The notes below the pieces were generated by a model. The model saw nothing but the letters and a program-made list of their open reading frames with translations. It was not told the origin of the DNA and made no database searches. A DNA stretch of 64,000 nt, from the NCBI GenBank assembly GCA_022495995.1, contig JAFEMH010002338.1, forward strand, positions 277,001 through 341,000, read 5' to 3'. This stretch comes from Adenophora triphylla var. japonica. Taxonomy: Eukaryota > Streptophyta > Magnoliopsida > Asterales > Campanulaceae. Position 1 is the first letter of the stretch. The number at the start of each line of letters is the position of its first letter. A program made the translations under genes and the position numbers. This document shows positions 1 through 64,000 of the stretch, piece by piece.

Positions 1-1010
1 TCCATCTCTCCTTGGCCGGAACGAATTTGACGATAATCTATACCCGGTCACCTCTCATTTTCTTAACGATCTCCAACAAAGTGCTTGGCGAGACCCAGAC
101 GTACCCGCGAAATAGTAAGCCGACCGGTGTGAGCTGGCATGAACATATCCAGTGGTAGAAAGGTCAAACGGATCGGGGATGGGACAGGCGCAACCTAACC
201 ATCCGAGTCAAATCTATGGACCCGTCACCCGAGAATCATAGGCAATACACGATCCGCGAGCGAGAGATAAAAAGTCGACAGTTTGCTCCTCAACCAACCG
301 GCATCCCGTGGGAATGCTACGGTGGCCGCCTTACCCAAGCACATCAACGCCACGAAGTCTTCCATAGTTGGGGTCGAGGTAATTGTATGACAAAGAGAAT
401 GCATGACACTCGGAATCCCGAGAAGCGGGGATGCGGCCGAAGAATATCCCGATCAACCCTCCAATCTTTCAAGGACCAAATGCAAGGCATCTTTGTACCG
501 CTTGTCGATGATACTTCTATGTTGCCTCGGATGAAATCCCCAAATTTCGACGAAGTCCCGATGAAATTGGCACTCACGGGAAGCAATTTCTTGGTTATAA
601 TGTTCCATTGCAGCAAAAAGTGTTAGTCTTGACCAAAGAAATCGATTATCCGCCAAATAAGGGCTGCTGGGTTTTCTGCTAAGAAGACGATGGCTGAGAA
701 TGGAGCCTGGACCGACTTTGAAAAGAACTGTCACGAGCCTCCCTAAGTCGTGCGACGAGAAGAAGCTAAACAGACACGACATGTCGGGCGACATACTTTG
801 GTTGATAGCAGACAGGGTGGAAAAACCTGCAGTGATTACCCCAAAGCATTTTCCGACTCGCCATCGCCGATATACCCCTTACCCTCATACACATACCCCT
901 GAAAATATACGGGAGAGGACCCCTACTATACACACTTACCTAAAACGATCCCAAAACACCATACATAAACCCGACAAAGCCGATCTTTAACCCAATAATT
1001 GCGTTCGCTT
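1..1010 (-). pseudogene. E1 antisense gene fragment (DUF7745/plant-mobile-domain-like), decayed
   Basis: Minus-strand frames between about 794 and 344 give a continuous protein-like stretch. A frame change near 455 leads into a segment containing TPTMEDFVALM. The antisense gene of the next element has TPTFEDFRAIL at the matching place (near 22340), so I read both as the same retroelement-borne family (DUF7745 or plant mobile domain type). It lies upstream of a tandem repeat, a 3'-UTR hairpin block and LTR-A, which is the same order as in E2. The left part runs off the window. At least one frameshift is visible, so no intact protein is claimed. The match was judged by eye; the piece could be other degenerate Tat internal sequence. 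Confidence 0.45.
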
Positions 1011-1220
1011 TCCCGGAACAGACAGATTCACGCAAACCAAGCTAACATATAGTAATCTTTGCTAACAAGATAGGCTTATTCAAGTGTAGCGCGTGGAGTT
1101 GTTGTTTTACCCCCGCAGGTACAATAATCAATTGAGTCTCGACGACTGGACCTCCGACCAAACTGGAGAAGAAAGAACAAAACAAAAAAAAAAAGCATGC
1201 GTATCTGTGACAGCCCCAAG

Positions 1221-1580
1221 AAAAGCCTATCAAGCAGAGCCAAACCAAGAAAAGCCTCTCAAGCAGAGCCAAACCAAGAAAAGCCTCTCTAGCGGAGCAC
1301 ACAAAGAAGAAAAGCCTCTCTAGCGGAGCACACAAAGAAGAAAAGCCTCTCAAGCAGAGCCAAACCAAAGGAAAGAGCCTCTCTAGCGGAGCACACAAAG
1401 AAGAAAAGCCTCTCTAGCGGAGCACACAAAGAAGAAAAGCCTCTCTAGCGGAGCACACAAAGAAGAAAAGCCTCTCAAGCAGAGCCAAACCAAAGAAAAA
1501 AGCCTCTCTAGCGGAGCCCACCAAGAAGAAAAGCCTCTCAAGCAGAGCCAAACCCAAGAAAAGCCTCTCAGCGAAGCACA
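1221..1580. repeat. 29-31 bp minisatellite, about 12 copies
   Basis: Units share AAAAGCCTCTC and then alternate between AAGCAGAGCCAAACCAAG and TAGCGGAGCACACAAAGA types, 29 and 31 bp long, in about twelve head-to-tail copies. It lies in the 3' untranslated part of the Tat element that ends in LTR-A. Amplified tandem repeats in this place are known from Retand-type Tat elements. The long minus-strand open frames here only reflect the repeat and are not genes. Confidence 0.9.
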
Positions 1581-1660
1581 ACGAAAGTCACGAGGTAAGC
1601 ACAGAAGGTATGAAGACACATCTCTACCCCTTTCTTGCTTGTAGTCAGTATTGGTAATTC

Positions 1661-1848
1661 CGAACTACGATTTGGCTTGATTCCCTTCTTAAAGGGATAC
1701 GTAGGAATCCTTTCTCAGAAAGGTCCAGCCATAATTTTCCCCTTCTCACCCTTCTAGCCCTTCACCTTAACCCCAGCCGCTCATTGAGATTGGGTCTTAT
1801 TTTATCGACAACCCCACTTTTTCCAAAAGTGACGTTGCCGAGGGGCTC
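1661..1848 (+). other. E1 3'-UTR hairpin block and polypurine tract
   Basis: CGAACTACG is followed by a TCCCTT/AAGGGA stem, GATACGTAGGAATCC and a second CCTTTC/GAAAGG stem. The purine run CCGAGGGGCTC lies directly before the LTR start at 1849. The same block occurs at 27626, 20791 and (minus strand) 55478-55429 with different stem sequences. It marks the 3' end of a plus-strand Tat element and shows that LTR-A was a 3' LTR. Confidence 0.75.
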
Positions 1849-2107
1849 TGTAAGTACGCCAATCCAATTCGCGACCTTTTCGATGCATTTTAATATAATA
1901 AAACTTGCATTAAGGGCGTTTTGGTAAATTCCGGCCTATCCCGAGACTTCCGGAAACGTTCCATGAGTTTCCCGCGAAGGAAGTACCTTTTGGTACATCA
2001 TTCATGCCAAAGGACCCCTTGGAAATAAAACCTGTTGGACCTTTTGGGTATTTTCCCGGAATGTTCCAGAAACTGGTTTTTGGCGCCAAAAGCGGTTGAG
2101 CCACCTT

Positions 2108-2193
2108 GTGTCACGCGACAGCTTGAGGCATGGAAAGTGGGACGCGTAAGGTCGTGCGACATACTAAGGCGACCAAGCTGCGGCCTATAAATA
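2108..2193 (+). promoter_or_regulatory. LTR-A promoter: CpG palindrome and TATA box
   Basis: TATAAATA at 2186-2193 is preceded by GTGTCACGCGACAG (2108-2121) and a related half site GTCGTGCGAC (2151-2160). Near-perfect copies TGTGTCACGCGACACA (2826-2841), TGTGTCATGCGACACA (2859-2874) and TGTGTCACGCGACTCC (2792-2807) follow downstream. Promoter function is inferred from the TATA box and the LTR position. Confidence 0.6.
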
Positions 2194-2456
2194 AGACCCT
2201 CCCCCTCATTGAAATGGATCCCAATTCTAGCCTGTTACTCTGCCAAAATAGCAGTGTAACGAGCGTCCCAAGCACAAAACCTCTCTCTCTCCTACCTTCC
2301 AACCCACTAATCCCTCTCATCCAAACCCAATTCTCTACCTACACCAATTGGAACCCTTGGATCAGAGCTGTGAGATCTACAACGAAGAATTGAAGGATTC
2401 TATATCTGACTAGATATAGAATTCGTGGAATCAACAAGGGTAACAATTCCCTAACC

Positions 2457-2475
2457 CTCTCTCTCTCTCTCTCTC
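2457..2475. repeat. (CT)n microsatellite
   Basis: A pure CT dinucleotide run inside LTR-A, downstream of the TATA box, in the transcribed leader. Confidence 0.9.
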
Positions 2476-3225
2476 ATTTAATTCCTTGCAATTTTATAGT
2501 TCTATTTTGTTTGGATTCAGTAATCAGATCCTAGCTATCTGAATTACTGAATCCCAATCGCAATCTCTCTGTTTAACTTGCATAGATTGTGTAATTGAGC
2601 TCATATTGATTGATTTGGTTGAATTTGGTGTTTGAGCCCCCAAGGGGGTGTGGATCTACCCATATCCACACTCCCTGGGTCGATTTGATGTTGTTTATGT
2701 TTTTCGTTCATAATTCAGCTTGTTAATTAGATCTGTATAGTTTCTGTTAATTTCTGAGTTCATATTGTGAGGTTTCTGCAGAAGGCTCATATGTGTCACG
2801 CGACTCCTTCGTCCCCAAGTGATCCTGTGTCACGCGACACATGTGGTCACTGGTACGATGTGTCATGCGACACACATGACCCATCTGCAGTGACTCTTTT
2901 CCTTTGTAATTTGTTCTAGTTTGTTTGTATCAGGGATGTAGCCTCCCTAAATAATGGGCTCACAATGTGTAATTTCTCGTTTCATAATTAATAAGATGCA
3001 TTTTATCACATTTCGTTTATTATCGATATTTGCACACACTTTGGATTTACTTGGATGTGTTTGATTGAAAGACTCGTCTATGGACGAGGCGTGTTGGGTG
3101 AACTCTCGGTTCTTCCCAACACGTAACCTGACCCCCGAACTCATGTTTTCTCTCTAAAACAAAGGTTTTCAATGTTTCCTCTTAAAACGGCGTGGCGACT
3201 CCTTATATATTTATATATATTTTCG

Positions 3226-4708
3226 GCGAGCGCGCATTCACCGATGCAGAAAAAGAAGCCCTGATAAGCCTCCTCCGGGAGTATGTTGACGTGTTCGCCT
3301 GGTCATATCAGGACATGCCAGGACTCGATCCCTCAATCGTGGAGCACAGAATTCCCCTGGATCCCGAATCCAAGCCTGTCAAACGAAGGCTGCGCAAGAT
3401 CAAGCGAGTGGTCCTTGCAAGTTAAAGAAGAAATTGAGAAAATGCTCCGAGTTGGTTTCATCAGAGTGATTGAGTACCCGACTTGGCTCTCCAACATCGT
3501 GACGGTCACCAAGGCCAACGGAAAGGTCGAGATGCTTTGCGTGGATTTCCGGGATCTCAACAAGGCCGACCCTAAAGATGATTTCCCACTTGCCTAACAT
3601 CGACATGCGGTCGACACCACGACAAATTTTGAAGTAAAATCCTTCGTGGACGGGTTCATGGCTACAACCAGATCAAGATGTCCGAGGAGGATCGGGCCAA
3701 GGCTTGCCTTCACCACTCCGTGGGGGACATACTGTTACACGGTCATGCCGTTCGGTCCGAAGAAGCATTTGGGGCTACTTACCGGCGGGCCTGCAACACA
3801 GCCCTCTTCCATGACATGATTCACAAAGAAATCGAAGTATATGTCGACGACATGATCATCCACTCCAAGGGATCGGACATGCGGCACATGACGGATCCGA
3901 GGAAGTTCTTCAACAGACTCGAGAAAACATTCCATGAGGTTGAATCCGGCAAAGTGCACCTTCGGCGTCAAGCGCGGCAAGGTGCTTGGGGTACATGGTT
4001 ACGAGAAAGAGGTATCGAAGCCGATCCAAGGAAAATCAAGGCCATCATCGACATGAAGCCGCCTCAAACCACTGACAGTGAAGAGCTTCATGGGAAGACT
4101 TCAGTACATCAGTCGCTTCATCAACCAGTTGACATCTCTCTGCGAGCCCATGTTCAAACTGATGAAAAAGAATGCTGACATCAAATGGGACTCCGAGTGC
4201 CAAACAGCTTTTGATAAGATCAAGACCTACTTGGTGAATCCCCCAGTGCAGTGCCCGCCACATGAAGACAAGCCACTACTCCGTATTCCGACGATGTACA
4301 CGTCAATCGGAGCAATGCGGCACAAGAACGAAAGATTCCAAGATTGAGCATGCACTCTACTTCGTAGCCGAAAGCTTCAAGGAAGTGAACTCGGCTACTC
4401 GGCATCGGAAAACTTGTACCGCCTTGGTATGGGTAGTCGGGAAAGCTGAAACACTACATGCGGTCGCATTCGGTGCTCTGGTCTCCAAAGTGGACCCCGT
4501 CCGATATCTCTTTGACAAGCCATCTCTGTCGATGCGGCTAGCCAAGTGGTCATTCTTCCTGGCTGAGTTCCACATCAAGTACATAGTCAGAAAATCAACA
4601 AAGGGCAGAGTAATGGCAGATCAGCTTGCCGACTTCCCGAGCAGTGAACCTAAGGGTCCTGATCCGCAATTTCCGGACGACGGAATCTTTTCACTTGACA
4701 GCGCAAAC
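3226..4708 (+). pseudogene. E2 gypsy pol, first part: reverse transcriptase and RNase H, frameshifted
   Basis: Ty3/gypsy pol of Tat type. The connection region reads AFTDAEKEALISLLREYVDV, then comes RT with CVDFRDLNKADPKDDFPL (about 3535-3595) and the catalytic YVDD (about 3840). An RNase H-like segment follows to about 4640 and ends in a VMADQLADFP motif. Reading moves through several frames (breaks near 3420, 3600, 3670 and 4080-4330), so it is a pseudogene. Gag and protease are absent: RT begins directly after truncated LTR-A. The frame is cut at 4708 by the SIRE-1 insertion and resumes at 18866. Nearest alternative lineage would be Athila, but the second RNase H after the break favours Tat. 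Confidence 0.85.
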
Positions 4709-5500
4709 TGTTGGTCCCAAAGGTGGCAACAAAGGTGAAAATACAGCTAGAGGGGGGGTGAATAGCTGTTTAGAAATTTTTCGCCCTCTTTTAAAAACTA
4801 AACCTCTTGCTTACAAAATCCTCTTGCAGTTGATAATAGACTGCAAGTGATAGTGTAAAATGCACAGCGGAATTATAGAGTATAAAGCGGTTTTAGAGGC
4901 GGTTTGTAAAATGCGGTTTTGATATGCGGTTTTGGGAAGTGCAGTTTTACAAACACTTGTGGTTTTGACTTTGTTAACTCCAAACACTATTTCACAATAA
5001 TGGATAACTAAATAAAGATCAAACAGAGACAAAGATAAATAATTAGTAAGCACAAGAAATATAAATGCAGAAAGTAAGAACACGCTATTTGGAGTGGTTC
5101 AATCGATAAACGATCTACGTCCACTACCAAGATGGTTAGTCTTGGATTTCTAAGAGAGATTTTATATTAAGTATTTGAGAGATTACAAAGTACAATAAAA
5201 TCTTTTCTATGAAGAACAAATCCAAAACTATAACCAGTGTATCTCAAGTGTTTAATCTATGTGATTAGAACAAATGAGGTGTGTGTGTGAGGACAAGATC
5301 AAGGCTCTTTAAATCTGTGAGATGTAGCGCTCAATGATTCTTGAATGTGTTAAGGCTTGATTTTTGGGCTGGGGAATATTTCTTGAAGTATGAAGATGAA
5401 GATTCAAAGGGCTAAGAATTTCTGGGCAGAGCTTCAACTTCTGATGAACACAGCAATTTCTCAATTTTTCAAGCTATCTTCAAATGGTGAAGATTAGGGG

Positions 5501-5508
5501 TATTTATA
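5501..5508 (-). promoter_or_regulatory. SIRE-1 LTR TATA box
   Basis: TATAAATA on the minus strand; the matching box in the 5' LTR is at 18159-18166. Nine GCGGTT copies lie 290-496 bp upstream of it in the element's direction. Confidence 0.7.
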
Positions 5509-5797
5509 CCCAAGCATCCAAAATGTAGCCGTTGGACACAGCTGTTGAAGGACAGTACTTGATGCTTTCTTATTGGTCCACAGCAACCACTTTTGTCCTT
5601 TGGTACAGTAGTTGCAGATAAAGCTGATAATGCTCCAGCTGCAAGCAATGAGGTTTGGACACCTGTCACCTTTTCAAGATCCTTGCAGATCTTCTCTGAC
5701 TTTGAATCACGTGACAAGATAAGGTGGTTGACATTGGATATTGCTGATGTGGATTATAATGACAAAAGGTGGTTCACTTCAAGTCTCAATCATTGGA

Positions 5798-5997
5798 GCG
5801 GTTCTGGAGTATAGGCGGTTTGACAAGTGCGGTTGATGACTCCAGTGAGGTTGCATAGTGCGGTTGAAGTTGAACTGCAAGGGTGCGGTTCATCATAAGG
5901 CGGTTGCACTGAAGTAGTTCAAGGGTAGTTTCAAACATAAGATTTCACCAAGCAAGTGCTAAGGGCGGTTTTGCTAGGGCGGTTGGAAGGAGCGGTT
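5798..5997 (-). repeat. GCGGTT array upstream of the LTR promoter
   Basis: Nine copies of GCGGTT (plus strand) within 200 bp, starting at 5798, 5815, 5829, 5860, 5885, 5900, 5965, 5979 and 5992. Spacing is irregular and the flanks differ, so this is not an ordinary tandem repeat. The array is repeated in the 5' LTR (about 18455-18657). Confidence 0.9.
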
Positions 5998-6206
5998 TGA
6001 AACTTCTGAACTGCAACTCTCAATTCCAATGAGTCTTGTGCCAGTCTTCAAGCCTAAAATTAACCTAATCTATAAAATGGACTTAGCAAAAAAATGAAGT
6101 CTAAGCTTCATTACATAGGGTCCTAAAGTCCTTAAAGTAGACAGGAGGTTATGGTATCAATCAAATCTAATACAAAATAGGAGGGTTAAAACATGCATAC
6201 CCAACA

Positions 6207-6220
6207 ATCTCCCCCTATTT
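6207..6220 (-). other. SIRE-1 polypurine tract
   Basis: The minus strand reads AAATAGGGGGAGAT immediately before the 3' LTR, the expected site for plus-strand DNA priming. Confidence 0.8.
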
Positions 6221-6722
6221 GATTGATGCCATTACCTACTATAACTAAAGCAAACATTGTACTTGGTAAAAACATGTCCATAAGAATTAACATGGTAATT
6301 CATGTCCCAAGTCAATGCACACACTTAGCTTAAGCTATAGATTTCTATACTTTCTAAGAGATAAAAACTTACAATATGGAAAGTAGAGAAATGCATTCAG
6401 TGCACTTAAGAAATATGAGTTTGAGTTCAAAGTGCTGTTTAAACTGAATGTTTAAACTTCAATTCAAAAAAATATGATTTTAAGTTGAAAAATATTTGAA
6501 TGAGGTTTAAAACCATAAGAGGTTTCATTGTTCTACAAACAAGCAGTTTGATATGAACAAGGTTTTTGGAACCATGATGCAATTTCCATTAATTCCTCAA
6601 GTGATTACAAAACAGGAATGAAAGAAAATTACAGGGTCACCAAAAAAAATGTTGGACAAAAAATACAATGAGAGTGCGGTCCAACACACAAAAGAGTTTA
6701 CAAAAAAAAGAGCAAAAGCGGT

Positions 6723-7655
6723 TTAAGGTTGATGCGGTTCTTGACCTTGCTGCTGCTGCTGCGGTTGGTTGATCTCAGGGTTCCTTGCAAGATTTGATGC
6801 AGAGGTTTCAGATTTCAGAGATTTTCTAATTCTTCTCACCTCATCTGCGGTCCTTCCTTGAGCGGTCACCAATCTCTCTAAGATATTTGCTTGAGAATCA
6901 ATCTTGAGATTGGCATCAGAGACTGCCTTGGAGTTATCAGATACTTGATCAGTTAGCTCATCAATCAAGGTGTGAAAGGAGGAGTTCAAGGAATTGTACA
7001 AAGTTTGAACCTCCCCCTGAACTGCTGCGGTCTGAGAAGAGATAGCTTCAGTCATTGTATCAAGATTCACAGTCACTTGGATGGAGGATTTCAGCTCATT
7101 GACTGTGGCTTCAAGTTTGGTGGTGAATCCTAACTTGATATTTTCAAGGCGGTCATTGAATTCATCCTTGACTTCATTCAACTTGGCCATCAAGGCATCA
7201 TCAAGGGAGTTTGTTTTGATCTCCAGCTTCTCTTTGACATTATCAATTTCCAGGAGGATATTTGCTTCAACCGCATTCAAGGCGGTTTGAAAGTCTTGAG
7301 AAGTAGGCGGTTGGGAATTGACAGTTTTAAGGAATTCAGCTTGGAGGGAATCAAAGGCGGTTTTGGAGGAGGTTGCAAGCTGGGAAATCATTTCCTTGAG
7401 ATCAGAATCTCCAAATGATTGAATTTGAATGACACCTTCAGATAACTCTTTCTTGAATCCTTCAAAGCAAGAATCAGCTGAGGATTTGACAATGTTTGCT
7501 AAGTCCTTCTCCCCCTTAATGGCATCAAGCCTCTGAGCAAAACTCTTGAGGGAGTTCCTATGGTCAGCCATTTGAAGGGTTTGAGAGGCAATCGAGATGG
7601 GATTGAGATTCGGCAAGCTTACGAAGGGAGCGGTTTGAAGCTTCAAGGGAGGCAT
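6723..7655 (-). CDS. SIRE-1 extra ORF, segment C: coiled-coil tail
   Basis: About 290 residues, from ADHRNSLKSFAQRLDAIKG to a Gln-rich end. It is rich in Leu, Lys, Glu, Ser and Asp with heptad-like spacing (for example LEIKTNSLDDALMAKLNEV), which suggests a long coiled coil for oligomerisation. There is no signal peptide and no membrane span. It overlaps segment B in another frame, so one frameshift separates them; in an intact copy both would belong to one protein. SIRE elements are known to have an env-like ORF here with Pro-rich and coiled-coil parts. Several in-frame AACCGC motifs are present. Function is unknown. Confidence 0.7.
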   Translation of the reverse strand: MPPLKLQTAPFVSLPNLNPISIASQTLQMADHRNSLKSFAQRLDAIKGEKDLANIVKSSADSCFEGFKKELSEGVIQIQSFGDSDLKEMISQLATSSKTAFDSLQAEFLKTVNSQPPTSQDFQTALNAVEANILLEIDNVKEKLEIKTNSLDDALMAKLNEVKDEFNDRLENIKLGFTTKLEATVNELKSSIQVTVNLDTMTEAISSQTAAVQGEVQTLYNSLNSSFHTLIDELTDQVSDNSKAVSDANLKIDSQANILERLVTAQGRTADEVRRIRKSLKSETSASNLARNPEINQPQQQQQGQEPHQP

Positions 7656-8811
7656 TAGAAGCGGTCAGCTTGATAATGTGGCCTTGGTTTATGAGTAGTT
7701 GGGACTGAATAAGATTAAGGGTGGAAAGGATTTGGGAGTAGTCAGAGGGTGGAGGAGCGGTTGAGGATGAGGGAATAAAGGTGAAGGAAGGAGGCGGTTC
7801 AGAATAAGTAGGAGGAGCTGTTTGAGGTATTTGAGACAATAGGGTTTTGAAAATGTGTGAGGCAGGAACTGTATAAGGGGATGAGGTTTGAGTTGAGATG
7901 GGTAAAGTTGATGGTAAGGTAGATAGGGCGGTAGGAATGGGTGCGGTTGGAAGTGGGGTAGTTGGAATAGAGGTAGTTGGAATTGGCGCGGTTGAGGTTG
8001 GGGTGGTTGGGATTGGCGCGGTTGGGATTGGGGTGGTTGGGATTGGCGCGGTTGAGGTTGGGGTGGTTGGGATTGACATAGAAGTAGTAGGAGGATTTGA
8101 GGTGATTGGGTTGGAATGAATTGAATGGGATTTTTGTGGGGAAGAGATAGGTGATTTGGAAGGGGATTTATGGGTGCGGTTTGATATATGAGGGGATGAA
8201 TGGTGTGAGGGTGAATTTTGTGGTGAAGGAGTTGGGGTTCTAAGTCTAGAGGTTGAATGGGCTGGGCCTGCTGATGGCTTGGATGTCCATGCAGTGAAGG
8301 CTTTGGGATTTGTGGTGGCTTGATTTTGAGGGGTTTGAAATTCAGAAGGGGATGATGAATTTGAATTGGAATGAGAGGATGATTTATCAAAGTATGAGGA
8401 GGTTTCACCAGGTATTTTGATGTTGGATTTGGCAATGGTGTGAAGATAGTGTTTCTTTGGAGGAGTTGTTTTCTTGGCCTTTTGTTTGAATCTCCTCTTC
8501 TTGGGATTCTCCCCCTGAGTGGTTGCAATCTTGGGAGGTGGAGAAGGAGAGAGCGGTTCGGGAGAAAGAGATTTGGAAGGAGAAAGGTGTTGGGTAGGAA
8601 TTGGGGAAGAGGTTTGAATAGGTGAGGTTGGAGGAGTTTGAAGCGGTTGGGAGTGAGGAGGAGGTTGCGGTTGGGGTTGCGGTTGAACAGGAGGTTGAAC
8701 TTGAGCTTGCGGTTGAGAAGTAGCAAGCGGTTCAGAAGATGGTTTCTTTCCCTTGGCAGCCTTCCTCTGCCCTTCTTTCCAACTTGTCAATTTTTGCTTT
8801 ATAAAAAGCAA
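7564..8811 (-). CDS. SIRE-1 extra ORF, segment B: Pro/Gln/Thr/Ser-rich middle with basic cluster
   Basis: About 400 residues of low-complexity sequence. It opens with PQ repeats (VQPPVQPQPQPQPPPHSQ), then has a basic nuclear-localisation-like cluster PKKRRFKQKAKK, a Ser/His/Pro-rich stretch, and short Pro-Thr-Ile tandem repeats (IPTTPIPTAPIPTT; DNA 7900-8100). The tail (LIQSQLLINQGHIIKLTASN) passes toward the coiled coil. It probably continues segment A after a one-base frameshift in the 8732-8811 overlap. Composition suggests an unstructured linker in a nuclear protein more than a secreted envelope. Many AACCGC hexamers are embedded in it. Confidence 0.7.
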   Translation of the reverse strand: MLFIKQKLTSWKEGQRKAAKGKKPSSEPLATSQPQAQVQPPVQPQPQPQPPPHSQPLQTPPTSPIQTSSPIPTQHLSPSKSLSPEPLSPSPPPKIATTQGENPKKRRFKQKAKKTTPPKKHYLHTIAKSNIKIPGETSSYFDKSSSHSNSNSSSPSEFQTPQNQATTNPKAFTAWTSKPSAGPAHSTSRLRTPTPSPQNSPSHHSSPHISNRTHKSPSKSPISSPQKSHSIHSNPITSNPPTTSMSIPTTPTSTAPIPTTPIPTAPIPTTPTSTAPIPTTSIPTTPLPTAPIPTALSTLPSTLPISTQTSSPYTVPASHIFKTLLSQIPQTAPPTYSEPPPSFTFIPSSSTAPPPSDYSQILSTLNLIQSQLLINQGHIIKLTASNASLEASNRSLRKLAESQSHLDCLSNPSNG

Positions 8812-9922
8812 CCTTATCTTCCTCTGTGAGATTGGCAGTAACAGTCTTCACAGTTTTTGCCTTCTTGATAAGAGGGGCAATTCCAGCATCCTCTTCTTCT
8901 TCCTCATCAGTAGGCTCATCTCTCAAAGCAAATTTCTCCTGAGGCTTAGCACTTGGACTAGCACCTGCGGTTTGAGCACGTGGTTGAGATGGTGCGGTCC
9001 TTGGCTTCTTGGTCTGCGGTCCTAGGACAATGTTTTTCTTTCTAGAGGCCTTCTTGATTGCCTTTCCTAGACCAGTAACCGCGGTTGCTGGAGACATTTC
9101 AACATAGATCTCCTTGGGGTTGAGAGTATCAGCATCATATAGAAATTTGTATTGGGTATCTCCAAATGAGTATCTGAAGTTGTGACAAACCCTGGTTCCA
9201 AGGGAATCACCTTCACCCATTGGTACTGATAACTCAGAAGTTGAGAGTCTGAGATCCTCCAAGTGTTGATAGCTTGTGAACAACGCGGTTAGGAGCCTGC
9301 AGAATGGTCTCCATCTCTGGTGTTCATTTTTTATTTTGGATTGATAAGCATCAATGGAGCTAGCCAGTTCCTTCATCAGAATCTTGGGCCAATTCAACTT
9401 AATTCCATTATAAATGGCACAGCAGTAAGTCCATTGCTGTGTAGTGAAGTTGTTGTGGTTGCCAATTTTCCCACATACAGACAACCCTACTAAATAGCCC
9501 AAGTGGCTCATTAGCTCACCAAATTCCCTCCTTGCCTTCTTCTTGTAATAACCAGATAGAGAGGTCAGATTGACAGTTGACTGAGCGGTTGCATCCAATA
9601 CTTCCTGATCAACCTCCATGGGGCATCCTGACACATGAAATCCATAAGTACTTCTAATATCCAGATGATCAATGGATATATCGAAGCCTTCAACACTGCC
9701 AACCAGGCATTTGATCTTGGTGCCATCTGATAATTCTCTGTCTCCTAGAACAGCAGAGGAGTAGAATTGATCCACAAAGGAAGGAATGATATAAGATTGG
9801 CCTTTGTTGAAGAGAGGGAGGATTCCAGAGGTAGTGAGTCTTCTGATCATCTCTCTACCAAGAGCATCTCCTTGGAGCTCAGGCTCATTGATCTCATAGC
9901 CTGGAATAAAGAATTTAGGATC
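8732..9922 (-). CDS. SIRE-1 extra ORF, exon 2 start and folded N-terminal domain (segment A)
   Basis: Exon 2 begins at 9922 after the acceptor TTTTGTAG and is in frame with the 10-codon first exon. The first ~270 residues look globular (GILPLFNKGQSYIIPSFVDQ, then YGFHVSGCPM, then GKIGNHNNFTTQQWTYCCAI). They are followed by a Lys-rich cluster (LGKAIKKASRKKNI), a second one near KKPRTAP, an acidic run (DEPTDEEEEEDAG) and IKKAKTVKTV. The domain resembles the putative plant transposon proteins found as extra ORFs in plant retroelements, judged from memory. No membrane segment is seen. A frameshift near 8770 ends this frame. Own promoter and intron suggest separate expression from gag-pol. Confidence 0.7.
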   Translation of the reverse strand, partial: DPKFFIPGYEINEPELQGDALGREMIRRLTTSGILPLFNKGQSYIIPSFVDQFYSSAVLGDRELSDGTKIKCLVGSVEGFDISIDHLDIRSTYGFHVSGCPMEVDQEVLDATAQSTVNLTSLSGYYKKKARREFGELMSHLGYLVGLSVCGKIGNHNNFTTQQWTYCCAIYNGIKLNWPKILMKELASSIDAYQSKIKNEHQRWRPFCRLLTALFTSYQHLEDLRLSTSELSVPMGEGDSLGTRVCHNFRYSFGDTQYKFLYDADTLNPKEIYVEMSPATAVTGLGKAIKKASRKKNIVLGPQTKKPRTAPSQPRAQTAGASPSAKPQEKFALRDEPTDEEEEEDAGIAPLIKKAKTVKTVTANLTEEDKVAFYKAKIDKLERRAEEGCQGKETIF

Positions 9923-10956
9923 CTACAAAATGAAACAAAGGGTTTAGATCCAAAAAGTGATTCACAATGCACAAGCGGTTTGGGCATCCATGCGGTTGGT
10001 AATTGATGCGGTTGAAAATATTGAGAACTCCAAACCTCAAGTAAATTGTGAATATAATTAAAACACTTAGAAAATATGTAAGAGATTATACTAGTACGTG
10101 GCATTGTAATCCAAGTTTATCCCACACTGCAAGCGGTGCTTGGAGAGGAAGGTTATGGTGTCCAGCCTATATACTAAGTAACATCTCAAACAAACTTAGC
10201 ATGAAGTTTCAAAATAACATCATAAATAGGTAATAGGCATGCGGTTTCAAACTAACAAGCGGTTCATAGTTTGCATGCGGTTCAAAAGTGAATGCGGTTA
10301 ATATATAGCATGCGGTTCTAATGTGAACGCGGTTTGAAGAGAACATGCGGTTGGAATCAAGGAGTATTCATGAATGTAGTTCCAAACAATCAAGGCATGC
10401 GGTTGATGTTCATAATCAGTGCATAAAAATTTATTGAAAAATTTTCTAAGTACAAAAACATGTGTGAAAATCAAATGAACCAAAACATGTGATAATTTTA
10501 ACATGGCATATGAACAGTCATGTTGAAGGCATGATGAACACGAAGAACACTTAGAACACTGAAAACAGAGATTCAACAAAAGTTCACCAAAATCAACAAA
10601 TAACATGTCAAAATGATCACATTGAGCAGTAGATTAACAATATAACCTTAAAAATTCATACTTTACTCAGAATCAACATGAACAAGCAAGAACACTCAAA
10701 TGGGTTTTCGAATGAGAAAATTTTAAATTCTAAAATCAGTGTTCAAATCATTGGTTGATCGTAAAATAAATTACATATAAAGAATCTAACAACAAATCCG
10801 AGCAAAACCCAACTGAAATTATGCAAAATGATGAACAATCAAGGTAGATATGAACAAAAATGCATTTAAGGGTTTTCGAAGCTTCAAGGTTCATCAATGG
10901 CGGATTCATGAGGAATTTTGCAGAAATGAAGAAAGATGTAGTTAAGGAACACATAC
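9923..10956 (-). other. Intron of the SIRE-1 extra ORF (sense strand)
   Basis: Donor GTATGT at 10956-10951, after exon codons ending GATATG. Acceptor TTTTGTAG directly before 9922. Both flanking exons are in phase 0 and the intervening 1,034 bp has stops in all sense frames. It contains eleven GCGGTT copies (9973-10402). Called from splice consensus and frame only. Confidence 0.65.
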
Positions 10957-10986
10957 CATATCAGAGAAGGGAGCCTTGGGAGCCAT
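10957..10986 (-). CDS. SIRE-1 extra ORF, exon 1 (10 codons)
   Basis: ATG at 10986-10984 opens ten codons (MAPKAPFSDM) that end at a GTATGT donor. It lies 115 bp downstream of a minus-strand TATA box at 11101-11108 and joins exon 2 in phase. I chose this start because it is the first ATG after the TATA box and because no ATG-initiated frame exists at the exon 2 acceptor itself. Short coding first exons are common in plant genes. Confidence 0.6.
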
Positions 10987-11100
10987 TGAATAAAGTTTTA
11001 AAAAAATTATGAAGCTTTTGAAGGAGAGAGAGTGAGTTGGTAGAAAGTGATTTTGCAGAGAAGACAGAGTAGGAAGAGTTGAAATCGTTGTCTTGTCTGC

Positions 11101-11108
11101 TATTTATA
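11101..11108 (-). promoter_or_regulatory. Internal TATA box for the SIRE-1 extra ORF
   Basis: TATAAATA on the minus strand, in context CCTATAAATAGC, identical in core to the LTR TATA box and 115 bp upstream of the exon 1 ATG. An array of eight GCGGTT copies lies 258-456 bp upstream, the same arrangement as at the LTR promoter. Confidence 0.6.
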
Positions 11109-11365
11109 GGTAAAATTCAGGTTTAGGGCAGTTGAAAGGACAGTTTGATTTTCCCATAAACTGAATCATTACCTCTATTGCACCCTTTCATCTCCTATTC
11201 TTTAACCAATGACGGCTGACAAGAGAGCTTTAAATGCTAATGTTCCCTTTGCATTAAATGCATTTAAATTTTGAAATAGCGTGGGAAAACATTTGCAAAA
11301 ATGCCCTTATGTCAAAATGGACTAAAATAAAAATAAAGGAACTTACCTTGGGTCCACGTGGCAGT

Positions 11366-11557
11366 GCGGTTGAAGACAATTTTTAAACTGCATATCTTCT
11401 TTAAAAAATTAAAACTGATTTTGAAAATACCATATGTTGAAGGCGGTTGAAGATGGAGCGGTCATCAGCAGCATGCGGTTGGAAATAAGCGGTTGGCTGC
11501 AGAGGCGGTTGACCACTCATGCGGTTTGAATGAATGCGGTTCAACAAATGTGCGGTT
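11366..11557 (-). repeat. GCGGTT array upstream of the internal promoter
   Basis: Eight copies of GCGGTT starting at 11366, 11443, 11475, 11489, 11505, 11521, 11536 and 11552, plus one GCGGTC near 11458. It sits between the end of pol and the internal TATA box. Confidence 0.9.
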
Positions 11558-11622
11558 GAAATTTTTTAATAAGAAATACAACCTAAACTCAACACACAAG
11601 TTAGTCAATAAAAAGTATGGAA

Positions 11623-12024
11623 TCATTTAAGTTCAAGCATACCCATTTCTCCTCTGAGGAAGGAAAACCTCTTGGAGTCAAGAGCTTTGGTGAGGATGTC
11701 AGCAATCTGATTATCTGTCCCCACATACTCTAAATGGATATTCCTCTTCTCTACATGGTCTTTGAGGAAATGATACTTGATATCAATATGCTTGGTCTTG
11801 GAATGCATGACAGGGTTGTTGGAGATTGAAATTGTTGAAGTATTGTCACACATGATAGGGCAATTCCCTTCATGGATTCCATAGTCTACCAACTGCTGCT
11901 TCATCCAAAGGATTTGACAGCAACAACTACCAGCAGCAATATACTCAGCCTCTGTGGTTGACACTGAAAGCTGAAGCTTGCTTCTTGCGGCCCAAGCAAC
12001 TAGTCTATTCCCAGGAAATGACAA
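11623..12024 (-). pseudogene. SIRE-1 RNase H, C-terminal part
   Basis: Copia RNase H end of pol. It shows SVSTTEAEYIAAGSCCCQIL with the catalytic Glu of the TEAEY motif, then IMCDNTSTISISNNPVMHSK, HIDIKYHFLKDHV and the usual closing QIADILTKAL. The stretch 12025-12319, which should link it to RT, has lost its frame: remnants such as GYSDADYANF can be seen, but frameshifts and stops break it. It ends pol; the internal promoter of the extra ORF follows about 500 bp downstream. Confidence 0.85.
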
Positions 12025-12319
12025 GTACCACTAGTGCTTTTCTGTCAATAGTGCGAAATTTGCATAATCTGCATCTGAATAACCTACAAGATCGAAGTTC
12101 GAATCTTTGGAATACCAAAGTCCAAGGTTAGTGGTTCCCGGATAAATAGTGGATTATACGCTTGGCGCAATAAGATGTGCTTCTCTAGGATGCGCAGTAG
12201 CGAGCACATACACGAGACACTAAACATGATATCGGGCCTACTAGCGGATTAAGTAAAGTAATGAGCCGATCATACCTCGATATAAAGTCGATCAACTTTC
12301 TTACCTTTGAGATCCCTAT

Positions 12320-13957
12320 CTAGCTTATATTGGTGGCCATAGGAGTATCATATGCTTTAGCATTTTCTAATCCAAACTTCTTTATCAACTCCTTGGTGTA
12401 TTTGGCTTGGCTGAGGAAAATACCTTCTTCGCATTGCTTGATTTGAAGTCCGAGGAAGAATGTTAATTCTCCCATCATGCTCATCTCAAACTTGCTTTTC
12501 ATTAGCTTCTCGAAACGCTTACAAAGCAACTCATTAGTAGAACCAAAAATAATATCATCGACATAAATTTGAACAAGTAAAGTATGCTCATTATATTTGG
12601 CAATAAAAAGAGTTGTATCAATTTTACCGCGTTTAAATACCTTTTCTAGTAAAAATTTAGAAAGAGTCTCATACCATGCCCTTGGAGCTTGCTTAAGTCC
12701 ATACAAAGCTTTTTGGAGTTTGTAGACATGATTGGGAAATTTGGAGTCTTCAAATCCAGGTGGTTGGGCAACATACACGGTCTCTTGCAGTTCGCCGTTG
12801 AGGAATGCACTCTTTACGTCCATTTGATATAACTTGAAATGCTTGAAAGAGGCGTAGGCTAAGAAGATTCTGATAGCTTCCAATCTTGCAACTGGAGCAA
12901 AGGTTTCATCATAATCAATTCCTTCTTCTTGCCTATATCCTTGTGCAACCAACCTTGCTTTATTCCTAGTAATGCTTCCATTCTCATCCATCTTATTCCT
13001 AAATACCCACTTAGTTCCTATCACTCCTTGATCCTGAGGTCTAGGCACCAAAGTCCAGACCTTGCATCTTTCAAACTGGTTGAGTTCTTTTTTCATAGCA
13101 ACGACCCAATTGGAATCTTGGAGTGCTTCATCAATCTTCTTGGGTTCAACTTGAGATAAAAGTGAAGTATGCTCGTCATAGTTCGATCTCCTTGTTTGAA
13201 CACCGGAAAACAGGTCACCAATCACATTTGTGAGGGGGTGACTGCTGACTTCACGAACCTCTGGGGGTAAGTCTGGTTGAACTGAGGTTTGCTGAAGATT
13301 TTCAATTGGAACGTCGTTAGATCCTTCAGCGAAGTCATGGAAGGTAAGTTGATGAAGAGGTTCTACAAGCTGGATAGGGGAATTTTCAACTTCTTCTTCC
13401 CTGGGAGTTGCATCTGGAGAAAGTATTTCAGGTGCGGTTTGAAAGGTGCGGTTTGAGGGAAGGTCAGTTGAGGGTGCTGGATTTTGCGGTTGAGGTTCAG
13501 GTGCGGTTTGAGATGGTTCACCTGGTTCATTATGCTCAACAAAATCATCAGCAACATTTGGAGCCAAATGTGGCTCAAGGAGAGAATGCTCATCAAAAGT
13601 AACATGGACAGACTCAACTATTTTTACACTAGTTTTATTGAAAACACGAAAAGCTTTAGAATGTTTAGCATACCCAACAAAAATACCTTCGTTGGCTTTA
13701 GCTCCGAATTTACCTCTATTTTCTCTTCCATTGTAGAGGACAAAACATTTGCAGCCAAAGATCTTGAAGAATGCAATGTTGGGGGTTCTTCCTCGCCAAA
13801 GCTCATAGGGAGTCTTGTTGTAGGTTTTGTTGATGAGGGATCGGTTACGAGTGAAGCATGCGGTATTGATTGCTTCGGCCCAAAATATGCGAGGTAGCTT
13901 CGCTTCGGATATCATAGTCTTTCCGGCCTCAATCAACGTCCTATTCTTCCTTTTCAC
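12320..13957 (-). CDS. SIRE-1 integrase end and reverse transcriptase
   Basis: 545 open codons, part of the gag-pol polyprotein and not a separate gene. Residues 1-~90 are the integrase C-terminal part ([36 protein letters not shown] context). A variable acidic/Pro-rich linker follows, with four AACCGC motifs (13434-13506). RT runs from about residue 280: [54 protein letters not shown] and the catalytic [10 protein letters not shown]. It reads well apart from the frame break to the integrase core at 13957 and the lost frame after 12320. RT looks intact, so this domain could still have been active recently. Confidence 0.92.
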
Positions 13958-14901
13958 AACCCCATTTTGTTGTGGAACACCAGTGATTGAAAAATTGTGA
14001 TCAATCCCATGGTCATCACAATGTCTTGAGCAACACCGTTGTTCTTAAATTCTGTTCCATTATCTGATCGAACACTAACGATGTCGTCTTCTTTTTGAGT
14101 TTGGAGCCGTCTAAAAAGTGCGGTGAGAATCTCATAGCAATCATCTTTGGAGATCATCATCTCAACCCACGTATATCTTGAGTAATCATCCACCACCACT
14201 AAAGTATATCTATTTCCTCCAATGCTGGCAGTGGTTACGGGTCCAAACAAATCTATGTGAAGCAGTTGTAAGCATCTTGAAGTTGATGGAGCGGTCTTGC
14301 TGGTGAAAGATGACGCGGACTGCTTACCAAGCTGGCATGCACTGCATTTCTCTGGATGGTGGTCAGCCACTTTGGGTAAACCACGAACGAGGTTTTCCTT
14401 ACCAATCTTTGCAAGATACTTGAAGTTCAAATGGCTCAACCTCTTGTGCCATAGCCAACTATTTTCGCTCACATTCTTAGCTACAAAACAGAGATAAGTA
14501 ATACTACATGCAGAATTTAGATCAATAATGTAAATATTACTCTTACGAATCCCTGTGAGTAGGGTGACGCCGGAAATGCTATCTTTGATAAAGCAATTTG
14601 ATGACGTGAAGTTGCAAAGCATTCCTTTGTCGCAAAATTGAGAAATTGAAAGGAGGTTGTGCTTGAGTCCTTCAACAAGAGAAACCTTCTCAATGGTTAG
14701 GTTTCCTCTTCTTATAACACCATATCCAATGGTCTTGCCTTTATTGTTGTCACCAAAGGTTACAGACGGACCACTTGCTTCAACGACATCTTCAAGTAAT
14801 GATCTATCTCCAGTCATATGTCTTGAGCAGCCACTGTCAAGATACCATTCATTATCCTTGGAGTGACCAGCCATGAAGCAGAGGACCTGAAATGTAAACA
14901 T
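13954..14901 (-). CDS. SIRE-1 protease and integrase core
   Basis: 315 codons. The aspartic protease site [13 protein letters not shown] is near residue 20. The gag-pre-integrase HHCC zinc finger has [11 protein letters not shown] and [10 protein letters not shown]. The integrase core begins [10 protein letters not shown] (first Asp) and has VRSDNGTEF (second Asp). The frame is lost at the end. In the downstream frame the position of the third catalytic residue reads GVVKRKNRT, where copia integrases have Glu, so the DDE triad is DDK here. With the frameshift this makes the integrase of this copy non-functional. Confidence 0.9.
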
Positions 14902-14939
14902 TAAGAACGAGGTCCCCCTTTATTCCTTGGGTCCTGAAG

Positions 14940-15308
14940 TTAGCAACCCTTCACGACCCACACCTGTTTGACAGAAGGAGGTTTACTCTTCCTGGCATTG
15001 GATGTGAACCGCAAAAGGCATTCTGCAGCCTTGTGACCTAAACCATCACACACAGAACATTTATGATAGCTACAAGCTTCATGTGGTTTTACTAACTCCT
15101 TACTCTTCTTAGGAGTTGCATGCGGTTTGGGACAAGGAAGCGGTTTTGGAGGAGCAGTTCCAGCTAAGAGTCCGGCTGAGATAAAGGGAACAGGTTTTGG
15201 TTTGACCATGTATTTCCTGGGAACGCTATTCACCTTTTGAAGGCAGGAGGAGCGGTCGAAGAAGAGACGCGGTCGAGACCTAGAGTTAGCGAGAACTACC
15301 TTTTCCAC
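14940..15308 (-). CDS. SIRE-1 second zinc-knuckle segment between gag and protease
   Basis: 122 codons. A basic, Pro-rich N-terminal part (KPLPCPKPHATPKKS) is followed by CSVCDGLGHKAAEC, a CX2CX4HX4C knuckle. Part of the gag-pol polyprotein, separated from neighbours by frame breaks. SIRE-type elements have an extended gag, and this matches that region. Role inferred: RNA binding. Confidence 0.7.
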   Translation of the reverse strand: MEKVVLANSRSRPRLFFDRSSCLQKVNSVPRKYMVKPKPVPFISAGLLAGTAPPKPLPCPKPHATPKKSKELVKPHEACSYHKCSVCDGLGHKAAECLLRFTSNARKSKPPSVKQVWVVKGC

Positions 15309-15380
15309 CGGGAAGCGGTTGGAGCGAGTATTTTACCAATTCCATAAGCCATTTCCTATTCGGGTGCTTCCACAGAATTC

Positions 15381-16109
15381 TTAGGTTTTAACACGAGAAT
15401 TCTTCCCATATTGCTTTCCTTTAGTGTAGACATAATTAATTTGTCGTCCTTTACCCTTTCCTTTAGCATGCTTCTCCTTGGGAATTTCTTTAGTTAGTTC
15501 TGGAAATTCCTCATCCTTTTCACTCGAGGATGCACACTTCTCCTCTTCCTCAGATCCAAATCCTAGACCATCCTTAGTTCCAGGAGGAACTTGGAAGTCA
15601 ATGATTTTATCCTTGGTGGATTGAGACTTGAGCCACGAATCAATAATCTTTTGGCGATCGTCGATTTGGGTTACCAAGTCATCATTCCTGAGTTGAAGTG
15701 CAGCAACCTTAGTTTCAAGGATGCGGTTTTGATCAGCAAGAGGAGTCATCTGTTTGATTTGGTCCTTAAGATTAGAAATTTCAGACCTCATCACAGTTTT
15801 CTCCATCTTGTACAGATTAAGTTCATCATGAGCTAAGCTTAAGGCTTTCTTAAGATTTGAGAACTGATGGATCACCATTTCTGCTTCCTTAAACATCCTT
15901 TCATGTTCTATGGGAGAAACCTCTTCCACCACCTTTTTCAAAATTTCCTTTTTTTGAATAGTTTTTGAAGGTGGAGCATTTGTAGGAGGAAAAATGGGAC
16001 GTGAATACGAGCAATTTCCTATCTTAATGCTAGGAGTAAGTTTGATATCATCATCCAATTTAAAATTTGGAAGTTTTGTAGAAACCTCCTTTTCTTCCAT
16101 ATCTTGCAA
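15381..16109 (-). CDS. SIRE-1 gag C-terminal coiled-coil segment
   Basis: 242 codons. Heptad-rich stretch from about residue 60 to 165 (ALSLAHDELNLYKMEKTVM, NRILETKVAALQLRNDDLV), then an acidic run (GSEEEEKCASSSEKDEE) and a basic tail (KEKHAKGKGKGRQ). It overlaps the zinc-knuckle gag frame by about 90 bases in another frame, so one frameshift lies near 16100. It lies between the two zinc knuckles. Probably a particle-assembly or oligomerisation part of gag. Confidence 0.7.
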   Translation of the reverse strand: MQDMEEKEVSTKLPNFKLDDDIKLTPSIKIGNCSYSRPIFPPTNAPPSKTIQKKEILKKVVEEVSPIEHERMFKEAEMVIHQFSNLKKALSLAHDELNLYKMEKTVMRSEISNLKDQIKQMTPLADQNRILETKVAALQLRNDDLVTQIDDRQKIIDSWLKSQSTKDKIIDFQVPPGTKDGLGFGSEEEEKCASSSEKDEEFPELTKEIPKEKHAKGKGKGRQINYVYTKGKQYGKNSRVKT

Positions 16110-16951
16110 CTCGTGACTCGAATCGATTCATCGGAAGCATCTGCAACTAAGCGAGAGATTAACCTCTTCGGTTTCATCATCACTTCCATCATCGAATCTG
16201 TTTCAATCCAAGTTGCTAATTCCTTGGAATTCTCTTCCTCCTCGGCAACCATTCCCTTGCGACGAGAAAATTTCGCGGGAGAGGTTTTCTTTTTCATGTA
16301 TTCATATTTAGTTTGTGGACACTCGGATGCAAAGTGACCGGGTTTTCTACAATTGTAGCAAACTAGATCACTCTTTTTCTTTGTATCTCCATCCTTAGAA
16401 AACGTTGCAGGAGGTTTGCCTTTTGAAAATGATTTTGTGAAAGGTTTTGAGGATTTTCTAAATTTTTGGAATCTTTTCACATACATGGCAAAATCATCAT
16501 CATCCATCTCGATGAGTGATGAGGTTGATATGGAAGGATCAGCGGTTTGGTTGGATGTAGATGGTTTCTCCTCTTGTTCCACAACGGACATGGAAAGCGA
16601 TTTGGTTTTTCCTTCAATTTCTTCAATATGATTTAATTTTAATTCATAGACTCTAAGATTGGCGTACAAGTTACTTAACGACCAAGTACTCAAAACTTTG
16701 GAGTCTTCTAAAGAGGTAGCCTTATTTACCCATTTAGAACCTAAAGCAGATAGGAAAGTCATATTGATTTCCTTATCGGTTAAAATTTTGCCTAGAGATC
16801 TACAAGCATTAACTACCTCAACATATCGGTCGTAGGTTTGACGCAAGGTTTCGTTGGATTTTCTGTTGAAGTTGTTGTATGATCTTTCAACAAAGATATA
16901 ATTTGGTTTCCTTGCATTCATCATCACCTTCGAGGTAGCTCTCAATGGCAT
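16019..16951 (-). CDS. SIRE-1 gag, capsid C-terminal part and first zinc knuckle
   Basis: 310 codons with copia gag (UBN2-type) features: NETLRQTYDRYVEVVNACRS, MTFLSALGSKW and LSNLYANLRVYELKL. The zinc knuckle CYNCRKPGHFASEC (CX2CX4HX4C) lies near residue 195. The last ~35 residues are out of the natural frame. Forms the particle and binds the RNA genome. The upstream gag frame is 16987-17310. Confidence 0.88.
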   Translation of the reverse strand: MPLRATSKVMMNARKPNYIFVERSYNNFNRKSNETLRQTYDRYVEVVNACRSLGKILTDKEINMTFLSALGSKWVNKATSLEDSKVLSTWSLSNLYANLRVYELKLNHIEEIEGKTKSLSMSVVEQEEKPSTSNQTADPSISTSSLIEMDDDDFAMYVKRFQKFRKSSKPFTKSFSKGKPPATFSKDGDTKKKSDLVCYNCRKPGHFASECPQTKYEYMKKKTSPAKFSRRKGMVAEEEENSKELATWIETDSMMEVMMKPKRLISRLVADASDESIRVTSCKIWKKRRFLQNFQILNWMMISNLLLALR

Positions 16952-16986
16952 CCCACATACGCTTTTCGGTTTTGAGGTACATCACT

Positions 16987-17310
16987 TTACGTAGAGTTGA
17001 TACGGGAGGGTTCCGAAATGATGTGCCTAGCCTTCTTTGTCAAGGCAACCAATCTCTTCTCTTCATTCGACCACTCTTCTTTTGGCTTTTTGACCTCTGG
17101 AATTGTTGCACTGGTGGTTGCATCTGTGTTGGCCTTCATTGGAACTAACGGGCCATTGATCACGCACTCCACCAGCATTTCATCTATGGTTTCCAAGTGA
17201 ATGAGCATTCGGCACTTCCAGATGTCAAAGTGGTCTTCGTCCAAGATTGGAATGTGTGAATAGTTAACAGTAGTCATTGTCTTTGTATTTGCCATATCGA
17301 ATCGGCACAC
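16987..17310 (-). CDS. SIRE-1 gag N-terminal part
   Basis: 107 codons. The start could be MCRFDMANTK or, more likely, the MANTKTMTTV ATG five codons in. HIPILDEDHFDIWKCRMLIH is the typical copia gag opening (Phe/Tyr-x-x-Trp). It lies about 42 bases downstream of the primer site. A frameshift near 16985 separates it from the rest of gag. Confidence 0.85.
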   Translation of the reverse strand: MCRFDMANTKTMTTVNYSHIPILDEDHFDIWKCRMLIHLETIDEMLVECVINGPLVPMKANTDATTSATIPEVKKPKEEWSNEEKRLVALTKKARHIISEPSRINST

Positions 17311-17351
17311 AAGCTGTTAAGCTTGAAAAACAGTGGTTTTAAAATGTGATA

Positions 17352-17363
17352 GCTCTGATACCA
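17352..17363 (-). other. SIRE-1 primer binding site (initiator Met tRNA)
   Basis: The minus strand reads TGGTATCAGAGC two bases inside the 5' LTR, the standard plant copia primer site complementary to the 3' end of initiator tRNA-Met. Confidence 0.92.
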
Positions 17364-17365
17364 CT

Positions 17366-18865
17366 TTTTGGTCCCAAAGGTGGCAACAAGGGTGAAAATA
17401 CAGCTAGAGGGGGGGGTGAATAGCTGTTTAAAAATTTTTCGCCCTCTTTTAAAAACTAAACCTCTTGCTTACAAAATCCTCTTGCAGTTGATAATAGACT
17501 GCAAGTGATAGTGTAAAATGCACAGCGGAATTATAGAGTATAAAGCGGTTTTAGAGGCGGTTTGTAAAATGCGGTTTTGATATGCGGTTTTGGGAAGTGC
17601 AGTTTTACAAACACTTGTGGTTTTGACTTTGTTAACTCCAAACACTATTTCACAATAATGGATAACTAAATAAAGATCAAACAGAGACAAAGATAAATAA
17701 TTAGTAAGAACAAGAAATATAAATGCAGAAAGTAAGAACACGCTATTTGGAGTGGTTCAATCGATAAACGATCTACGTCCACTACCAAGATGGTTAGTCT
17801 TGGATTTCTAAGAGAGATTTTATATTAAGTATTTGAGAGATTACAAAGTACAATAAAATCTTTTCTATGAAGAACAAATCCAAAACTATAACCAGTGTAT
17901 CTCAAGTGTTTAATCTATGTGATTAGAACAAATGAGGTGTGTGTGTGAGGACAAGATCAAGGCTTTTTAAATCTGTTAGATGTAGAGCTTAATGATTCTT
18001 GAATGTGTTAAGGCTTGATTTCTGGGCTGGGGAATATTTCTTGAAGTATGAAGATGAAGATTCAAAGGGCTAAGAATTTATGGGCAGAGCTTCAACTTCT
18101 GATGAACACAGCAATTTCTCAATTTTTCAAGCTATCTTCAAATGGTGAAGATTAGGGGTATTTATACCCAAGCATCCAAAATGTAGCCGTTGGACACAGC
18201 TGTTGAAGGACAGTACTTGATGCTTTCTTATTGGTCCACATCAACCACTTTTGTCCTTTGGTACAGTAGTTGCAGATAAAGCTGATAATGCTCCAGCTGC
18301 AAGCAATGAGGTTTGGACACCTGTCACCTTTTCAAGATCCTTGCAGATCTTCTCTGACTTTGAATCACGTGACAAGATAAGGTGGTTGACATTGGATATT
18401 GCTGATGTGGATTATAATGACAAAAGGTGGTTCACTTCAAGTCTCAATCATTGGAGCGGTTCTGGAGTATAGGCGGTTTGACAAGTGCGGTTAATGACTC
18501 CAGTGAGGTTGCATAGTGCGGTTGAAGTTGAACTGCAAGGGTGCGGTTCATCATAAGGCGGTTGCACTGAAGTAGTTCAAGGGTAGTTTCAAGCATAAGA
18601 TTTCACCAAGCAAAAAGCTAAGGGCGGTTTTGCTAGGGCGGTTGGAAGGAGCGGTTTGAAACTTCTGAACTGCAACTCTCAATTCCAATGAGTCTTGTGC
18701 CAGTCTTCAAGCCTAAAATTAACCTAATCTATAAAATGGACTTAGCAAAAAAATGAAGTCTAAGCTTCATTACATAGGGTCCTAAAGTCCTTAAAGTAGA
18801 CAGAAGGTTATGGTATCAATCAAATCTAATGCAAAATAGGAGGGTTAAAACATGCAAACCCAACA
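17366..18865 (-). repeat. SIRE-1 5' LTR
   Basis: About 99% identical to 4709-6206. The inner end reads TTTTTGG on the plus strand where the partner has TGTTGG, so the terminal CA of this LTR (minus strand) is lost. TATA at 18159-18166, thirteen GCGGTT copies. Confidence 0.93.
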
Positions 18866-19300
18866 CAAACCGCTGGCAACTCTTCTTCGATGGGGCAGCC
18901 AACAAGAAGGGGAATGGCATTGGAATGCTCCTTGTCGATCCCAAGGACGAGCATACTCCCATAGCCATCAAGATGAATTTCGAAGCAACCAACAATGCGG
19001 CAGAATATGAAGCACTGCGCGAGTTTGGAAGCCGCCCTCGAGCGCAACATCTTAGAGTGGATGTATATGGAGACTCGGCATTGATCATCAATCAAGTATC
19101 CAACAAATGGAAGACGGTAGATTCTCGCCTTCGAAGTACCACGCGTACATGGAGGAGCTCATTGCTCGGTTCAAGGACATCTCTTTTCACTATTTGCCAA
19201 GAGACGGGAACCGCCGCGGGCATGCAGCAACCCTCGCCTCTCTTGTCGAAATTCCCGATGGGAAAGCGGTAAAACCCCTCGAGAATAGGCGGACGGGAAA
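18866..19300 (+). pseudogene. E2 pol, second part: archaeal-type RNase H
   Basis: Directly after the SIRE-1 target duplication the gypsy frame resumes with NRWQLFFDGAANKKGNGIG, then NFEATNNAAEYEAL and a motif of the VYGDSALIINQVSNKWK type (three acidic positions D, E, D visible). This is the second RNase H that marks Tat-lineage gypsy pol. A one-base frame change occurs near 19110. A linker with EKEETIDEPWYN-like character follows before integrase. Confidence 0.85.
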
Positions 19301-19439
19301 CACCCGCCTATTCTTTGTGAGATCGAAAAAGAAAAAGAAACGATCGACGAACCCTGGTACAATCAAATTTACCGGTACCTCCAAAGCGGAGAAGCTTCCT
19401 TCACAAGTGAAGATGGAAAATACAAAGAAGGGATCAAAG

Positions 19440-20626
19440 CCAAAAACATGATGGCATTAAAATGCACGGCATCCCATTTCGTCATTCTGGGGGTATGTTG
19501 TACAAGAAGCGCCACAAGGGCCACTCCTTCGGTGTGTAAACAAAGAAAAAGCCGGCGAGCTAATGAACGAAGTTCACAACGGAACTGCGGTCCGCACATG
19601 AACGCCCGAGCAGTGACACAGATCATTCTCCGTATGGGATACTATTGGATATCAATGGAAACAGGCGCATCCGGTTCGTCAGAAGAGCTGTGACAAATGT
19701 CAACGATTCTCCAACCTCAATCACATCCCTCCTCACGAACTCTATTGCATGACTACGCCATGGCCTTTCGCCACATGGGGAATCGACGTCATCGGCAAGA
19801 TCACTCCTCTAGGGAGCAATGGTCACGAGTTCATTTTAGTCGCAGTCGACTACTTCACCAAATGGGTAGAAGCCAGATCGTACAAGGTACTGAATTCTAA
19901 GAAGGTGGTCGAGTTCATCCGAGAGAACATCATGTGCCGATACGGAGTGCCCAACGAGATCATCTCCGACAATGGGACTCACTTCGAAGGAGATTGTGAC
20001 CAACTCCTGACCGAATTCGTAGTCACACGTCACATGTCTTCTCCTTACGAGACCACAAACCAATGGTGCGGTAGAGGCGACCAACAAGACTCTCGCCATG
20101 ATAATCGGAAAGATGACCACCGAGAGGTCGGGACCGGCCCGAAAAGCTACATCTAGCCCTGCAGGGATACCGAACATCAGTCAGAACCGCCACAGGGGAG
20201 ACTCCGTTCGCACTTACCTACGGAATGGAAGGGATGTTACCCGTGGAATTGGAAATTCCATCCCTCTGAGTCCTCTTGGAAAATGGGATCAATGAAGTTG
20301 AATGGCTACAGAGCCATCACGATGAACTTGCTCTACTCGACGAGCGCAGATTGAAAGCCATGGAACACACTCGAGCCTACCAGAGCAGAATGGCACGAGC
20401 ATTCGACAAGAAAGTCAAGATCCGAGACATCAGAGAAGGCGACTTGGTGCTAAAGGAAAAGCCTCCTACGCAGACCAATCCCCTCGGAAAGTGGGAGCCT
20501 ACCTGGATAGGACCGTTCGTGGTACAAAGAATCTTCTCCGGAGGAGCCATGAAGCTAGCAGACTTGGACGGAAACCCTTTCGTTAATCCCGTGAACGGAA
20601 GCAAGCTCCGCAGATACTTCGTCTGA
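19440..20626 (+). pseudogene. E2 pol, third part: integrase
   Basis: A zinc-finger region (MNEVHNGT, then HMNARAVTQIILRMGYYW, then Cys pair) spreads over two frames. The core has WGIDVIGKITPLGSNGHEFI (first Asp) and EIISDNGTHF (second Asp), and the third Glu lies in the next frame after a frameshift near 20060. The C-terminal GPF motif KWEPTWIGPFVV is followed by GNPFVNPVNGSKLRRYFV and a stop at 20624-20626, the natural end of Tat pol. At least four frame breaks make it a pseudogene. Confidence 0.88.
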
Positions 20627-21046
20627 GGAAGAGCACGAGTCAACTCACCTTCCCCATACATCGTCCCCCTCAGTAAATTAAAGTGCTAAAAGAGTAATAC
20701 CCAACTGGATACATTCCTGCTAATGATCCAGGTAAAAAACAGGGTCGCACTTCTTTTGTCTTTGTTTTTCTCAAATTCACCTAAAAGTGTCGAACTACGG
20801 TGACCTGAGCCCCTTAGTCCAATTGTAAAAGGGGAACGTAGGCAGCCATCTTTGGTTCGGTCTAAAAAAAAAATACAATAAGCATCAATTGCTTGTGTTT
20901 CGAAAAACTCTTTTCATTTAACCTACAAATTCATAACGGTTAAAACATTCTTTGATGAGTTCAAGCACGGTCAACTCTTGACTCGCTACACGCTAGCAAA
21001 ACTACAATAAAACATTAATCAATTAATGTGTCTGCAATGACAATGG
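20627..21046 (+). other. E2 region after pol with first hairpin block
   Basis: 165 bp after the pol stop comes CGAACTACGG, a CCCCTT/AAAGGGG stem and GGAACGTAGGCAGCC (20791-20847), a variant of the block that lies before the 3' LTR at 27626. The remainder is AT-rich with no frame of note. Confidence 0.6.
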
Positions 21047-21073
21047 GTGGATACTCTGGACAGCAAGGTCAAC

Positions 21074-22653
21074 CTAGTTTCCCGTACTAGGTCCTTCATC
21101 CTTCTTCCCCTTCCCTTTTCCCCGGCGAGTGTTCTTCACCTTCGCAGGAAATATTCCGGTAGGCCTTCTACCTGGCTCAGGGACTCTTCCCGACGCCTCC
21201 GTCAAGCCTGTGGCTGTCAACGCAGTCCTTTCTCTAGCTCTGTCTCGAGCCGCCTCGCTTTGAGACATCATTATAGTGCTTTGATTGGCCTCCCGATCAG
21301 CACTTGCCACATAATCATCCATGGCATCGCCAGTACGATTCCCAGGGTTAGCCCTCGCTTCGTCCTCCTCGAGTCGAGGCTGTCCAGTGATCGGCACCCA
21401 AGCTCACTCTGTCTCCACAAGATAGCCATCTCGTGTCTCCCCATACACTCTTCGTACCGGCCGTATACCGCATCGACGGAATAGTGCCCTCTCTTCGGTG
21501 AAAGAGAACCCCGGCAGAACGGACGTGTATTGCCACCACCGGTGATCGGCAATAGCGTCGAAGGATCTTCCATCCGCAAAGATCCCACCTCAAAGGTAGC
21601 GGCATAACTCGGATCGGTCGGTGGCATCTGCACTCCGGCCCGTCTTGCACCGCAGAACCAATGATGGAATATAGAAAGACGTGCGAGACGGTCCCAGACT
21701 CGACAATCAACAGACCCTCCCGAGCGGTCCTACAAGTCTGTAACTTCCAATGGGGAACCCACCATCGCAAGTGATGCGTGCAAAGTCTCGGCCATCCGTA
21801 GCTCCAGCTCACTGATTGCCCCTATCACCGGAGGACGTCGCGAGAAAGACCAAGCGTCACAAGACATTGGCACCTCGGGCATCATCTGCGGCCTCTCTCC
21901 TCAAACACATGGTCGGCATAGCGGGACTCCCTCCTCACATGTATCGGCTACCGGTCGCCATCCGGCCTATGCCCGAGAACGTCTCGCCCAAGACCAATGG
22001 CACGATGTCTCCCCACTCGGCCTTTGCCTCACCAGGTCCGAGATATCGTGATGGCACACACCCAGAGACGTGAATGTGAACAAAGTAGCAATCGCGCACG
22101 AGCAAACGCATCCCACGAAAAGACGCTCCCTCGGCTCCGGCAAATCTTTCGGGCGGCCCCGAAATGTCAACGTAATCGGTATCCTCAGATCGCATCCCGT
22201 ATGCTTCTCCAAATCGAGATACCCAACAAAGACACTAGCTTCTCAACGGTGGCCATGCCACCAAAGATACGGAAGAACTAGCTGTTCCGTCTCGTGTCCT
22301 CCCAGAATGGCCCGAAAATCTTCAAACGTAGGAGTGATTTCGTTGTACGAAAGGCCGTACACATTCCTCCGTACGTCCTGCAACCGAGACGCGGCTCTCA
22401 AAAGATCCCAATCTGTCATGAGCTCCTTCAAAGCCCAAATAGATTTAATCCCGTAATGTGACCTTCGAAAAACCTTTTGTTCTGCCTCGTGTGGTTCCGT
22501 ACCCACGACTGAAAGTTGTCCAAATATCGCTCTTGCATCCGAGACGATAACTTGGGAAAGGGAGCCATGTCGGAAAATGAAGGGAACCTTAAGAAATGGA
22601 AAAGAATTCAGCCAGATGAACAAAGCAATGCGCAGTTTTCTCACCAATTGCAA
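21074..22653 (-). pseudogene. E2 antisense gene 2, DUF7745-like
   Basis: Reads opposite to pol. From 22653: EPHEAEQKVFRRSHYGIKSI, then LKELMTDWDLLRAASRLQDV, then EITPTFEDFRAILGG. After a frame break come PLVLGETFSGIGRM (about 21990) and a WSYGWPRLCTHHL-type segment, ending in a charged tail with a basic stretch (KVKNTRRGKGKGKKDEG, about 21100). The order fits DUF7745 proteins found in plant retroelements. Antisense genes in this position are described for Tat elements. Frame breaks near 22240, 21960 and 21800 make it a pseudogene. A separate gene or the last exons of the upstream antisense gene are both possible. Confidence 0.6.
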
Positions 22654-22692
22654 AGCTGAAACTGCAATTTAAAGAATCTGAAATTCGGTTCT

Positions 22693-22706
22693 AGTCCGGC
22701 CGGACT
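22693..22706. promoter_or_regulatory. Palindrome AGTCCGGCCGGACT upstream of antisense gene 2
   Basis: A perfect 14-bp palindrome, 40 bp upstream of the antisense frame. It is identical to the copy at 28200 in LTR-B and to the copy at 25924 upstream of antisense gene 1. The rest of 22654-23041 is AT-rich with no feature seen. Confidence 0.75.
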
Positions 22707-23041
22707 CCTCTGCGATTGACTTGGTCAACTCTCGCAGCCACTTAAAATTGGAAACATTTCCAAACCATGCCCTGTTCACTCCTATGAAATCTGCGTGCTC
22801 GCCCGATTTCATTCAACCAATGTCAATATCTCTTCCGCCCAGGGCTCGTGCAAGGTGCAAATAATTAAAAATTAGTGCATACATGCTTAATTTTTGACCC
22901 GTTCAATTTTTAATGCATTTATCTTTTTATTTATTTTTGATTAACCTATTTGCTTATTTGCCGGAAATAACAGGAAGGTGATCACAGAATAAATATGCGA
23001 AGTACGGGTTCCGCCCACGGGCGCCTTTTTGCAAATACAGT

Positions 23042-25772
23042 TCAAATCAAAATTTGTTCTCGACAAATACATGCATTTTGTCTAAACAAAGCAAGAAGAA
23101 AGAAAGCGTAAAGGGGACTACTCGAGTCACCGCTCGTCATCCGTACACTCGACGTCTTGCTCCGCCGCCGCCGGATCCGTCGCAAACAGAACTCGCCGAA
23201 CTCCTCCCGGTAGGGAATAGGCGAAAGGGCCTCCTCGGGTGCGCGAACTCGAGGACTCCCCCTCTCGCGCCCGAGTGCGCAGAAGAAGGAGCTCCAAATC
23301 CAGCCGTTCCGTCCCGAGAACCGGCCAAACCCTGTGTAAAGTCCTCCCCACCGGTGTGGGAGCGGGCGAATCTCTCGGCCTAGACGGCCCCCGATCACGG
23401 ACGTCCACACTCCTCCGGAACCGCACCGCATGAACTCCACGAGCCTCCTAGCGTAGGCGGACCACCCGTCCACCGGTCTCATGGCATCATTATACGTACG
23501 ACCGGATACTGCGAACCGGGAAAGTCATCGGAAAGCAAGCGAAAGTACGGATGCAACATTTGCGAATACTACTATCAAATGCGAAAAAAAAAAAAGGTGC
23601 TCACCGAAGCATTAGGGTCCGCCCGTATCGTGGTCTCGGCTCGGCGGCGCGGGATCACAAGTCGCCTACGCGAACCGTCCCAGCCTCATACGCTAGCCTA
23701 GCTCGCGGGACCGGAAAATCTCGAGGACCTCCAGGGAACCTCGCCCTCTCTATGCCGTACTGCGGGCTCCTCGGCCTCCTCCTCAAGAAAACATCATAGG
23801 CGGCCCCCGCTATGATGTACTCGGTGTAGTACACGCCCTGCATGTACCCCTCCAGCTCATCAATCGGCATCTCCCGGGGATGCTGCATGTACAAAGGAGG
23901 ATCCACCGGCACCAAGGGAAGAGACCCCTGCCTATGCTGACGAGTCACCCTCTCCCCCAGATACATGGCGTCACAGTGAAGTCCCACCATGAGCTTCGCC
24001 GCCGTGTAGTCTCGCCGGCACCCGCACCGCGACATGATCAAACCTACTCCACCGTGTCACTGGATCCTCTCGGAGAACTCCAGGTTCAGCGCCAGAGATA
24101 TCTCCTCGTATGACACTCGAGTGCCAACTCTCGAAGAGACCGCCCTCTTCGCCTTCTTCTGCCAAACCAGCATGGCAGGGAACAGGGGACGGTACGGCTC
24201 CTTGATGTCCCAAGCCTGCGGATCGAACACCTCGTAGCACTGCACACACGAAGAGAATGGAAAGTTATGTCGGCTACAAAGCAGATACATACGAGTACAT
24301 AAAAGAGGCAAGGAAGAGAAAAAATACGAGAACTTACATCCAAGACAGGCGTAAAGCAGCTAAAGGAGTGTTCCTCTCCCCGCGAGAACCTGTCCAAGGA
24401 ATGGTAGAGCTCGGCCACCCAGCCTCCCCCACGCAAACCCCTCACGGCATCCAAGTCTACCGGCGACCCGAGCAAAGGGAAGTGACAAGACGTGTCGAAG
24501 TCGGGAATAAAGTCGATGACAGCCGCAAACCAAAGGAACCCTCGAGCCGGAGCGCTCCGCGGTCATCCTCAAGGACCCACGGATAAGCGGCGACACCTTC
24601 CCTCAAATGATTCTCCATCGGCTCGTACCGAATGCCTAAGCCCCGGCATCGGTAATATCAAAACCCAGCAGCCTGCATAATCGCTCCGGGGTGTAACCAT
24701 CAACCCACACCCGCCGTGTTGCCATAAGTCGGCAACCCGGTGATAGCGGCAAAATCCGTGGGAGTCACCGTCACCTCCCCATCTCGAAATGAAAAGTGTG
24801 GGTCGTATCCCACCGGCACTCGCTCGGCGCGACATACATGGACTGCCCTCGGCGTATCAGCTGTCGCAGCTACAGCACTGATAAACCCAGCCAACCCGGA
24901 GTCAAGCACCAGCTGCCGCGAACTCCTCTCTCCCTCTCGAGCCACGTCCGGGATAATGCCCCACAATGCCTGCACCGCCTCAAAGGCACCCCGACTCTTC
25001 TGGTTATGAGTATTAACCGTCCCTGTCCCCTGCAGACAAACAAGACAGAAGCAACGTCAACAGAAATGCACCAACGCATGTCAAAAGGATGCAATGCAGA
25101 TACGGTTCTCATTCATTTCCTACGTATACTCCGTCGAATCCGGAACTTTCAAAACATTTCGAAAACTCCGTCGAATCCGAAACTTTCAAAACATTTCGAA
25201 AACTCCGTCGAATCCGGAACTTTCAAAACATTTCAAAAACTCCGTCGAATCCGGAACTTTCAGAACATTTCGAAAACTCCGTCGAATCCGGAACTTTCAA
25301 ATCATTTCGAGAACTCCGTCGAATCCGGAACTTTCAAATTCTTTCGAATTTTTTCGAAAATTTCGCTCCGTCCCGAATTAAAGCTACTTTAATTTTGGAA
25401 AATGCATCTAGAAATGGAATTTTGCAACCAAAATTTTTATGTCATCCACCCATAGTGTCAATTGAACTACATCCTAGTCAATTTCGACAAAGGTTCATAG
25501 CTAAGTCAAAAGCCCCAATTCGGGCACCAAAATCCCTAAGTTCATTCCTAACAAATTTCTAACATTTAAAGAATGCACATTCTTAAAATTAATGGAATTT
25601 GTAGGAAGCTTACTTGTCTTTCGATCCCTCCCTTGGAGTTGTGGCGGTCCCTCGCCGGATAAAACTCCGCCGGATTCAATGGAAGAGTAGTGGTTCGAAT
25701 GGTCCGAACCAATCGAGTTCTTTCGTCATCGGTCCTTCCATGACGAGCCATTGGTCCTCCTTCACCCTCCAT
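23042..25772 (-). pseudogene. E2 antisense gene 1, plant-mobile-domain-like, four exons
   Basis: Proposed exons on the minus strand: 25772-25614 (53 codons, MEGEGGPMARHGR), 25029-24338, 24239-23605 and 23508-about 23100. Donors GTAAGC (25613), GTAAGT (24337) and GTGAGC (23604), and acceptors ending GTCTGCAG, GTGTGCAG and TTCGCAG, fit plant consensus. The first junction is phase 0. Exon 2 has the plant mobile domain signature DPHFSFRDGEVTVTPTDFAAI then TGLP. Exon 3 has EPYRPLFPAMLVWQKKAKRA and CDAMYLGERV. Exon 4 has YNDAMRPVDGW. Breaks: a frameshift near 24720, others in exon 2, and one TGA in exon 3 near 24057. Plant mobile domains occur in transposons and in the host silencing proteins MAIN and MAIL1. 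Confidence 0.65.
25126..25345. repeat. 37-bp tandem repeat inside an antisense-gene intron
   Basis: Six copies of a 37-bp unit built on CTCCGTCGAATCCGGAAC followed by TTTCAAAACATTTCGAAAA. All lie within the proposed first intron of the antisense gene (25030-25613). Open plus-strand frames here only mirror the repeat. Confidence 0.9.
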
Positions 25773-25923
25773 AGCAAATTTCCTTCACAAATTCGAGCAA
25801 ACCTTGCAATTTGGGTTGGATTTTTTCTCTATTTTCTCTCCTCTCTCGTCGGAATTAATGGAAGAAAATGGCCAACTCTTCTTCTGCCTCGGCGCTGATA
25901 ACAACCTGGTCAAATTCAGTAAA

Positions 25924-25937
25924 AGTCCGGCCGGACT
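25924..25937. promoter_or_regulatory. Palindrome AGTCCGGCCGGACT upstream of antisense gene 1
   Basis: Perfect palindrome 152 bp upstream of the antisense ATG at 25772, same sequence as at 22693 and 28200. No TATA box is visible between it and the ATG. The stretch 25938-26230 holds no gene. Confidence 0.75.
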
Positions 25938-26230
25938 CTTACTGCACCAGGAAAAGATTCCTTCCATTTTGGTCCCTCAACTTTTGGCAATTCCAATTTT
26001 ACCACTTTTGGCCCCCAAAAGTGTAAAATTTCCCCCAGTTAGACATTTCTAACACCCCATCCCCCGAGGATAAATCAAAGTTAGTGTTCACTAACGCTCG
26101 TCTCCTGACGTTAAATTCAGTCGAGTTGACATTTGACATTCCAACGTTCAACCATGTCTCCGGACATTCCAAGTTACTATTCCGTCTCCTGATGTTAAAA
26201 TTTAATAATGGTTTTCACCATTAAATCCTG

Positions 26231-27077
26231 AATCGCGACCTTTCACGGTCCGATTTCAATTCTCAATCGCGACCTTTCACGGTCTGATTTCAAGTCTCAA
26301 TCGCGACCTTTCACGGTCCGATTCCAAGTCTCAATCGCGACCTTTCACGGTCCGATTTCAATCCTCAATCGCGACCTTTCACGGTCCGATTTCAAGTCTC
26401 AATCGCGACCTTTCACGGTCCGATTTCAATCCTCAATCGCGACCTTTCACAGTCCGATTTCAAGTCTCAATCGCGACCTTTCACGGTCCGATTTCAATCC
26501 TCAATCGCGACCTTTCACGGTCCGATTTCAATCCTCAATCGCGACCTTTCACGGTCCGATTCCAATTCTCAATCACGACCTTTCACGGTCCAATTTCAAT
26601 CCTCAATCGCGACCTTTCACGGTCCGATTCCAATCCTCAATCGCGACCTTTCACGGTCCGATTTCAAGTCTCAATCGCGACCTTTCACGGCCCGATTTCA
26701 AGTCTCAATCGCAACCTTTCACGGCCCGATTTCAATTCTCAATCGCGACCTTTCACGGTCCGATTTCAAGTCTCAATCGCGACCTTTCACGGCCCGATTT
26801 CAATTCTCAATCGCGACCTTTCACGGTCCGATTTCAATCCTCAATCGCGACCTTTCACGGTCCGATTCCAAGTCTCAATCGCGACCTTTCACGGTCCGAT
26901 TCCAAGTCTCAATCGCGACCTTTCACGGTCCGATTTCAATCCTCAATAGCGACCTTTCACGGTCCGATTTCAAGTCTCAATCGCGACCTTTCACGGTCCG
27001 ATTTCAAGTCTCAATCGCGACCTTTCACGGTCCGATTTCAATCCTCAATCGTGACCTTTCACGGTCCGATCTCAAAC
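26231..27077. repeat. 34-bp tandem array, about 25 copies
   Basis: The unit AATCGCGACCTTTCACGGTC plus CGATTTCAAGTCTC repeats head to tail with few changes (TTTCAAGTCT, TTTCAATCCT and TTCCAATTCT variants). Degenerate units continue to about 27106. It lies between the antisense gene and the 3' LTR of E2. Such arrays are known in the 3' UTR of Retand-like Tat elements. Confidence 0.95.
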
Positions 27078-27129
27078 AGTCAATCCCGACCTTCGCGGTC
27101 CGACCTCCACTCTCCTATCAAGACCCTCG

Positions 27130-27440
27130 CTGTTCACCTCACCGGCAACAGCAATAAGCCCGAACCCCAAGGCACGAACGCCTCGCAACAATCCCTCTTC
27201 GGCCATCCTCGTAAGCCCGAACACCTTTTCACTTCAGCAAGTGAACGTTCACCTCCCCGGCCGCCAGTCGTAAGCCCGATCGTTCCACCTCAGCGGCAAC
27301 AGCAATAAGCCCGAACCCCAAGGCATGAACGCCTCGCAACAATCCCTCTTCGGCCATCCAGGTAAGCCCGAACGCTCATCCCTAGCAGGATAAAACTGGC
27401 AACAGCAATAAGCCCAGCACCCAAGGCACGAACGCCCTCG
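27130..27440. repeat. Diverged 80-170 bp repeats (AACAGCAATAAGCCCGAAC)
   Basis: Three partial copies of a segment with GGCAACAGCAATAAGCCC, CCCAAGGCACGAACGCC and CCCTCTTCGGCCATCC at about 27143, 27293 and 27389. They lie directly after the 34-bp array. No frame is called. Confidence 0.8.
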
Positions 27441-27625
27441 TCAGCATCGCAACTCCGGTTTGAGGCGCCACACGCCCTCGAAAGTTTCAGAAGTCCCAGG
27501 TTCAGACTCCTCCCAACAGTCTCCATTCAGGTACAGGTACCTCGCGAATGGTCTCATCCAGGTTTAGACGCCTCCTAACAGTCTCGCTCAGGTCAAGGTC
27601 CCCATGCGCGGCCCTTGCCCCCTTT

Positions 27626-27794
27626 CGAACTACGATCGGCTTGATTCCCGCTCGGGATACGTAGGAATCCTTTTCGCTAAGGGTCCAGCCAGCTGACCGC
27701 CCAGGTCTCTTTCAAAGTAAGGCATCCCAATTTGGATCCTTATCTTTTTCAACGACCCCACCTCCTTCGGAGGAGACGTCGCTGAGGGGCTAAC
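27626..27794 (+). other. E2 3'-UTR hairpin block and polypurine tract
   Basis: CGAACTACGATCGGCTTGAT, then a TCCCG/CGGGA stem, GATACGTAGGAATCC and a CCTT/AAGG stem, then GGTCCAGCC. GCTGAGGGGCTAAC lies directly before the LTR and serves as the likely plus-strand primer. Parallel to 1661-1848. Confidence 0.75.
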
Positions 27795-28199
27795 TGTAAG
27801 TACCCAAATCCGGATCGTCCAAATCCGTCAGAAAGTTAACCGAAATCCGTTAACTGGCCCGCTCCAGGTTAACCGGAACTCGTTAAACTCCCCGTTGCTG
27901 TGCCAACGAGACGTCCCGGGACTGCCCCGTGCATCCCGATGTCGAACCGTACTTAGCACGTGTCATCTCACGTAAAAGTATGGCTTTCCCTGAAAAACGC
28001 ATTTTCCAGCACTTTCCGGGGGCGTTTCGGACATTTCCCGGACTGTTATTTTAAAAAACGGACAAAACCGGGACCGGGGGACAAAATCCCACATGGCTGG
28101 TGACTCAGAGGGGCACGTGGCAGCCATGCCACCTCCCTCTAGTCACCCTTCAATCAAATTCAAAGGGAAAAGACCAAAATACCCCTGATTTGCAAGCCA

Positions 28200-28332
28200 A
28201 GTCCGGCCGGACTCACTGTGCACATTTTCTGAAATTGCCAGCAAGTCCTTCAAATTCTCAAAATACCACAAAACCCCCTGGATTCAGGCCAAGTCCGTCC
28301 GGACTCCTACTGCAATTTTCACCCTATAAATA
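28200..28332 (+). promoter_or_regulatory. LTR-B promoter: two palindromes and TATA box
   Basis: AGTCCGGCCGGACT (28200-28213) and AGTCCGTCCGGACT (28292-28305) lie 112 and 20 bp before TATAAATA (28325-28332). In E3 the copies are a decayed AGTCCTAGGACT near 55907 and AGTCCGTCCGGACT at 55996, with TATAAATA at 56029-56036. Confidence 0.65.
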
Positions 28333-28790
28333 GAAGTTGCTGTCAAAGGCAAAGGGACAGAAAATTCACCCCAAAAAATTCACTACCCCATGACCTAAGC
28401 TGTTTTCACCCCTCCCGAGCTCCCGTTCTGTCTCGATTCGCGTGAAACCTTCATATTTCGATCAAATACGCCCCTTACAACTTCAAAACAACCTTTCGAA
28501 TCACTTTCCGTGTCCCGTACACACCTCCCGAGCCAAAGGAGTCAACCCTAGCCATAGGTATAACTCCCTCTTTCTAAATCTCCCATTCCGTCTCGGTTTA
28601 CGCGCCAGTCGCTATAACCGTTTCGAACGTCGTTATCAAAATGTAGACGCCTCTGTCTAACGGGGTCCGATACGTTTTAGCCCCTCGATCCTCTTCTCTT
28701 CCCGTAAGAGAAGTAATCACGGGTTAAAACGGCGTTCCGACCCCGTTCCGTTTACTTTTTATGTCATTTACCATTCCGGATCGATCGATC

Positions 28791-28957
28791 CGTTGATCGT
28801 CATTTACAATTCCGAGCCGTTTGGCCTCGTTGATCGTCATTTACAATTCCGAGCCATTTGGCCTCGTTGATCGTCATTTACAATTCCGAGCCGTTTGGCC
28901 TCGTTGATCGTCATTTACAATTCCGAGCCGTTTGGCCTCGTTGATCGTCATTTACGA
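28791..28957 (+). repeat. 37-bp repeat block in LTR-B
   Basis: Five starts of GTTGATCGTCATTTAC in E2's LTR but only about three in the E3 LTR (56499-56600). This copy-number change accounts for much of the 80-bp length difference between the two LTRs. Confidence 0.85.
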
Positions 28958-29942
28958 ATCCGGATCGTTTGATTCCGTTGATACCGTACTTTAAATACTG
29001 TCATTTACAAAGTCCGACCCGTTTGGATCGTGATAGTATTTACTTTTCAAAGTCCGAGTCGCAACCCGATTCGTTGATCGCATGTCATTTAATACGCATT
29101 TTTCCCGTAAAAATCGTTAACAATGTAATGCCCGGTTCAAAACCGGAGTTCGTCCGTCGAACTCTCTTTCAAAACGCGCGAAATGACGTTCGGCCTCCGA
29201 ACGCTCATCTTCAAACTCAAAGCCGCCGTTTGACACTTAAAATCATTTAATACGCATTTTTCCCGTAAAAATTGTTAACAATGACGCGCCCGGTTTAAAA
29301 AACCGGAGTTCGACCTTCGAACTCCTTTTCAACTCAAAGTCGACGTTTGCCACGCAAACGCTCATTTCAACTCAAAACCGACGTTTGCCACGCAAACGCT
29401 CATTTCAAACTCCAAACCGACGTTTGCCACGCAAACGCTCATTTCTGTCTCAAACCGACGTTTGTCATTCAAACGCTCGTCTTTTCAAAAGTTACCTAAT
29501 CAACGTTTGTCATTCAAACCAAGATTAAGCTTGTCATTCAAGCCCCATTTCAAAAGACACACACACACACACACGATTTCGAGAAAGGTAGAAAGACTCG
29601 TCATGCGAGGCGTTTCGCGCGATCTCGTAATACTCTACCCGAAACGTAACTTGACCTCAGAACCTAACAATCTCTGGTACAAAAAGCTTTTTACTCGTTT
29701 TTGCTGCCAATAAAAATGATCCATTTTTTCAAAGCCTTTTCCTAAGTTTTTGCTACCAATAAAAACGACACATTTTCACAATAGTCGTTTCTCAATGTTT
29801 GGGCTCAAAATACAAAAACCGCGTGGCGACTCCTCATTTTGTTCCTTCCCATGAAGCGAGGTCTCAGACACCAACCCCTCCGCGAAAGACAACCGCCTTT
29901 TCCGCGCCCCCCGCCCGCGCGCGAAAAGATCGGGTAATTTCA

Positions 29943-30230
29943 CCAAGTCAAACTAAACACATTAAACCGGAATGGAGGGAGTACTTAACGAAAATAATAA
30001 AACATTACTAACGAGCCTAACAATTTTTTAACAAAACTACTTCCTTCTACATTAAACAAACAAGGAAGTTCATAAACCACATTTATAACACATATCAACA
30101 TTAACATATAGCAACAACCACAACCTAGGTTTAATCAAAAATACACAAAAAATAATAGAAGACTTACCTGAAATTGAGATGAATCGCCAAAAATGTACGA
30201 AGGTTTTGTCGAAGGAAAGCGCCGGAGAAG
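29943..30230 (-). mobile_element. CACTA-like element, inner part left of the Ale insertion
   Basis: AT-rich sequence that continues at 33581 once the Ale element is taken out. On the minus strand, CAATTTCAG is followed by the splice donor GTAAGTC at 30167, so an untranslated or short first exon of the CACTA-like element or of a host gene may end here. No coding frame is seen. Its left side is cut by LTR-B. Confidence 0.35.
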
Positions 30231-30428
30231 TATTAGCAGAGATTTATGTGTTTAGGATTCAGTGTATGTATTTTATTGTTGTCTGTTGATGATCAATTTC
30301 AGTAGTAGAATTCAATGTATTTGTAGAGAGAAAGTTGTATATATAGCCTCCTTTGAGGTGCTGAAAATATCAAGAAAAATTTCTTCTCATTCGTGTGTCT
30401 TTTCTTGTTTCACTTAATACATCTAACA
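30231..30428 (+). repeat. Ale 5' LTR
   Basis: 198 bp with minus-free ends TATTAGCAG and ATCTAACA. TATATATAG near 30340 is the likely TATA box. The primer site TGGTATCAG follows at once. Confidence 0.92.
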
Positions 30429-30464
30429 TGGTATCAGCCTTTTAATCGGTCCTTTCAGCAGCAC

Positions 30465-30866
30465 ATGGGGACACAAAATTCTGGTGATACCAACATGATG
30501 AACCCCGGTTCTTCTTCCTCTCATGGCCTTCCCGTTTTCTATAATCCCACAGCAATAATGGGTCAAACCTATTTAACCAAAACACAGATAGAAAATTTAT
30601 TGTTTCGTCGAATTTCTGCTATCCATACAGTTAAAGCTATACAAACAGATGGTGGGGGTGAGTTTACTAGTCGGGTATTTACCTCCTTTCTCAAAAAGGT
30701 AGGTATCAAACATCAACTTACTTGTCCTTACACTCCCCAACAAAATGGGGTTGTTGAGCGTAAGCATAGACACAATGTGGAGATGGGATTGTGTCTCATG
30801 GCCAAAGCTAAAGTTCCATATAAATTTTGGCTTGAAGCTTTTAATACTGCGCGGTATATTTTATAA
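30465..30866 (+). pseudogene. Ale gag start fused to the back half of integrase
   Basis: ATG at 30465 (MGTQNSGDTNMMNPG) opens a gag-like leader of about 45 residues. It then passes in frame into integrase at TVKAIQTDGGGEFTSRVF (second catalytic Asp) and PQQNGVVERKHRHNVEMG (catalytic Glu). Zinc finger, first Asp, protease and most of gag are deleted. A break near 30860 (TARYIL then stop) ends the frame, which continues one frame over at 30878. The fusion point is near 30600. The open fusion frame may be chance. Confidence 0.85.
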
Positions 30867-30877
30867 ATAGACTTCCC

Positions 30878-32065
30878 ATGCGTCAACTAAATTTTCTGTC
30901 TCCTTATCAAAAATTGTGGAAACGAAAACCCGATTATCGTTTTCTAAAAGTGTTTGGGTGTTCTTGCTTTCCCCATATTGTTCCCATCAATGCTCATAAA
31001 CTTATGCCAAAATCAACTCACTGCATTTTTCTTGGATATGATAATTCCCGTAAAGGTTATCGTTGTTTAGATTTATCAAATGGAAAAGTTTATATTTCTA
31101 GACATGTGGTATTTGATGAATTTAGTTTCCCTTGGCAAGACAGTGGCACAAATAAATTGTTGACAGGTTCGGACGGAACTCAATTTGGTCCATATGTTCA
31201 CTTGGATTCTAATGTTGCGGATTCTTCTTTTTCCGGCCCAGCTCCAAGCACAACTTCTGCAACAGTTGGGCTTCTGCCCATTCTTTCTCGCCAGCCCACA
31301 GTTCCAATTCAGGCCGCGTTTCCTTCTTTTACAGCTGGGTCTTCCTCTTCGGCCACTCATGCCTCGGGACAGAACAGGCGTGTGTTTAATCACAGCCCAG
31401 TCCCTTTTCCGCCATTGCTGCCTATTTCTGTTGTGCCAACATCAACTGATCAGCGGCTTCCTATTAGTCCTGATCCTTCTTTTGCAGCTGGGTCTTCCTC
31501 TTCGGCAACTCATGCCTCGGGACAGAACAGGCGTGTGTTTAATCACAGCCCAGTCCCCTTTCCGCCATTGCTGCCTACTTCTGTTGTGCCAACATCAACT
31601 GATCAGAGGCTTCAAATTAGTCCTGCTACCTCAGGTCCAGGTCTTGGCATCTCTAGTCCATCGCATGATTCTCCTTCCATTTCAGATTCACTTAATCCTG
31701 GCAATTCAAGCTCTTCTTCAGCCTCATCGTCTTTACCACCTCTTCGATATAGAGCTGTCCCCGAACTCATGGCAGCTACTTCACCATATACTCTGCCTTC
31801 GGCTTTGGTTGCAATTCAAAATGATCAATTTTCATATGAACCACGTACGTTCAAACAGGCGTCGAAATTCCCTCATTGGAATACTGCCATGCAAGACGAG
31901 CTCACAACCCTTCATAAAAATAACACCTGGTCTCTGGTACCGTATCATCCGCGTATGAATGTGGTCAGTTGTCATTGGATTTTTAAAGTTAAACGTAAGG
32001 TAAACGGGTCTATTGACCGACATAAAGCTCGGTTGGTTGCTCAAGGATTTACTCAGCAAGCCTGA
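30878..32065 (+). CDS. Ale pol: integrase C-terminus, variable linker and RT start
   Basis: 395 codons. Front part: NFLSPYQKLWKRKPDYRFLK, FGCSCFPHI and HCIFLGYDNSRKGYRCLD are the usual integrase tail. The Ser/Pro-rich linker carries a 51-codon direct duplication (DNA 31334-31486 and 31487-31639). RT begins with HWNTAMQDELTTLHKNNTW and [14 protein letters not shown]. It ends at a TGA (32063-32065) where relatives have a glycine codon before LDYDETF, so one nonsense change stops the frame. Confidence 0.9.
   Translation: MRQLNFLSPYQKLWKRKPDYRFLKVFGCSCFPHIVPINAHKLMPKSTHCIFLGYDNSRKGYRCLDLSNGKVYISRHVVFDEFSFPWQDSGTNKLLTGSDGTQFGPYVHLDSNVADSSFSGPAPSTTSATVGLLPILSRQPTVPIQAAFPSFTAGSSSSATHASGQNRRVFNHSPVPFPPLLPISVVPTSTDQRLPISPDPSFAAGSSSSATHASGQNRRVFNHSPVPFPPLLPTSVVPTSTDQRLQISPATSGPGLGISSPSHDSPSISDSLNPGNSSSSSASSSLPPLRYRAVPELMAATSPYTLPSALVAIQNDQFSYEPRTFKQASKFPHWNTAMQDELTTLHKNNTWSLVPYHPRMNVVSCHWIFKVKRKVNGSIDRHKARLVAQGFTQQA
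31334..31639 (+). repeat. 153-bp in-frame tandem duplication in Ale pol
   Basis: Two copies of a 51-codon unit (AGSSSSATHASGQNRRVFNH at the start), with about 95% identity. It lies in the unconserved linker between integrase and RT and keeps the frame. Confidence 0.93.
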
Positions 32066-32122
32066 CTGGATTATGACGAGACATTTAGTCCAATAGTTAA
32101 ACCATCTACCATTCGCACTGTT

Positions 32123-33370
32123 TTGACAGTTGCTCATTCTCGAGGTTGGGATATCAAGCAACTTGATGTCAGAAATTTGTTTCTTAATGGAGTACTTCAT
32201 GAGGAGGTTTACATGAAACAACCTCCTAGTTTTATTGATCTCGTGCATCCGGATTCAGTATGCAAACTTCATAAGGCTCTATATGGGTTGAAACAATCTT
32301 CTAGAGCGTGGTTCCATCGTCTTCACGAGTTTCTGCTTCATCATAAGTTTGTGAACAGTCAGTTTGATTCGTCATTGATTATCCGACACTCTTTCGGATC
32401 AACGACCATTGTTTTGCTATATGTGGACGATATCATCATCACAGGATCCAATCCTTTGGTTTTTTCTTCTGTTATTGATGATATTTGTGCATCTTTTGAT
32501 AGTCGTCGTCTTGGGGATTTAAGTTTCTTCTTGGGCCTTGAAGCTTCTCGAGATGGGGCTAAGTTGCAGCTGTGTCAGAAAAGGTATGCTTTGGATCTTT
32601 TGGATCGTTTTAAAATGTCCGACTGTAAGCCGGCTTCTACTCCTTCTGCTCCACATTCGAGGTTGTCTGCCCAGGATGCTGATCCCTTACCGGATCCGAC
32701 TTTGTACAGGAGTCTTGTTGGAGGATTGCAATATTTGACTCTTACTCGTCCTGATATTGCATTTTCGGTTAATCAGGTGTGTCAGTTTATGCACCAAACT
32801 CGTTCAACACATTTCGTCGCAGCTAAACAAATTCTTAGGTTTGTGAAGGGCACACTCTCCTTGGGTCTTACGTTTCATCGTTCGTTGAATTTTTCTATTC
32901 GTGCATACTCTGATGCCGACTGGGCTGGTGATCCTGATGATAGACGGTCTACGACTGGAGCTTGTATTTTTATTGGTCCTAATCTTGTTTCTTGGACTTC
33001 AAAGAAACAAACAACGGTTTCTCGCTCAAGTAGCGAAGCGGAATATCGGGCTATTGCAACGGCTACTGCAGAGTTGCGTTGGTTCTCGTATTTGTTTCGG
33101 GAATTATGTATTCCTTTTTCTACTCCAATGTTATTTTGTGATAATGTTTCGTCTTTGCATATGGCTCGAAATCGGGTGTTTCATGCTCGGACTCGCCATA
33201 TTGAGATTGATTATCACTTTGTTCGCGAGTTGGTTACTAGGGGGTTTCTCCAACTGCGGTATATTTCTACGGATGATCAACTTGCCGATGTGTTTACTAA
33301 AGGGTTGTCTAAGCCACGTTTCCAAGCTCTTACTATCAAGCTTCGCCTCCCTTATGGCCGTCTCGCTTGA
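32123..33370 (+). CDS. Ale pol: reverse transcriptase and RNase H
   Basis: Open to the natural end. RT: KQLDVRNLFLNGVLHEEVYM (usual AFLNG is LFLNG here), ALYGLKQSSRAWFHRL, LLYVDDIIITGSN. RNase H: AYSDADWAGDPDDRRSTTGA, SRSSSEAEYRAIA, FCDNVSSLHMARN, then HIEIDYHFVRELV and DQLADVFTKGL. The reading frame is the same as before the TGA at 32063. The G7 polypurine tract starts at 33371, right behind the TGA stop. RT and RNase H are complete, so enzyme activity is possible if read through. Confidence 0.93.
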   Translation: MTVAHSRGWDIKQLDVRNLFLNGVLHEEVYMKQPPSFIDLVHPDSVCKLHKALYGLKQSSRAWFHRLHEFLLHHKFVNSQFDSSLIIRHSFGSTTIVLLYVDDIIITGSNPLVFSSVIDDICASFDSRRLGDLSFFLGLEASRDGAKLQLCQKRYALDLLDRFKMSDCKPASTPSAPHSRLSAQDADPLPDPTLYRSLVGGLQYLTLTRPDIAFSVNQVCQFMHQTRSTHFVAAKQILRFVKGTLSLGLTFHRSLNFSIRAYSDADWAGDPDDRRSTTGACIFIGPNLVSWTSKKQTTVSRSSSEAEYRAIATATAELRWFSYLFRELCIPFSTPMLFCDNVSSLHMARNRVFHARTRHIEIDYHFVRELVTRGFLQLRYISTDDQLADVFTKGLSKPRFQALTIKLRLPYGRLA

Positions 33371-33377
33371 GGGGGGG

Positions 33378-33575
33378 TATTAGCAGAGATTTATGTGTTT
33401 AGGATTCAGTGTATGTATTTTATTGCTGTCTGTTGATGATCCATTTCAGTAGTAGAATTCAATGTATTTGTAGAGAGAAAGTTGTATATATAGCCTCCTT
33501 TGAGGTGTTGAAAATATCAAGAAAAATTTCTTCCCATTCGTGTGTCTTTTCTTGTTTCACTTAATACATCTAACA
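33378..33575 (+). repeat. Ale 3' LTR
   Basis: 198 bp, about 98% identical to 30231-30428. Confidence 0.92.
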
Positions 33576-33580
33576 AGAAG

Positions 33581-34142
33581 AAGAGAGAGAAAACAACCAC
33601 AATTTGGGCCAAAAATCATAAAAATAATAAATTAAATAGCTAATAATGTGAGATTATCGAAATTAAAGAACAAGAGATTACTTACAAGAAAGCGAAGAAA
33701 ATGGGAGCTTTGTGGCCGGAAATTAGGGCTCTGCCTTCGTTTAGCCAGAGGCGGCGGAAAGAGAGAAAGTGAGAGAGGGGGAGAGAGAGGAAAGAAGGAG
33801 AAAGGGAAAGGGAAAGGGAAAGGAAATTAGGGTTCAGGTGCGGCGACAAGGGTATTTATATTTCGATCCAGCAACGACAATGTCATTGGCAATTCGGACG
33901 CTAAATTTTAGGAAAATTAAACGACGATAATGTCGTCGCTGTTTCAAAAAAATATTTTCGCTTCCATTTAGCAATGACCATTATAATTTACCAACGACAT
34001 TGTCGTCACTTGCCTTAGTAACCGTTGAGACTTAACTCACCAACGACATTGTCGTCAGTAATCTTAATATTGTCGTCACTATTTATCAACGACTTTTGTT
34101 GTTACTAATTTTCCGTTGGCAATTAAGGCTTTCCTAGTAATG
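33581..34142 (-). mobile_element. CACTA-like terminus with GTCGT palindromic subterminal repeats
   Basis: From 33844 to 34120, repeats of the type CAACGACATTGTCGTCA occur in several imperfect, partly palindromic copies. The edge TTTCCTAGTAATG (34130-34142) is one base off the inverse of a CACTACTAGGAAA terminus. Subterminal arrays next to such an end are typical of CACTA elements. Inside lies a GA-rich stretch (33750-33830). No transposase is seen. The other end is not found. Confidence 0.5.
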
Positions 34143-35040
34143 CACAAACCAAGATTTCATTCAAATGGTTTGTTAATACCCACATGTCTCTGGCAATATG
34201 AATCTAGGGACATGAGTAAGGATATGTGGCACCTGCTCACTCAACAACACGTCTGCAATCCAAGAAGGTTGTATTGAAGATTTGAAGTAGGAAGAGGTGG
34301 AGGTTGTCACAAGAGATTTAGTCCTTTGAAACCACCTATCGCCACGGCAGGAGATGTAGGGGAGAAGATGGTGCCGGAGAAGGTAGGTTAGGGTTTTTAT
34401 TTTACATTCTAACCCTTCCTTTATGAGGGGTGTCGATAAGTCAATAGCTCTTTTCTTTAGGTAGAGGAACAACGCTGGGGGAGTTCCCCCAAACCCCTTT
34501 AACTTAAGGGACTCTCCTTCCTTTCATGGAAAGAAATTCTACGGTTACGGAAATAAATAAAAGCAAAATAATTGCTTTGTATTGTGCCCGTGCTTTGTGA
34601 TTGAACAATTAAATCTATGCCCCTTCGCCTCGCTTCCGTGAGACCCTTCGGCTCTCATTCACTCAATCCCTCAAACTCTACTATTCGTTCCTGATCCATG
34701 AAGCCTTCTGATTGCGCGCGCGTGTACGCGCCCATACAAGAGATCGGCCTTGCCTTGCGGAAGGAACGTACTGTTCTTTTAATTTTATTATATTATTAAG
34801 AGCCAAAACGACGTAGTTTTGAGCTAACACATAATCAATAAATTTCACCTAGATAATTATTTTTCACGTAGCATATTTACATGTCAACTAAGACGCCTAA
34901 TCAGTTATTCTGTTAATTTTTGGATGAAAATTTAACAGTTTTCAAATCTTCACACATTTTTCTTAAATAGAGGGATTAATATGAAAATTAACTTGTATAG
35001 GGGTATATCTTCATCATTTACCTAAGTACATGTAAATATT
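34143..35040. other. Unassigned intergenic sequence with a GC-rich block
   Basis: No coding frame or element ends. 34610-34770 is clearly richer in G and C than its neighbours (CTTCGCCTCGCTTCCGTGAG, GCGCGCGCGTGTACGCGCCC) and has the look of plant organellar spacer DNA, but I cannot confirm a match. The rest is AT-rich. Confidence 0.4.
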
Positions 35041-35326
35041 TACTCCCTCCGTCCCACGTTAGTTGAGACTAACTTTTTGGGCACACCAATTAAGGAAAAT
35101 GAATAAGATAATGAAAATGTGTGGTAGAAAATGAAGAGAGAGAATGAGTGGAGTTAATAGTAGGTTGGTTGAATAAATTGTATGGTGGAAAATGAAGAGA
35201 GAGAATGAGTGGGTGGGGTAGGGTGAATATAAAATATTAAATTTTTTGCTATTTTGGACAGTCTCAACTAACGTGGGACGGCCCAAAAGGGAAAGAAGTC
35301 TCAACTAACGTGGGACGGAGGGAGTA
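35041..35326. mobile_element. Stowaway-like MITE (Tc1/mariner type)
   Basis: Ends CTCCCTCCGTCCCACGTTAG and its inverse, flanked by TA duplications (35041-35042, 35325-35326). 282 bp, no transposase. The right terminal repeat (AGTCTCAACTAACGTGGGAC) occurs twice, about 38 bp apart (near 35261 and 35298). Confidence 0.92.
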
Positions 35327-35507
35327 TATATTTTCCCTTATTTACTTACTATTTTCTATCATTTTTCTCTCTTATACCTCACTTTTTATATTTATAACAC
35401 TTATTGCAATATACACTCTTCTTAATTTTCGTGTAAGATCAAATTTATGACTTTTCGTATATGACGGAGGGATTACGTGCATTTTGGGTTTTAATTGATG
35501 GACTAAA

Positions 35508-36986
35508 GGTGATGTCCAAGATTTTGCCAACTATCGGGGGATCAAACTAATGAGCCATACTATGAAACTTTGGGAAAGAGTAATTGCACAAAGGCTGAGA
35601 AAAATTGTGGATATTTCGGATAACCAATTTGAGTTTATGCCAGGAAGATCGACTATGGAGGCAATATATCTTATGAGACAAACCATGGAGAAATATCGGG
35701 ATCAAAAGAAAGATTTGCATATGATTTTCATTGATTTGGAGAAGGCGTATGATAAAGTGCCAAGAGAGGTACTTTGGTGGGCATTAGCAAAGAAGGGTGT
35801 TTCAAAGAAATATATTGATATTATCAAGGACATGTATAATGGAGTTAGTACTTGTGTACAGACTAGTGTTGGAAAGACTGAAGAGTTCCCTATAAAGATT
35901 GGAGTGCATCAAGGTTCCGCACTTAGCCCCTTTCTTTTTGCTTTGATAATGGACGAATTGACAAGGTCGGTCCAAGATGATATACCAAAGTGTATGTTGT
36001 TCGCAGATGATATTGTGCTGATTGATGAGACAAGAGAGGGTGTTGAAAGTAAATTGGAGTTGTGGAGACACACTTTGGAATCTCGAGGTTTTCGATTAAG
36101 CGAAGCAAGACTGAATATTTGGAGTGTAAGTTTAGCAGAGTTGGAAGTAGGGAGGCAGGGGCGGTCACATTCGATGGAAATATTATTCAAGCTTCTGAGT
36201 TTTTTCGCTATCTTGGATCCATTATCCAAAAGGATGGAGAATTAGATGGAGATGTGGCTCATAGGATTAAAGCAGGTTGGTTGAAGTGGAAGAGTGCTAC
36301 AGGGTTTCTATGTGATCGCGGCATGCCCAATAGATTAAAGGGAAAATTCTACCGCACGGCAATTAGGCCGGCATTGCTTTACGGCACCGAATGTTGGGCC
36401 GTGAAACAGTGTCACGTGCATAAGATGAATGTGGCGGAGATGCGTATGCTTCGATGGATGTGCGGTCATACAAGAAAGGATCGATTGGGGAATGAGGTGA
36501 TCAGAGGTAAAGTAGGAGTTGCGCCCATTGAGGATAAAATGAGGAAAAATCGTCTACGGTGGTTTGGACATGTGAGAAGGAGACCGAGTGATGCACCGAT
36601 TAGGAGGCCTAACAAATGGAGAAATGATAAAATGGCGAGGGGTAGGGGAAGACCCAAACAAACTTGGATTAGAGTAATTGAAAATGATATGAATTTACTT
36701 GGAGTGGATGAAAGTATGGTGTTGAAGAGGCCGGAGTGGAGGGCAAAAATCCAAGTGGGAGGTTGATTTTTGATTTTTTATTTTTGATTTTTTTATTTTT
36801 TATTTATTTTATTTTATTTTATTTTATTTTGCTTTATTTTATTATTTTTATTTTTATTTTTATTTTTTTAATTTTTTAATTTTTAATTTATTTATTTTTT
36901 CACGATAACATATGAGGATTCATGTTAGCCGACCCCAAATTATTTTGGGACTAAGGCTTTGTTGTAGTTGTTGTTGTTGCTGTTGT
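35508..36986 (+). mobile_element. 5'-truncated RTE-type LINE
   Basis: Flanked by a perfect 15-bp duplication AATTGATGGACTAAA (35493-35507 and 36987-37001). The 5' end starts within RT (ANYRGIKLMSHTMKLWERVI). The 3' end has TTTTGGGACTAAGGCTTTG and a (TTG)n tail, the usual end of plant RTE LINEs. A low-complexity TTTTA stretch (36770-36900) precedes the tail. Confidence 0.93.
35550..36766 (+). pseudogene. RTE LINE reverse transcriptase and C-terminal region
   Basis: RT motifs in order: MPGRSTMEAIYLMRQTMEKY, FIDLEKAYDKVPRE (catalytic Asp), GVHQGSALSPFLFALIMDEL, and MLFADDIVLID (FADD box). A one-base frameshift near 36100 moves the frame. The second part has CKFSRVGSREAGAVTFDG, FRYLGSIIQKDGE, LYGTECWAVK and RMLRWMCGHTRKDRL, ending at 36766. 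The endonuclease domain is lost by 5' truncation. The same gene family gives BovB in animals. Not functional. Confidence 0.93.
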
Positions 36987-37001
36987 AATTGATGGACTAA
37001 A

Positions 37002-37575
37002 AATTTTAATTGTAGAATGGGTATTTGAAATTTGTAAAAAAATGTTTTCTTCATAAAAGAAAAGGAAAATTGTAATTATATTTTTGGATGGAGTAGTGAA
37101 GAACTAACTATCACCCTTGAAAAACGGAAGGAGAGAAAAGGGAAAGGTAACTTGAGTTACACATAATTTCCAAAAATGGAGAGTGTTTTTCCTAAAAAGT
37201 GGAGGTTTTGGAAGAGAGACACAATTCCCAAATTTAACATTTTAGGAGACTGAATGCCTAATAATTACGGCTGCGAAAATAGGAAATAGATTGACAATAC
37301 AAAGAAAGGACTTGTTCTGACTGCTGAAACAAGCAAAGTCTACTCCCATTTGAAACAAAAGACAGACACGACTGTTACATAAAGAAGAATATTATTACTC
37401 ACTGAAAAGGCCAATTTATTTCTCTTCTTTTCAAGTTTGTATTCACAATTCATTGTCTTGTATTCAGAAAGTGAAAGTCAATTACTACATTAACTGAGAT
37501 TGGATTTGACAAATAATATCAATCTTTCTTTCTGTCAGCTCACATTTACATGAACCTTGTCATCATATTTTAGTA
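37002..37575. other. AT-rich spacer, nothing recognised
   Basis: No long frame, no terminal repeats. It separates the LINE from the hAT element. Confidence 0.6.
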
Positions 37576-37766
37576 GTTAAAGGTTAGACGTGTTCATTTT
37601 ATAAATCGAATTGATCAATTGAGCGGTTGAAAATCGGTTAAAATTGAGTCAAATTGGTCAGCGGCGGTTAACCGCAATCGGCTAACCGATAAATGGCCGG
37701 TTCGATTAAAATTTGAACTTTTGAAAAACCGATCAACCGCCGGTTAACCGCCGATTTTTGACTTGC

Positions 37767-37870
37767 TCGGCCGAGTCATATGAGTTGCTCGGCCGAGCGG
37801 AACCTTCCAGTGTATTAATTTCCAATAACGGTCATTCTTGGTCGAGTCATATGAGTTGCTCGGCCGAGCA
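37767..37870. repeat. hAT left subterminal palindromes
   Basis: TTGCTCGGCCGAG units, three copies, linked by GTCATATGAG. Copies with GCTCGACCGAG variants occur on the right side at 40984, 41048 and 41111. Such subterminal motifs are transposase-binding sites in Ac; here that is inference. Confidence 0.8.
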
Positions 37871-38204
37871 TAACGCCAGAACATGTCCCAACGACTACTT
37901 TTTCGAAAACTAGCCGTTATGTTCGTCAGAACTTTAACTTGGGCAGTCAAAAATTAAAAAAAAAAAAAATTGGCCTAATTTACTAACTATAAATATCACC
38001 TCCCTCCTCCCATTTTATTTTCACATTATTTCTCTCTACTCTTTCTCTTCTACTCTCAAATATTCACATATACTCACCCTCATTCAATTTTCAGTTAAAT
38101 ATTGTCTCATTTTCAGTTAGTTTTCTAAGAAATTAGTGCTTTTCTCCATTTTCATCCATTTTTAAGCTCCGTTTTGTTTCCAAACTTCATTTTATCTTAC
38201 ACAA

Positions 38205-40425
38205 ATGGCTGAAAATCAAAGAAGAAGCAATTTAGGTAAGTCCGTTGTTGGTTCTTCCTCCCCCAACGATGATTTTGATCATCAAAATCCAAATATTCAA
38301 CAAAATGTGGAAGAAGAACAAGTTGAAATTGAAAGTGGTAATGCTAGGAGTGGTAGGGGCAGCCGAGCTAGGGGAGGTGGTCGGGATCGGGGACAACGAC
38401 AACCTCCTAGAGAAAGAGAGCCGCAATCCGATACCTTCGCCATCCATTTCACCAAAAGAAAAATTACTGTCGAGAATTATTATAATTTTCGAGCATGTTG
38501 CAACTATTGTAATACGACTTACGCATTCAAAAGAAGCGGAGGGCATGGGATGCTTAACGGGCATTTGGCGGCAAAACATCCCGAGAAACTTGGCATTTCC
38601 GCTTCGCAAACTCAATTACAATTTCAACAACGTAGTTCGGGTTCGGGTGCACAAGATTCGTCTTCCCCTTCTTCCGTCCTTTTTAAATTTGACAAGTGGG
38701 TTTATAGGAATGAACTAGCCAAATTTATTTGCGTTAAAGACCTTCCTTTTAATTTTGCGGATTGTGATTTTTATGAAAATTTTGCTCGCCTTTCTTTGAA
38801 CCCCGCCGCCAGGAGAGTACCACGTACGAATCTCGTACGTGATATTACTAGATTGGTTGAAAGATATAAAAAAGATTTAATTGGTGTTTTATCAAAATTA
38901 GAAAATAAAGTTTCAATTTGTGCCGATGGTTGGAGTGATCATTGGCAAAGAAATACTTATTTAGGCGTTACTTGCCATTGGATAGATAATTCATGGAAAA
39001 TTCAAAAAAAAGATTAATTGCTTACAAAGATTTTGAGCCACTGCATTCCGCGAAAAATATTTGTGCGAAATTGCTTGAGATTTTTCTTGAATATGGTATT
39101 TTAAATAAAATATTTACTATTTCATTTGACAACGCAAGTACTAATACGGCTAGTTTGCCCGATTTAATTACCGTTTGTCAACCCTCACTTGGGGATAAGT
39201 TTTTTCATATTAGATGTTTATGTCATATAATTAATTTATGTGTTAGAGATGGTTTAAATGCATTAGAAACTAATGTTAAGCCAATTAGACGAGCTCTTCA
39301 ATTTATTTCAAAAAAAATTCTAATACAAAAAAATGAATAAGGTTTTTAAGAAGAAAAAAATGTGTCGGACAAATATTTTACTTACGATGTTCCAACTAGG
39401 TGTAATTCCACCTATAAAATGTTAAGCGATGGCTTTGCTTATAAAGATCTCCTAACGTAATTTTTTATGTCAATTGGCTATCATGAACCTCTATTTACTT
39501 ATCATTGGAATGCATGCATTAATTTATGTGAATTGTTAAAGATTTTTAATACCGCTACTTTAGCTTTTTCGGGAGTTTATTATTCAACTTTCGTTTTGGT
39601 GCTAGAGCATTGTATTGCAATTGTTACTATTTTTGACAATTTAAAAGAATGCCCTATTTTAAAACAATGCATTTTTAACATGAGACAAAAGTGGCTTAAA
39701 TATTTTAACACTATCCCGTCTCTTTTCTTGGTTGCAAAGTTATTAGATCCTCGAGTTAAATTAGATGATTTAGAGTCCATTATAACTTATTATTATATGA
39801 AATTATATCCCGATGGTGACGGTAGTTATGAACTTCCGTCAATTATTTTTAATGACACAAAAAATGATTTGATTAACCTTTTTAATGAGTATAATGCCTT
39901 ATATGGAAACACTTCTCAAAGCCAACAACATGAAGATGATTCCTCTACTTCTCAACCAAGTTTTACTAGTGGGGATTCATATAGTTTTTTTTGGCAAATT
40001 TGTATTGTAAAAAATATGGTCCTTCTCGAGGTTCATCTTCATCATCATCAAACCTTTTCGTGGAGTTAGAAACTTATTTCACTACAAACTTTGAATTAAA
40101 TCAAGATCCAAATTCAAATGAATTTGATGTTTTACAATAGTGGTCAAGAAGGAAAGACATTTATCCTATACTTTCCATAGTTGCTAAAGAAGTATTAGCC
40201 TCTCCCGCTTCAACGGTGGCGGTTGAATCGGTATTTAGCGTTGGTGAAAATGTTTTGAATGAAAGACGTTCTCAACTAAAAAGTGAAAATTTGGAACATC
40301 AACTTTTACTTGGCGATTGGGTTAGAGCGGAAAAAAGGCAACAAGACATGCCTTATGATGAGGATCTATTGGATCCAAGATATCAATACGATGTCGAGGA
40401 CTTCACGAAAAGTAGTGATAAATGA
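38205..40425 (+). pseudogene. hAT transposase (BED zinc finger), frameshifted
   Basis: ATG at 38205. Residues 1-80 are Gly/Arg-rich. The BED finger follows: ACCNYCNTTYAFKRSGGHG then HLAAKH (Cys-Cys-His-His). The core has VSICADGWSD (first catalytic Asp region) and, after a frame break near 39010, FDNASTNTASLP (second). A third piece (39467-40069) holds the long helical region. The last (40216-40425) has VAVESVFSVGENVLNERRSQ, the hAT dimerisation motif. Frames break near 39010, 39340-39460 and 40070-40210, so it is dead. Closest relatives are the RICESLEEPER/Ac type. Confidence 0.9.
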
Positions 40426-41326
40426 ATGATATTTTAGATTAATTTTTATTTTAATTAGATTAGTTTAGACTTTAGATTAGGTTTATTTTTAATTAATTGT
40501 AATAGTTAGGTTGAGGTAAAGGCTTCTAAATGTCCCCCCTTATTTATAAAAGGGTAAGATTGATTGTCCCTCTCTTTGTAATTTTATTTTGATTAATAAA
40601 ATTTAAGGGTACCGTCCCTTTTTTTCTTTTATATACTTTCGTTTATTTTTAAAAAAGTTAAGTTTTCTTTCTTTCAAAATTCATAACTTTTTTTATAAAC
40701 CTTTTTTCAAAAAATGTATGTAGTAAAGTTAAGTCTAAAATAGTCTTATTTATCAAAAAAAAAATTGAAAAAAATTAAAAGTTAACTTTTTTCAAAAAAC
40801 CGTTAACTTTTATTTCTTAAAAAATTCATAACTTTTTTTATAAACCTTTTTGCAAAAAATGTATGTAGTAAACTTAAGTCTAAAATAGTCTTATCTATCT
40901 AAAAAAAATTGAAAAAAAATAAAATTAATATACTACATACAAAGTTAACGAAAACTGTTAAAAAATTAACTGAAAAATGATATGCTCGGCCGAGCAGTAC
41001 TATATGACTCGGCCGCGCAACTCTCAGCCCCTAAACCCTAAAAGGGTTGCTCGACCGAGAAACACCAAAGACTCGACCGAGCAACCCTCAAACCCTAAAC
41101 CCTAAAAGGGTTGCTCGACCGAGCAACACTAAAGACTCGGCCGAGCAGATTTAAACCGTCAAACCGGAGGTTAACCGGAAAACCGTCAAAACTGTTAACC
41201 GTCAAAACCATAACTGGTTTATCCGGTTAGGCGATTCGGTTCCCGTTGAGGTTTTTTCGGTTTTCAATCGCCGATTTTTAACCGGCTAACCGGCAATTTC
41301 TCCAACCGGCCACGTCTAGTTAAAGG

Positions 41327-43000
41327 GTAATTCTATACTAAATTTTTAAGCAAAAATTGTACAGAATATATGTGTTTGGGTGTGCTTTGTAGTATATAAT
41401 AAGAATTTGATGTATTGGGTATTAACTATTAAGCACAACACATTAATTGTTTTTTAGCATAATTATAATTGTAGTTAATGGTTTGCGAAAAGATGCACAT
41501 AAACAATATATGTAAAACAAGAAAATATAAATTTATGTGGTTCAATAACAGTGTGTTAGTTACATTAATTCACAATTAAAGGGAGAACAAATTTATTGAT
41601 GATGATGCCAAAAACATTTGAATCAGCCAAATCCAGCAGCAGGTTGTATCCTGGCGAATGAATAGCCTGAAAAAGATGAACAAACACGTAAACTTAGCCG
41701 GGGCTTCATCGGCGAAGGCCCTCCGGCGTGAGAGTAAGTATTTGCCTTTTAGAGAGAGAGAAATAAATTGACAAGAGTTTAGAGTCAAAAGATTGTCTAC
41801 CAGAATACGTGAATTATGGCTTGTATATATAGGCATAGCATAATATAATCCTTGTTGGATAGGAATGCATGTAGATAAGATTTTACTCCAAGGAGGATTA
41901 TAACTTGTTCAATCCTTGTTGCATGAGAATTCTCGTGAGATTAGGTTATAATCATAAGAGGATTATAACTGTTCACGGTCCTTTATTGAATAGGATTGAA
42001 TAAACTGTAATTATGCACGTGCGCCGGTGAGAAGTCTTCCTCGGCTTATGTTGCCTGATCGGCTTATGTTATGCCGAAGAGAAGAGGTAGAGAATGGGGA
42101 AGCCCATTTCTGCTCTTTTGATAGCCGAGGAGGGTCTCCTCGTCATCAAGGGGAGCCTTGCTCGGCCTTGGAGGGATTCCTTCCTCGGCCCAGATATATG
42201 CCTTGCTCGGCATTGGGTTTTTGCTTGGGCCTTAGTCATTTATACGCCTGTTATGTCAAGGTCGACATAGGGGAATGACGAGGAGGCGAAATGAGCAAAG
42301 GTAGGGTAGGCCCACTCCCTTTGTCATAATAGTGACTTGTACGGATTATATTTTGGGCTCAATCCATTAGGCCTTGCCCGGCCACGGATCCACATTCGTA
42401 CCTCGGTTTATACCGTTCAGTGGCCTCGACTTCCTAGCTCGGCTATGCCGAGGAGGAAGTAGTGCTCTAACTCGATCTTAAATGAACGGGTTTTCCACGT
42501 GGCAAGTGATGCTTCATTATCCGCCGGTTAATAGTACAATGATGGGGCGCGTCGCACGATGACTGACATTCCTCTTGGAAACCCACCATTGCATTTAATG
42601 TGATGAGAAAGGACGGCTCCTATACCCGGATTTGACCCATACCCATTTTGTGCTTGGGTATATAAACCAAAAACCTTTACAATTTCATTCGTTTATCACT
42701 TTTTGAGATTGAGAGCGAAATAGCAAGGTTTGAAAAATCATTCGTGTTCTTGATTTCGTGCTTGCTTTCGTTCGATCGTGCTTGATTTCATCCGTTTATT
42801 CTTCATCCAACTTCGATTAAAGGTATAATTTCTTATCTTTTCTTTAATTTCTGCATTTACTTTTCAGTTTATGGGTTTTGGATAGTGTTCTTGGTGGGTT
42901 TTGGGAGAAACCGCCATTGTTGCTCTGGTTTCAAGGTTTTTCTTGAGTTTCTTCTTGAGTTTGTTCTTGAACCCTACCGTCTTCCTCCTCGTATTTAGAA
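41327..43000. other. Unassigned LTR-like sequence with promoter-like segment
   Basis: 41327-42000 is AT-rich; TTTATGTGGTTCAATAACAG near 41532 recalls a phrase in copia LTRs. From 42020 on there are many CCTCGGC/GCCGAGG motifs, among them the inverted repeat CTCGGCTATGCCGAG (42438-42452). TATATAAA lies at 42659-42666, followed by a CT/TTCG-rich leader. This looks like an LTR promoter of an element family not identified. No partner LTR is in the window. Confidence 0.4.
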
Positions 43001-43243
43001 ATGGCAAGGACATGGAGGAGTAATCCCAACTCCCTGTATGGTTACCATAACCGGAATCTTAGGGTTTATCGAAGAAGGGACGGTCTATGGCCGATGTTGA
43101 GATTAGGAGAGATAGGGGAGATACTGACGAGGTACCAAAGCCCTACAACCGATGTACGATATGCAGGTTGGTTCAGAATAGACCGAGTTGACATGGGTTC
43201 CCCCCCCAACATTGTATTCTTCCAAGGTTTCTCTGAGATCCTC
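43001..43243 (+). pseudogene. Short ORF start cut by SIRE-2
   Basis: ATG at 43001 opens 81 codons (MARTWRSNPNSLYGYHNRNL, basic) that run into the SIRE-2 LTR at 43244. It lies about 340 bp downstream of the TATATAAA at 42659. I do not recognise it. It may be the front of a gag-like or extra ORF of the unassigned element. Confidence 0.35.
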
Positions 43244-44061
43244 TGTTAGGCCCAACTGGTAGAAATCAGGCTAGAGGGGGGGTGAATAGCCTGCTAAAAA
43301 CTTTTTCTAAAACTCTTAAAATCTTTGGAAATGTTAAGTCACACTCTAGCTAACCGGTGGGATAAAGTTTGTACAGCGGAATGATAAGATCGGTTAGAGA
43401 GTTCCTAAAATCGGTGAGGTAAAGAGTTTCAAAGGAAAGTTTAAAATCTCATGCAACAAGGATAACTTTTCTTTCCAAGTATGTCAAACACGTAAGCAAT
43501 AACAAGAGTCAATAGGTTGTGACCAGTTGAGAGATTATCAACCGGTTACAACAACGCAATAAATAAACAAACACACAAAAAAATGACACATTGTTTGAAG
43601 AGGTTCACAGTGTTAAATAACTGCTACGTCCTCTACCAAGTTTGGTCAAAACTTGGATTTGTGAAAGTGCACTGCTATTAATGGTTCCTAACTATTACAA
43701 GTTGGAAGCCCAATGATTGAAGGCTGCTAAAAGTAAAGTGACCACTAATGGATCGTAAGACCTGGTGTTTTCTAGAGATGTGCTCACAAGTTGAGCTGAT
43801 TTCTCCAAGGTGTGTGTGTGATTCAATCAATGTGTTCCTAATGTAGTCTTGTTGAGGAACACATCATGAATTGATTGAAGGTGCTTAGTGTATATCCTAC
43901 AGAGATATCTAGTAAATGTGGGGACTTGAATTGAATGCCTTGAACTAGAGAATTTGCAGGTTGATAGTTCTTGGCAGCTCACTCTCAAGGATCTTAAATG
44001 CACCGACCATCTTCAATGCTCCGGGGAAGCTATTTATAGTGAGCTTTAAAAAGGAGCCGTT
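43244..44061 (-). repeat. SIRE-2 3' LTR, left piece
   Basis: Contains a minus-strand TATA box (CTATTTATAG on the plus strand, about 44031-44040), only some 20 bp from the Tork insertion. Ends with the CCGTT target site (44057-44061). Confidence 0.85.
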
Positions 44062-44923
44062 TGTTGGAACTTGTGTATGGCTTCTTTAAGATTTAACAGA
44101 AAAACTGACGAGAAAGGTAACGGAGATTGAAAGAACAAAAGAAATCAAGTCGAGTCTTGTATTTGATACAATCTCCGTAAGAGTTATTTGTCCCGCACAG
44201 GTGCTTACGGTTGAATGACAAAACTCTCGTAAGATAAAACGACTTTTTATTAGTTATAAGGAGCACTCCAATATAACTAATCTAACGAACAACACAATGT
44301 TTTGAACCTTGGACTTGAACGGATTGAATGCAACAATATGCAATGATTTGGGTATGATAATCTATCTTACTAGAGGGTAGGAAGGGTAGAAATACAGTAT
44401 GAGTGAATTGAAATTCGGAGGGGGAAGTATTTAAAGGGAGTCAAAAGGTTTTGTGCCTTTTCTCATGAAAAGGTGCAACATTTCGAAACAGCACAGAGGG
44501 CACGACTCGTGCTCCTTGGCACGAGTCGTGACCACGACTCGTTCTTGGGCATCCCACTCGTTCTGATCAGTTTTGAGCCAAGGTCCATTAAGGTCCATTC
44601 GTGCTCACGACTCGTGCTCGTAGTCCCCACTGCTCGTTACGATCGGTTTGAGCCAAAACTCATCGCCCAAAAAACACTGTTCAAACCCAATTTGATCCAC
44701 ACAATCAAATTGACCCTTTTAACTAACTTTGTTAAGTCACAAAAGATATTTGTCATTAATTCTCATTCACCCCAAATGGTTTTTGAGATATTCAATGATT
44801 TTAGTAATCTACAACAAATGTAGAATACAATTTGTAACTAGTTCCGTTAACACATAACGAACTTCCGTTAGAAACTAGATCAACGTTAAGTTAAACTTAA
44901 CTTTCCGTTATCCATTTCCAACA
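44062..44923 (-). repeat. Tork 3' LTR
   Basis: Ends TGTTGGAAC and TTTCCAACA. TTTAAATA on the minus strand (44429-44436) is the likely TATA box. Upstream of it lie palindromes GCACGACTCGTGC (44500-44512), GCACGAGTCGTG (44519-44530) and CACGACTCGTG (44606-44616). Confidence 0.92.
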
Positions 44924-45461
44924 ATCCCCCACATGAATGACAATTAATGCATGAATGCAATTTCGTCCAAAGTTCCGGCGAACTATTATTACATCGGGAT
45001 AGATAGCTTGTGGCCTTGAATCTTCCCTAGTGAAATATTATCGGATATACTAGCCATTTGGTAGCGAGTCGCTTTGAACCGATTTGTCGGGTGTATACCA
45101 AGACAATAATACTCACATAATAACAGCTCTAACAATTGTTGTTCTCACGTTTTGTCCATTTTGGCCCTGGACCGTATCTCATTCATAAGCGTTCATTTAG
45201 AGGCGGCCTAATTACCTCTCACTTATATAGGTGATTCTCACTATAAGGAGTATCATGCACTACTCCACCCGTAGGTATAGAAATCATTAAAAGTTTTCTC
45301 AACTTAACCTTACCACTGCTGCATGTGCTTGTACTTGGATGTTCTGGGAATGAGTATTCAACATCTCCAGGTTAATAAACCGAGTTGTTGTTTCCAAGTA
45401 ACTCTACTAGAACTTATAACTTGGTTGTCTCATTGAACCAAGGGCCTGGGATCTCCATTTC

Positions 45462-45639
45462 TCAAGGTTGAGTGTCCGCTATAAGTTCTTTTGTTGTGGG
45501 TTTTAAACCCATTCCCCTTAACAGTTTATACAGTTGATCTCTATTTATACCTTTGGTAAATGGATCCGCTAAGTTATCACATGATTTTACATAATCAATG
45601 GTGATAATGCCATTCTTGATCAACTGTCTAATGGTATTG

Positions 45640-45671
<32 letters not shown>

Positions 45672-46261
45672 GTACATACTATTCTGTGCCCGTCCAATTG
45701 CTTTGATTGACTATCACAATGGATTAGTACAAAGCAGAGTTTGCTCCAACAAGGAACATCCTCCAGAAGTTTTTAAGCCATTCTCGCTTCTTCCCCGGCT
45801 TTATCTAACGCGATAAACTCAGTATTCCATCATGGATCTGGCTATACACGTTTGTTTGGAGGATTTCCATGACACGCTCCTCCACCTATAGTGAATACAT
45901 ATCCACTTGTGGATTTAGAGTCTTTCGTGTCCGATATCCAATTGGCATCACAGTATCCTTCTAATACTGCTGGATATTTATTGTAAAGTATCCCATGGTT
46001 TAATGTATACTTTAAATATCTTAGTACTCTCATTAGAGCTTTCCAATGATCGGTACTAGGATTGCTTGTGAACCTACTTAGTTTGCTCACCGAATATGCA
46101 ATGTCCGGACGAGTACAATTTGTTAAGTACATCGATTTCCAATCATTCTTGCATATTCCGGTTGAGAAACTGGTTCCCCTTTGTTTTTGGCTAAATGTAG
46201 AGCCAAGTCTACAGTGTCTTAGCCGGAGGGTCATCAAAGATATTGAATTTCCGAAGAACAT
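45462..46261 (-). pseudogene. Tork RNase H
   Basis: First piece: [41 protein letters not shown] (catalytic Asp). The middle with the AEY motif (45680-45840) is out of frame. The end has HIRRRHNTIRQLIKNG and NLADPFTKGINRDQ. At least two frame breaks. Confidence 0.87.
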
Positions 46262-47474
46262 TCTCTAGGTAATGGGATTGTGAAAGAACTAATCCTTCGG
46301 ATGTTCTAGAGATCTTTATCCCTAATATTACATCGCCTAATCCCATGTCTTTCATGTCAAAGTTCTTCTTTAACATGCCTTTGGTATTCATGATTAAATC
46401 ATGATTACTTCCCATTATGAGCATGTCGTCTACATAAAGACAAACGATAACGAATGATTCGAGATGTTCCTTTAATGTAGACGCATTTGTCACATTCATT
46501 GATCTTGAATCCATTCGATAACATGGTTCTATCGAACTTCTCATGCCATTGTTTAGGTGCTTGTTTTAGTCCATACAAGGATTTTACAAGTTTACACACC
46601 TTTCTTTCTTTACCGGGAACCACGAACCCTTCGGGTTGTTCCATGTAAATTTCTTCATCAAGTTCTCCATTAAGGAAAGCGGTCTTCACATCCATTTGGT
46701 GTATCTCAAGATTATGCACTTTGCAATAGCTATGAGAACACGAATAGATGTGATCCTTGTGACAGGGGAGTATGTATAGAAGAAATCATATCCCTCTTTC
46801 TGTCTAAAGCCTTTGGCAACTAGCCTAGCTTTGTACTTTTCGATAGATCCATCCGCCTTATACTTCCGTTTAAGGATCCATTTGCAACCTAATGGTTTGC
46901 AACCTGGAGGGAGATCAACTAATTCCCAAGTATTGTTGAGCATTATGGATTCTATTTCACTGTTAATAGCTTCCTTCCAGAACGAACTATCCGGACCGGA
47001 CAAAGCTTCTTTAACAGTTGATGGTTCGTTTTCTAACATGTAAGATAGAAAATCAGGACCAAAAGTCTTTTCCACTCTTGCCCTTTTGCTACGTCTCGGC
47101 TCTTCATCTTCTATTTGAGAAGGACCGGATGTAGACTCATGTGTTCTCTTATTAGAACCTACATCTTTCCTGTCCTTAACCGGAAAAATGTTTTCAAAGA
47201 ATACCGCATTCCTTGATTCTATAGTAGTTCCTACGTGCATATCCGGAATGTCCGATTTATGCACTATAAACCGATAGGCACTACTATTATTTGCATATCC
47301 AATAAAAACACGGTCCGATGGTCTTTGGGCCAATCTTGACTTGTTTAGGCTTAGGTACTTCAACCTTGGCCAAACACCCCCACACTTTAAGGTATTTAAA
47401 ACATGGCCTACGATTGTGCCACAATTCATAGGGCGTTTTATCAATACCTTTCTTGGGTATTTTATTAAGAACAT
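46209..47474 (-). pseudogene. Tork integrase tail and reverse transcriptase
   Basis: Integrase tail: RPSDRVFIGYANNSSAYRFI. RT: GCKWILKRKYKADGSIEKYK, ARLVAKGFRQKEGYDFFYTY, then in the next frame HQMDVKTAFLNGELDEEIYM and [16 protein letters not shown], then CLYVDDMLIMGSN (catalytic). Frame breaks near 46700 and 46520. All RT core motifs survive. Confidence 0.9.
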
Positions 47475-47476
47475 AA

Positions 47477-48259
47477 TTAGAAGTGAGTATTGCTTCCCCC
47501 CACAAGTTGTCGGGTAAGCCCGGAATCGATCAAAAGCGCGTTCATCATCTCTTTGAGAGTACGGTTTTTGCGTTCAGCAACTCCATTAGATTGAGGGGTA
47601 TATGGAGCCGTTGTTTGATGAATTATGCCGGATTCCCAACATAGTCCTTCAAATGGTGCTTCATATTCTCCACCTCTATCGCTTCTAATTTTCTTAATTT
47701 TCAAGTTAAGTTGATTCTCAACTTCTTTCTTATAAGTCTCAAAAGCCCCTAAGGCTTCATCCTTGCTTCTTAAGAGATAGACATAACAATACTTAGTGCA
47801 ATCATCTATAAATGTAATGAAGTACTTTTTACCTCCTCGAGTTTGCACTAGTTTTAAATCACATATGTCGGTGTGAATTAACTCGAGAGGAGTCGTGTCT
47901 CTTTGTATGGCATTAAATGGTGACTTAGTCATTTTTGCCTCAACACAAACTTCGCACCTATTAGTCGAGTCGGATTTAGTCATTTGGATTAAATCTTGTC
48001 TCGCTAATTTCTTAATGGTGTCGAGGTTTACATGTCCTAATCTATCATGCCATAAATTAGAACTTTCCGACAAGTAAACATAAGGAACACAACTTTTATT
48101 CATCGCACCTTGGCGGATTACAGTCATTACATTCATTTTAAAAAGGCCCTCCTCGAGGTAACCTTTTCCAAGAAACAAACCATTCTTGGTTAGTACAAAT
48201 TTGTCGGATTCGAATACTAGTCTAAAACCGGCCTTACTAAGCAAAGCGCCGGACACCAA
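47477..48259 (-). CDS. Tork gag-pre-integrase and integrase core
   Basis: 260 open codons of the polyprotein. Zinc finger: LWHDRLGHVNLDTIKKLARQ and CEVCVEAKMTKSPF (HHCC). Core: LELIHTDICDL (Asp), KIRSDRGGEYEAPF (Asp) and GVAERKNRTLKEMM (Glu). The full DDE triad is present, unlike in SIRE-1. The frame breaks at 47477 into the tail. Confidence 0.92.
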   Translation of the reverse strand: MVSGALLSKAGFRLVFESDKFVLTKNGLFLGKGYLEEGLFKMNVMTVIRQGAMNKSCVPYVYLSESSNLWHDRLGHVNLDTIKKLARQDLIQMTKSDSTNRCEVCVEAKMTKSPFNAIQRDTTPLELIHTDICDLKLVQTRGGKKYFITFIDDCTKYCYVYLLRSKDEALGAFETYKKEVENQLNLKIKKIRSDRGGEYEAPFEGLCWESGIIHQTTAPYTPQSNGVAERKNRTLKEMMNALLIDSGLTRQLVGGSNTHF

Positions 48260-48757
48260 ATTTTTACGGATGTCGGAACATGCGGCACATCCAACAAGGT
48301 TACTTCTTTACCGGAAGTCATCTTCAAAATCACGTTTCCAATGCCTTGAACATCGGAGGTCGCGAGAATTTCCCATGTAAAGCTTTCTTCCGGAGATGGG
48401 AGTATAGGAGGAGAAACTTTCCTTGTTACCACAAATATGGCGGGTAGCACCGGTATCTATCCACCAAGCCTTTGGATTCCTCCAAGTTTGCAACGTTGGC
48501 CTCGAACACAACCGCTGCAAAGTCAAGATCCATGTGGTCAACATTATTCGCCTCTTTCTTCGGGAGACGACAATCCCTTGACAAGTGGCCCGGTTTGCCA
48601 CAATTATAGCAAGACCCCTTGAATTTCTTAGAGGCCTTCTTCTTCCCTTTCTTAGCATTCCCGGTATTTTCGGAATGCTTTCTCTTTGTGCCACTTGTGC
48701 TGGCCTCGGCGAGATTGACCTTAGCCTCCATCTTGCCTTTAGCAACTTTGGCCTCAT
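48217..48757 (-). pseudogene. Tork protease
   Basis: WWIDTGATRHICGNKESFSS holds the DTG aspartic protease site (about 48450-48480). The following segment (GKEVTLLDVPHVP, about 48290) is in another frame. It lies between the zinc knuckle and integrase. Confidence 0.85.
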
Positions 48758-49443
48758 TCATTCTATTGTTCTCTTCTATTTGAAGACGAACAACAATGTC
48801 TTCCAAGGACATCTCCTTGCGTTTATGCTTGAGATAGTTCTTGAAGTCCTTCCACGAAGGAGGCAACTTTTCAATGATGGAAGCCACCTTAAATGGATCA
48901 TTCATGATCATCCCCTCGGCATCAAGCCCATGTAGAATGATTTGGAATTCATCTACTTGAGTTGTTACCGATTTGGAATCGACCATCATGAAGTCAAGAT
49001 ACTTACCGACGACAAATTTCTTTGACCCGGCATCCTCGATCTTGTACTTCCTTTCCAAAGTGTCCCACAACGCTTTGGCTAACTCGACTGTACTATACAC
49101 ATTGTATAGTGCATCATCAAGTCCATTCAAGATATAATTCTTACAAAGAAAATTACCGTGAGACCAAGCCTCCTTTGCCATTTGCCTTTGGGGGTCCGGA
49201 TCACCTTTTTCTACCGCCGGAGGATCTTCCTTTAAGAAGCGGTGCAAACTTAGGGTGGTCAAGTAGAAGAGCATCTTCTTGCCATCTCTTGAAATCCACA
49301 CCGGTAAATTTCGCGGGTTTCTCACCATGACTGATGTGATGAGTTGTAGGAGCGGGAGCAACGTTGTTGAATGTAGTATCACCTTGTGGAGGAGGCGTCA
49401 CATTCCCTTGACTAGATGAAGTGGTGTCTTTCTCGTTTGCCAT
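48426..49443 (-). pseudogene. Tork gag
   Basis: ATG at 49443 (MANEKDTTSSSQGNV), with KPAKFTGVDFKRWQEDALLL. A frame break near 49280 leads to MAKEAWSHGNFLCKNYILNG, LWDTLERKYKIEDAGSKKF and LPPSWKDFKNYLKHKRKEM (UBN2-type gag), a Lys-rich stretch and the zinc knuckle CYNCGKPGHLSRDC. I prefer 49443 to the TTG codon upstream because it has the usual copia gag opening. The leader to the LTR is only 41 nt. Confidence 0.9.
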
Positions 49444-49484
49444 CTCTTGATAATCTTGAAGAAGCGTCAAATAACTCTTACGAT

Positions 49485-50343
49485 TGTTGGAACTTGTGTA
49501 TGGCTTCTTTAAGATTTAACAGAAAAACTGACGAGAAAGGTAACGGAGATTGAAAGAACAAAAGAAATCAAGTCGAGTCTTGTATTTGATACAATCTCCG
49601 TAAGAGTTATTTGTCCCGCACAGGTGCTTACGGTTGAATGACAAAACTCTCGTAAGATAAAACGACTTTTTATTAGTTATAAGGAGCACTCCAATATAAC
49701 TAATCTAACGAACAACACAATGTTTTGAACCTTGGACTTGAACGGATTGAATGCAACAATATGCAATGATTTGGGTATGATAATCTATCTTACTAGAGGG
49801 TAGGAAGGGTAGAAATACAGTATGAGTGAATTGAAATTCGGAGGGGGAAGTATTTAAAGGGAGTCAAAAGGTTTTGTGCCTTTTCTCATGAAAAGGTGCA
49901 ACATTTCGAAACAGCACAGAGGGCACGACTCGTGCTCCTTGGCACGAGTCGTGACCACGACTCGTTCTTGGGCATCCCACTCGTTCTGATCAGTTTTGAG
50001 CCAAGGTCCATTAAGGTCCATTCGTGCTCACGACTCGTGCTCAGAGTCCCCACTCGTTCTGATCAGTTTGAGCCAAAAACTCATCGCCCAAAAACACTGT
50101 TCAAACCCAATTTGATCCACACAATCAAATTGACCCTTTTAACTAACTTTGTTAAGTCACAAAAGATATTTGTCATTAATTCTCATTCACCCCAAATGGT
50201 TTTTGAGATATTCAATGATTTTAGTAATCTACAACAAATGTAGAATACAATTTGTAACTAGTTCCGTTAACACATAACGAACTTCCGTTAGAAACTAGAT
50301 CAACGTTAAGTTAAACTTAACTTTCCGTTATCCATTTCCAACA
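49485..50343 (-). repeat. Tork 5' LTR
   Basis: 859 bp, matches 44062-44923. The palindromes and TTTAAATA box are in the same places. The sequence after its inner end (49484 down) has no TGG and no match to a tRNA 3' end that I recognise. Confidence 0.92.
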
Positions 50344-50348
50344 CCGTT

Positions 50349-50965
50349 GTCTTTGAAGAGGTTGTAATGATGACTTGGACTGGCAGGCATTAAATGGGAG
50401 TATCTTTGCATTTAATGCCTAAGATTGGATAGAGAGGATTTCCATTGAGTAGTTGAGGTGATGTGAGTACTGGTAACTTTACATTCCACTTTGAGATTCT
50501 GACAGTAGCAGAAATGTCTTTTCAGCATGCTGCTTTACCAACTTCAGCTAAAGTTGATGGCTAGGTAGTTAGGGGCAATTAATGCTTCGGCTAGCTGAAG
50601 GAAGCTTAAGGGATAAGCTAGGGCCGGTTAGAGAATAAGAGTCATGACCGGTGAGGTGAGAGATACATTGGCCAGGTAGATAACTAGTTAGGCGTGTCTT
50701 ACCGCTTGAGTGGTCAACCGGTTAGGGAAGCTTCTTACCAAGTAAACTCACAAACTGATAGGGAAATCTTCAGGTCTTCAAGTCTTCAAATCTTGAGAAA
50801 ATTACATGTTAGAAACACTGGGCACTAGCACTACGGGGACCTATCATACAAAGAAAAATTCTATTTGGTCTAATTAAAATTAAGGTTCACAATAATGCTT
50901 GTTCTGATTGGGATTAAGCAATTCTAAATCTAAACATATATTTGACTAACAATCTCCTCCTAATT
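50349..50965 (-). repeat. SIRE-2 3' LTR, right piece, and polypurine tract
   Basis: Continues the LTR after the Tork insertion and ends TTTGACTAACA at 50951. AATTAGGAGGAGAT on the minus strand (50952-50965) is the purine tract. Several ACCGGT/CCGGTTAG motifs are present at 50620-50730. Confidence 0.82.
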
Positions 50966-51301
50966 GCTTAAGTCCAATCACTCTAGGTTAACATCTATCT
51001 CAACTCAGTAAAAGAATGACTAAGAATTTATCTATTAAATTTGTCATTTCCTAAGTTAAGTGACAACTTGATGTAACTTAAGTAAAGCTTACAATAAATG
51101 AAAGCTATAAGAAAAACAAAGTAAAATAAAGAGAAATTTTGAATGAGGTTACCTGCAAAATGAAACGGTTAGTAGCAGTTGGATCATTCAAAATAATTAA
51201 AAAGGAATTCAAGAAAGCAAAACACAAGTTTAGGGTTCAGAGATTCTCATTATAATTGGCAGACCGGTGATAAGAAAGACAGTTATATCATCGGTTACAT
51301 T

Positions 51302-51706
51302 CTAAGCTGCATCGGCTGGAGGATCGGCTGAGTCCTTGATGGGTGAAGTAGAATCATCTGAAGGAGTAGCCGAAGTCACCGGGTCTGATGGTTTGGATCT
51401 TTTTGCTTTTTTCTTTTCTTTCTTCTTCTCCTTTTCTTCTCTTTTTCTCTTCTTCCTCTCTTCATGCATCTTCAAAAGAACTTCATATTTGGCTTTAACT
51501 TTGGTTAGCTCGGTCTGCAACTCAAGATTCTTCTGCTCAGATCGACTAAGGGCTTCGGCTGATCGGTTAAGAGCTTCGGTTGACCGCTTCAAAATGGCTT
51601 GACCAGAAATTTCTTGCTCACATAAGACTTTGTTTGTATGGTGAGCCTCATCAAGTTGCAAAAGAAGGTCTCTGATAGTAGCATCTCTAGTGTTTATTTC
51701 TTCCAA
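51302..51706 (-). CDS. SIRE-2 extra ORF: coiled-coil tail with basic cluster
   Basis: 134 codons. The coiled-coil stretch (RDLLLQLDEAHHTNKVLCEQ to LQTELTKVKAKYEVLLKMHE) is followed by a strongly basic run (KKRKREEKEKKKEKKKAKRS) of nuclear-localisation type and an acidic end. Same place and build as segment C of SIRE-1, but without clear sequence identity. It overlaps the upstream frame. Confidence 0.65.
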   Translation of the reverse strand: MEEINTRDATIRDLLLQLDEAHHTNKVLCEQEISGQAILKRSTEALNRSAEALSRSEQKNLELQTELTKVKAKYEVLLKMHEERKKRKREEKEKKKEKKKAKRSKPSDPVTSATPSDDSTSPIKDSADPPADAA

Positions 51707-52542
51707 AAATTGCCAAGAGACATAGCAATTCCAGTCTTCAACATCTGGAACCTTCTCTCATCCTCCTCCTGATAGGACTTAACAAAGGAGGTTACCAACT
51801 CAGCATTGACCTCAGTGAAATTCTGGAGCATAGCTTCATGAAATTCAACAAGGTCTTGGGCAACAACAGTCCTATTAAGATCTTCATCGGTTGGAGAGGC
51901 CGGTTGAGGAGCAGGTTGAGCAGCCGGTTGGGTAGCCGGTAAAGGAGCATCAGATGGAGGGCAAATTGATGAAGTAGGAGTGAAAGGCTGAACGGAAAGA
52001 GAGCAATCGGTTGGAGGCTTATCGGTGAGAGGAGTAGAGGGAGCATCAGTAGAACGACCGATAAGAGAAGCAGCTGGGGAACCGATAGGGGAATCAGTTG
52101 ATGAATCGGTAAGAGAGATGATTGGTGGCTGACCGATCCTAGATACTTGACCGGTTGGAGAAATCACAATGTCTTCATCAACTGACTCTGAAGAGGAATC
52201 AGGATGAGCAACCGGTTCAAGAAATTCATTTGGTTCCAAGCTCATCATTTCAGCAAAGGAAAGCTCCAATAATTCAGCAGCAGCTGGAGCCATCGGTAAG
52301 GCAGCTTGCCTTAGTCGGATCAAAGGAATCACTCTCAAGGCCAGCAAAAGTAAAGAGACATGTCTGACATTGCTCCACGGCTGAGCATGACCATTTCTCA
52401 TAATAGAAAGCCTAGGCACATTAGGCATCAATCCAACCAAGTGAGTGACTTCTGAAGACCACCTAAAAATTCTTATCTCCAACACTTGGGTAATTCTGTT
52501 GTTGATAGAGAGATAACGAAGATATAGGTTACCGGTTGACAA
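51694..52542 (-). CDS. SIRE-2 extra ORF: middle segment
   Basis: 282 codons. The first ~110 residues look globular (YLRYLSINNRITQVLEIRIF, HVSLLLLALRVIPLIRLRQA). A Pro/Ser/Thr-rich linker follows (ATQPAAQPAPQPASPTDEDL), then a helical tail. It parallels segments A and B of SIRE-1. No membrane span is certain; the LLLLALRVIPLI stretch is hydrophobic but short. Confidence 0.6.
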   Translation of the reverse strand: MSTGNLYLRYLSINNRITQVLEIRIFRWSSEVTHLVGLMPNVPRLSIMRNGHAQPWSNVRHVSLLLLALRVIPLIRLRQAALPMAPAAAELLELSFAEMMSLEPNEFLEPVAHPDSSSESVDEDIVISPTGQVSRIGQPPIISLTDSSTDSPIGSPAASLIGRSTDAPSTPLTDKPPTDCSLSVQPFTPTSSICPPSDAPLPATQPAAQPAPQPASPTDEDLNRTVVAQDLVEFHEAMLQNFTEVNAELVTSFVKSYQEEDERRFQMLKTGIAMSLGNFWKK

Positions 52543-52565
52543 AGTGCATTCAATCGGTCTGGGGG

Positions 52566-53100
52566 CTATGTGGACAATCTCTCCTTGGATCTGAATGTTG
52601 GGTAGCCATTGAGAAAGAAAGGAAGAGTATTTGGGGTTTTGTTTGGAGGGGAATTCGGTAACAAGTTATTGATCGGTTTTGCTAGGTTTGATATCTTGAC
52701 CCTTGGGAGGAGCAGGCCATTTTCGAAGTTTAAGAACCTTGACTTTCTGGCACCGATAACTGGTTTCTCCAGGGCCATTGGTTTTGGTGAGGTCGGGAGG
52801 TATATCAACAGGTGGTGAACCGATACCCATAACTTCAACAACATCAACAAAGGTTTTCATCCTATCCTCTCTTCTTTTCTTCTGGAGCTCGTCGGCAATA
52901 GGTGGAGGCAAAGGAATGGCTTCAATCTTTGCTCGGCTCAAAATCTTCTCATGATCGTCAAAAAGAGGAATCCCATGATCTAACCGTGGGATAGAAGCTT
53001 TAGAGGTATAATAGTTTAAAGGAGACAGTAAGTCCTTCTGATAGAGGCAACAATCAAGATAAACAGGAGGAACAGCAGGGTCAAGTCTATCATAATCAAC
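52566..53100 (-). pseudogene. SIRE-2 extra ORF: folded part, frameshifted
   Basis: A minus-strand frame runs through LVDYDRLDPAVPPVYLDCCL (about 53095-53040), SRAKIEAIPLPPPIADELQK (about 52940) and KKRREDRMKTFVDVVEVMGI to a stop near 52666. It carries on in another frame (PSKQNPKYSSFLSQWLPNIQ) toward the middle segment. Shows that the extra ORF was one long protein. Confidence 0.55.
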
Positions 53101-53931
53101 TAAATCATCATCTGAAGCTTCTTCCTTCTCAAAAAATCTAAAGTGGAATCCTTCTCAAACACTGGCTCAATCTCCTCCTGAACCGGTGCCTTGCCTTTGG
53201 AAATAGAAGGGGAAGCAGCTTGGCTAACCGATAACAACGAAGCTTGAATAGCTTGCTGAGTGGCCAACTCTTCAACTGATAATCTTTGCTGGTCCAAATC
53301 AGCTTCAAACAAACTGGCAGCCAAGGCTTTCTGCAAATTAATATCATCAGCATCAACATGCTTGCTTTTCTTAACTGGTTCAATAGATACAACGGTAAGG
53401 GGCTGGCTAACCGGTAACACATCACTAATCGATAGACTAATCGGTAGAGCAGATATGTCGGTTAAAGGCTCTATCATGAGTAAATCATCTCCAACCGGTT
53501 CAACAGGTTCATTGGCAAGAGGCATCGCTTGACTAACCGGTAAAGCATCCACACACATACTTTCACCTCCTCCTAAGGCTGTAACCGGTGAAGTATCGGT
53601 TAAGACTCCTCCCACATGTCTAACCGTTTCCATCGATTTGGGAGTAGAAAAATCAACAGCTTCGGATCGGTCAATGACAGCCTCAGATTGGTCATTGTTA
53701 TCAGAATCACCAGAATCACTAGAATAACTGGAGCTAGAGGCTGACTGATCATCCTTATCACTTTTAGCTTGATCATCTGAGCCACTATCTTTAAACATAT
53801 CTTCAATTTCGTCATCGGTTACTGAAGCCCATTTATTCTTGTTGGATTAAACTGATGTGAAGAAGTCAGATAAAGATATATCACCCAAGCTTTGAAAATC
53901 TCTATTCATGTCCACTAGATTTTGAACAAGG
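53100..53931 (-). pseudogene. SIRE-2 extra ORF: acidic N-terminal part with two UIM-like motifs
   Basis: A piece from 53931 to 53848 (MNRDFQSLGDISLSDFFTSV) stops. The frame from 53798 (232 codons) is Ser/Asp-rich at first (SSSSYSSDSGDSDNNDQ). Later it has DDINLQKALAASLFEADL and EELATQQAIQASLLSVS, both matching the ubiquitin-interacting motif pattern (hydrophobic-x-x-Ala-x-x-x-Ser). A basic end (RRKKLQ) follows. The part upstream of 53931 is displaced by Tat-C. Confidence 0.55.
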
Positions 53932-55298
53932 TGAAATTGCTCGGATCCGAAAGGCAGCGCGATCGCGCCCCGACATCTGGCATTTTCGCGTTCGCATTTT
54001 CCGTTTGCGTTGTGTCGCATTGGAAGTGTCTCGCTGTGTTTTTCTTGTAGAGTCGCCACGCCATTTTGATTAAGCCCTAAACATTGAAAAAAGGCATCAA
54101 TTTAAAAATAAACTTTTTTTGTGTGATGAGATTTTTGAGTTCGGAGGTCAGGTTACTCCTCGGGAAGAGAATATTAGAATATTAGAGCTCACTCGAGTAG
54201 CCTCGTAAAAACGAGTCTTTCGACACCCCTTCTTTCTTTAAATGTTGTGTGTGTGTGTATGTGCTTTTAAAAATGCATGTTGTGTTGGATGTCTACATTG
54301 TACACTGCTTATTGAAATGTATTGAAATAGTGTAGGAAGGAAGCCTTACCAATGTTGGTTCGTGTCTTTCTTCTATTGGGGAATAGTGTTTGAGGATGGA
54401 ATAGTATTTCGGGACGGACTAGGATTGCTTTGGGATGTGCCGGTTGTCTGCGAACAGAGCTTCGGCGTGCCTCGGAATTGTCAAGTGTGTACTCGGGCAG
54501 AGTTTCGACGTGCGTTGGGATCGCAAAGATCGTCGGTTGGATTCGAGCAGAGGTTTGGCGTGCGTCGGGATCGTCGGTTGCGTTCGGGTAGAGTTCCGGC
54601 GTGGGTCGGAATTAACGGTTTGACTCGGAAAGAGCCGGGACGCCTTGGGAAAGACCAGGCAAGGCCTCGGAGTACCATGAGGGGCCTCAGAGTACCTCGA
54701 GAGTGCCTTGGGGCAGCGCGGGAGCATTTTGGGAGCGCTTGGAAGGGCTTCAGAGCACCACAAGGGAGCTCAGAAGACCCCGAAAGGAACCGAAAGGGAC
54801 CGGGAGTGCCTCGGAAGGGCTTAGAGAGGGAGCCAGAAGGCTTAGGGAGAGAAGAGAAGAGGATGGTGTGTATGAAATGGGAGGGGGAGCCCTCTATTTA
54901 TAGTGTGGGAAAAATGCAATAAGGTCCATACGGACCTCCTAGGTAATCCAAGGTTTTAGTTTTCCCAGATTTAGGGGAATCTCGTGGATTTTAAGGGAAT
55001 TCAGAATTATGAGGTTTGGTAGCAAAGAGGTCCGTACGGACCTTTTAGCATGCAAAGAGGTCCGTACGGACCTTCTATGCTTTTCCAATTTTTGCATAAT
55101 TCCCAAAAAATACTTTTGTGTTTTTTTATCCCAGAAAGGTCCCCCCTTGGTTTGGTTGATGGTTTTTTGGGCCTTTGAGGGTTTTTGAAGGGTTTTGAGG
55201 GATTTTTGAGGGTTTCGGGTGTTCGAGACTGCGTTTGAGTGAGTCTGCGGTGTTTCCCGGGTGTCCAGAAGATGGTGGTCCAGAATGGGGTACTTACA
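53932..55298 (-). mobile_element. LTR-C: 3' LTR of Tat-C
   Basis: 1,367 bp on the minus strand from TGTAAGTACC (55298) to GCAATTTCA (53932). The GGCGTGGCGACTC block is near 54050, as in the other Tat LTRs. It is a different family from LTR-A and LTR-B. It interrupts SIRE-2. Confidence 0.82.
54895..55073 (-). promoter_or_regulatory. LTR-C promoter: three palindromes and TATA box
   Basis: TATAAATA on the minus strand (54902-54895). Upstream are AGGTCCATACGGACCT (54922-54937) and two perfect 16-bp palindromes AGGTCCGTACGGACCT (55028-55043, 55058-55073). Confidence 0.68.
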
Positions 55299-55508
55299 TA
55301 AGCCCCTCGGCGACGTCACTTACGGAGGAAGTGGGGTTGTCGATAAAATAAGGGTCCTGATCTGGATCGCGTGAGGACGTGGTGGTGTCCTGAGGTGTGA
55401 CCGTTTAGGTCAGTGGGCTGGACCCTGTGATAGGATTCCTATGTATCCCTAGCGGGAATCAAGCCTGATCGTAGTTCGGGTGTGTGGGGAAGTGGACATG
55501 TCGGTGTC
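55299..55508 (-). other. Tat-C 3'-UTR remnant with hairpin block
   Basis: The minus strand carries CGAACTACGATCAGGCTTGA (from 55478), a TCCC/GGGA stem, GATACATAGGAATCC, GGTCCAGCC, and the purine tract GCCGAGGGGCTTA before LTR-C. It is cut at 55508 by E3. Confidence 0.75.
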
Positions 55509-57575
55509 TGTAAGTACCCAAATCCGGATCGTCCAAATCCGTCAGAAAGTTAACCGAAATCCGTTAACTAGCCCGCTCCAGGTTAACCGGAACTCGTTAA
55601 ACTCCCCGTTGCTGTGCCAACGAGACGTTCCGGGACTGCCCCGTGCATCCCGACGTCGAACCGTACTTAACACGTGTCATCTCACGTAAAAGTATGGCTT
55701 TCCACAAACGCATTTTCCTAAGCACTTTCGGGGCATTTCGGACATTTTCGGCTGTTATTTTAAAAACGGACAAAACCGGACCGGGGACAAAATCCCACAT
55801 GGCTGGTGACTCAGAGGGACACTTGGCACGCATTCCACCTCCCGCTAGTCACGCTTCAATCAAATTCAAATGGAAAAGACTAAAATACCCCTGGTATACA
55901 GTCAAAGTCCTAGGACTCCCTGTGCACTTTTCCTGAAATTGCCAGCAAGTCCCCCAGATTTCCAAAATATCCAAAAACCCCCTGGATTCAGTCCAAGTCC
56001 GTCCGGACTCCTACTGCAATTTTCACCCTATAAATAGAAGTTGTTGTCAAAGGCAAGGAAAGGGGATTTTTAACACCAAAAATTCACTACCTCACGGCCC
56101 TAAACTGATTTCACCCCTTCCGAGCCTCCGTTCTGTCTCGATTCGCGTGAAACTTTCATATTTCGATCAAATACGCACCTTACTACTTCGAAACAACCTT
56201 TCGAATCACTTCCCGTGTCCCGTACACACCTCCCGAGCCAAAGGAGTCAACCCTAGCCATAGGTATAACTCCCTCTCTCTAAATCTCTCGTTCCGTCTCG
56301 ATTTACGCGCCAGTCGCTACAACCGTTTTGAACGTCGTTATCGAAATGTAGACGCCTCCGTCTAACGGGGTCCGATACGTTTTAGCCCCTCGATCCTCTT
56401 CTCTTTCCGTAAGAGAAGTAATCACGGGTTAAAACGGCGTTCCGACCCCGTTCCGTTTACTTTTATTGTCATTTACCAATTCCGGATCGATCGATCCGTC
56501 GATCGTCATTTTAATTTCTGTCATTTACAAATCCGAGCCGTTTGGCCTCGTTGATCGTCATTTACAAATCCGAGTCGATTGGCCTCGTTGATCGTCATTT
56601 ATGAATCCAGATCGTTTGATTCCGTTGATACCGCACTTTAAATACTGTCATTTACAAAGTCCGACCCGTTTGGATCGTGATAGTATTTACTTTTCAAAGT
56701 CCGAGTCGCAACCCGATTCGTTGATCGCATATCATTTAAAACGCATTTTTCCTGTAAAAATCGTTAACAATGTAATGCCCGGTTCAAAACCGGAGTTCGT
56801 CCGTCGAACTCTCTTTCAAAACGCGCGAAATGACGTTTGGCCTCCGAATGCTCATCTTCAAACTAAAAGCCGCCATTTGACACTCAAAATCATTTAAAAC
56901 GCATTTTTCCCGTAAAAATCGTTAACAATGACATTCCCGGTTCAAAAAACCGGAGTTCGACCTTCGAACTCCTTTTCAACTCAAAGTCGACGTTTGCCAC
57001 GCAAACGCTCATTTCAACTCAAAATCGACGTTTGCCACGCAAACGCTCATTTCAAACTCAAAATCGACGTTTGCCACGCAAACGCTCATTTCAAACTCAA
57101 AACCGACGTTTGTCATTCAAACGCTCGTCTTTTCAAACAAAGTCACCTAATCAACGTTTGTCATTCAAACCAAGATTAAGCTTGTCATTCAAGCCCCCAT
57201 TTCAAAAGACACACACACACACACGATTTCGAGAAAGGTAGAAAGACTCGTCATGCGAGGCGTTTCGGGCGATCTCGTAATACTCTACCCGAAACGTAAC
57301 TTGACCTCCGAACCTAACAATCTCTGGTACAAAAAAAGCTTTTTACTCGTTTTTGCTGCCAATAAAAATGATCCCCGTTTTCAAAGCCTTTTCCTAAGTT
57401 TTTGCTACCAATAAAAACGACACCTTTTCACAATAGCCGTTTCTCAACGTTTGGGCTCAAAATACAAAAACCGTGTGGCGACTCCTCATTTTTCCTTCCC
57501 ATGAAGCGAGGTCTCAGACACCAACCCCTCCGCGAAAGACAACCGCCTTTGCTCGCGCGAATCCGGGTAATTTCT
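55509..57575 (+). mobile_element. 5' LTR of E3 (LTR-B family)
   Basis: Starts TGTAAGTACC and ends GGGTAATTTC just before the primer site. Close match to 27795-29942 along its length, with two short indels in the repeat blocks. Promoter at 55996-56036. Confidence 0.88.
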
Positions 57576-57592
57576 TGGCGACTCACCTGGGA
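57576..57592 (+). other. E3 primer binding site
   Basis: TGGCGACTCACCTGGGA directly after the LTR. TGGCGACTC-type primer sites (tRNA-Arg) are usual in Tat/Ogre elements. Confidence 0.65.
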
Positions 57593-58878
57593 AAAGATAC
57601 TTTTTTCAAAACTACCGTTGTTTTCTAAAAAGCCTTCCGTGGGTCAAACTTTCGTTTACCCTTCCTCGTTTTCGTGTGTGTGAGTTCCTTTAAACCTCGA
57701 ACGGTTTTTGTTTCAAAGGCATTACATTGTCAACTTTTCAAAAATCTTACCATGTTTGTGCATTCCCATTCATGTTTGATTTTCATCGTCCGTTCTTTGA
57801 ACCGTGCATCATAAATTCTTTAAGACACATTCAAAAATCTCTCGTTTACTCGTAAAAGAATTTTAGTGACCGCACACTACGCGCACTTGCCGTCTCGAAC
57901 ACCGCACTTCACATGCACTTGCCGCCTCGGTACACCGCACACTACAACCCCTAACCCGGGATGGCCTTATCGGTTGCACTCCGATTGGCACGCCGTATGC
58001 CTTTCGGGGCGCACGGGGTCGTCCCAAACATCCCATCCTAGCCCGTGTAAGCCATGCACTCTTTGTGTCACACTTTGTCCAAGACCTCGGTTGGTTTTTG
58101 GCTTAGCTCGTGTCATAAAGCCTTAGTGTATGTTTTTTGCGCCGGGCCCCGCCCCGAGTCAAGCTCGAGAGTTTGAGACCAAAGGTCGTTCCCGACCCGA
58201 AGTCTTGAGCTTTTCGGCCTTGACTTTGACGCGGAGCTCTGCCGAAAAATATGCAGAAGGTTCAATGTGACGCCGTGTCACCAAACCTCGCCGTATGTAT
58301 CGTGCCGGCCACAACTTGGCCAACGCTAAAGCTAAGGTCCCTCGCGCAAGCGAGTCGGAGAGGTCATGCCCAAATTTTGGCACGATCCCCGCCTTAACTT
58401 AAGGACGTTGACTTCGACCGTGGCCCGTACGTCACACACGTTGAAAGTTTGCGTGATCGGCTAGCCTTAAGTTCACTTTTTTTTGTCGGTGGAACTCGCT
58501 TGCCTTATCGGACCTCGCTCGGGATAGTCCGTCCGAGAAAGATGATCTACAATGGAAACGAGGGGCTTATAAGCGTAGTGACGAGATCCACCGATTAGAG
58601 CTCTAGGATTAGTTGCGAAAAAGAAGACCCGCTCTTTTCCAACCGATTAGGACTCGAGAAAACGCGCTTTAAGAAAACATTAATCGGTAGCGCACATTGC
58701 ACAAGCCCGAAAACCTTGAGCCAAATACCCTTTTCCGAAGCCTAAACCCTTCCTTTCGTTCCTCGCAGCGAGCGTAAAGTGGTTCGGATTTCCGGGTCGG
58801 CGCCTTGTCGGGATCACGTAACGGCGGCGTCGGGACAGTTCTTCGGTTCCCTCGGTTCCTCGGCCCGGAATTTCCGAC
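57593..58878 (+). other. E3 untranslated leader
   Basis: 1.3 kb without a supported frame. Short repeats CCGCACTTCACATGCACTTG / CCGCACACTACGCGCACTTG occur near 57870. Long leaders are normal in Tat elements. Confidence 0.6.
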
Positions 58879-60480
58879 ATGTCTAGCTCACCGAGAAATC
58901 GTGACGGGGAAGGACCCCCGCCACCGTAATGTATATGACATTGGAAGAAGCCATCCAGGGCTTGTGAGGTTCACAAGAGGCGAAAGAAGATCGCGGGAAT
59001 TTCGTGGTACAGCTTACGAATGAGCGTGGTATAGCGGCTATCCCCAGTCGAGACGGTACTTTTGTCCCCGGGTCGAGGATGACGATTCCCGAAACCCGGT
59101 TCACCAAACCTTCAATCGGGTTCCTCCCCGCCAACTTACGGGATGCCTTCCAACCAAGGAAATAGCCGACCTAGGCTCCATGTTGCCACCTCTCGTGGCA
59201 ACCCTGTCATTTTTAGCCACCCCGGTGCTACTCCTATCACTCAATACCACCAAATAAGACCGCCGACCATCTCGAGATGCCAATATCCCTCAATACCCTC
59301 CCGGGTTCGTCCCGCTGCCTATACACGAATCCTAAACACCGGGGACAAACCCCGATACGGTTCGAGAAAAGGCCCCCGTATATTCTCATATACCAAGCCT
59401 TCCACCTCCAATCACTACCGCTCAAGTGGTAGCACCGGCGCCGAGCCTCACAGTCCACCACCGGACCCAACCTTAGCCTCGGATGGTCGAGCGGATGAAA
59501 GACACGAAAGCCACCATGAGCAGGCTCAAAGCAGAAACGCTCAAATCCACGGATCCGGAATGGTCACGCCTCTCCCGCCAAGTTCGTAATGCGGAGATGG
59601 ACCGATTCGACGGAACCGAATGTCCTCAAACGCACGTCGACACCTACGTTCTCGGCATGAGAGCAAAAGGAGCAACCCTCCAGCAAATGGCCGACCACTT
59701 CCAAGATACGCTCAAAAGTTCGGCGTTACGATGGTTTTGAGGGTCAAGCCTCGCGGATCGCCACACACTGGGAACAGATCGCAACATCTTCCCCGGAACG
59801 GTACCGATCCAACTTAGAGTGGGAAACAAGTCGTGAGGACTTAATCACCACCGAGCGTAAAGTGGATGAAAGTGTTGGGGAATTCTACAAGAGGTGGAGC
59901 GGAAACTCTCCGAGATCATGGAGCCACTCTCCAAAGACGAACGGATGCGGATCTTCAAGTCTTGCTTAAGACCGTCCATCGAACTCTCATCGGCCATCAT
60001 TTCTTCCTGCATCTCCGGGCCATGGTCAATGCCGACTCACAGCTCGAGAAGGATCTCAAGGAAAAGTTGGCTACCGTACACCATACAGAGATACCGCCTC
60101 GCGGTTGCATTCAATCCCGCACCGGCCCCCGGCAAAGGGAAAGATACGTCTGTCAACTACGTCCATCGTGGACAACAGCCGGGTAACGTAAAACCCACCC
60201 ACAAAGCAACAATTCTACTCGAAGCGGCTTTGCCGTACACTTCGACAAGTTGGACATGCCACCGAGCAAGATGCCGGAAGGGTTAATCAAGGAGGGTCTC
60301 CTTAAGCCCGTTGCCAATTACAAACCCAAAATTCCCGTAGCCAATGCGGACAAGAGCAAATACTGCGCCTTCCATCGCATCACGGCCATACCACCGACAA
60401 CCGTTTGGGGTTACGATACGAAATCCAAAACTTGATAGAAGAAGGCAAGTTAGAGCGCCCCGTGGCCCACACAATCGGGA
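58879..60480 (+). pseudogene. E3 gag, frameshifted
   Basis: Probable ATG at 58879 (MSSSPRNRDGEGPPPP, then a stop). The gag domain: MDRFDGTECPQTHVDTYVLG, ATLQQMADHFQDTLKSSALR (59600-59740), VGEFYKRWSGNS (next frame) and a piece near 60000. At 60350-60470 KYCAFHR and, in other frames, IQNLIEEGKLERPV make the Cys/His motif that closes Tat gag. At least five frame breaks. Builds the particle in intact relatives. Confidence 0.8.
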
Positions 60481-61190
60481 ATCCCTTTTCCGAACAATAA
60501 CAAGCGTGAATTCCATTGAGTGGGTGCCCAAGAAGAGTGCCACTGCAACCCGCCCGCCTCTTTCACCGGATCCTCCTCTAATGTCCACATCAGCCTACGA
60601 TGTTTGCGATCGCTCCGCCGCCCGGGAGTACGAGTCCCGAGAAACCGTCCGAGCAATCCTCCGAGAAAACAAAAGAAGAAATCCTCTCAACAAAGAATCG
60701 AGAGAAAGATACGAAGCCGGGGACACCAAGCAGTAGGTACACTGAGAACCTTCCGGGAGGTTCGACTACTACGCATCGTATCTCCACACCCTCTTTGCCT
60801 CCGTGCCATGCAAACTTTAGAGCAAACAGGTGGGAAAGCCGAAAGTCCCGCCGACAACCGTAATTCGGCACTCGGACACCGGAATACCTCGGATCTTGGT
60901 AATCTTATCGCGCCGAAGCCTAACCCTCGGCGGGATCGCCCAAGATTCAATTTGTCCACTTTCCGAGCTCGGACCGGTAAAGGAAGATCAAGGCCGCCTT
61001 GGCAATCGCACTCGATCAATGTGCTAACCAAGGGCGGCAACCGCCACAAGCGGCCTCAACACACTCCCGAGGTTCCAAGAAAGGCTTTACCTCGCAAGAG
61101 GAAGACAGAAACGGATGGCTGGATGACTCTCCTTCTACTGATAGAGACGAGATCTACGACTCCCGTTTGTATGGCAAGCATGATCACGTT
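60481..61190 (+). pseudogene. E3 gag-protease linker
   Basis: Arg/Ser/Pro-rich frames with no conserved motif, among them a stretch rich in charged residues (60600-60740). Linker parts in this place are variable in Tat elements. I see no separate gene. Confidence 0.5.
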
Positions 61191-61600
61191 CGTGATGAAG
61201 ACTTACCGAGAGATGCCTCGGGGCACAACGAAGCTCGTACATCACTCTCAAACTCAACACCATATCACTCCCGGAGTATTGGTAGATAACGGGTCAGCCG
61301 TTAATGTTCTCCCTCTCGGCATGATGCGAGCTCTCCGCATCAATGAAAGCCATCTCGATTCCGTCGGCTCGGACTATCAAGGCCTACGACGGCTCGTCTC
61401 GTCCCATCCCGGGGACAAAGGTGACTCGGGAAACTCGGTTCGAAACCCAAATGGTGCCAGAGAAATTCCACGTGATGGACATTCCATCCGAGTTCACACA
61501 TGCTCTTTTGGGACGCCCTCCTTGGCTACACCACATGAAAGCCATAGCTTCCACTCTCCATCAAGTGTGTTAAGTTCATTAACCGGCAGGGAGATCTCGA
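61191..61600 (+). pseudogene. E3 aspartic protease
   Basis: VLVDNGSAVNVLPLGMMRAL holds the protease site (DNGS in place of DTGS/DTGA), at about 61280-61330. In the next frame KAYDGSSRPIPGTKV, then MDIPSEFTHALLGRPPWLHH, is the closing ALLGRPWLH motif. One frame break near 61340. Confidence 0.85.
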
Positions 61601-64000
61601 AGTCATCCGAGGGGATAGTTTCCTCATAGGAAACGAAGCCGAGACAAGAGCTGCGTGTCCGCACTCGTGCACCGGGTTACCTCCTTCGAATCAACCAAGG
61701 GACTATCGGTGCAAATCTCATCGGTAATCCCTCGTAGTCCGGAGATGCTAACTATGTAAACGTACTCGAAGCAAAGTGCACTCAAGCAAACCCGATACAT
61801 CAAGTTCAACTGCCGTTTCCAACATTTGGAGGCGGCATTGGAAAGGAAAACGCCGAACATCGCCTAGGATGCGGGCACATAAACCCCGCCTCCAATCGGA
61901 GATTTGTCAAGATTCTCCAAACCAACTCTCTCGGCCTCGCCTGTGCGAAGAGATCTTTATGATAAAGGTCAACAAGCACCGTCATTCTCGGGATGAATGC
62001 ATGGAAGTCGTATGGGATGTCCTCCACGAGGAACTACCCGCCGCACCCCTCTTCTCCAACGAAGAGCATGATGTTTTCCTAGCCGCTCCAATAACGCAAC
62101 CGGACGCAATACGTCCCTACCGGATTGAACCGTCGATGATGATGAATCTGGACTCTCCGGAGTCGAGGACGCGCAGAGACCTCGCATTCACATGCTCGCG
62201 GTTTGAGGACGGAACTCCTTCCGATCGTGTCACCTACGACCAAGGTTCCAATACCATGGAAATTGTCAAGCTCAACGTCCAAGATAAGCAACTATCCGAC
62301 AATTGGAAGCAATTGGGTCCACACGACGAAGAATCCTCTCGATCAAGTTGGATCGGGACGATTTACGACTTCGTCAACATCATCTATTCCAGATATCCCG
62401 ATGATACCAAGGATCCGGTCCTTATCGTCGATTCTCGCAATACCAAGGTCACCCTCGATGACCGCCCGCTCATGGTAAACGAGGCTTTGGCCAAGCGAGC
62501 TCGTAGCTCATCACTACTTCCGAGTACCACCCAGCTGCAACCGGCCCGTGCCGTCGCCAAGCTTATACCCTCAAGCGCCGCTAAGGCCAAGGGCAACAGC
62601 GAAGGAGACCAAGCTCCTCACCCCGCTACAAGTCAGATCAACCTCGGGAACGCTTCCGGCCCACCCCGAAAACATCTCGCGAAAGTCTTCCCGCAAGGCG
62701 TAGCCGCCTTCCGACATAGGAAATGACCACCTCAGCATCAACATGCTCCAGCTCGATTCTACTCCCAACGTCACGGCCCCGATTCGTACATCCCGCGCCG
62801 ACCGCTAGCTTCGATAGACTTGGCGATCGAGCGAGATCACGAGACCGTCAACATTGCGGGAATTCAACACCCCCGTGGGGTCAATCAAGCGTATATGGGC
62901 AAATTTCTTGGTAATCGAGATCGAGGAAGGCCGCATGGAATGTCCCAGTCCCGACTTCCTTCGTCAACGTAATCCAAGTGTTCCGCCATTCGGCGATTTG
63001 AATGTAATCACGGTTCTAGACACTAGCCGTACGATGCGCACCTACGGAGACTCGCTTAGCTCTCGCAAGGAAAGCCCTCATGGAACTAGCCGCTCAAGAA
63101 AGTCATCTTTGGGACGAAGACCAAGCTCGAAAGACCTACAGGACCAAGCCCTTAAAGTGTCACAGTGCGACTTTCGCATGTAAAGCTAGAGGCCACTCTA
63201 GACCGTCGACCTCAAGAGTTTTGCTCATGGCAACTTCCCTGACTACCGTCTCGTTCTCATCCAACCCCTCTCGCTGTGCAAGGGTGGTCAACGGTCCCGA
63301 TGACCTAGGAGATGGAACGACACAGATAACGAATCCCGGCGCTTACCTTCCCGAGGAAAGCAAGTTCTCTCGTGAAAGCGACGACGAAGACGATGAAACC
63401 ATTCTCTTCCAAGCCGGGCATGAAGTCAACAAAACCGGACTCCCAAGGGTCCTCGGGAGGATGGGAACGGATCATTTCCGCACTCAAATTGAAAGGCCAA
63501 CTCGTGGAGGAAGGTCTATTTAAAAACAAGAGGAAGATGGAAATTCGCCTCGAGCAACTACTCGTGGAAATTCCACACCGAGGCATTCGCTACGTAAACG
63601 ATCAACCGGGACAAAGAACTACCACATGGGCGAGATGTTCGGGAAGCCGTGTACTCACCTTCCGACATACCCGCCACTCGATAAAGCAAAGGAGAAAACT
63701 CTCCCCGATGGAGGTTTACCTAGACCGCCGCACGCAGCTCAAAGAAGCACCGGCTATTCTCACATGGGAAGAAACGCAGCACTCACTCTCGACGCAGCTC
63801 CGCCGCAAGAAGGTTGATCCGGGGCCAGAGCGGAGGAAAACTAGCCAACCACGAGTATCGCTGCACCCAACCTGCACGCCCCGAGTATGCTCAAAGAAGA
63901 AGGAAAGGAACGCGATATACCGTGAAGAGATCAAGGAGACCGTTCGCTTGAGCCGAGAACTCTCCAACCTCCCCGGAGGGTCAGCAACGCACAGCTCGGG
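61601..64000 (+). pseudogene. E3 region between protease and RT, degenerate
   Basis: The longest frame is 61776-62726 (316 codons; EEIFMIKVNKHRHSRDECME, SNTMEIVKLNVQDKQLSDNW, then a Pro/Ala-rich end). More frames follow: ANFLVIEIEEGRMECPSPDF (62890), an acidic stretch ESDDEDDETILFQ (63380) and a charged segment to the window end. Tat elements have a long, poorly conserved pol front here. No RT motif is reached before 64000. The 316-codon frame may be real pol front or partly chance; I do not assign a function. Confidence 0.55.

Follow-up and report, generated by a model that had tools for sequence, protein, structure and literature searches.

We find that a Ty1/copia retrotransposon at 4709-18865, on the minus strand of the window (the whole stretch of 64,000 nucleotides that was analysed), carries the motif RACCGC 90 times in sense orientation (77 times if one LTR is counted), and that two equal nine-site clusters of this motif precede identical TATA octamers, one in the LTR and one inside the element, an arrangement that is new here. 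We suggest, with a probability of roughly 60%, that RACCGC is the half-site of a DNA-binding protein and that its arrays activate, or hold open, the LTR promoter and an internal promoter.

Sireviruses are abundant plant retrotransposons. The element is a member of the SIRE lineage (Sirevirus-like), as judged from its layout and from the lineage's reverse transcriptase (RT) signature. It has the copia domain order with RVT_2, a 5-bp target-site duplication, an iMet-type primer-binding site and, after pol, a sense-oriented extra ORF. Its parts are as follows:

4704..4708: target-site duplication CAAAC, copy 1
4709..6206, minus strand: 3' LTR, sense start TGTTGG, end CCAACA; 13 GCGGTT
6208..6216, minus strand: polypurine tract AGGGGGAGA, adjoining the 3' LTR
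11623..17316, minus strand: gag-pol with zinc knuckle, GAG-pre-integrase, integrase and RVT_2; 9 GCGGTT
13434..13508, minus strand: a group of four sites within pol, between integrase and RT (integrase-RT linker)
17352..17363, minus strand: primer-binding site TGGTATCAGAGC, presumably of the initiator tRNA-Met type
17366..18865, minus strand: 5' LTR (aligned part 17368-18865); 13 GCGGTT, in the same 13 places as in the 3' LTR
18866..18870: target-site duplication CAAAC, copy 2

The LTRs are 98.7% identical, and the identity of all 13 sites between them is uninformative because only about one motif difference would be expected from the 19 differing columns in about 1500. The gag-pol of this copy is broken across several frames, and a 1.7-kb linker (9923-11622) separates it from the extra ORF. 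Rfam at gathering thresholds gave no match anywhere in the window.

The sequence-only reading had counted GCGGTT by eye 13 times in each LTR, some 43 times in the interior outside gag-pol and about nine times within gag-pol, nearly always in one orientation. These counts are essentially exact (the 43 lie at 6718-11552), and the plus strand of 4709-18865 has 78 GCGGTT against three AACCGC (at 7269, 9077 and 15007); as the element lies on the minus strand, its transcript carries AACCGC. The 43 copies do not, however, all lie in non-coding DNA, since 23 are inside the extra ORF. Against 300 dinucleotide-preserving shuffles per region, which gave 0.1-0.5 expected copies per element region, the copies in the element are in excess: 13 and 13 in the LTRs (0.16 and 0.13 expected), 23 in the envelope-like extra ORF (0.27), 19 in the linker (0.20) and nine in gag-pol (0.53; shuffle maximum 4), with one further copy, at 6718, straddling the end of the extra ORF. 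The flanks show no such excess by the same shuffles (left, one copy with 0.65 expected; right 45 kb, five with 8.2 expected). By a Markov estimate GCGGTT scores 56 in the element (78 vs 1.4), whereas the top hexamers of seven other segments of 14,157 bp (18866-63022) score 6.5 to 14.2. GACCGC is likewise enriched (12 vs 0.8 expected), and the sense motif is thus RACCGC and not AACCGC alone; AACTGC (9 vs 4.7), AACAGC (7 vs 4.1) and AACGGC (3 vs 0.9) are far less enriched. The linker holds 20 GCGGTY, and past the ORF there are one GCGGTC, at 6676, and the GCGGTT at 6718. There is an excess of GAGGTT too (27 vs 5.6), for which the promoter-array model does not account.

It had also been proposed that tandem duplication alone does not explain the copies, given their different flanks and irregular spacing. 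Five TRF arrays contain 20 of the 77 sites, but with one LTR dropped and each array reduced to one unit the sense strand keeps 52 AACCGC against three GCGGTT (the computed expectation of 7.9 is too high, as pieces of at most 40 nt stayed unshuffled). The flanks are indeed little alike: similarity averages 40% in 27 adjacent pairs and 32% in 2005 distant pairs, and reaches 80% in none of the 27. None of the 76 neighbour gaps is shorter than 12 bp and 31 are of 12-18 bp (one LTR counted); within the 11 runs of at least three sites, 28 of 38 gaps are of 12-18 bp, where random placement gives 7.0 and attained 28 in none of 5000 trials; once the TRF arrays are removed the figure is 15 of 20 (3.8 at random). 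The random placements permitted gaps below 6, impossible for RACCGC, and this overstates the short-gap contrast.

Three of the clusters, with the two TATA octamers and the predicted start of the extra ORF, are:

9923..10956, minus strand: predicted intron GTATGT ... TTGTAG, with 11 sites inside
10957..10986, minus strand: predicted first coding exon of the extra ORF (ATG, 30 nt)
11101..11108, minus strand: internal TATAAATA, the only sense-strand one in the element outside the LTRs
11366..11557, minus strand: nine-site cluster preceding the extra ORF, with eight GCGGTT and a single GCGGTC; relative to the internal TATA-like octamer it spans -449 to -263
17545..17589, minus strand: four-site cluster, +577 to +616 of the LTR TATA, in the presumed transcribed leader
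18159..18166, minus strand: LTR TATA box TATAAATA
18456..18656, minus strand: nine-site cluster, spanning -490 to -295 relative to the LTR TATA box

Nine of the 13 LTR sites lie at 210-410 of 1498 and the TATA box at 700, with the other four sites at 1277-1321. Taken alone the internal octamer says little, because by our own estimate from base composition one would occur by chance about every 14 kb, and the shorter TATAAA is present also at 17824, 8803 and 5166; we nevertheless regard 11101..11108 as the probable TATA of an extra-ORF promoter. In the model that we favor, a sequence-specific DNA-binding protein would bind the RACCGC half-site, its binding at the arrays would activate, or hold open, the LTR promoter for gag-pol, and the second array would serve the putative internal promoter of the envelope-like, intron-containing extra ORF.

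Several coding pieces carry more sites than their codons predict. Among ten pieces compared with synonymous-codon shuffles (P uncorrected for multiple testing), the integrase-RT piece has four sites with 0.90 expected and a maximum of three in 1000 shuffles, and the extra ORF has 14 AACCGC vs 3.0 in its middle piece, 4 vs 1.1 in its N-terminal piece and a weak excess in its C-terminal piece (6 vs 2.5, P 0.013). There is no excess over synonymous expectation in gag (1 vs 0.6, P 0.56), and three of the ten pieces are without any site.

Methylated CpG decays fast. In five site clusters, spanning 41-205 bp with a GC content of only 0.42-0.54, CpG observed/expected is 0.88-2.82, while two stretches free of sites have 0.28 and 0.36; of the 34 CpGs in the clusters, 33 fall within GCGGTY, including all nine of 18456-18660 and all nine of 11366-11560. 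Over whole regions the motif holds 13/22 and 13/21 CpGs of the LTRs, 20/33 of the linker, 30/43 of the extra ORF and 12/139 of gag-pol. The folding z-scores of five cluster-overlapping stretches (-0.94, -2.84, 0.58, -2.08 and 1.07) and of a site-free LTR stretch (-2.18) show no consistent excess of structure in site clusters.

The Arabidopsis VANDAL transposons had been offered as the best parallel, but a closer precedent is found in the same clade, in the repeated-motif (RM) boxes of Sireviruses (Bousios et al., 2010, PMC2829016). These are palindromic, with CGG-CCG in 12 of 13 elements (SIRE1-1 is not among the 13), occur in 8-32 copies per element, and sit in the LTR and in the linker that leads up to the envelope-like gene; linker boxes are confined to elements having that gene (nine of the 13, none of the other four). 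The array described here looks like a one-sided, one-orientation variant of them: it shares, on the published descriptions, the lineage, a high-copy CGG-containing box, CpG-rich clusters, an LTR cluster that begins about 200 bp into the LTR, in its upper half and upstream of the TATA box, additional copies in that same linker and, with several RM boxes, the core CGGT/ACCG (GACCG in Osr10, Osr8 and Vitis, TACCGCT in Inga; PMC2829016). Unlike the palindromic boxes, the half-site here has one orientation (78 vs 3; one palindrome, AACCGCGGTT at 9077-9086, arises by overlap), is present in 90 copies (77 with one LTR) and extends to the LTR leader, the extra ORF and the pol linker. A palindrome cut down to a directional half-site amounts to a natural experiment on RM boxes, and argues against hairpins as their essential function. 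Titles and abstracts of the searched literature describe no half-site RM or GCGGTT in a Sirevirus. In PMC2829016 the RM-box binding factor could not be named, and an internal envelope-like promoter is supported but not conclusively identified; the open-access literature searched gives no later identification of either. The 12-18 bp spaced array could serve as a precise probe for the reader, and the internal promoter and intron model of the extra ORF, which mirrors the LTR promoter, is a concrete one.

The extra ORF continues beyond the predicted intron in three frames:

8732..9922, minus strand: N-terminal part, 396 aa
7564..8847, minus strand: middle part, proline-rich, in another frame
6723..7664, minus strand: C-terminal part, in a third frame, resembling a coiled coil by eye

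Such an ORF (eORF-3'F) is reported for 74% of SIRE elements (PMC6317226). The C-terminal part has a sub-threshold Apolipoprotein match. With the N-terminal part as query, none of 5349 database candidates was homologous at E 1e-3; its one PDB sequence match (E 0.67) was set aside as chance, and its structure model was discarded (pLDDT 36).

Several other readings of the array deserve weighing. We consider it highly improbable that the sites are a functionless by-product, left after a short unit was multiplied by slippage and tandem duplication and the flanks decayed. The 20 sites in TRF arrays would fit, as would the expansion of VANDAL targets by tandem repetition (PMC5735166), but excess and spacing persist without the arrays, adjacent flanks are little alike, most CpGs in the LTRs, the linker and the extra ORF still fall within the motif, itself CpG-containing, and pol has more sites than synonymous codons predict. 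Almost as hard to credit is a signal in genomic RNA, with AACCGC recognized either by Gag, in packaging, or by a different RNA-binding protein. The sense-strand bias, the spread of sites along the transcript, leader included, and the predicted lack of structure in the leader cluster (0 kcal/mol) agree with it, while the nine-site LTR cluster lies upstream of the TATA box, and is thus absent from the RNA 5' end, the internal cluster lies at a similar distance from its own TATA, and CpG retention points to DNA. Doubtful, but less so, is that the element multiplied a WEREWOLF-type AACCGC site of a host R2R3-MYB for expression in particular cells. In Wang et al. (2019, PMC7145699), the WER crystal structure and binding to 5'-AACCGC-3' of the GL2 promoter (Kd 51 nM) concern an identical, directional hexamer, and 5mC at the AAC cytosine cuts binding more than 45-fold; WER, however, needs AAC and tolerates positions 4-6 (AACNDN), which does not fit the enriched variants, as the element shows the reverse (ACCGC fixed, GACCGC 12 vs 0.8).

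Unlikely, too, is a VANC-like self-recognition in which the extra ORF would encode the RACCGC reader and remove silencing from copies of the element. As in the described VANDAL21/VANC21 system, the motif is short, dense, in one orientation and partly in tandem repeats, and the transposon carries an extra ORF beside its transposition ORFs (PMC5735166). That part of the parallel stands. VANDAL21, however, is a DNA transposon whose 9-bp motif lies mostly outside coding sequence, VANC contains DUF1985/DUF287, and binding and demethylation have been demonstrated (Hosaka et al., 2017, PMC5735166; Sasaki et al., 2023, PMC10398659), whereas this is a copia retrotransposon with many coding sites. DUF1985/DUF287 matched none of ten pieces (three from the extra ORF) at E 0.01, nor, at E 10, any of four pieces that included two of the three extra-ORF pieces. 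The N-terminal part has four basic runs and a weak match over most of the PF20167 Transposase_32 profile (E 0.012; 15.9 bits, Pfam cut-off 45), and no transmembrane-like segment appears in the three unjoined pieces (highest 19-residue Kyte-Doolittle value 0.92), a scan that would overlook one spanning a break; in the group, envelope-like genes are described with transmembrane and coiled-coil domains (MASiVEdb). The homology search and structure model above likewise lend the N-terminal part no support as a reader, and the ORF is split in the analysed copy. The restriction of linker boxes to Sireviruses with the gene favours an extra-ORF reader, but four of the 13 RM elements have LTR boxes without it, so that such a reader is not generally needed (PMC2829016). 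SIRE-lineage extra ORFs form 19 groups that resemble one another little or not at all, which the authors interpret as rapid evolution or repeated acquisition (PMC6317226); a reader that co-evolves with its site might leave such a pattern. A shade less likely still is the fuller version, a copia counterpart of VANC in which the envelope-like ORF, expressed from an intron-containing internal gene under a RACCGC promoter array of its own, would be no envelope but the element's DNA-binding regulator, bind the LTR and body arrays and keep chromatin open, the palindromic RM boxes being sites of dimeric versions. The MYB and VANC-like readings do not exclude the half-site model, since each is a particular form of a DNA-bound reader. 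For that reader a host factor seems to have a slight edge over an element-encoded one; if it were element-encoded, a second kind of transposon anti-silencing would become testable.

Queries of viral contigs with the integrase-RT and N-terminal extra-ORF pieces gave no relative. A degenerate RT pattern matched one viral and six bacterial records, and tblastn found copia RT in three of the seven (L004, 46%; L006, 44%; L007, 67%), with GCGGTT/AACCGC counts of 0/0, 0/1 and 0/0. The closest relative seen, L007, has neither hexamer in 3 kb, and the site is therefore not universal. The copia RT in these three records probably reflects eukaryotic contamination.

Positions 4709-18865 of the window sequence hold a single LTR retrotransposon, a minus-strand insertion that we assign, from its layout, to the SIRE lineage of copia elements. 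Its LTRs are 98.7% identical, the LTR starts with TGTTGG, the 3′ LTR ends with CCAACA, and the 5-bp duplication CAAAC is found on both sides. The Pfam domains stand in copia order (zinc knuckle, GAG-pre-integrase, integrase, RVT_2), and gag-pol, like the extra "envelope-like" ORF, is split across several frames in this copy.

Main features of the element
17363, minus strand: primer-binding site, seen in the element sequence
6216, minus strand: polypurine tract, seen in the element sequence
9923-11622, minus strand: linker of 1.7 kb, downstream of pol and before the extra ORF
9922-6723, minus strand: extra "envelope-like" ORF, in three overlapping frames in this copy

One hexamer is strongly biased to a single strand of the element: the plus strand carries 78 GCGGTT against 3 AACCGC. 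The regional counts of the sequence-only reading (13 in each LTR, 43 in 6700-11560 and 9 in gag-pol) were exact, and the enrichment it proposed is borne out by dinucleotide shuffles, which expect only 0.1 to 0.5 per region and gave no excess in the flanks, where other copia elements lie. The best-hexamer score was 56 in the element, and 6.5-14.2 in 7 control segments as long as the element, taken from 18866-63022. In the sense orientation the hexamer reads AACCGC; GACCGC is also enriched (12 vs. 0.8 expected), whereas TACCGC (2 vs. 0.5) and CACCGC (2 vs. 0.9) are rare, and we therefore define the site as RACCGC, with 90 copies in the one element copy on which the site analysis rests. GTGGTT and GCAGTT, the forms that CpG deamination should produce, are both enriched (21 vs. 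4.9 and 9 vs. 4.7 expected). GAGGTT is overrepresented too (27 vs. 5.6), and for it deamination is no explanation. The commonest heptamer in 4709-18865 is TGCGGTT (37 copies), identical to the core sequence that Runt factors recognize in animals; since plants are not known to have Runt factors, the match is probably a coincidence.

Codons were redealt within each of ten slightly overlapping ORF pieces with the amino acids fixed, and P is given uncorrected for multiple testing. In this synonymous shuffle AACCGC was in excess in the middle of the extra ORF (14 vs. 3.0 expected, 0/1000) and in the piece with the integrase-RT linker (4 vs. 0.9, 0/1000), followed by the N-terminal piece of the extra ORF (4 vs. 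1.1, P 0.005), the tail of gag (3 vs. 0.6, P 0.009), the C-terminal piece of the extra ORF, where the excess is weak (6 vs. 2.5, P 0.013), and the middle of gag (1 vs. 0.02, P 0.019). The gag piece gave no excess (1 vs. 0.6, P 0.56), and three of the ten pieces lack AACCGC. The sites fall in all three frames, so what is being favored is the nucleic acid rather than a single peptide. Nearly every CpG in five site clusters lies inside the motif (33/34); by region the share is 13/22 and 13/21 in the LTRs, 20/33 in the linker, 30/43 in the extra ORF and 12/139 in gag-pol. Elsewhere in the LTRs and linker CpG is depleted (two stretches devoid of sites have observed/expected ratios of 0.28 and 0.36), as expected for methylated transposon DNA, and the motif CpGs are therefore recent, kept by selection, or protected.

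Tandem arrays contain 20 of the 77 sites (one LTR counted). Duplication alone had been thought insufficient to explain the copies, and with the arrays collapsed the strand bias is indeed still 52 vs. 3. The flanks do differ, the 27 adjacent pairs being 40% alike vs. 32% in 2005 distant pairs, with no adjacent pair reaching a likeness of at least 80%. The spacing, on the other hand, had been called irregular and is in fact regular: 31 of 76 gaps measure 12-18 bp, none is shorter than 12 bp, and 4 measure 19-25 bp. In runs of at least three sites, 28/38 gaps are of 12-18 bp vs. 7.0 by random placement, and 15/20 vs. 3.8 with the arrays removed, values reached in 0/5000 trials each, although the trials permitted gaps below 6, which the motif cannot form, so that the short-gap contrast is somewhat overstated. 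The same picture of spacing and flanks would be expected had the sites been duplicated long ago and selection since then preserved nothing but the site itself.

The TATA octamer TATAAATA occurs three times on the element's sense strand: in the two LTRs, at matching positions, and in the linker, at 11108. Nine RACCGC sites cluster at -490 to -295 relative to the LTR TATA and nine at -449 to -263 relative to the putative internal TATA; downstream lie four at +577 to +616 from the LTR TATA. The linker has eight more at +704 to +862 and three at +1095 to +1128 from the internal octamer. By our own estimate, a sequence of this base composition would contain roughly one more TATAAATA in 14 kb, and the shorter TATAAA is also found at 17824, 8803 and 5166, so the octamer on its own is no proof. 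The internal TATA gains weight from the matching nine-site cluster and from the ATG and intron signals downstream of it.

Candidate signals between the putative internal TATA and the extra ORF
10986, minus strand: ATG, with GTATGT after ten codons
10956, minus strand: donor-like GTATGT, after the ten codons
ending at 9923, minus strand: acceptor-like TTGTAG, in matching phase and immediately ahead of the codon that opens frame 9922-8732

Judged from these signals, the extra ORF may be driven by an internal promoter and have a 1034-bp intron carrying eleven sites. An internal promoter for the envelope-like gene is supported, but not conclusively identified, by Bousios et al. (PMC2829016).

The nearest known counterpart of the array is the repeated-motif (RM) box of Sireviruses, which according to PMC2829016 is of high copy number, has a CGG-CCG core in 12 of 13 cases, and is placed upstream of the TATA in the upper LTR as well as in the linker that precedes the envelope-like gene. 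The array agrees with it in position and core. The copy number of RACCGC is above the published range, and the palindrome that defines an RM box is replaced by a half-site in a single direction, for which reason we speak of an RM-like half-site array. Among the RM half-sites, GACCG of Osr10, Osr8 and Vitis fits RACCG, whereas TACCGCT of Inga has a different first base. Five folded stretches over site clusters showed no consistent structure, the leader cluster not folding at all, and hairpins thus seem unnecessary here.

We favor, with a probability of roughly 0.6 judged from sequence, a DNA-bound regulator serving both promoters, which would bind the RACCGC arrays as DNA and act on the LTR promoter and the internal promoter. 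The site could be read by a host factor, AACCGC being a site of the R2R3-MYB WEREWOLF (WER), but WER is strict for AAC and loose at later positions, the reverse of the element's pattern. It could also be read by the protein of the extra ORF: linker boxes occur in 9/9 RM elements with an envelope-like gene and 0/4 without, and the extra ORFs of the lineage form 19 unlike groups, yet LTR boxes are present in elements without such a gene. Taken one by one, the ORF pieces here have no transmembrane-like stretch, the N-terminal piece has four basic runs, and there is a weak match to PF20167, a plant transposon domain (E 0.012, score well under the family cut-off); against this, MASiVEdb gives transmembrane domains in the envelope-like genes of the group, and a sequence link to VANC, the anti-silencing protein of Arabidopsis VANDAL transposons, is absent.

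Copia fragments in three database records, found by a degenerate RT pattern (L004, L006 and L007), together hold no GCGGTT and one AACCGC, and L007, a piece of 3 kb, is the only one closely related to the element (67% in the RT). These pieces lie in bacterial records (two Labilibacter sediminis contigs and a Eubacterium MAG) and are probably eukaryotic contamination. In the window, a second copia element at 44058-50343 has LTRs at 44058-44923 and 49481-50343 (98.7% identical), an RT at 46212-47045 on the minus strand, no GCGGTT and one AACCGC. A further one at 30230-33575 (RT 31838-32650, plus strand) is flanked by 199-bp repeats at 30230 and 33377 that are 98% alike, and a 34-bp unit is repeated in tandem at 26224-27103 (about 26 copies, 92% matches). 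Of the window's 22 copies of the palindromic ACCGGT, 11 are concentrated in 50647-53584, and three of these 11 take the form AACCGGTT (50716, 52210 and 53493).
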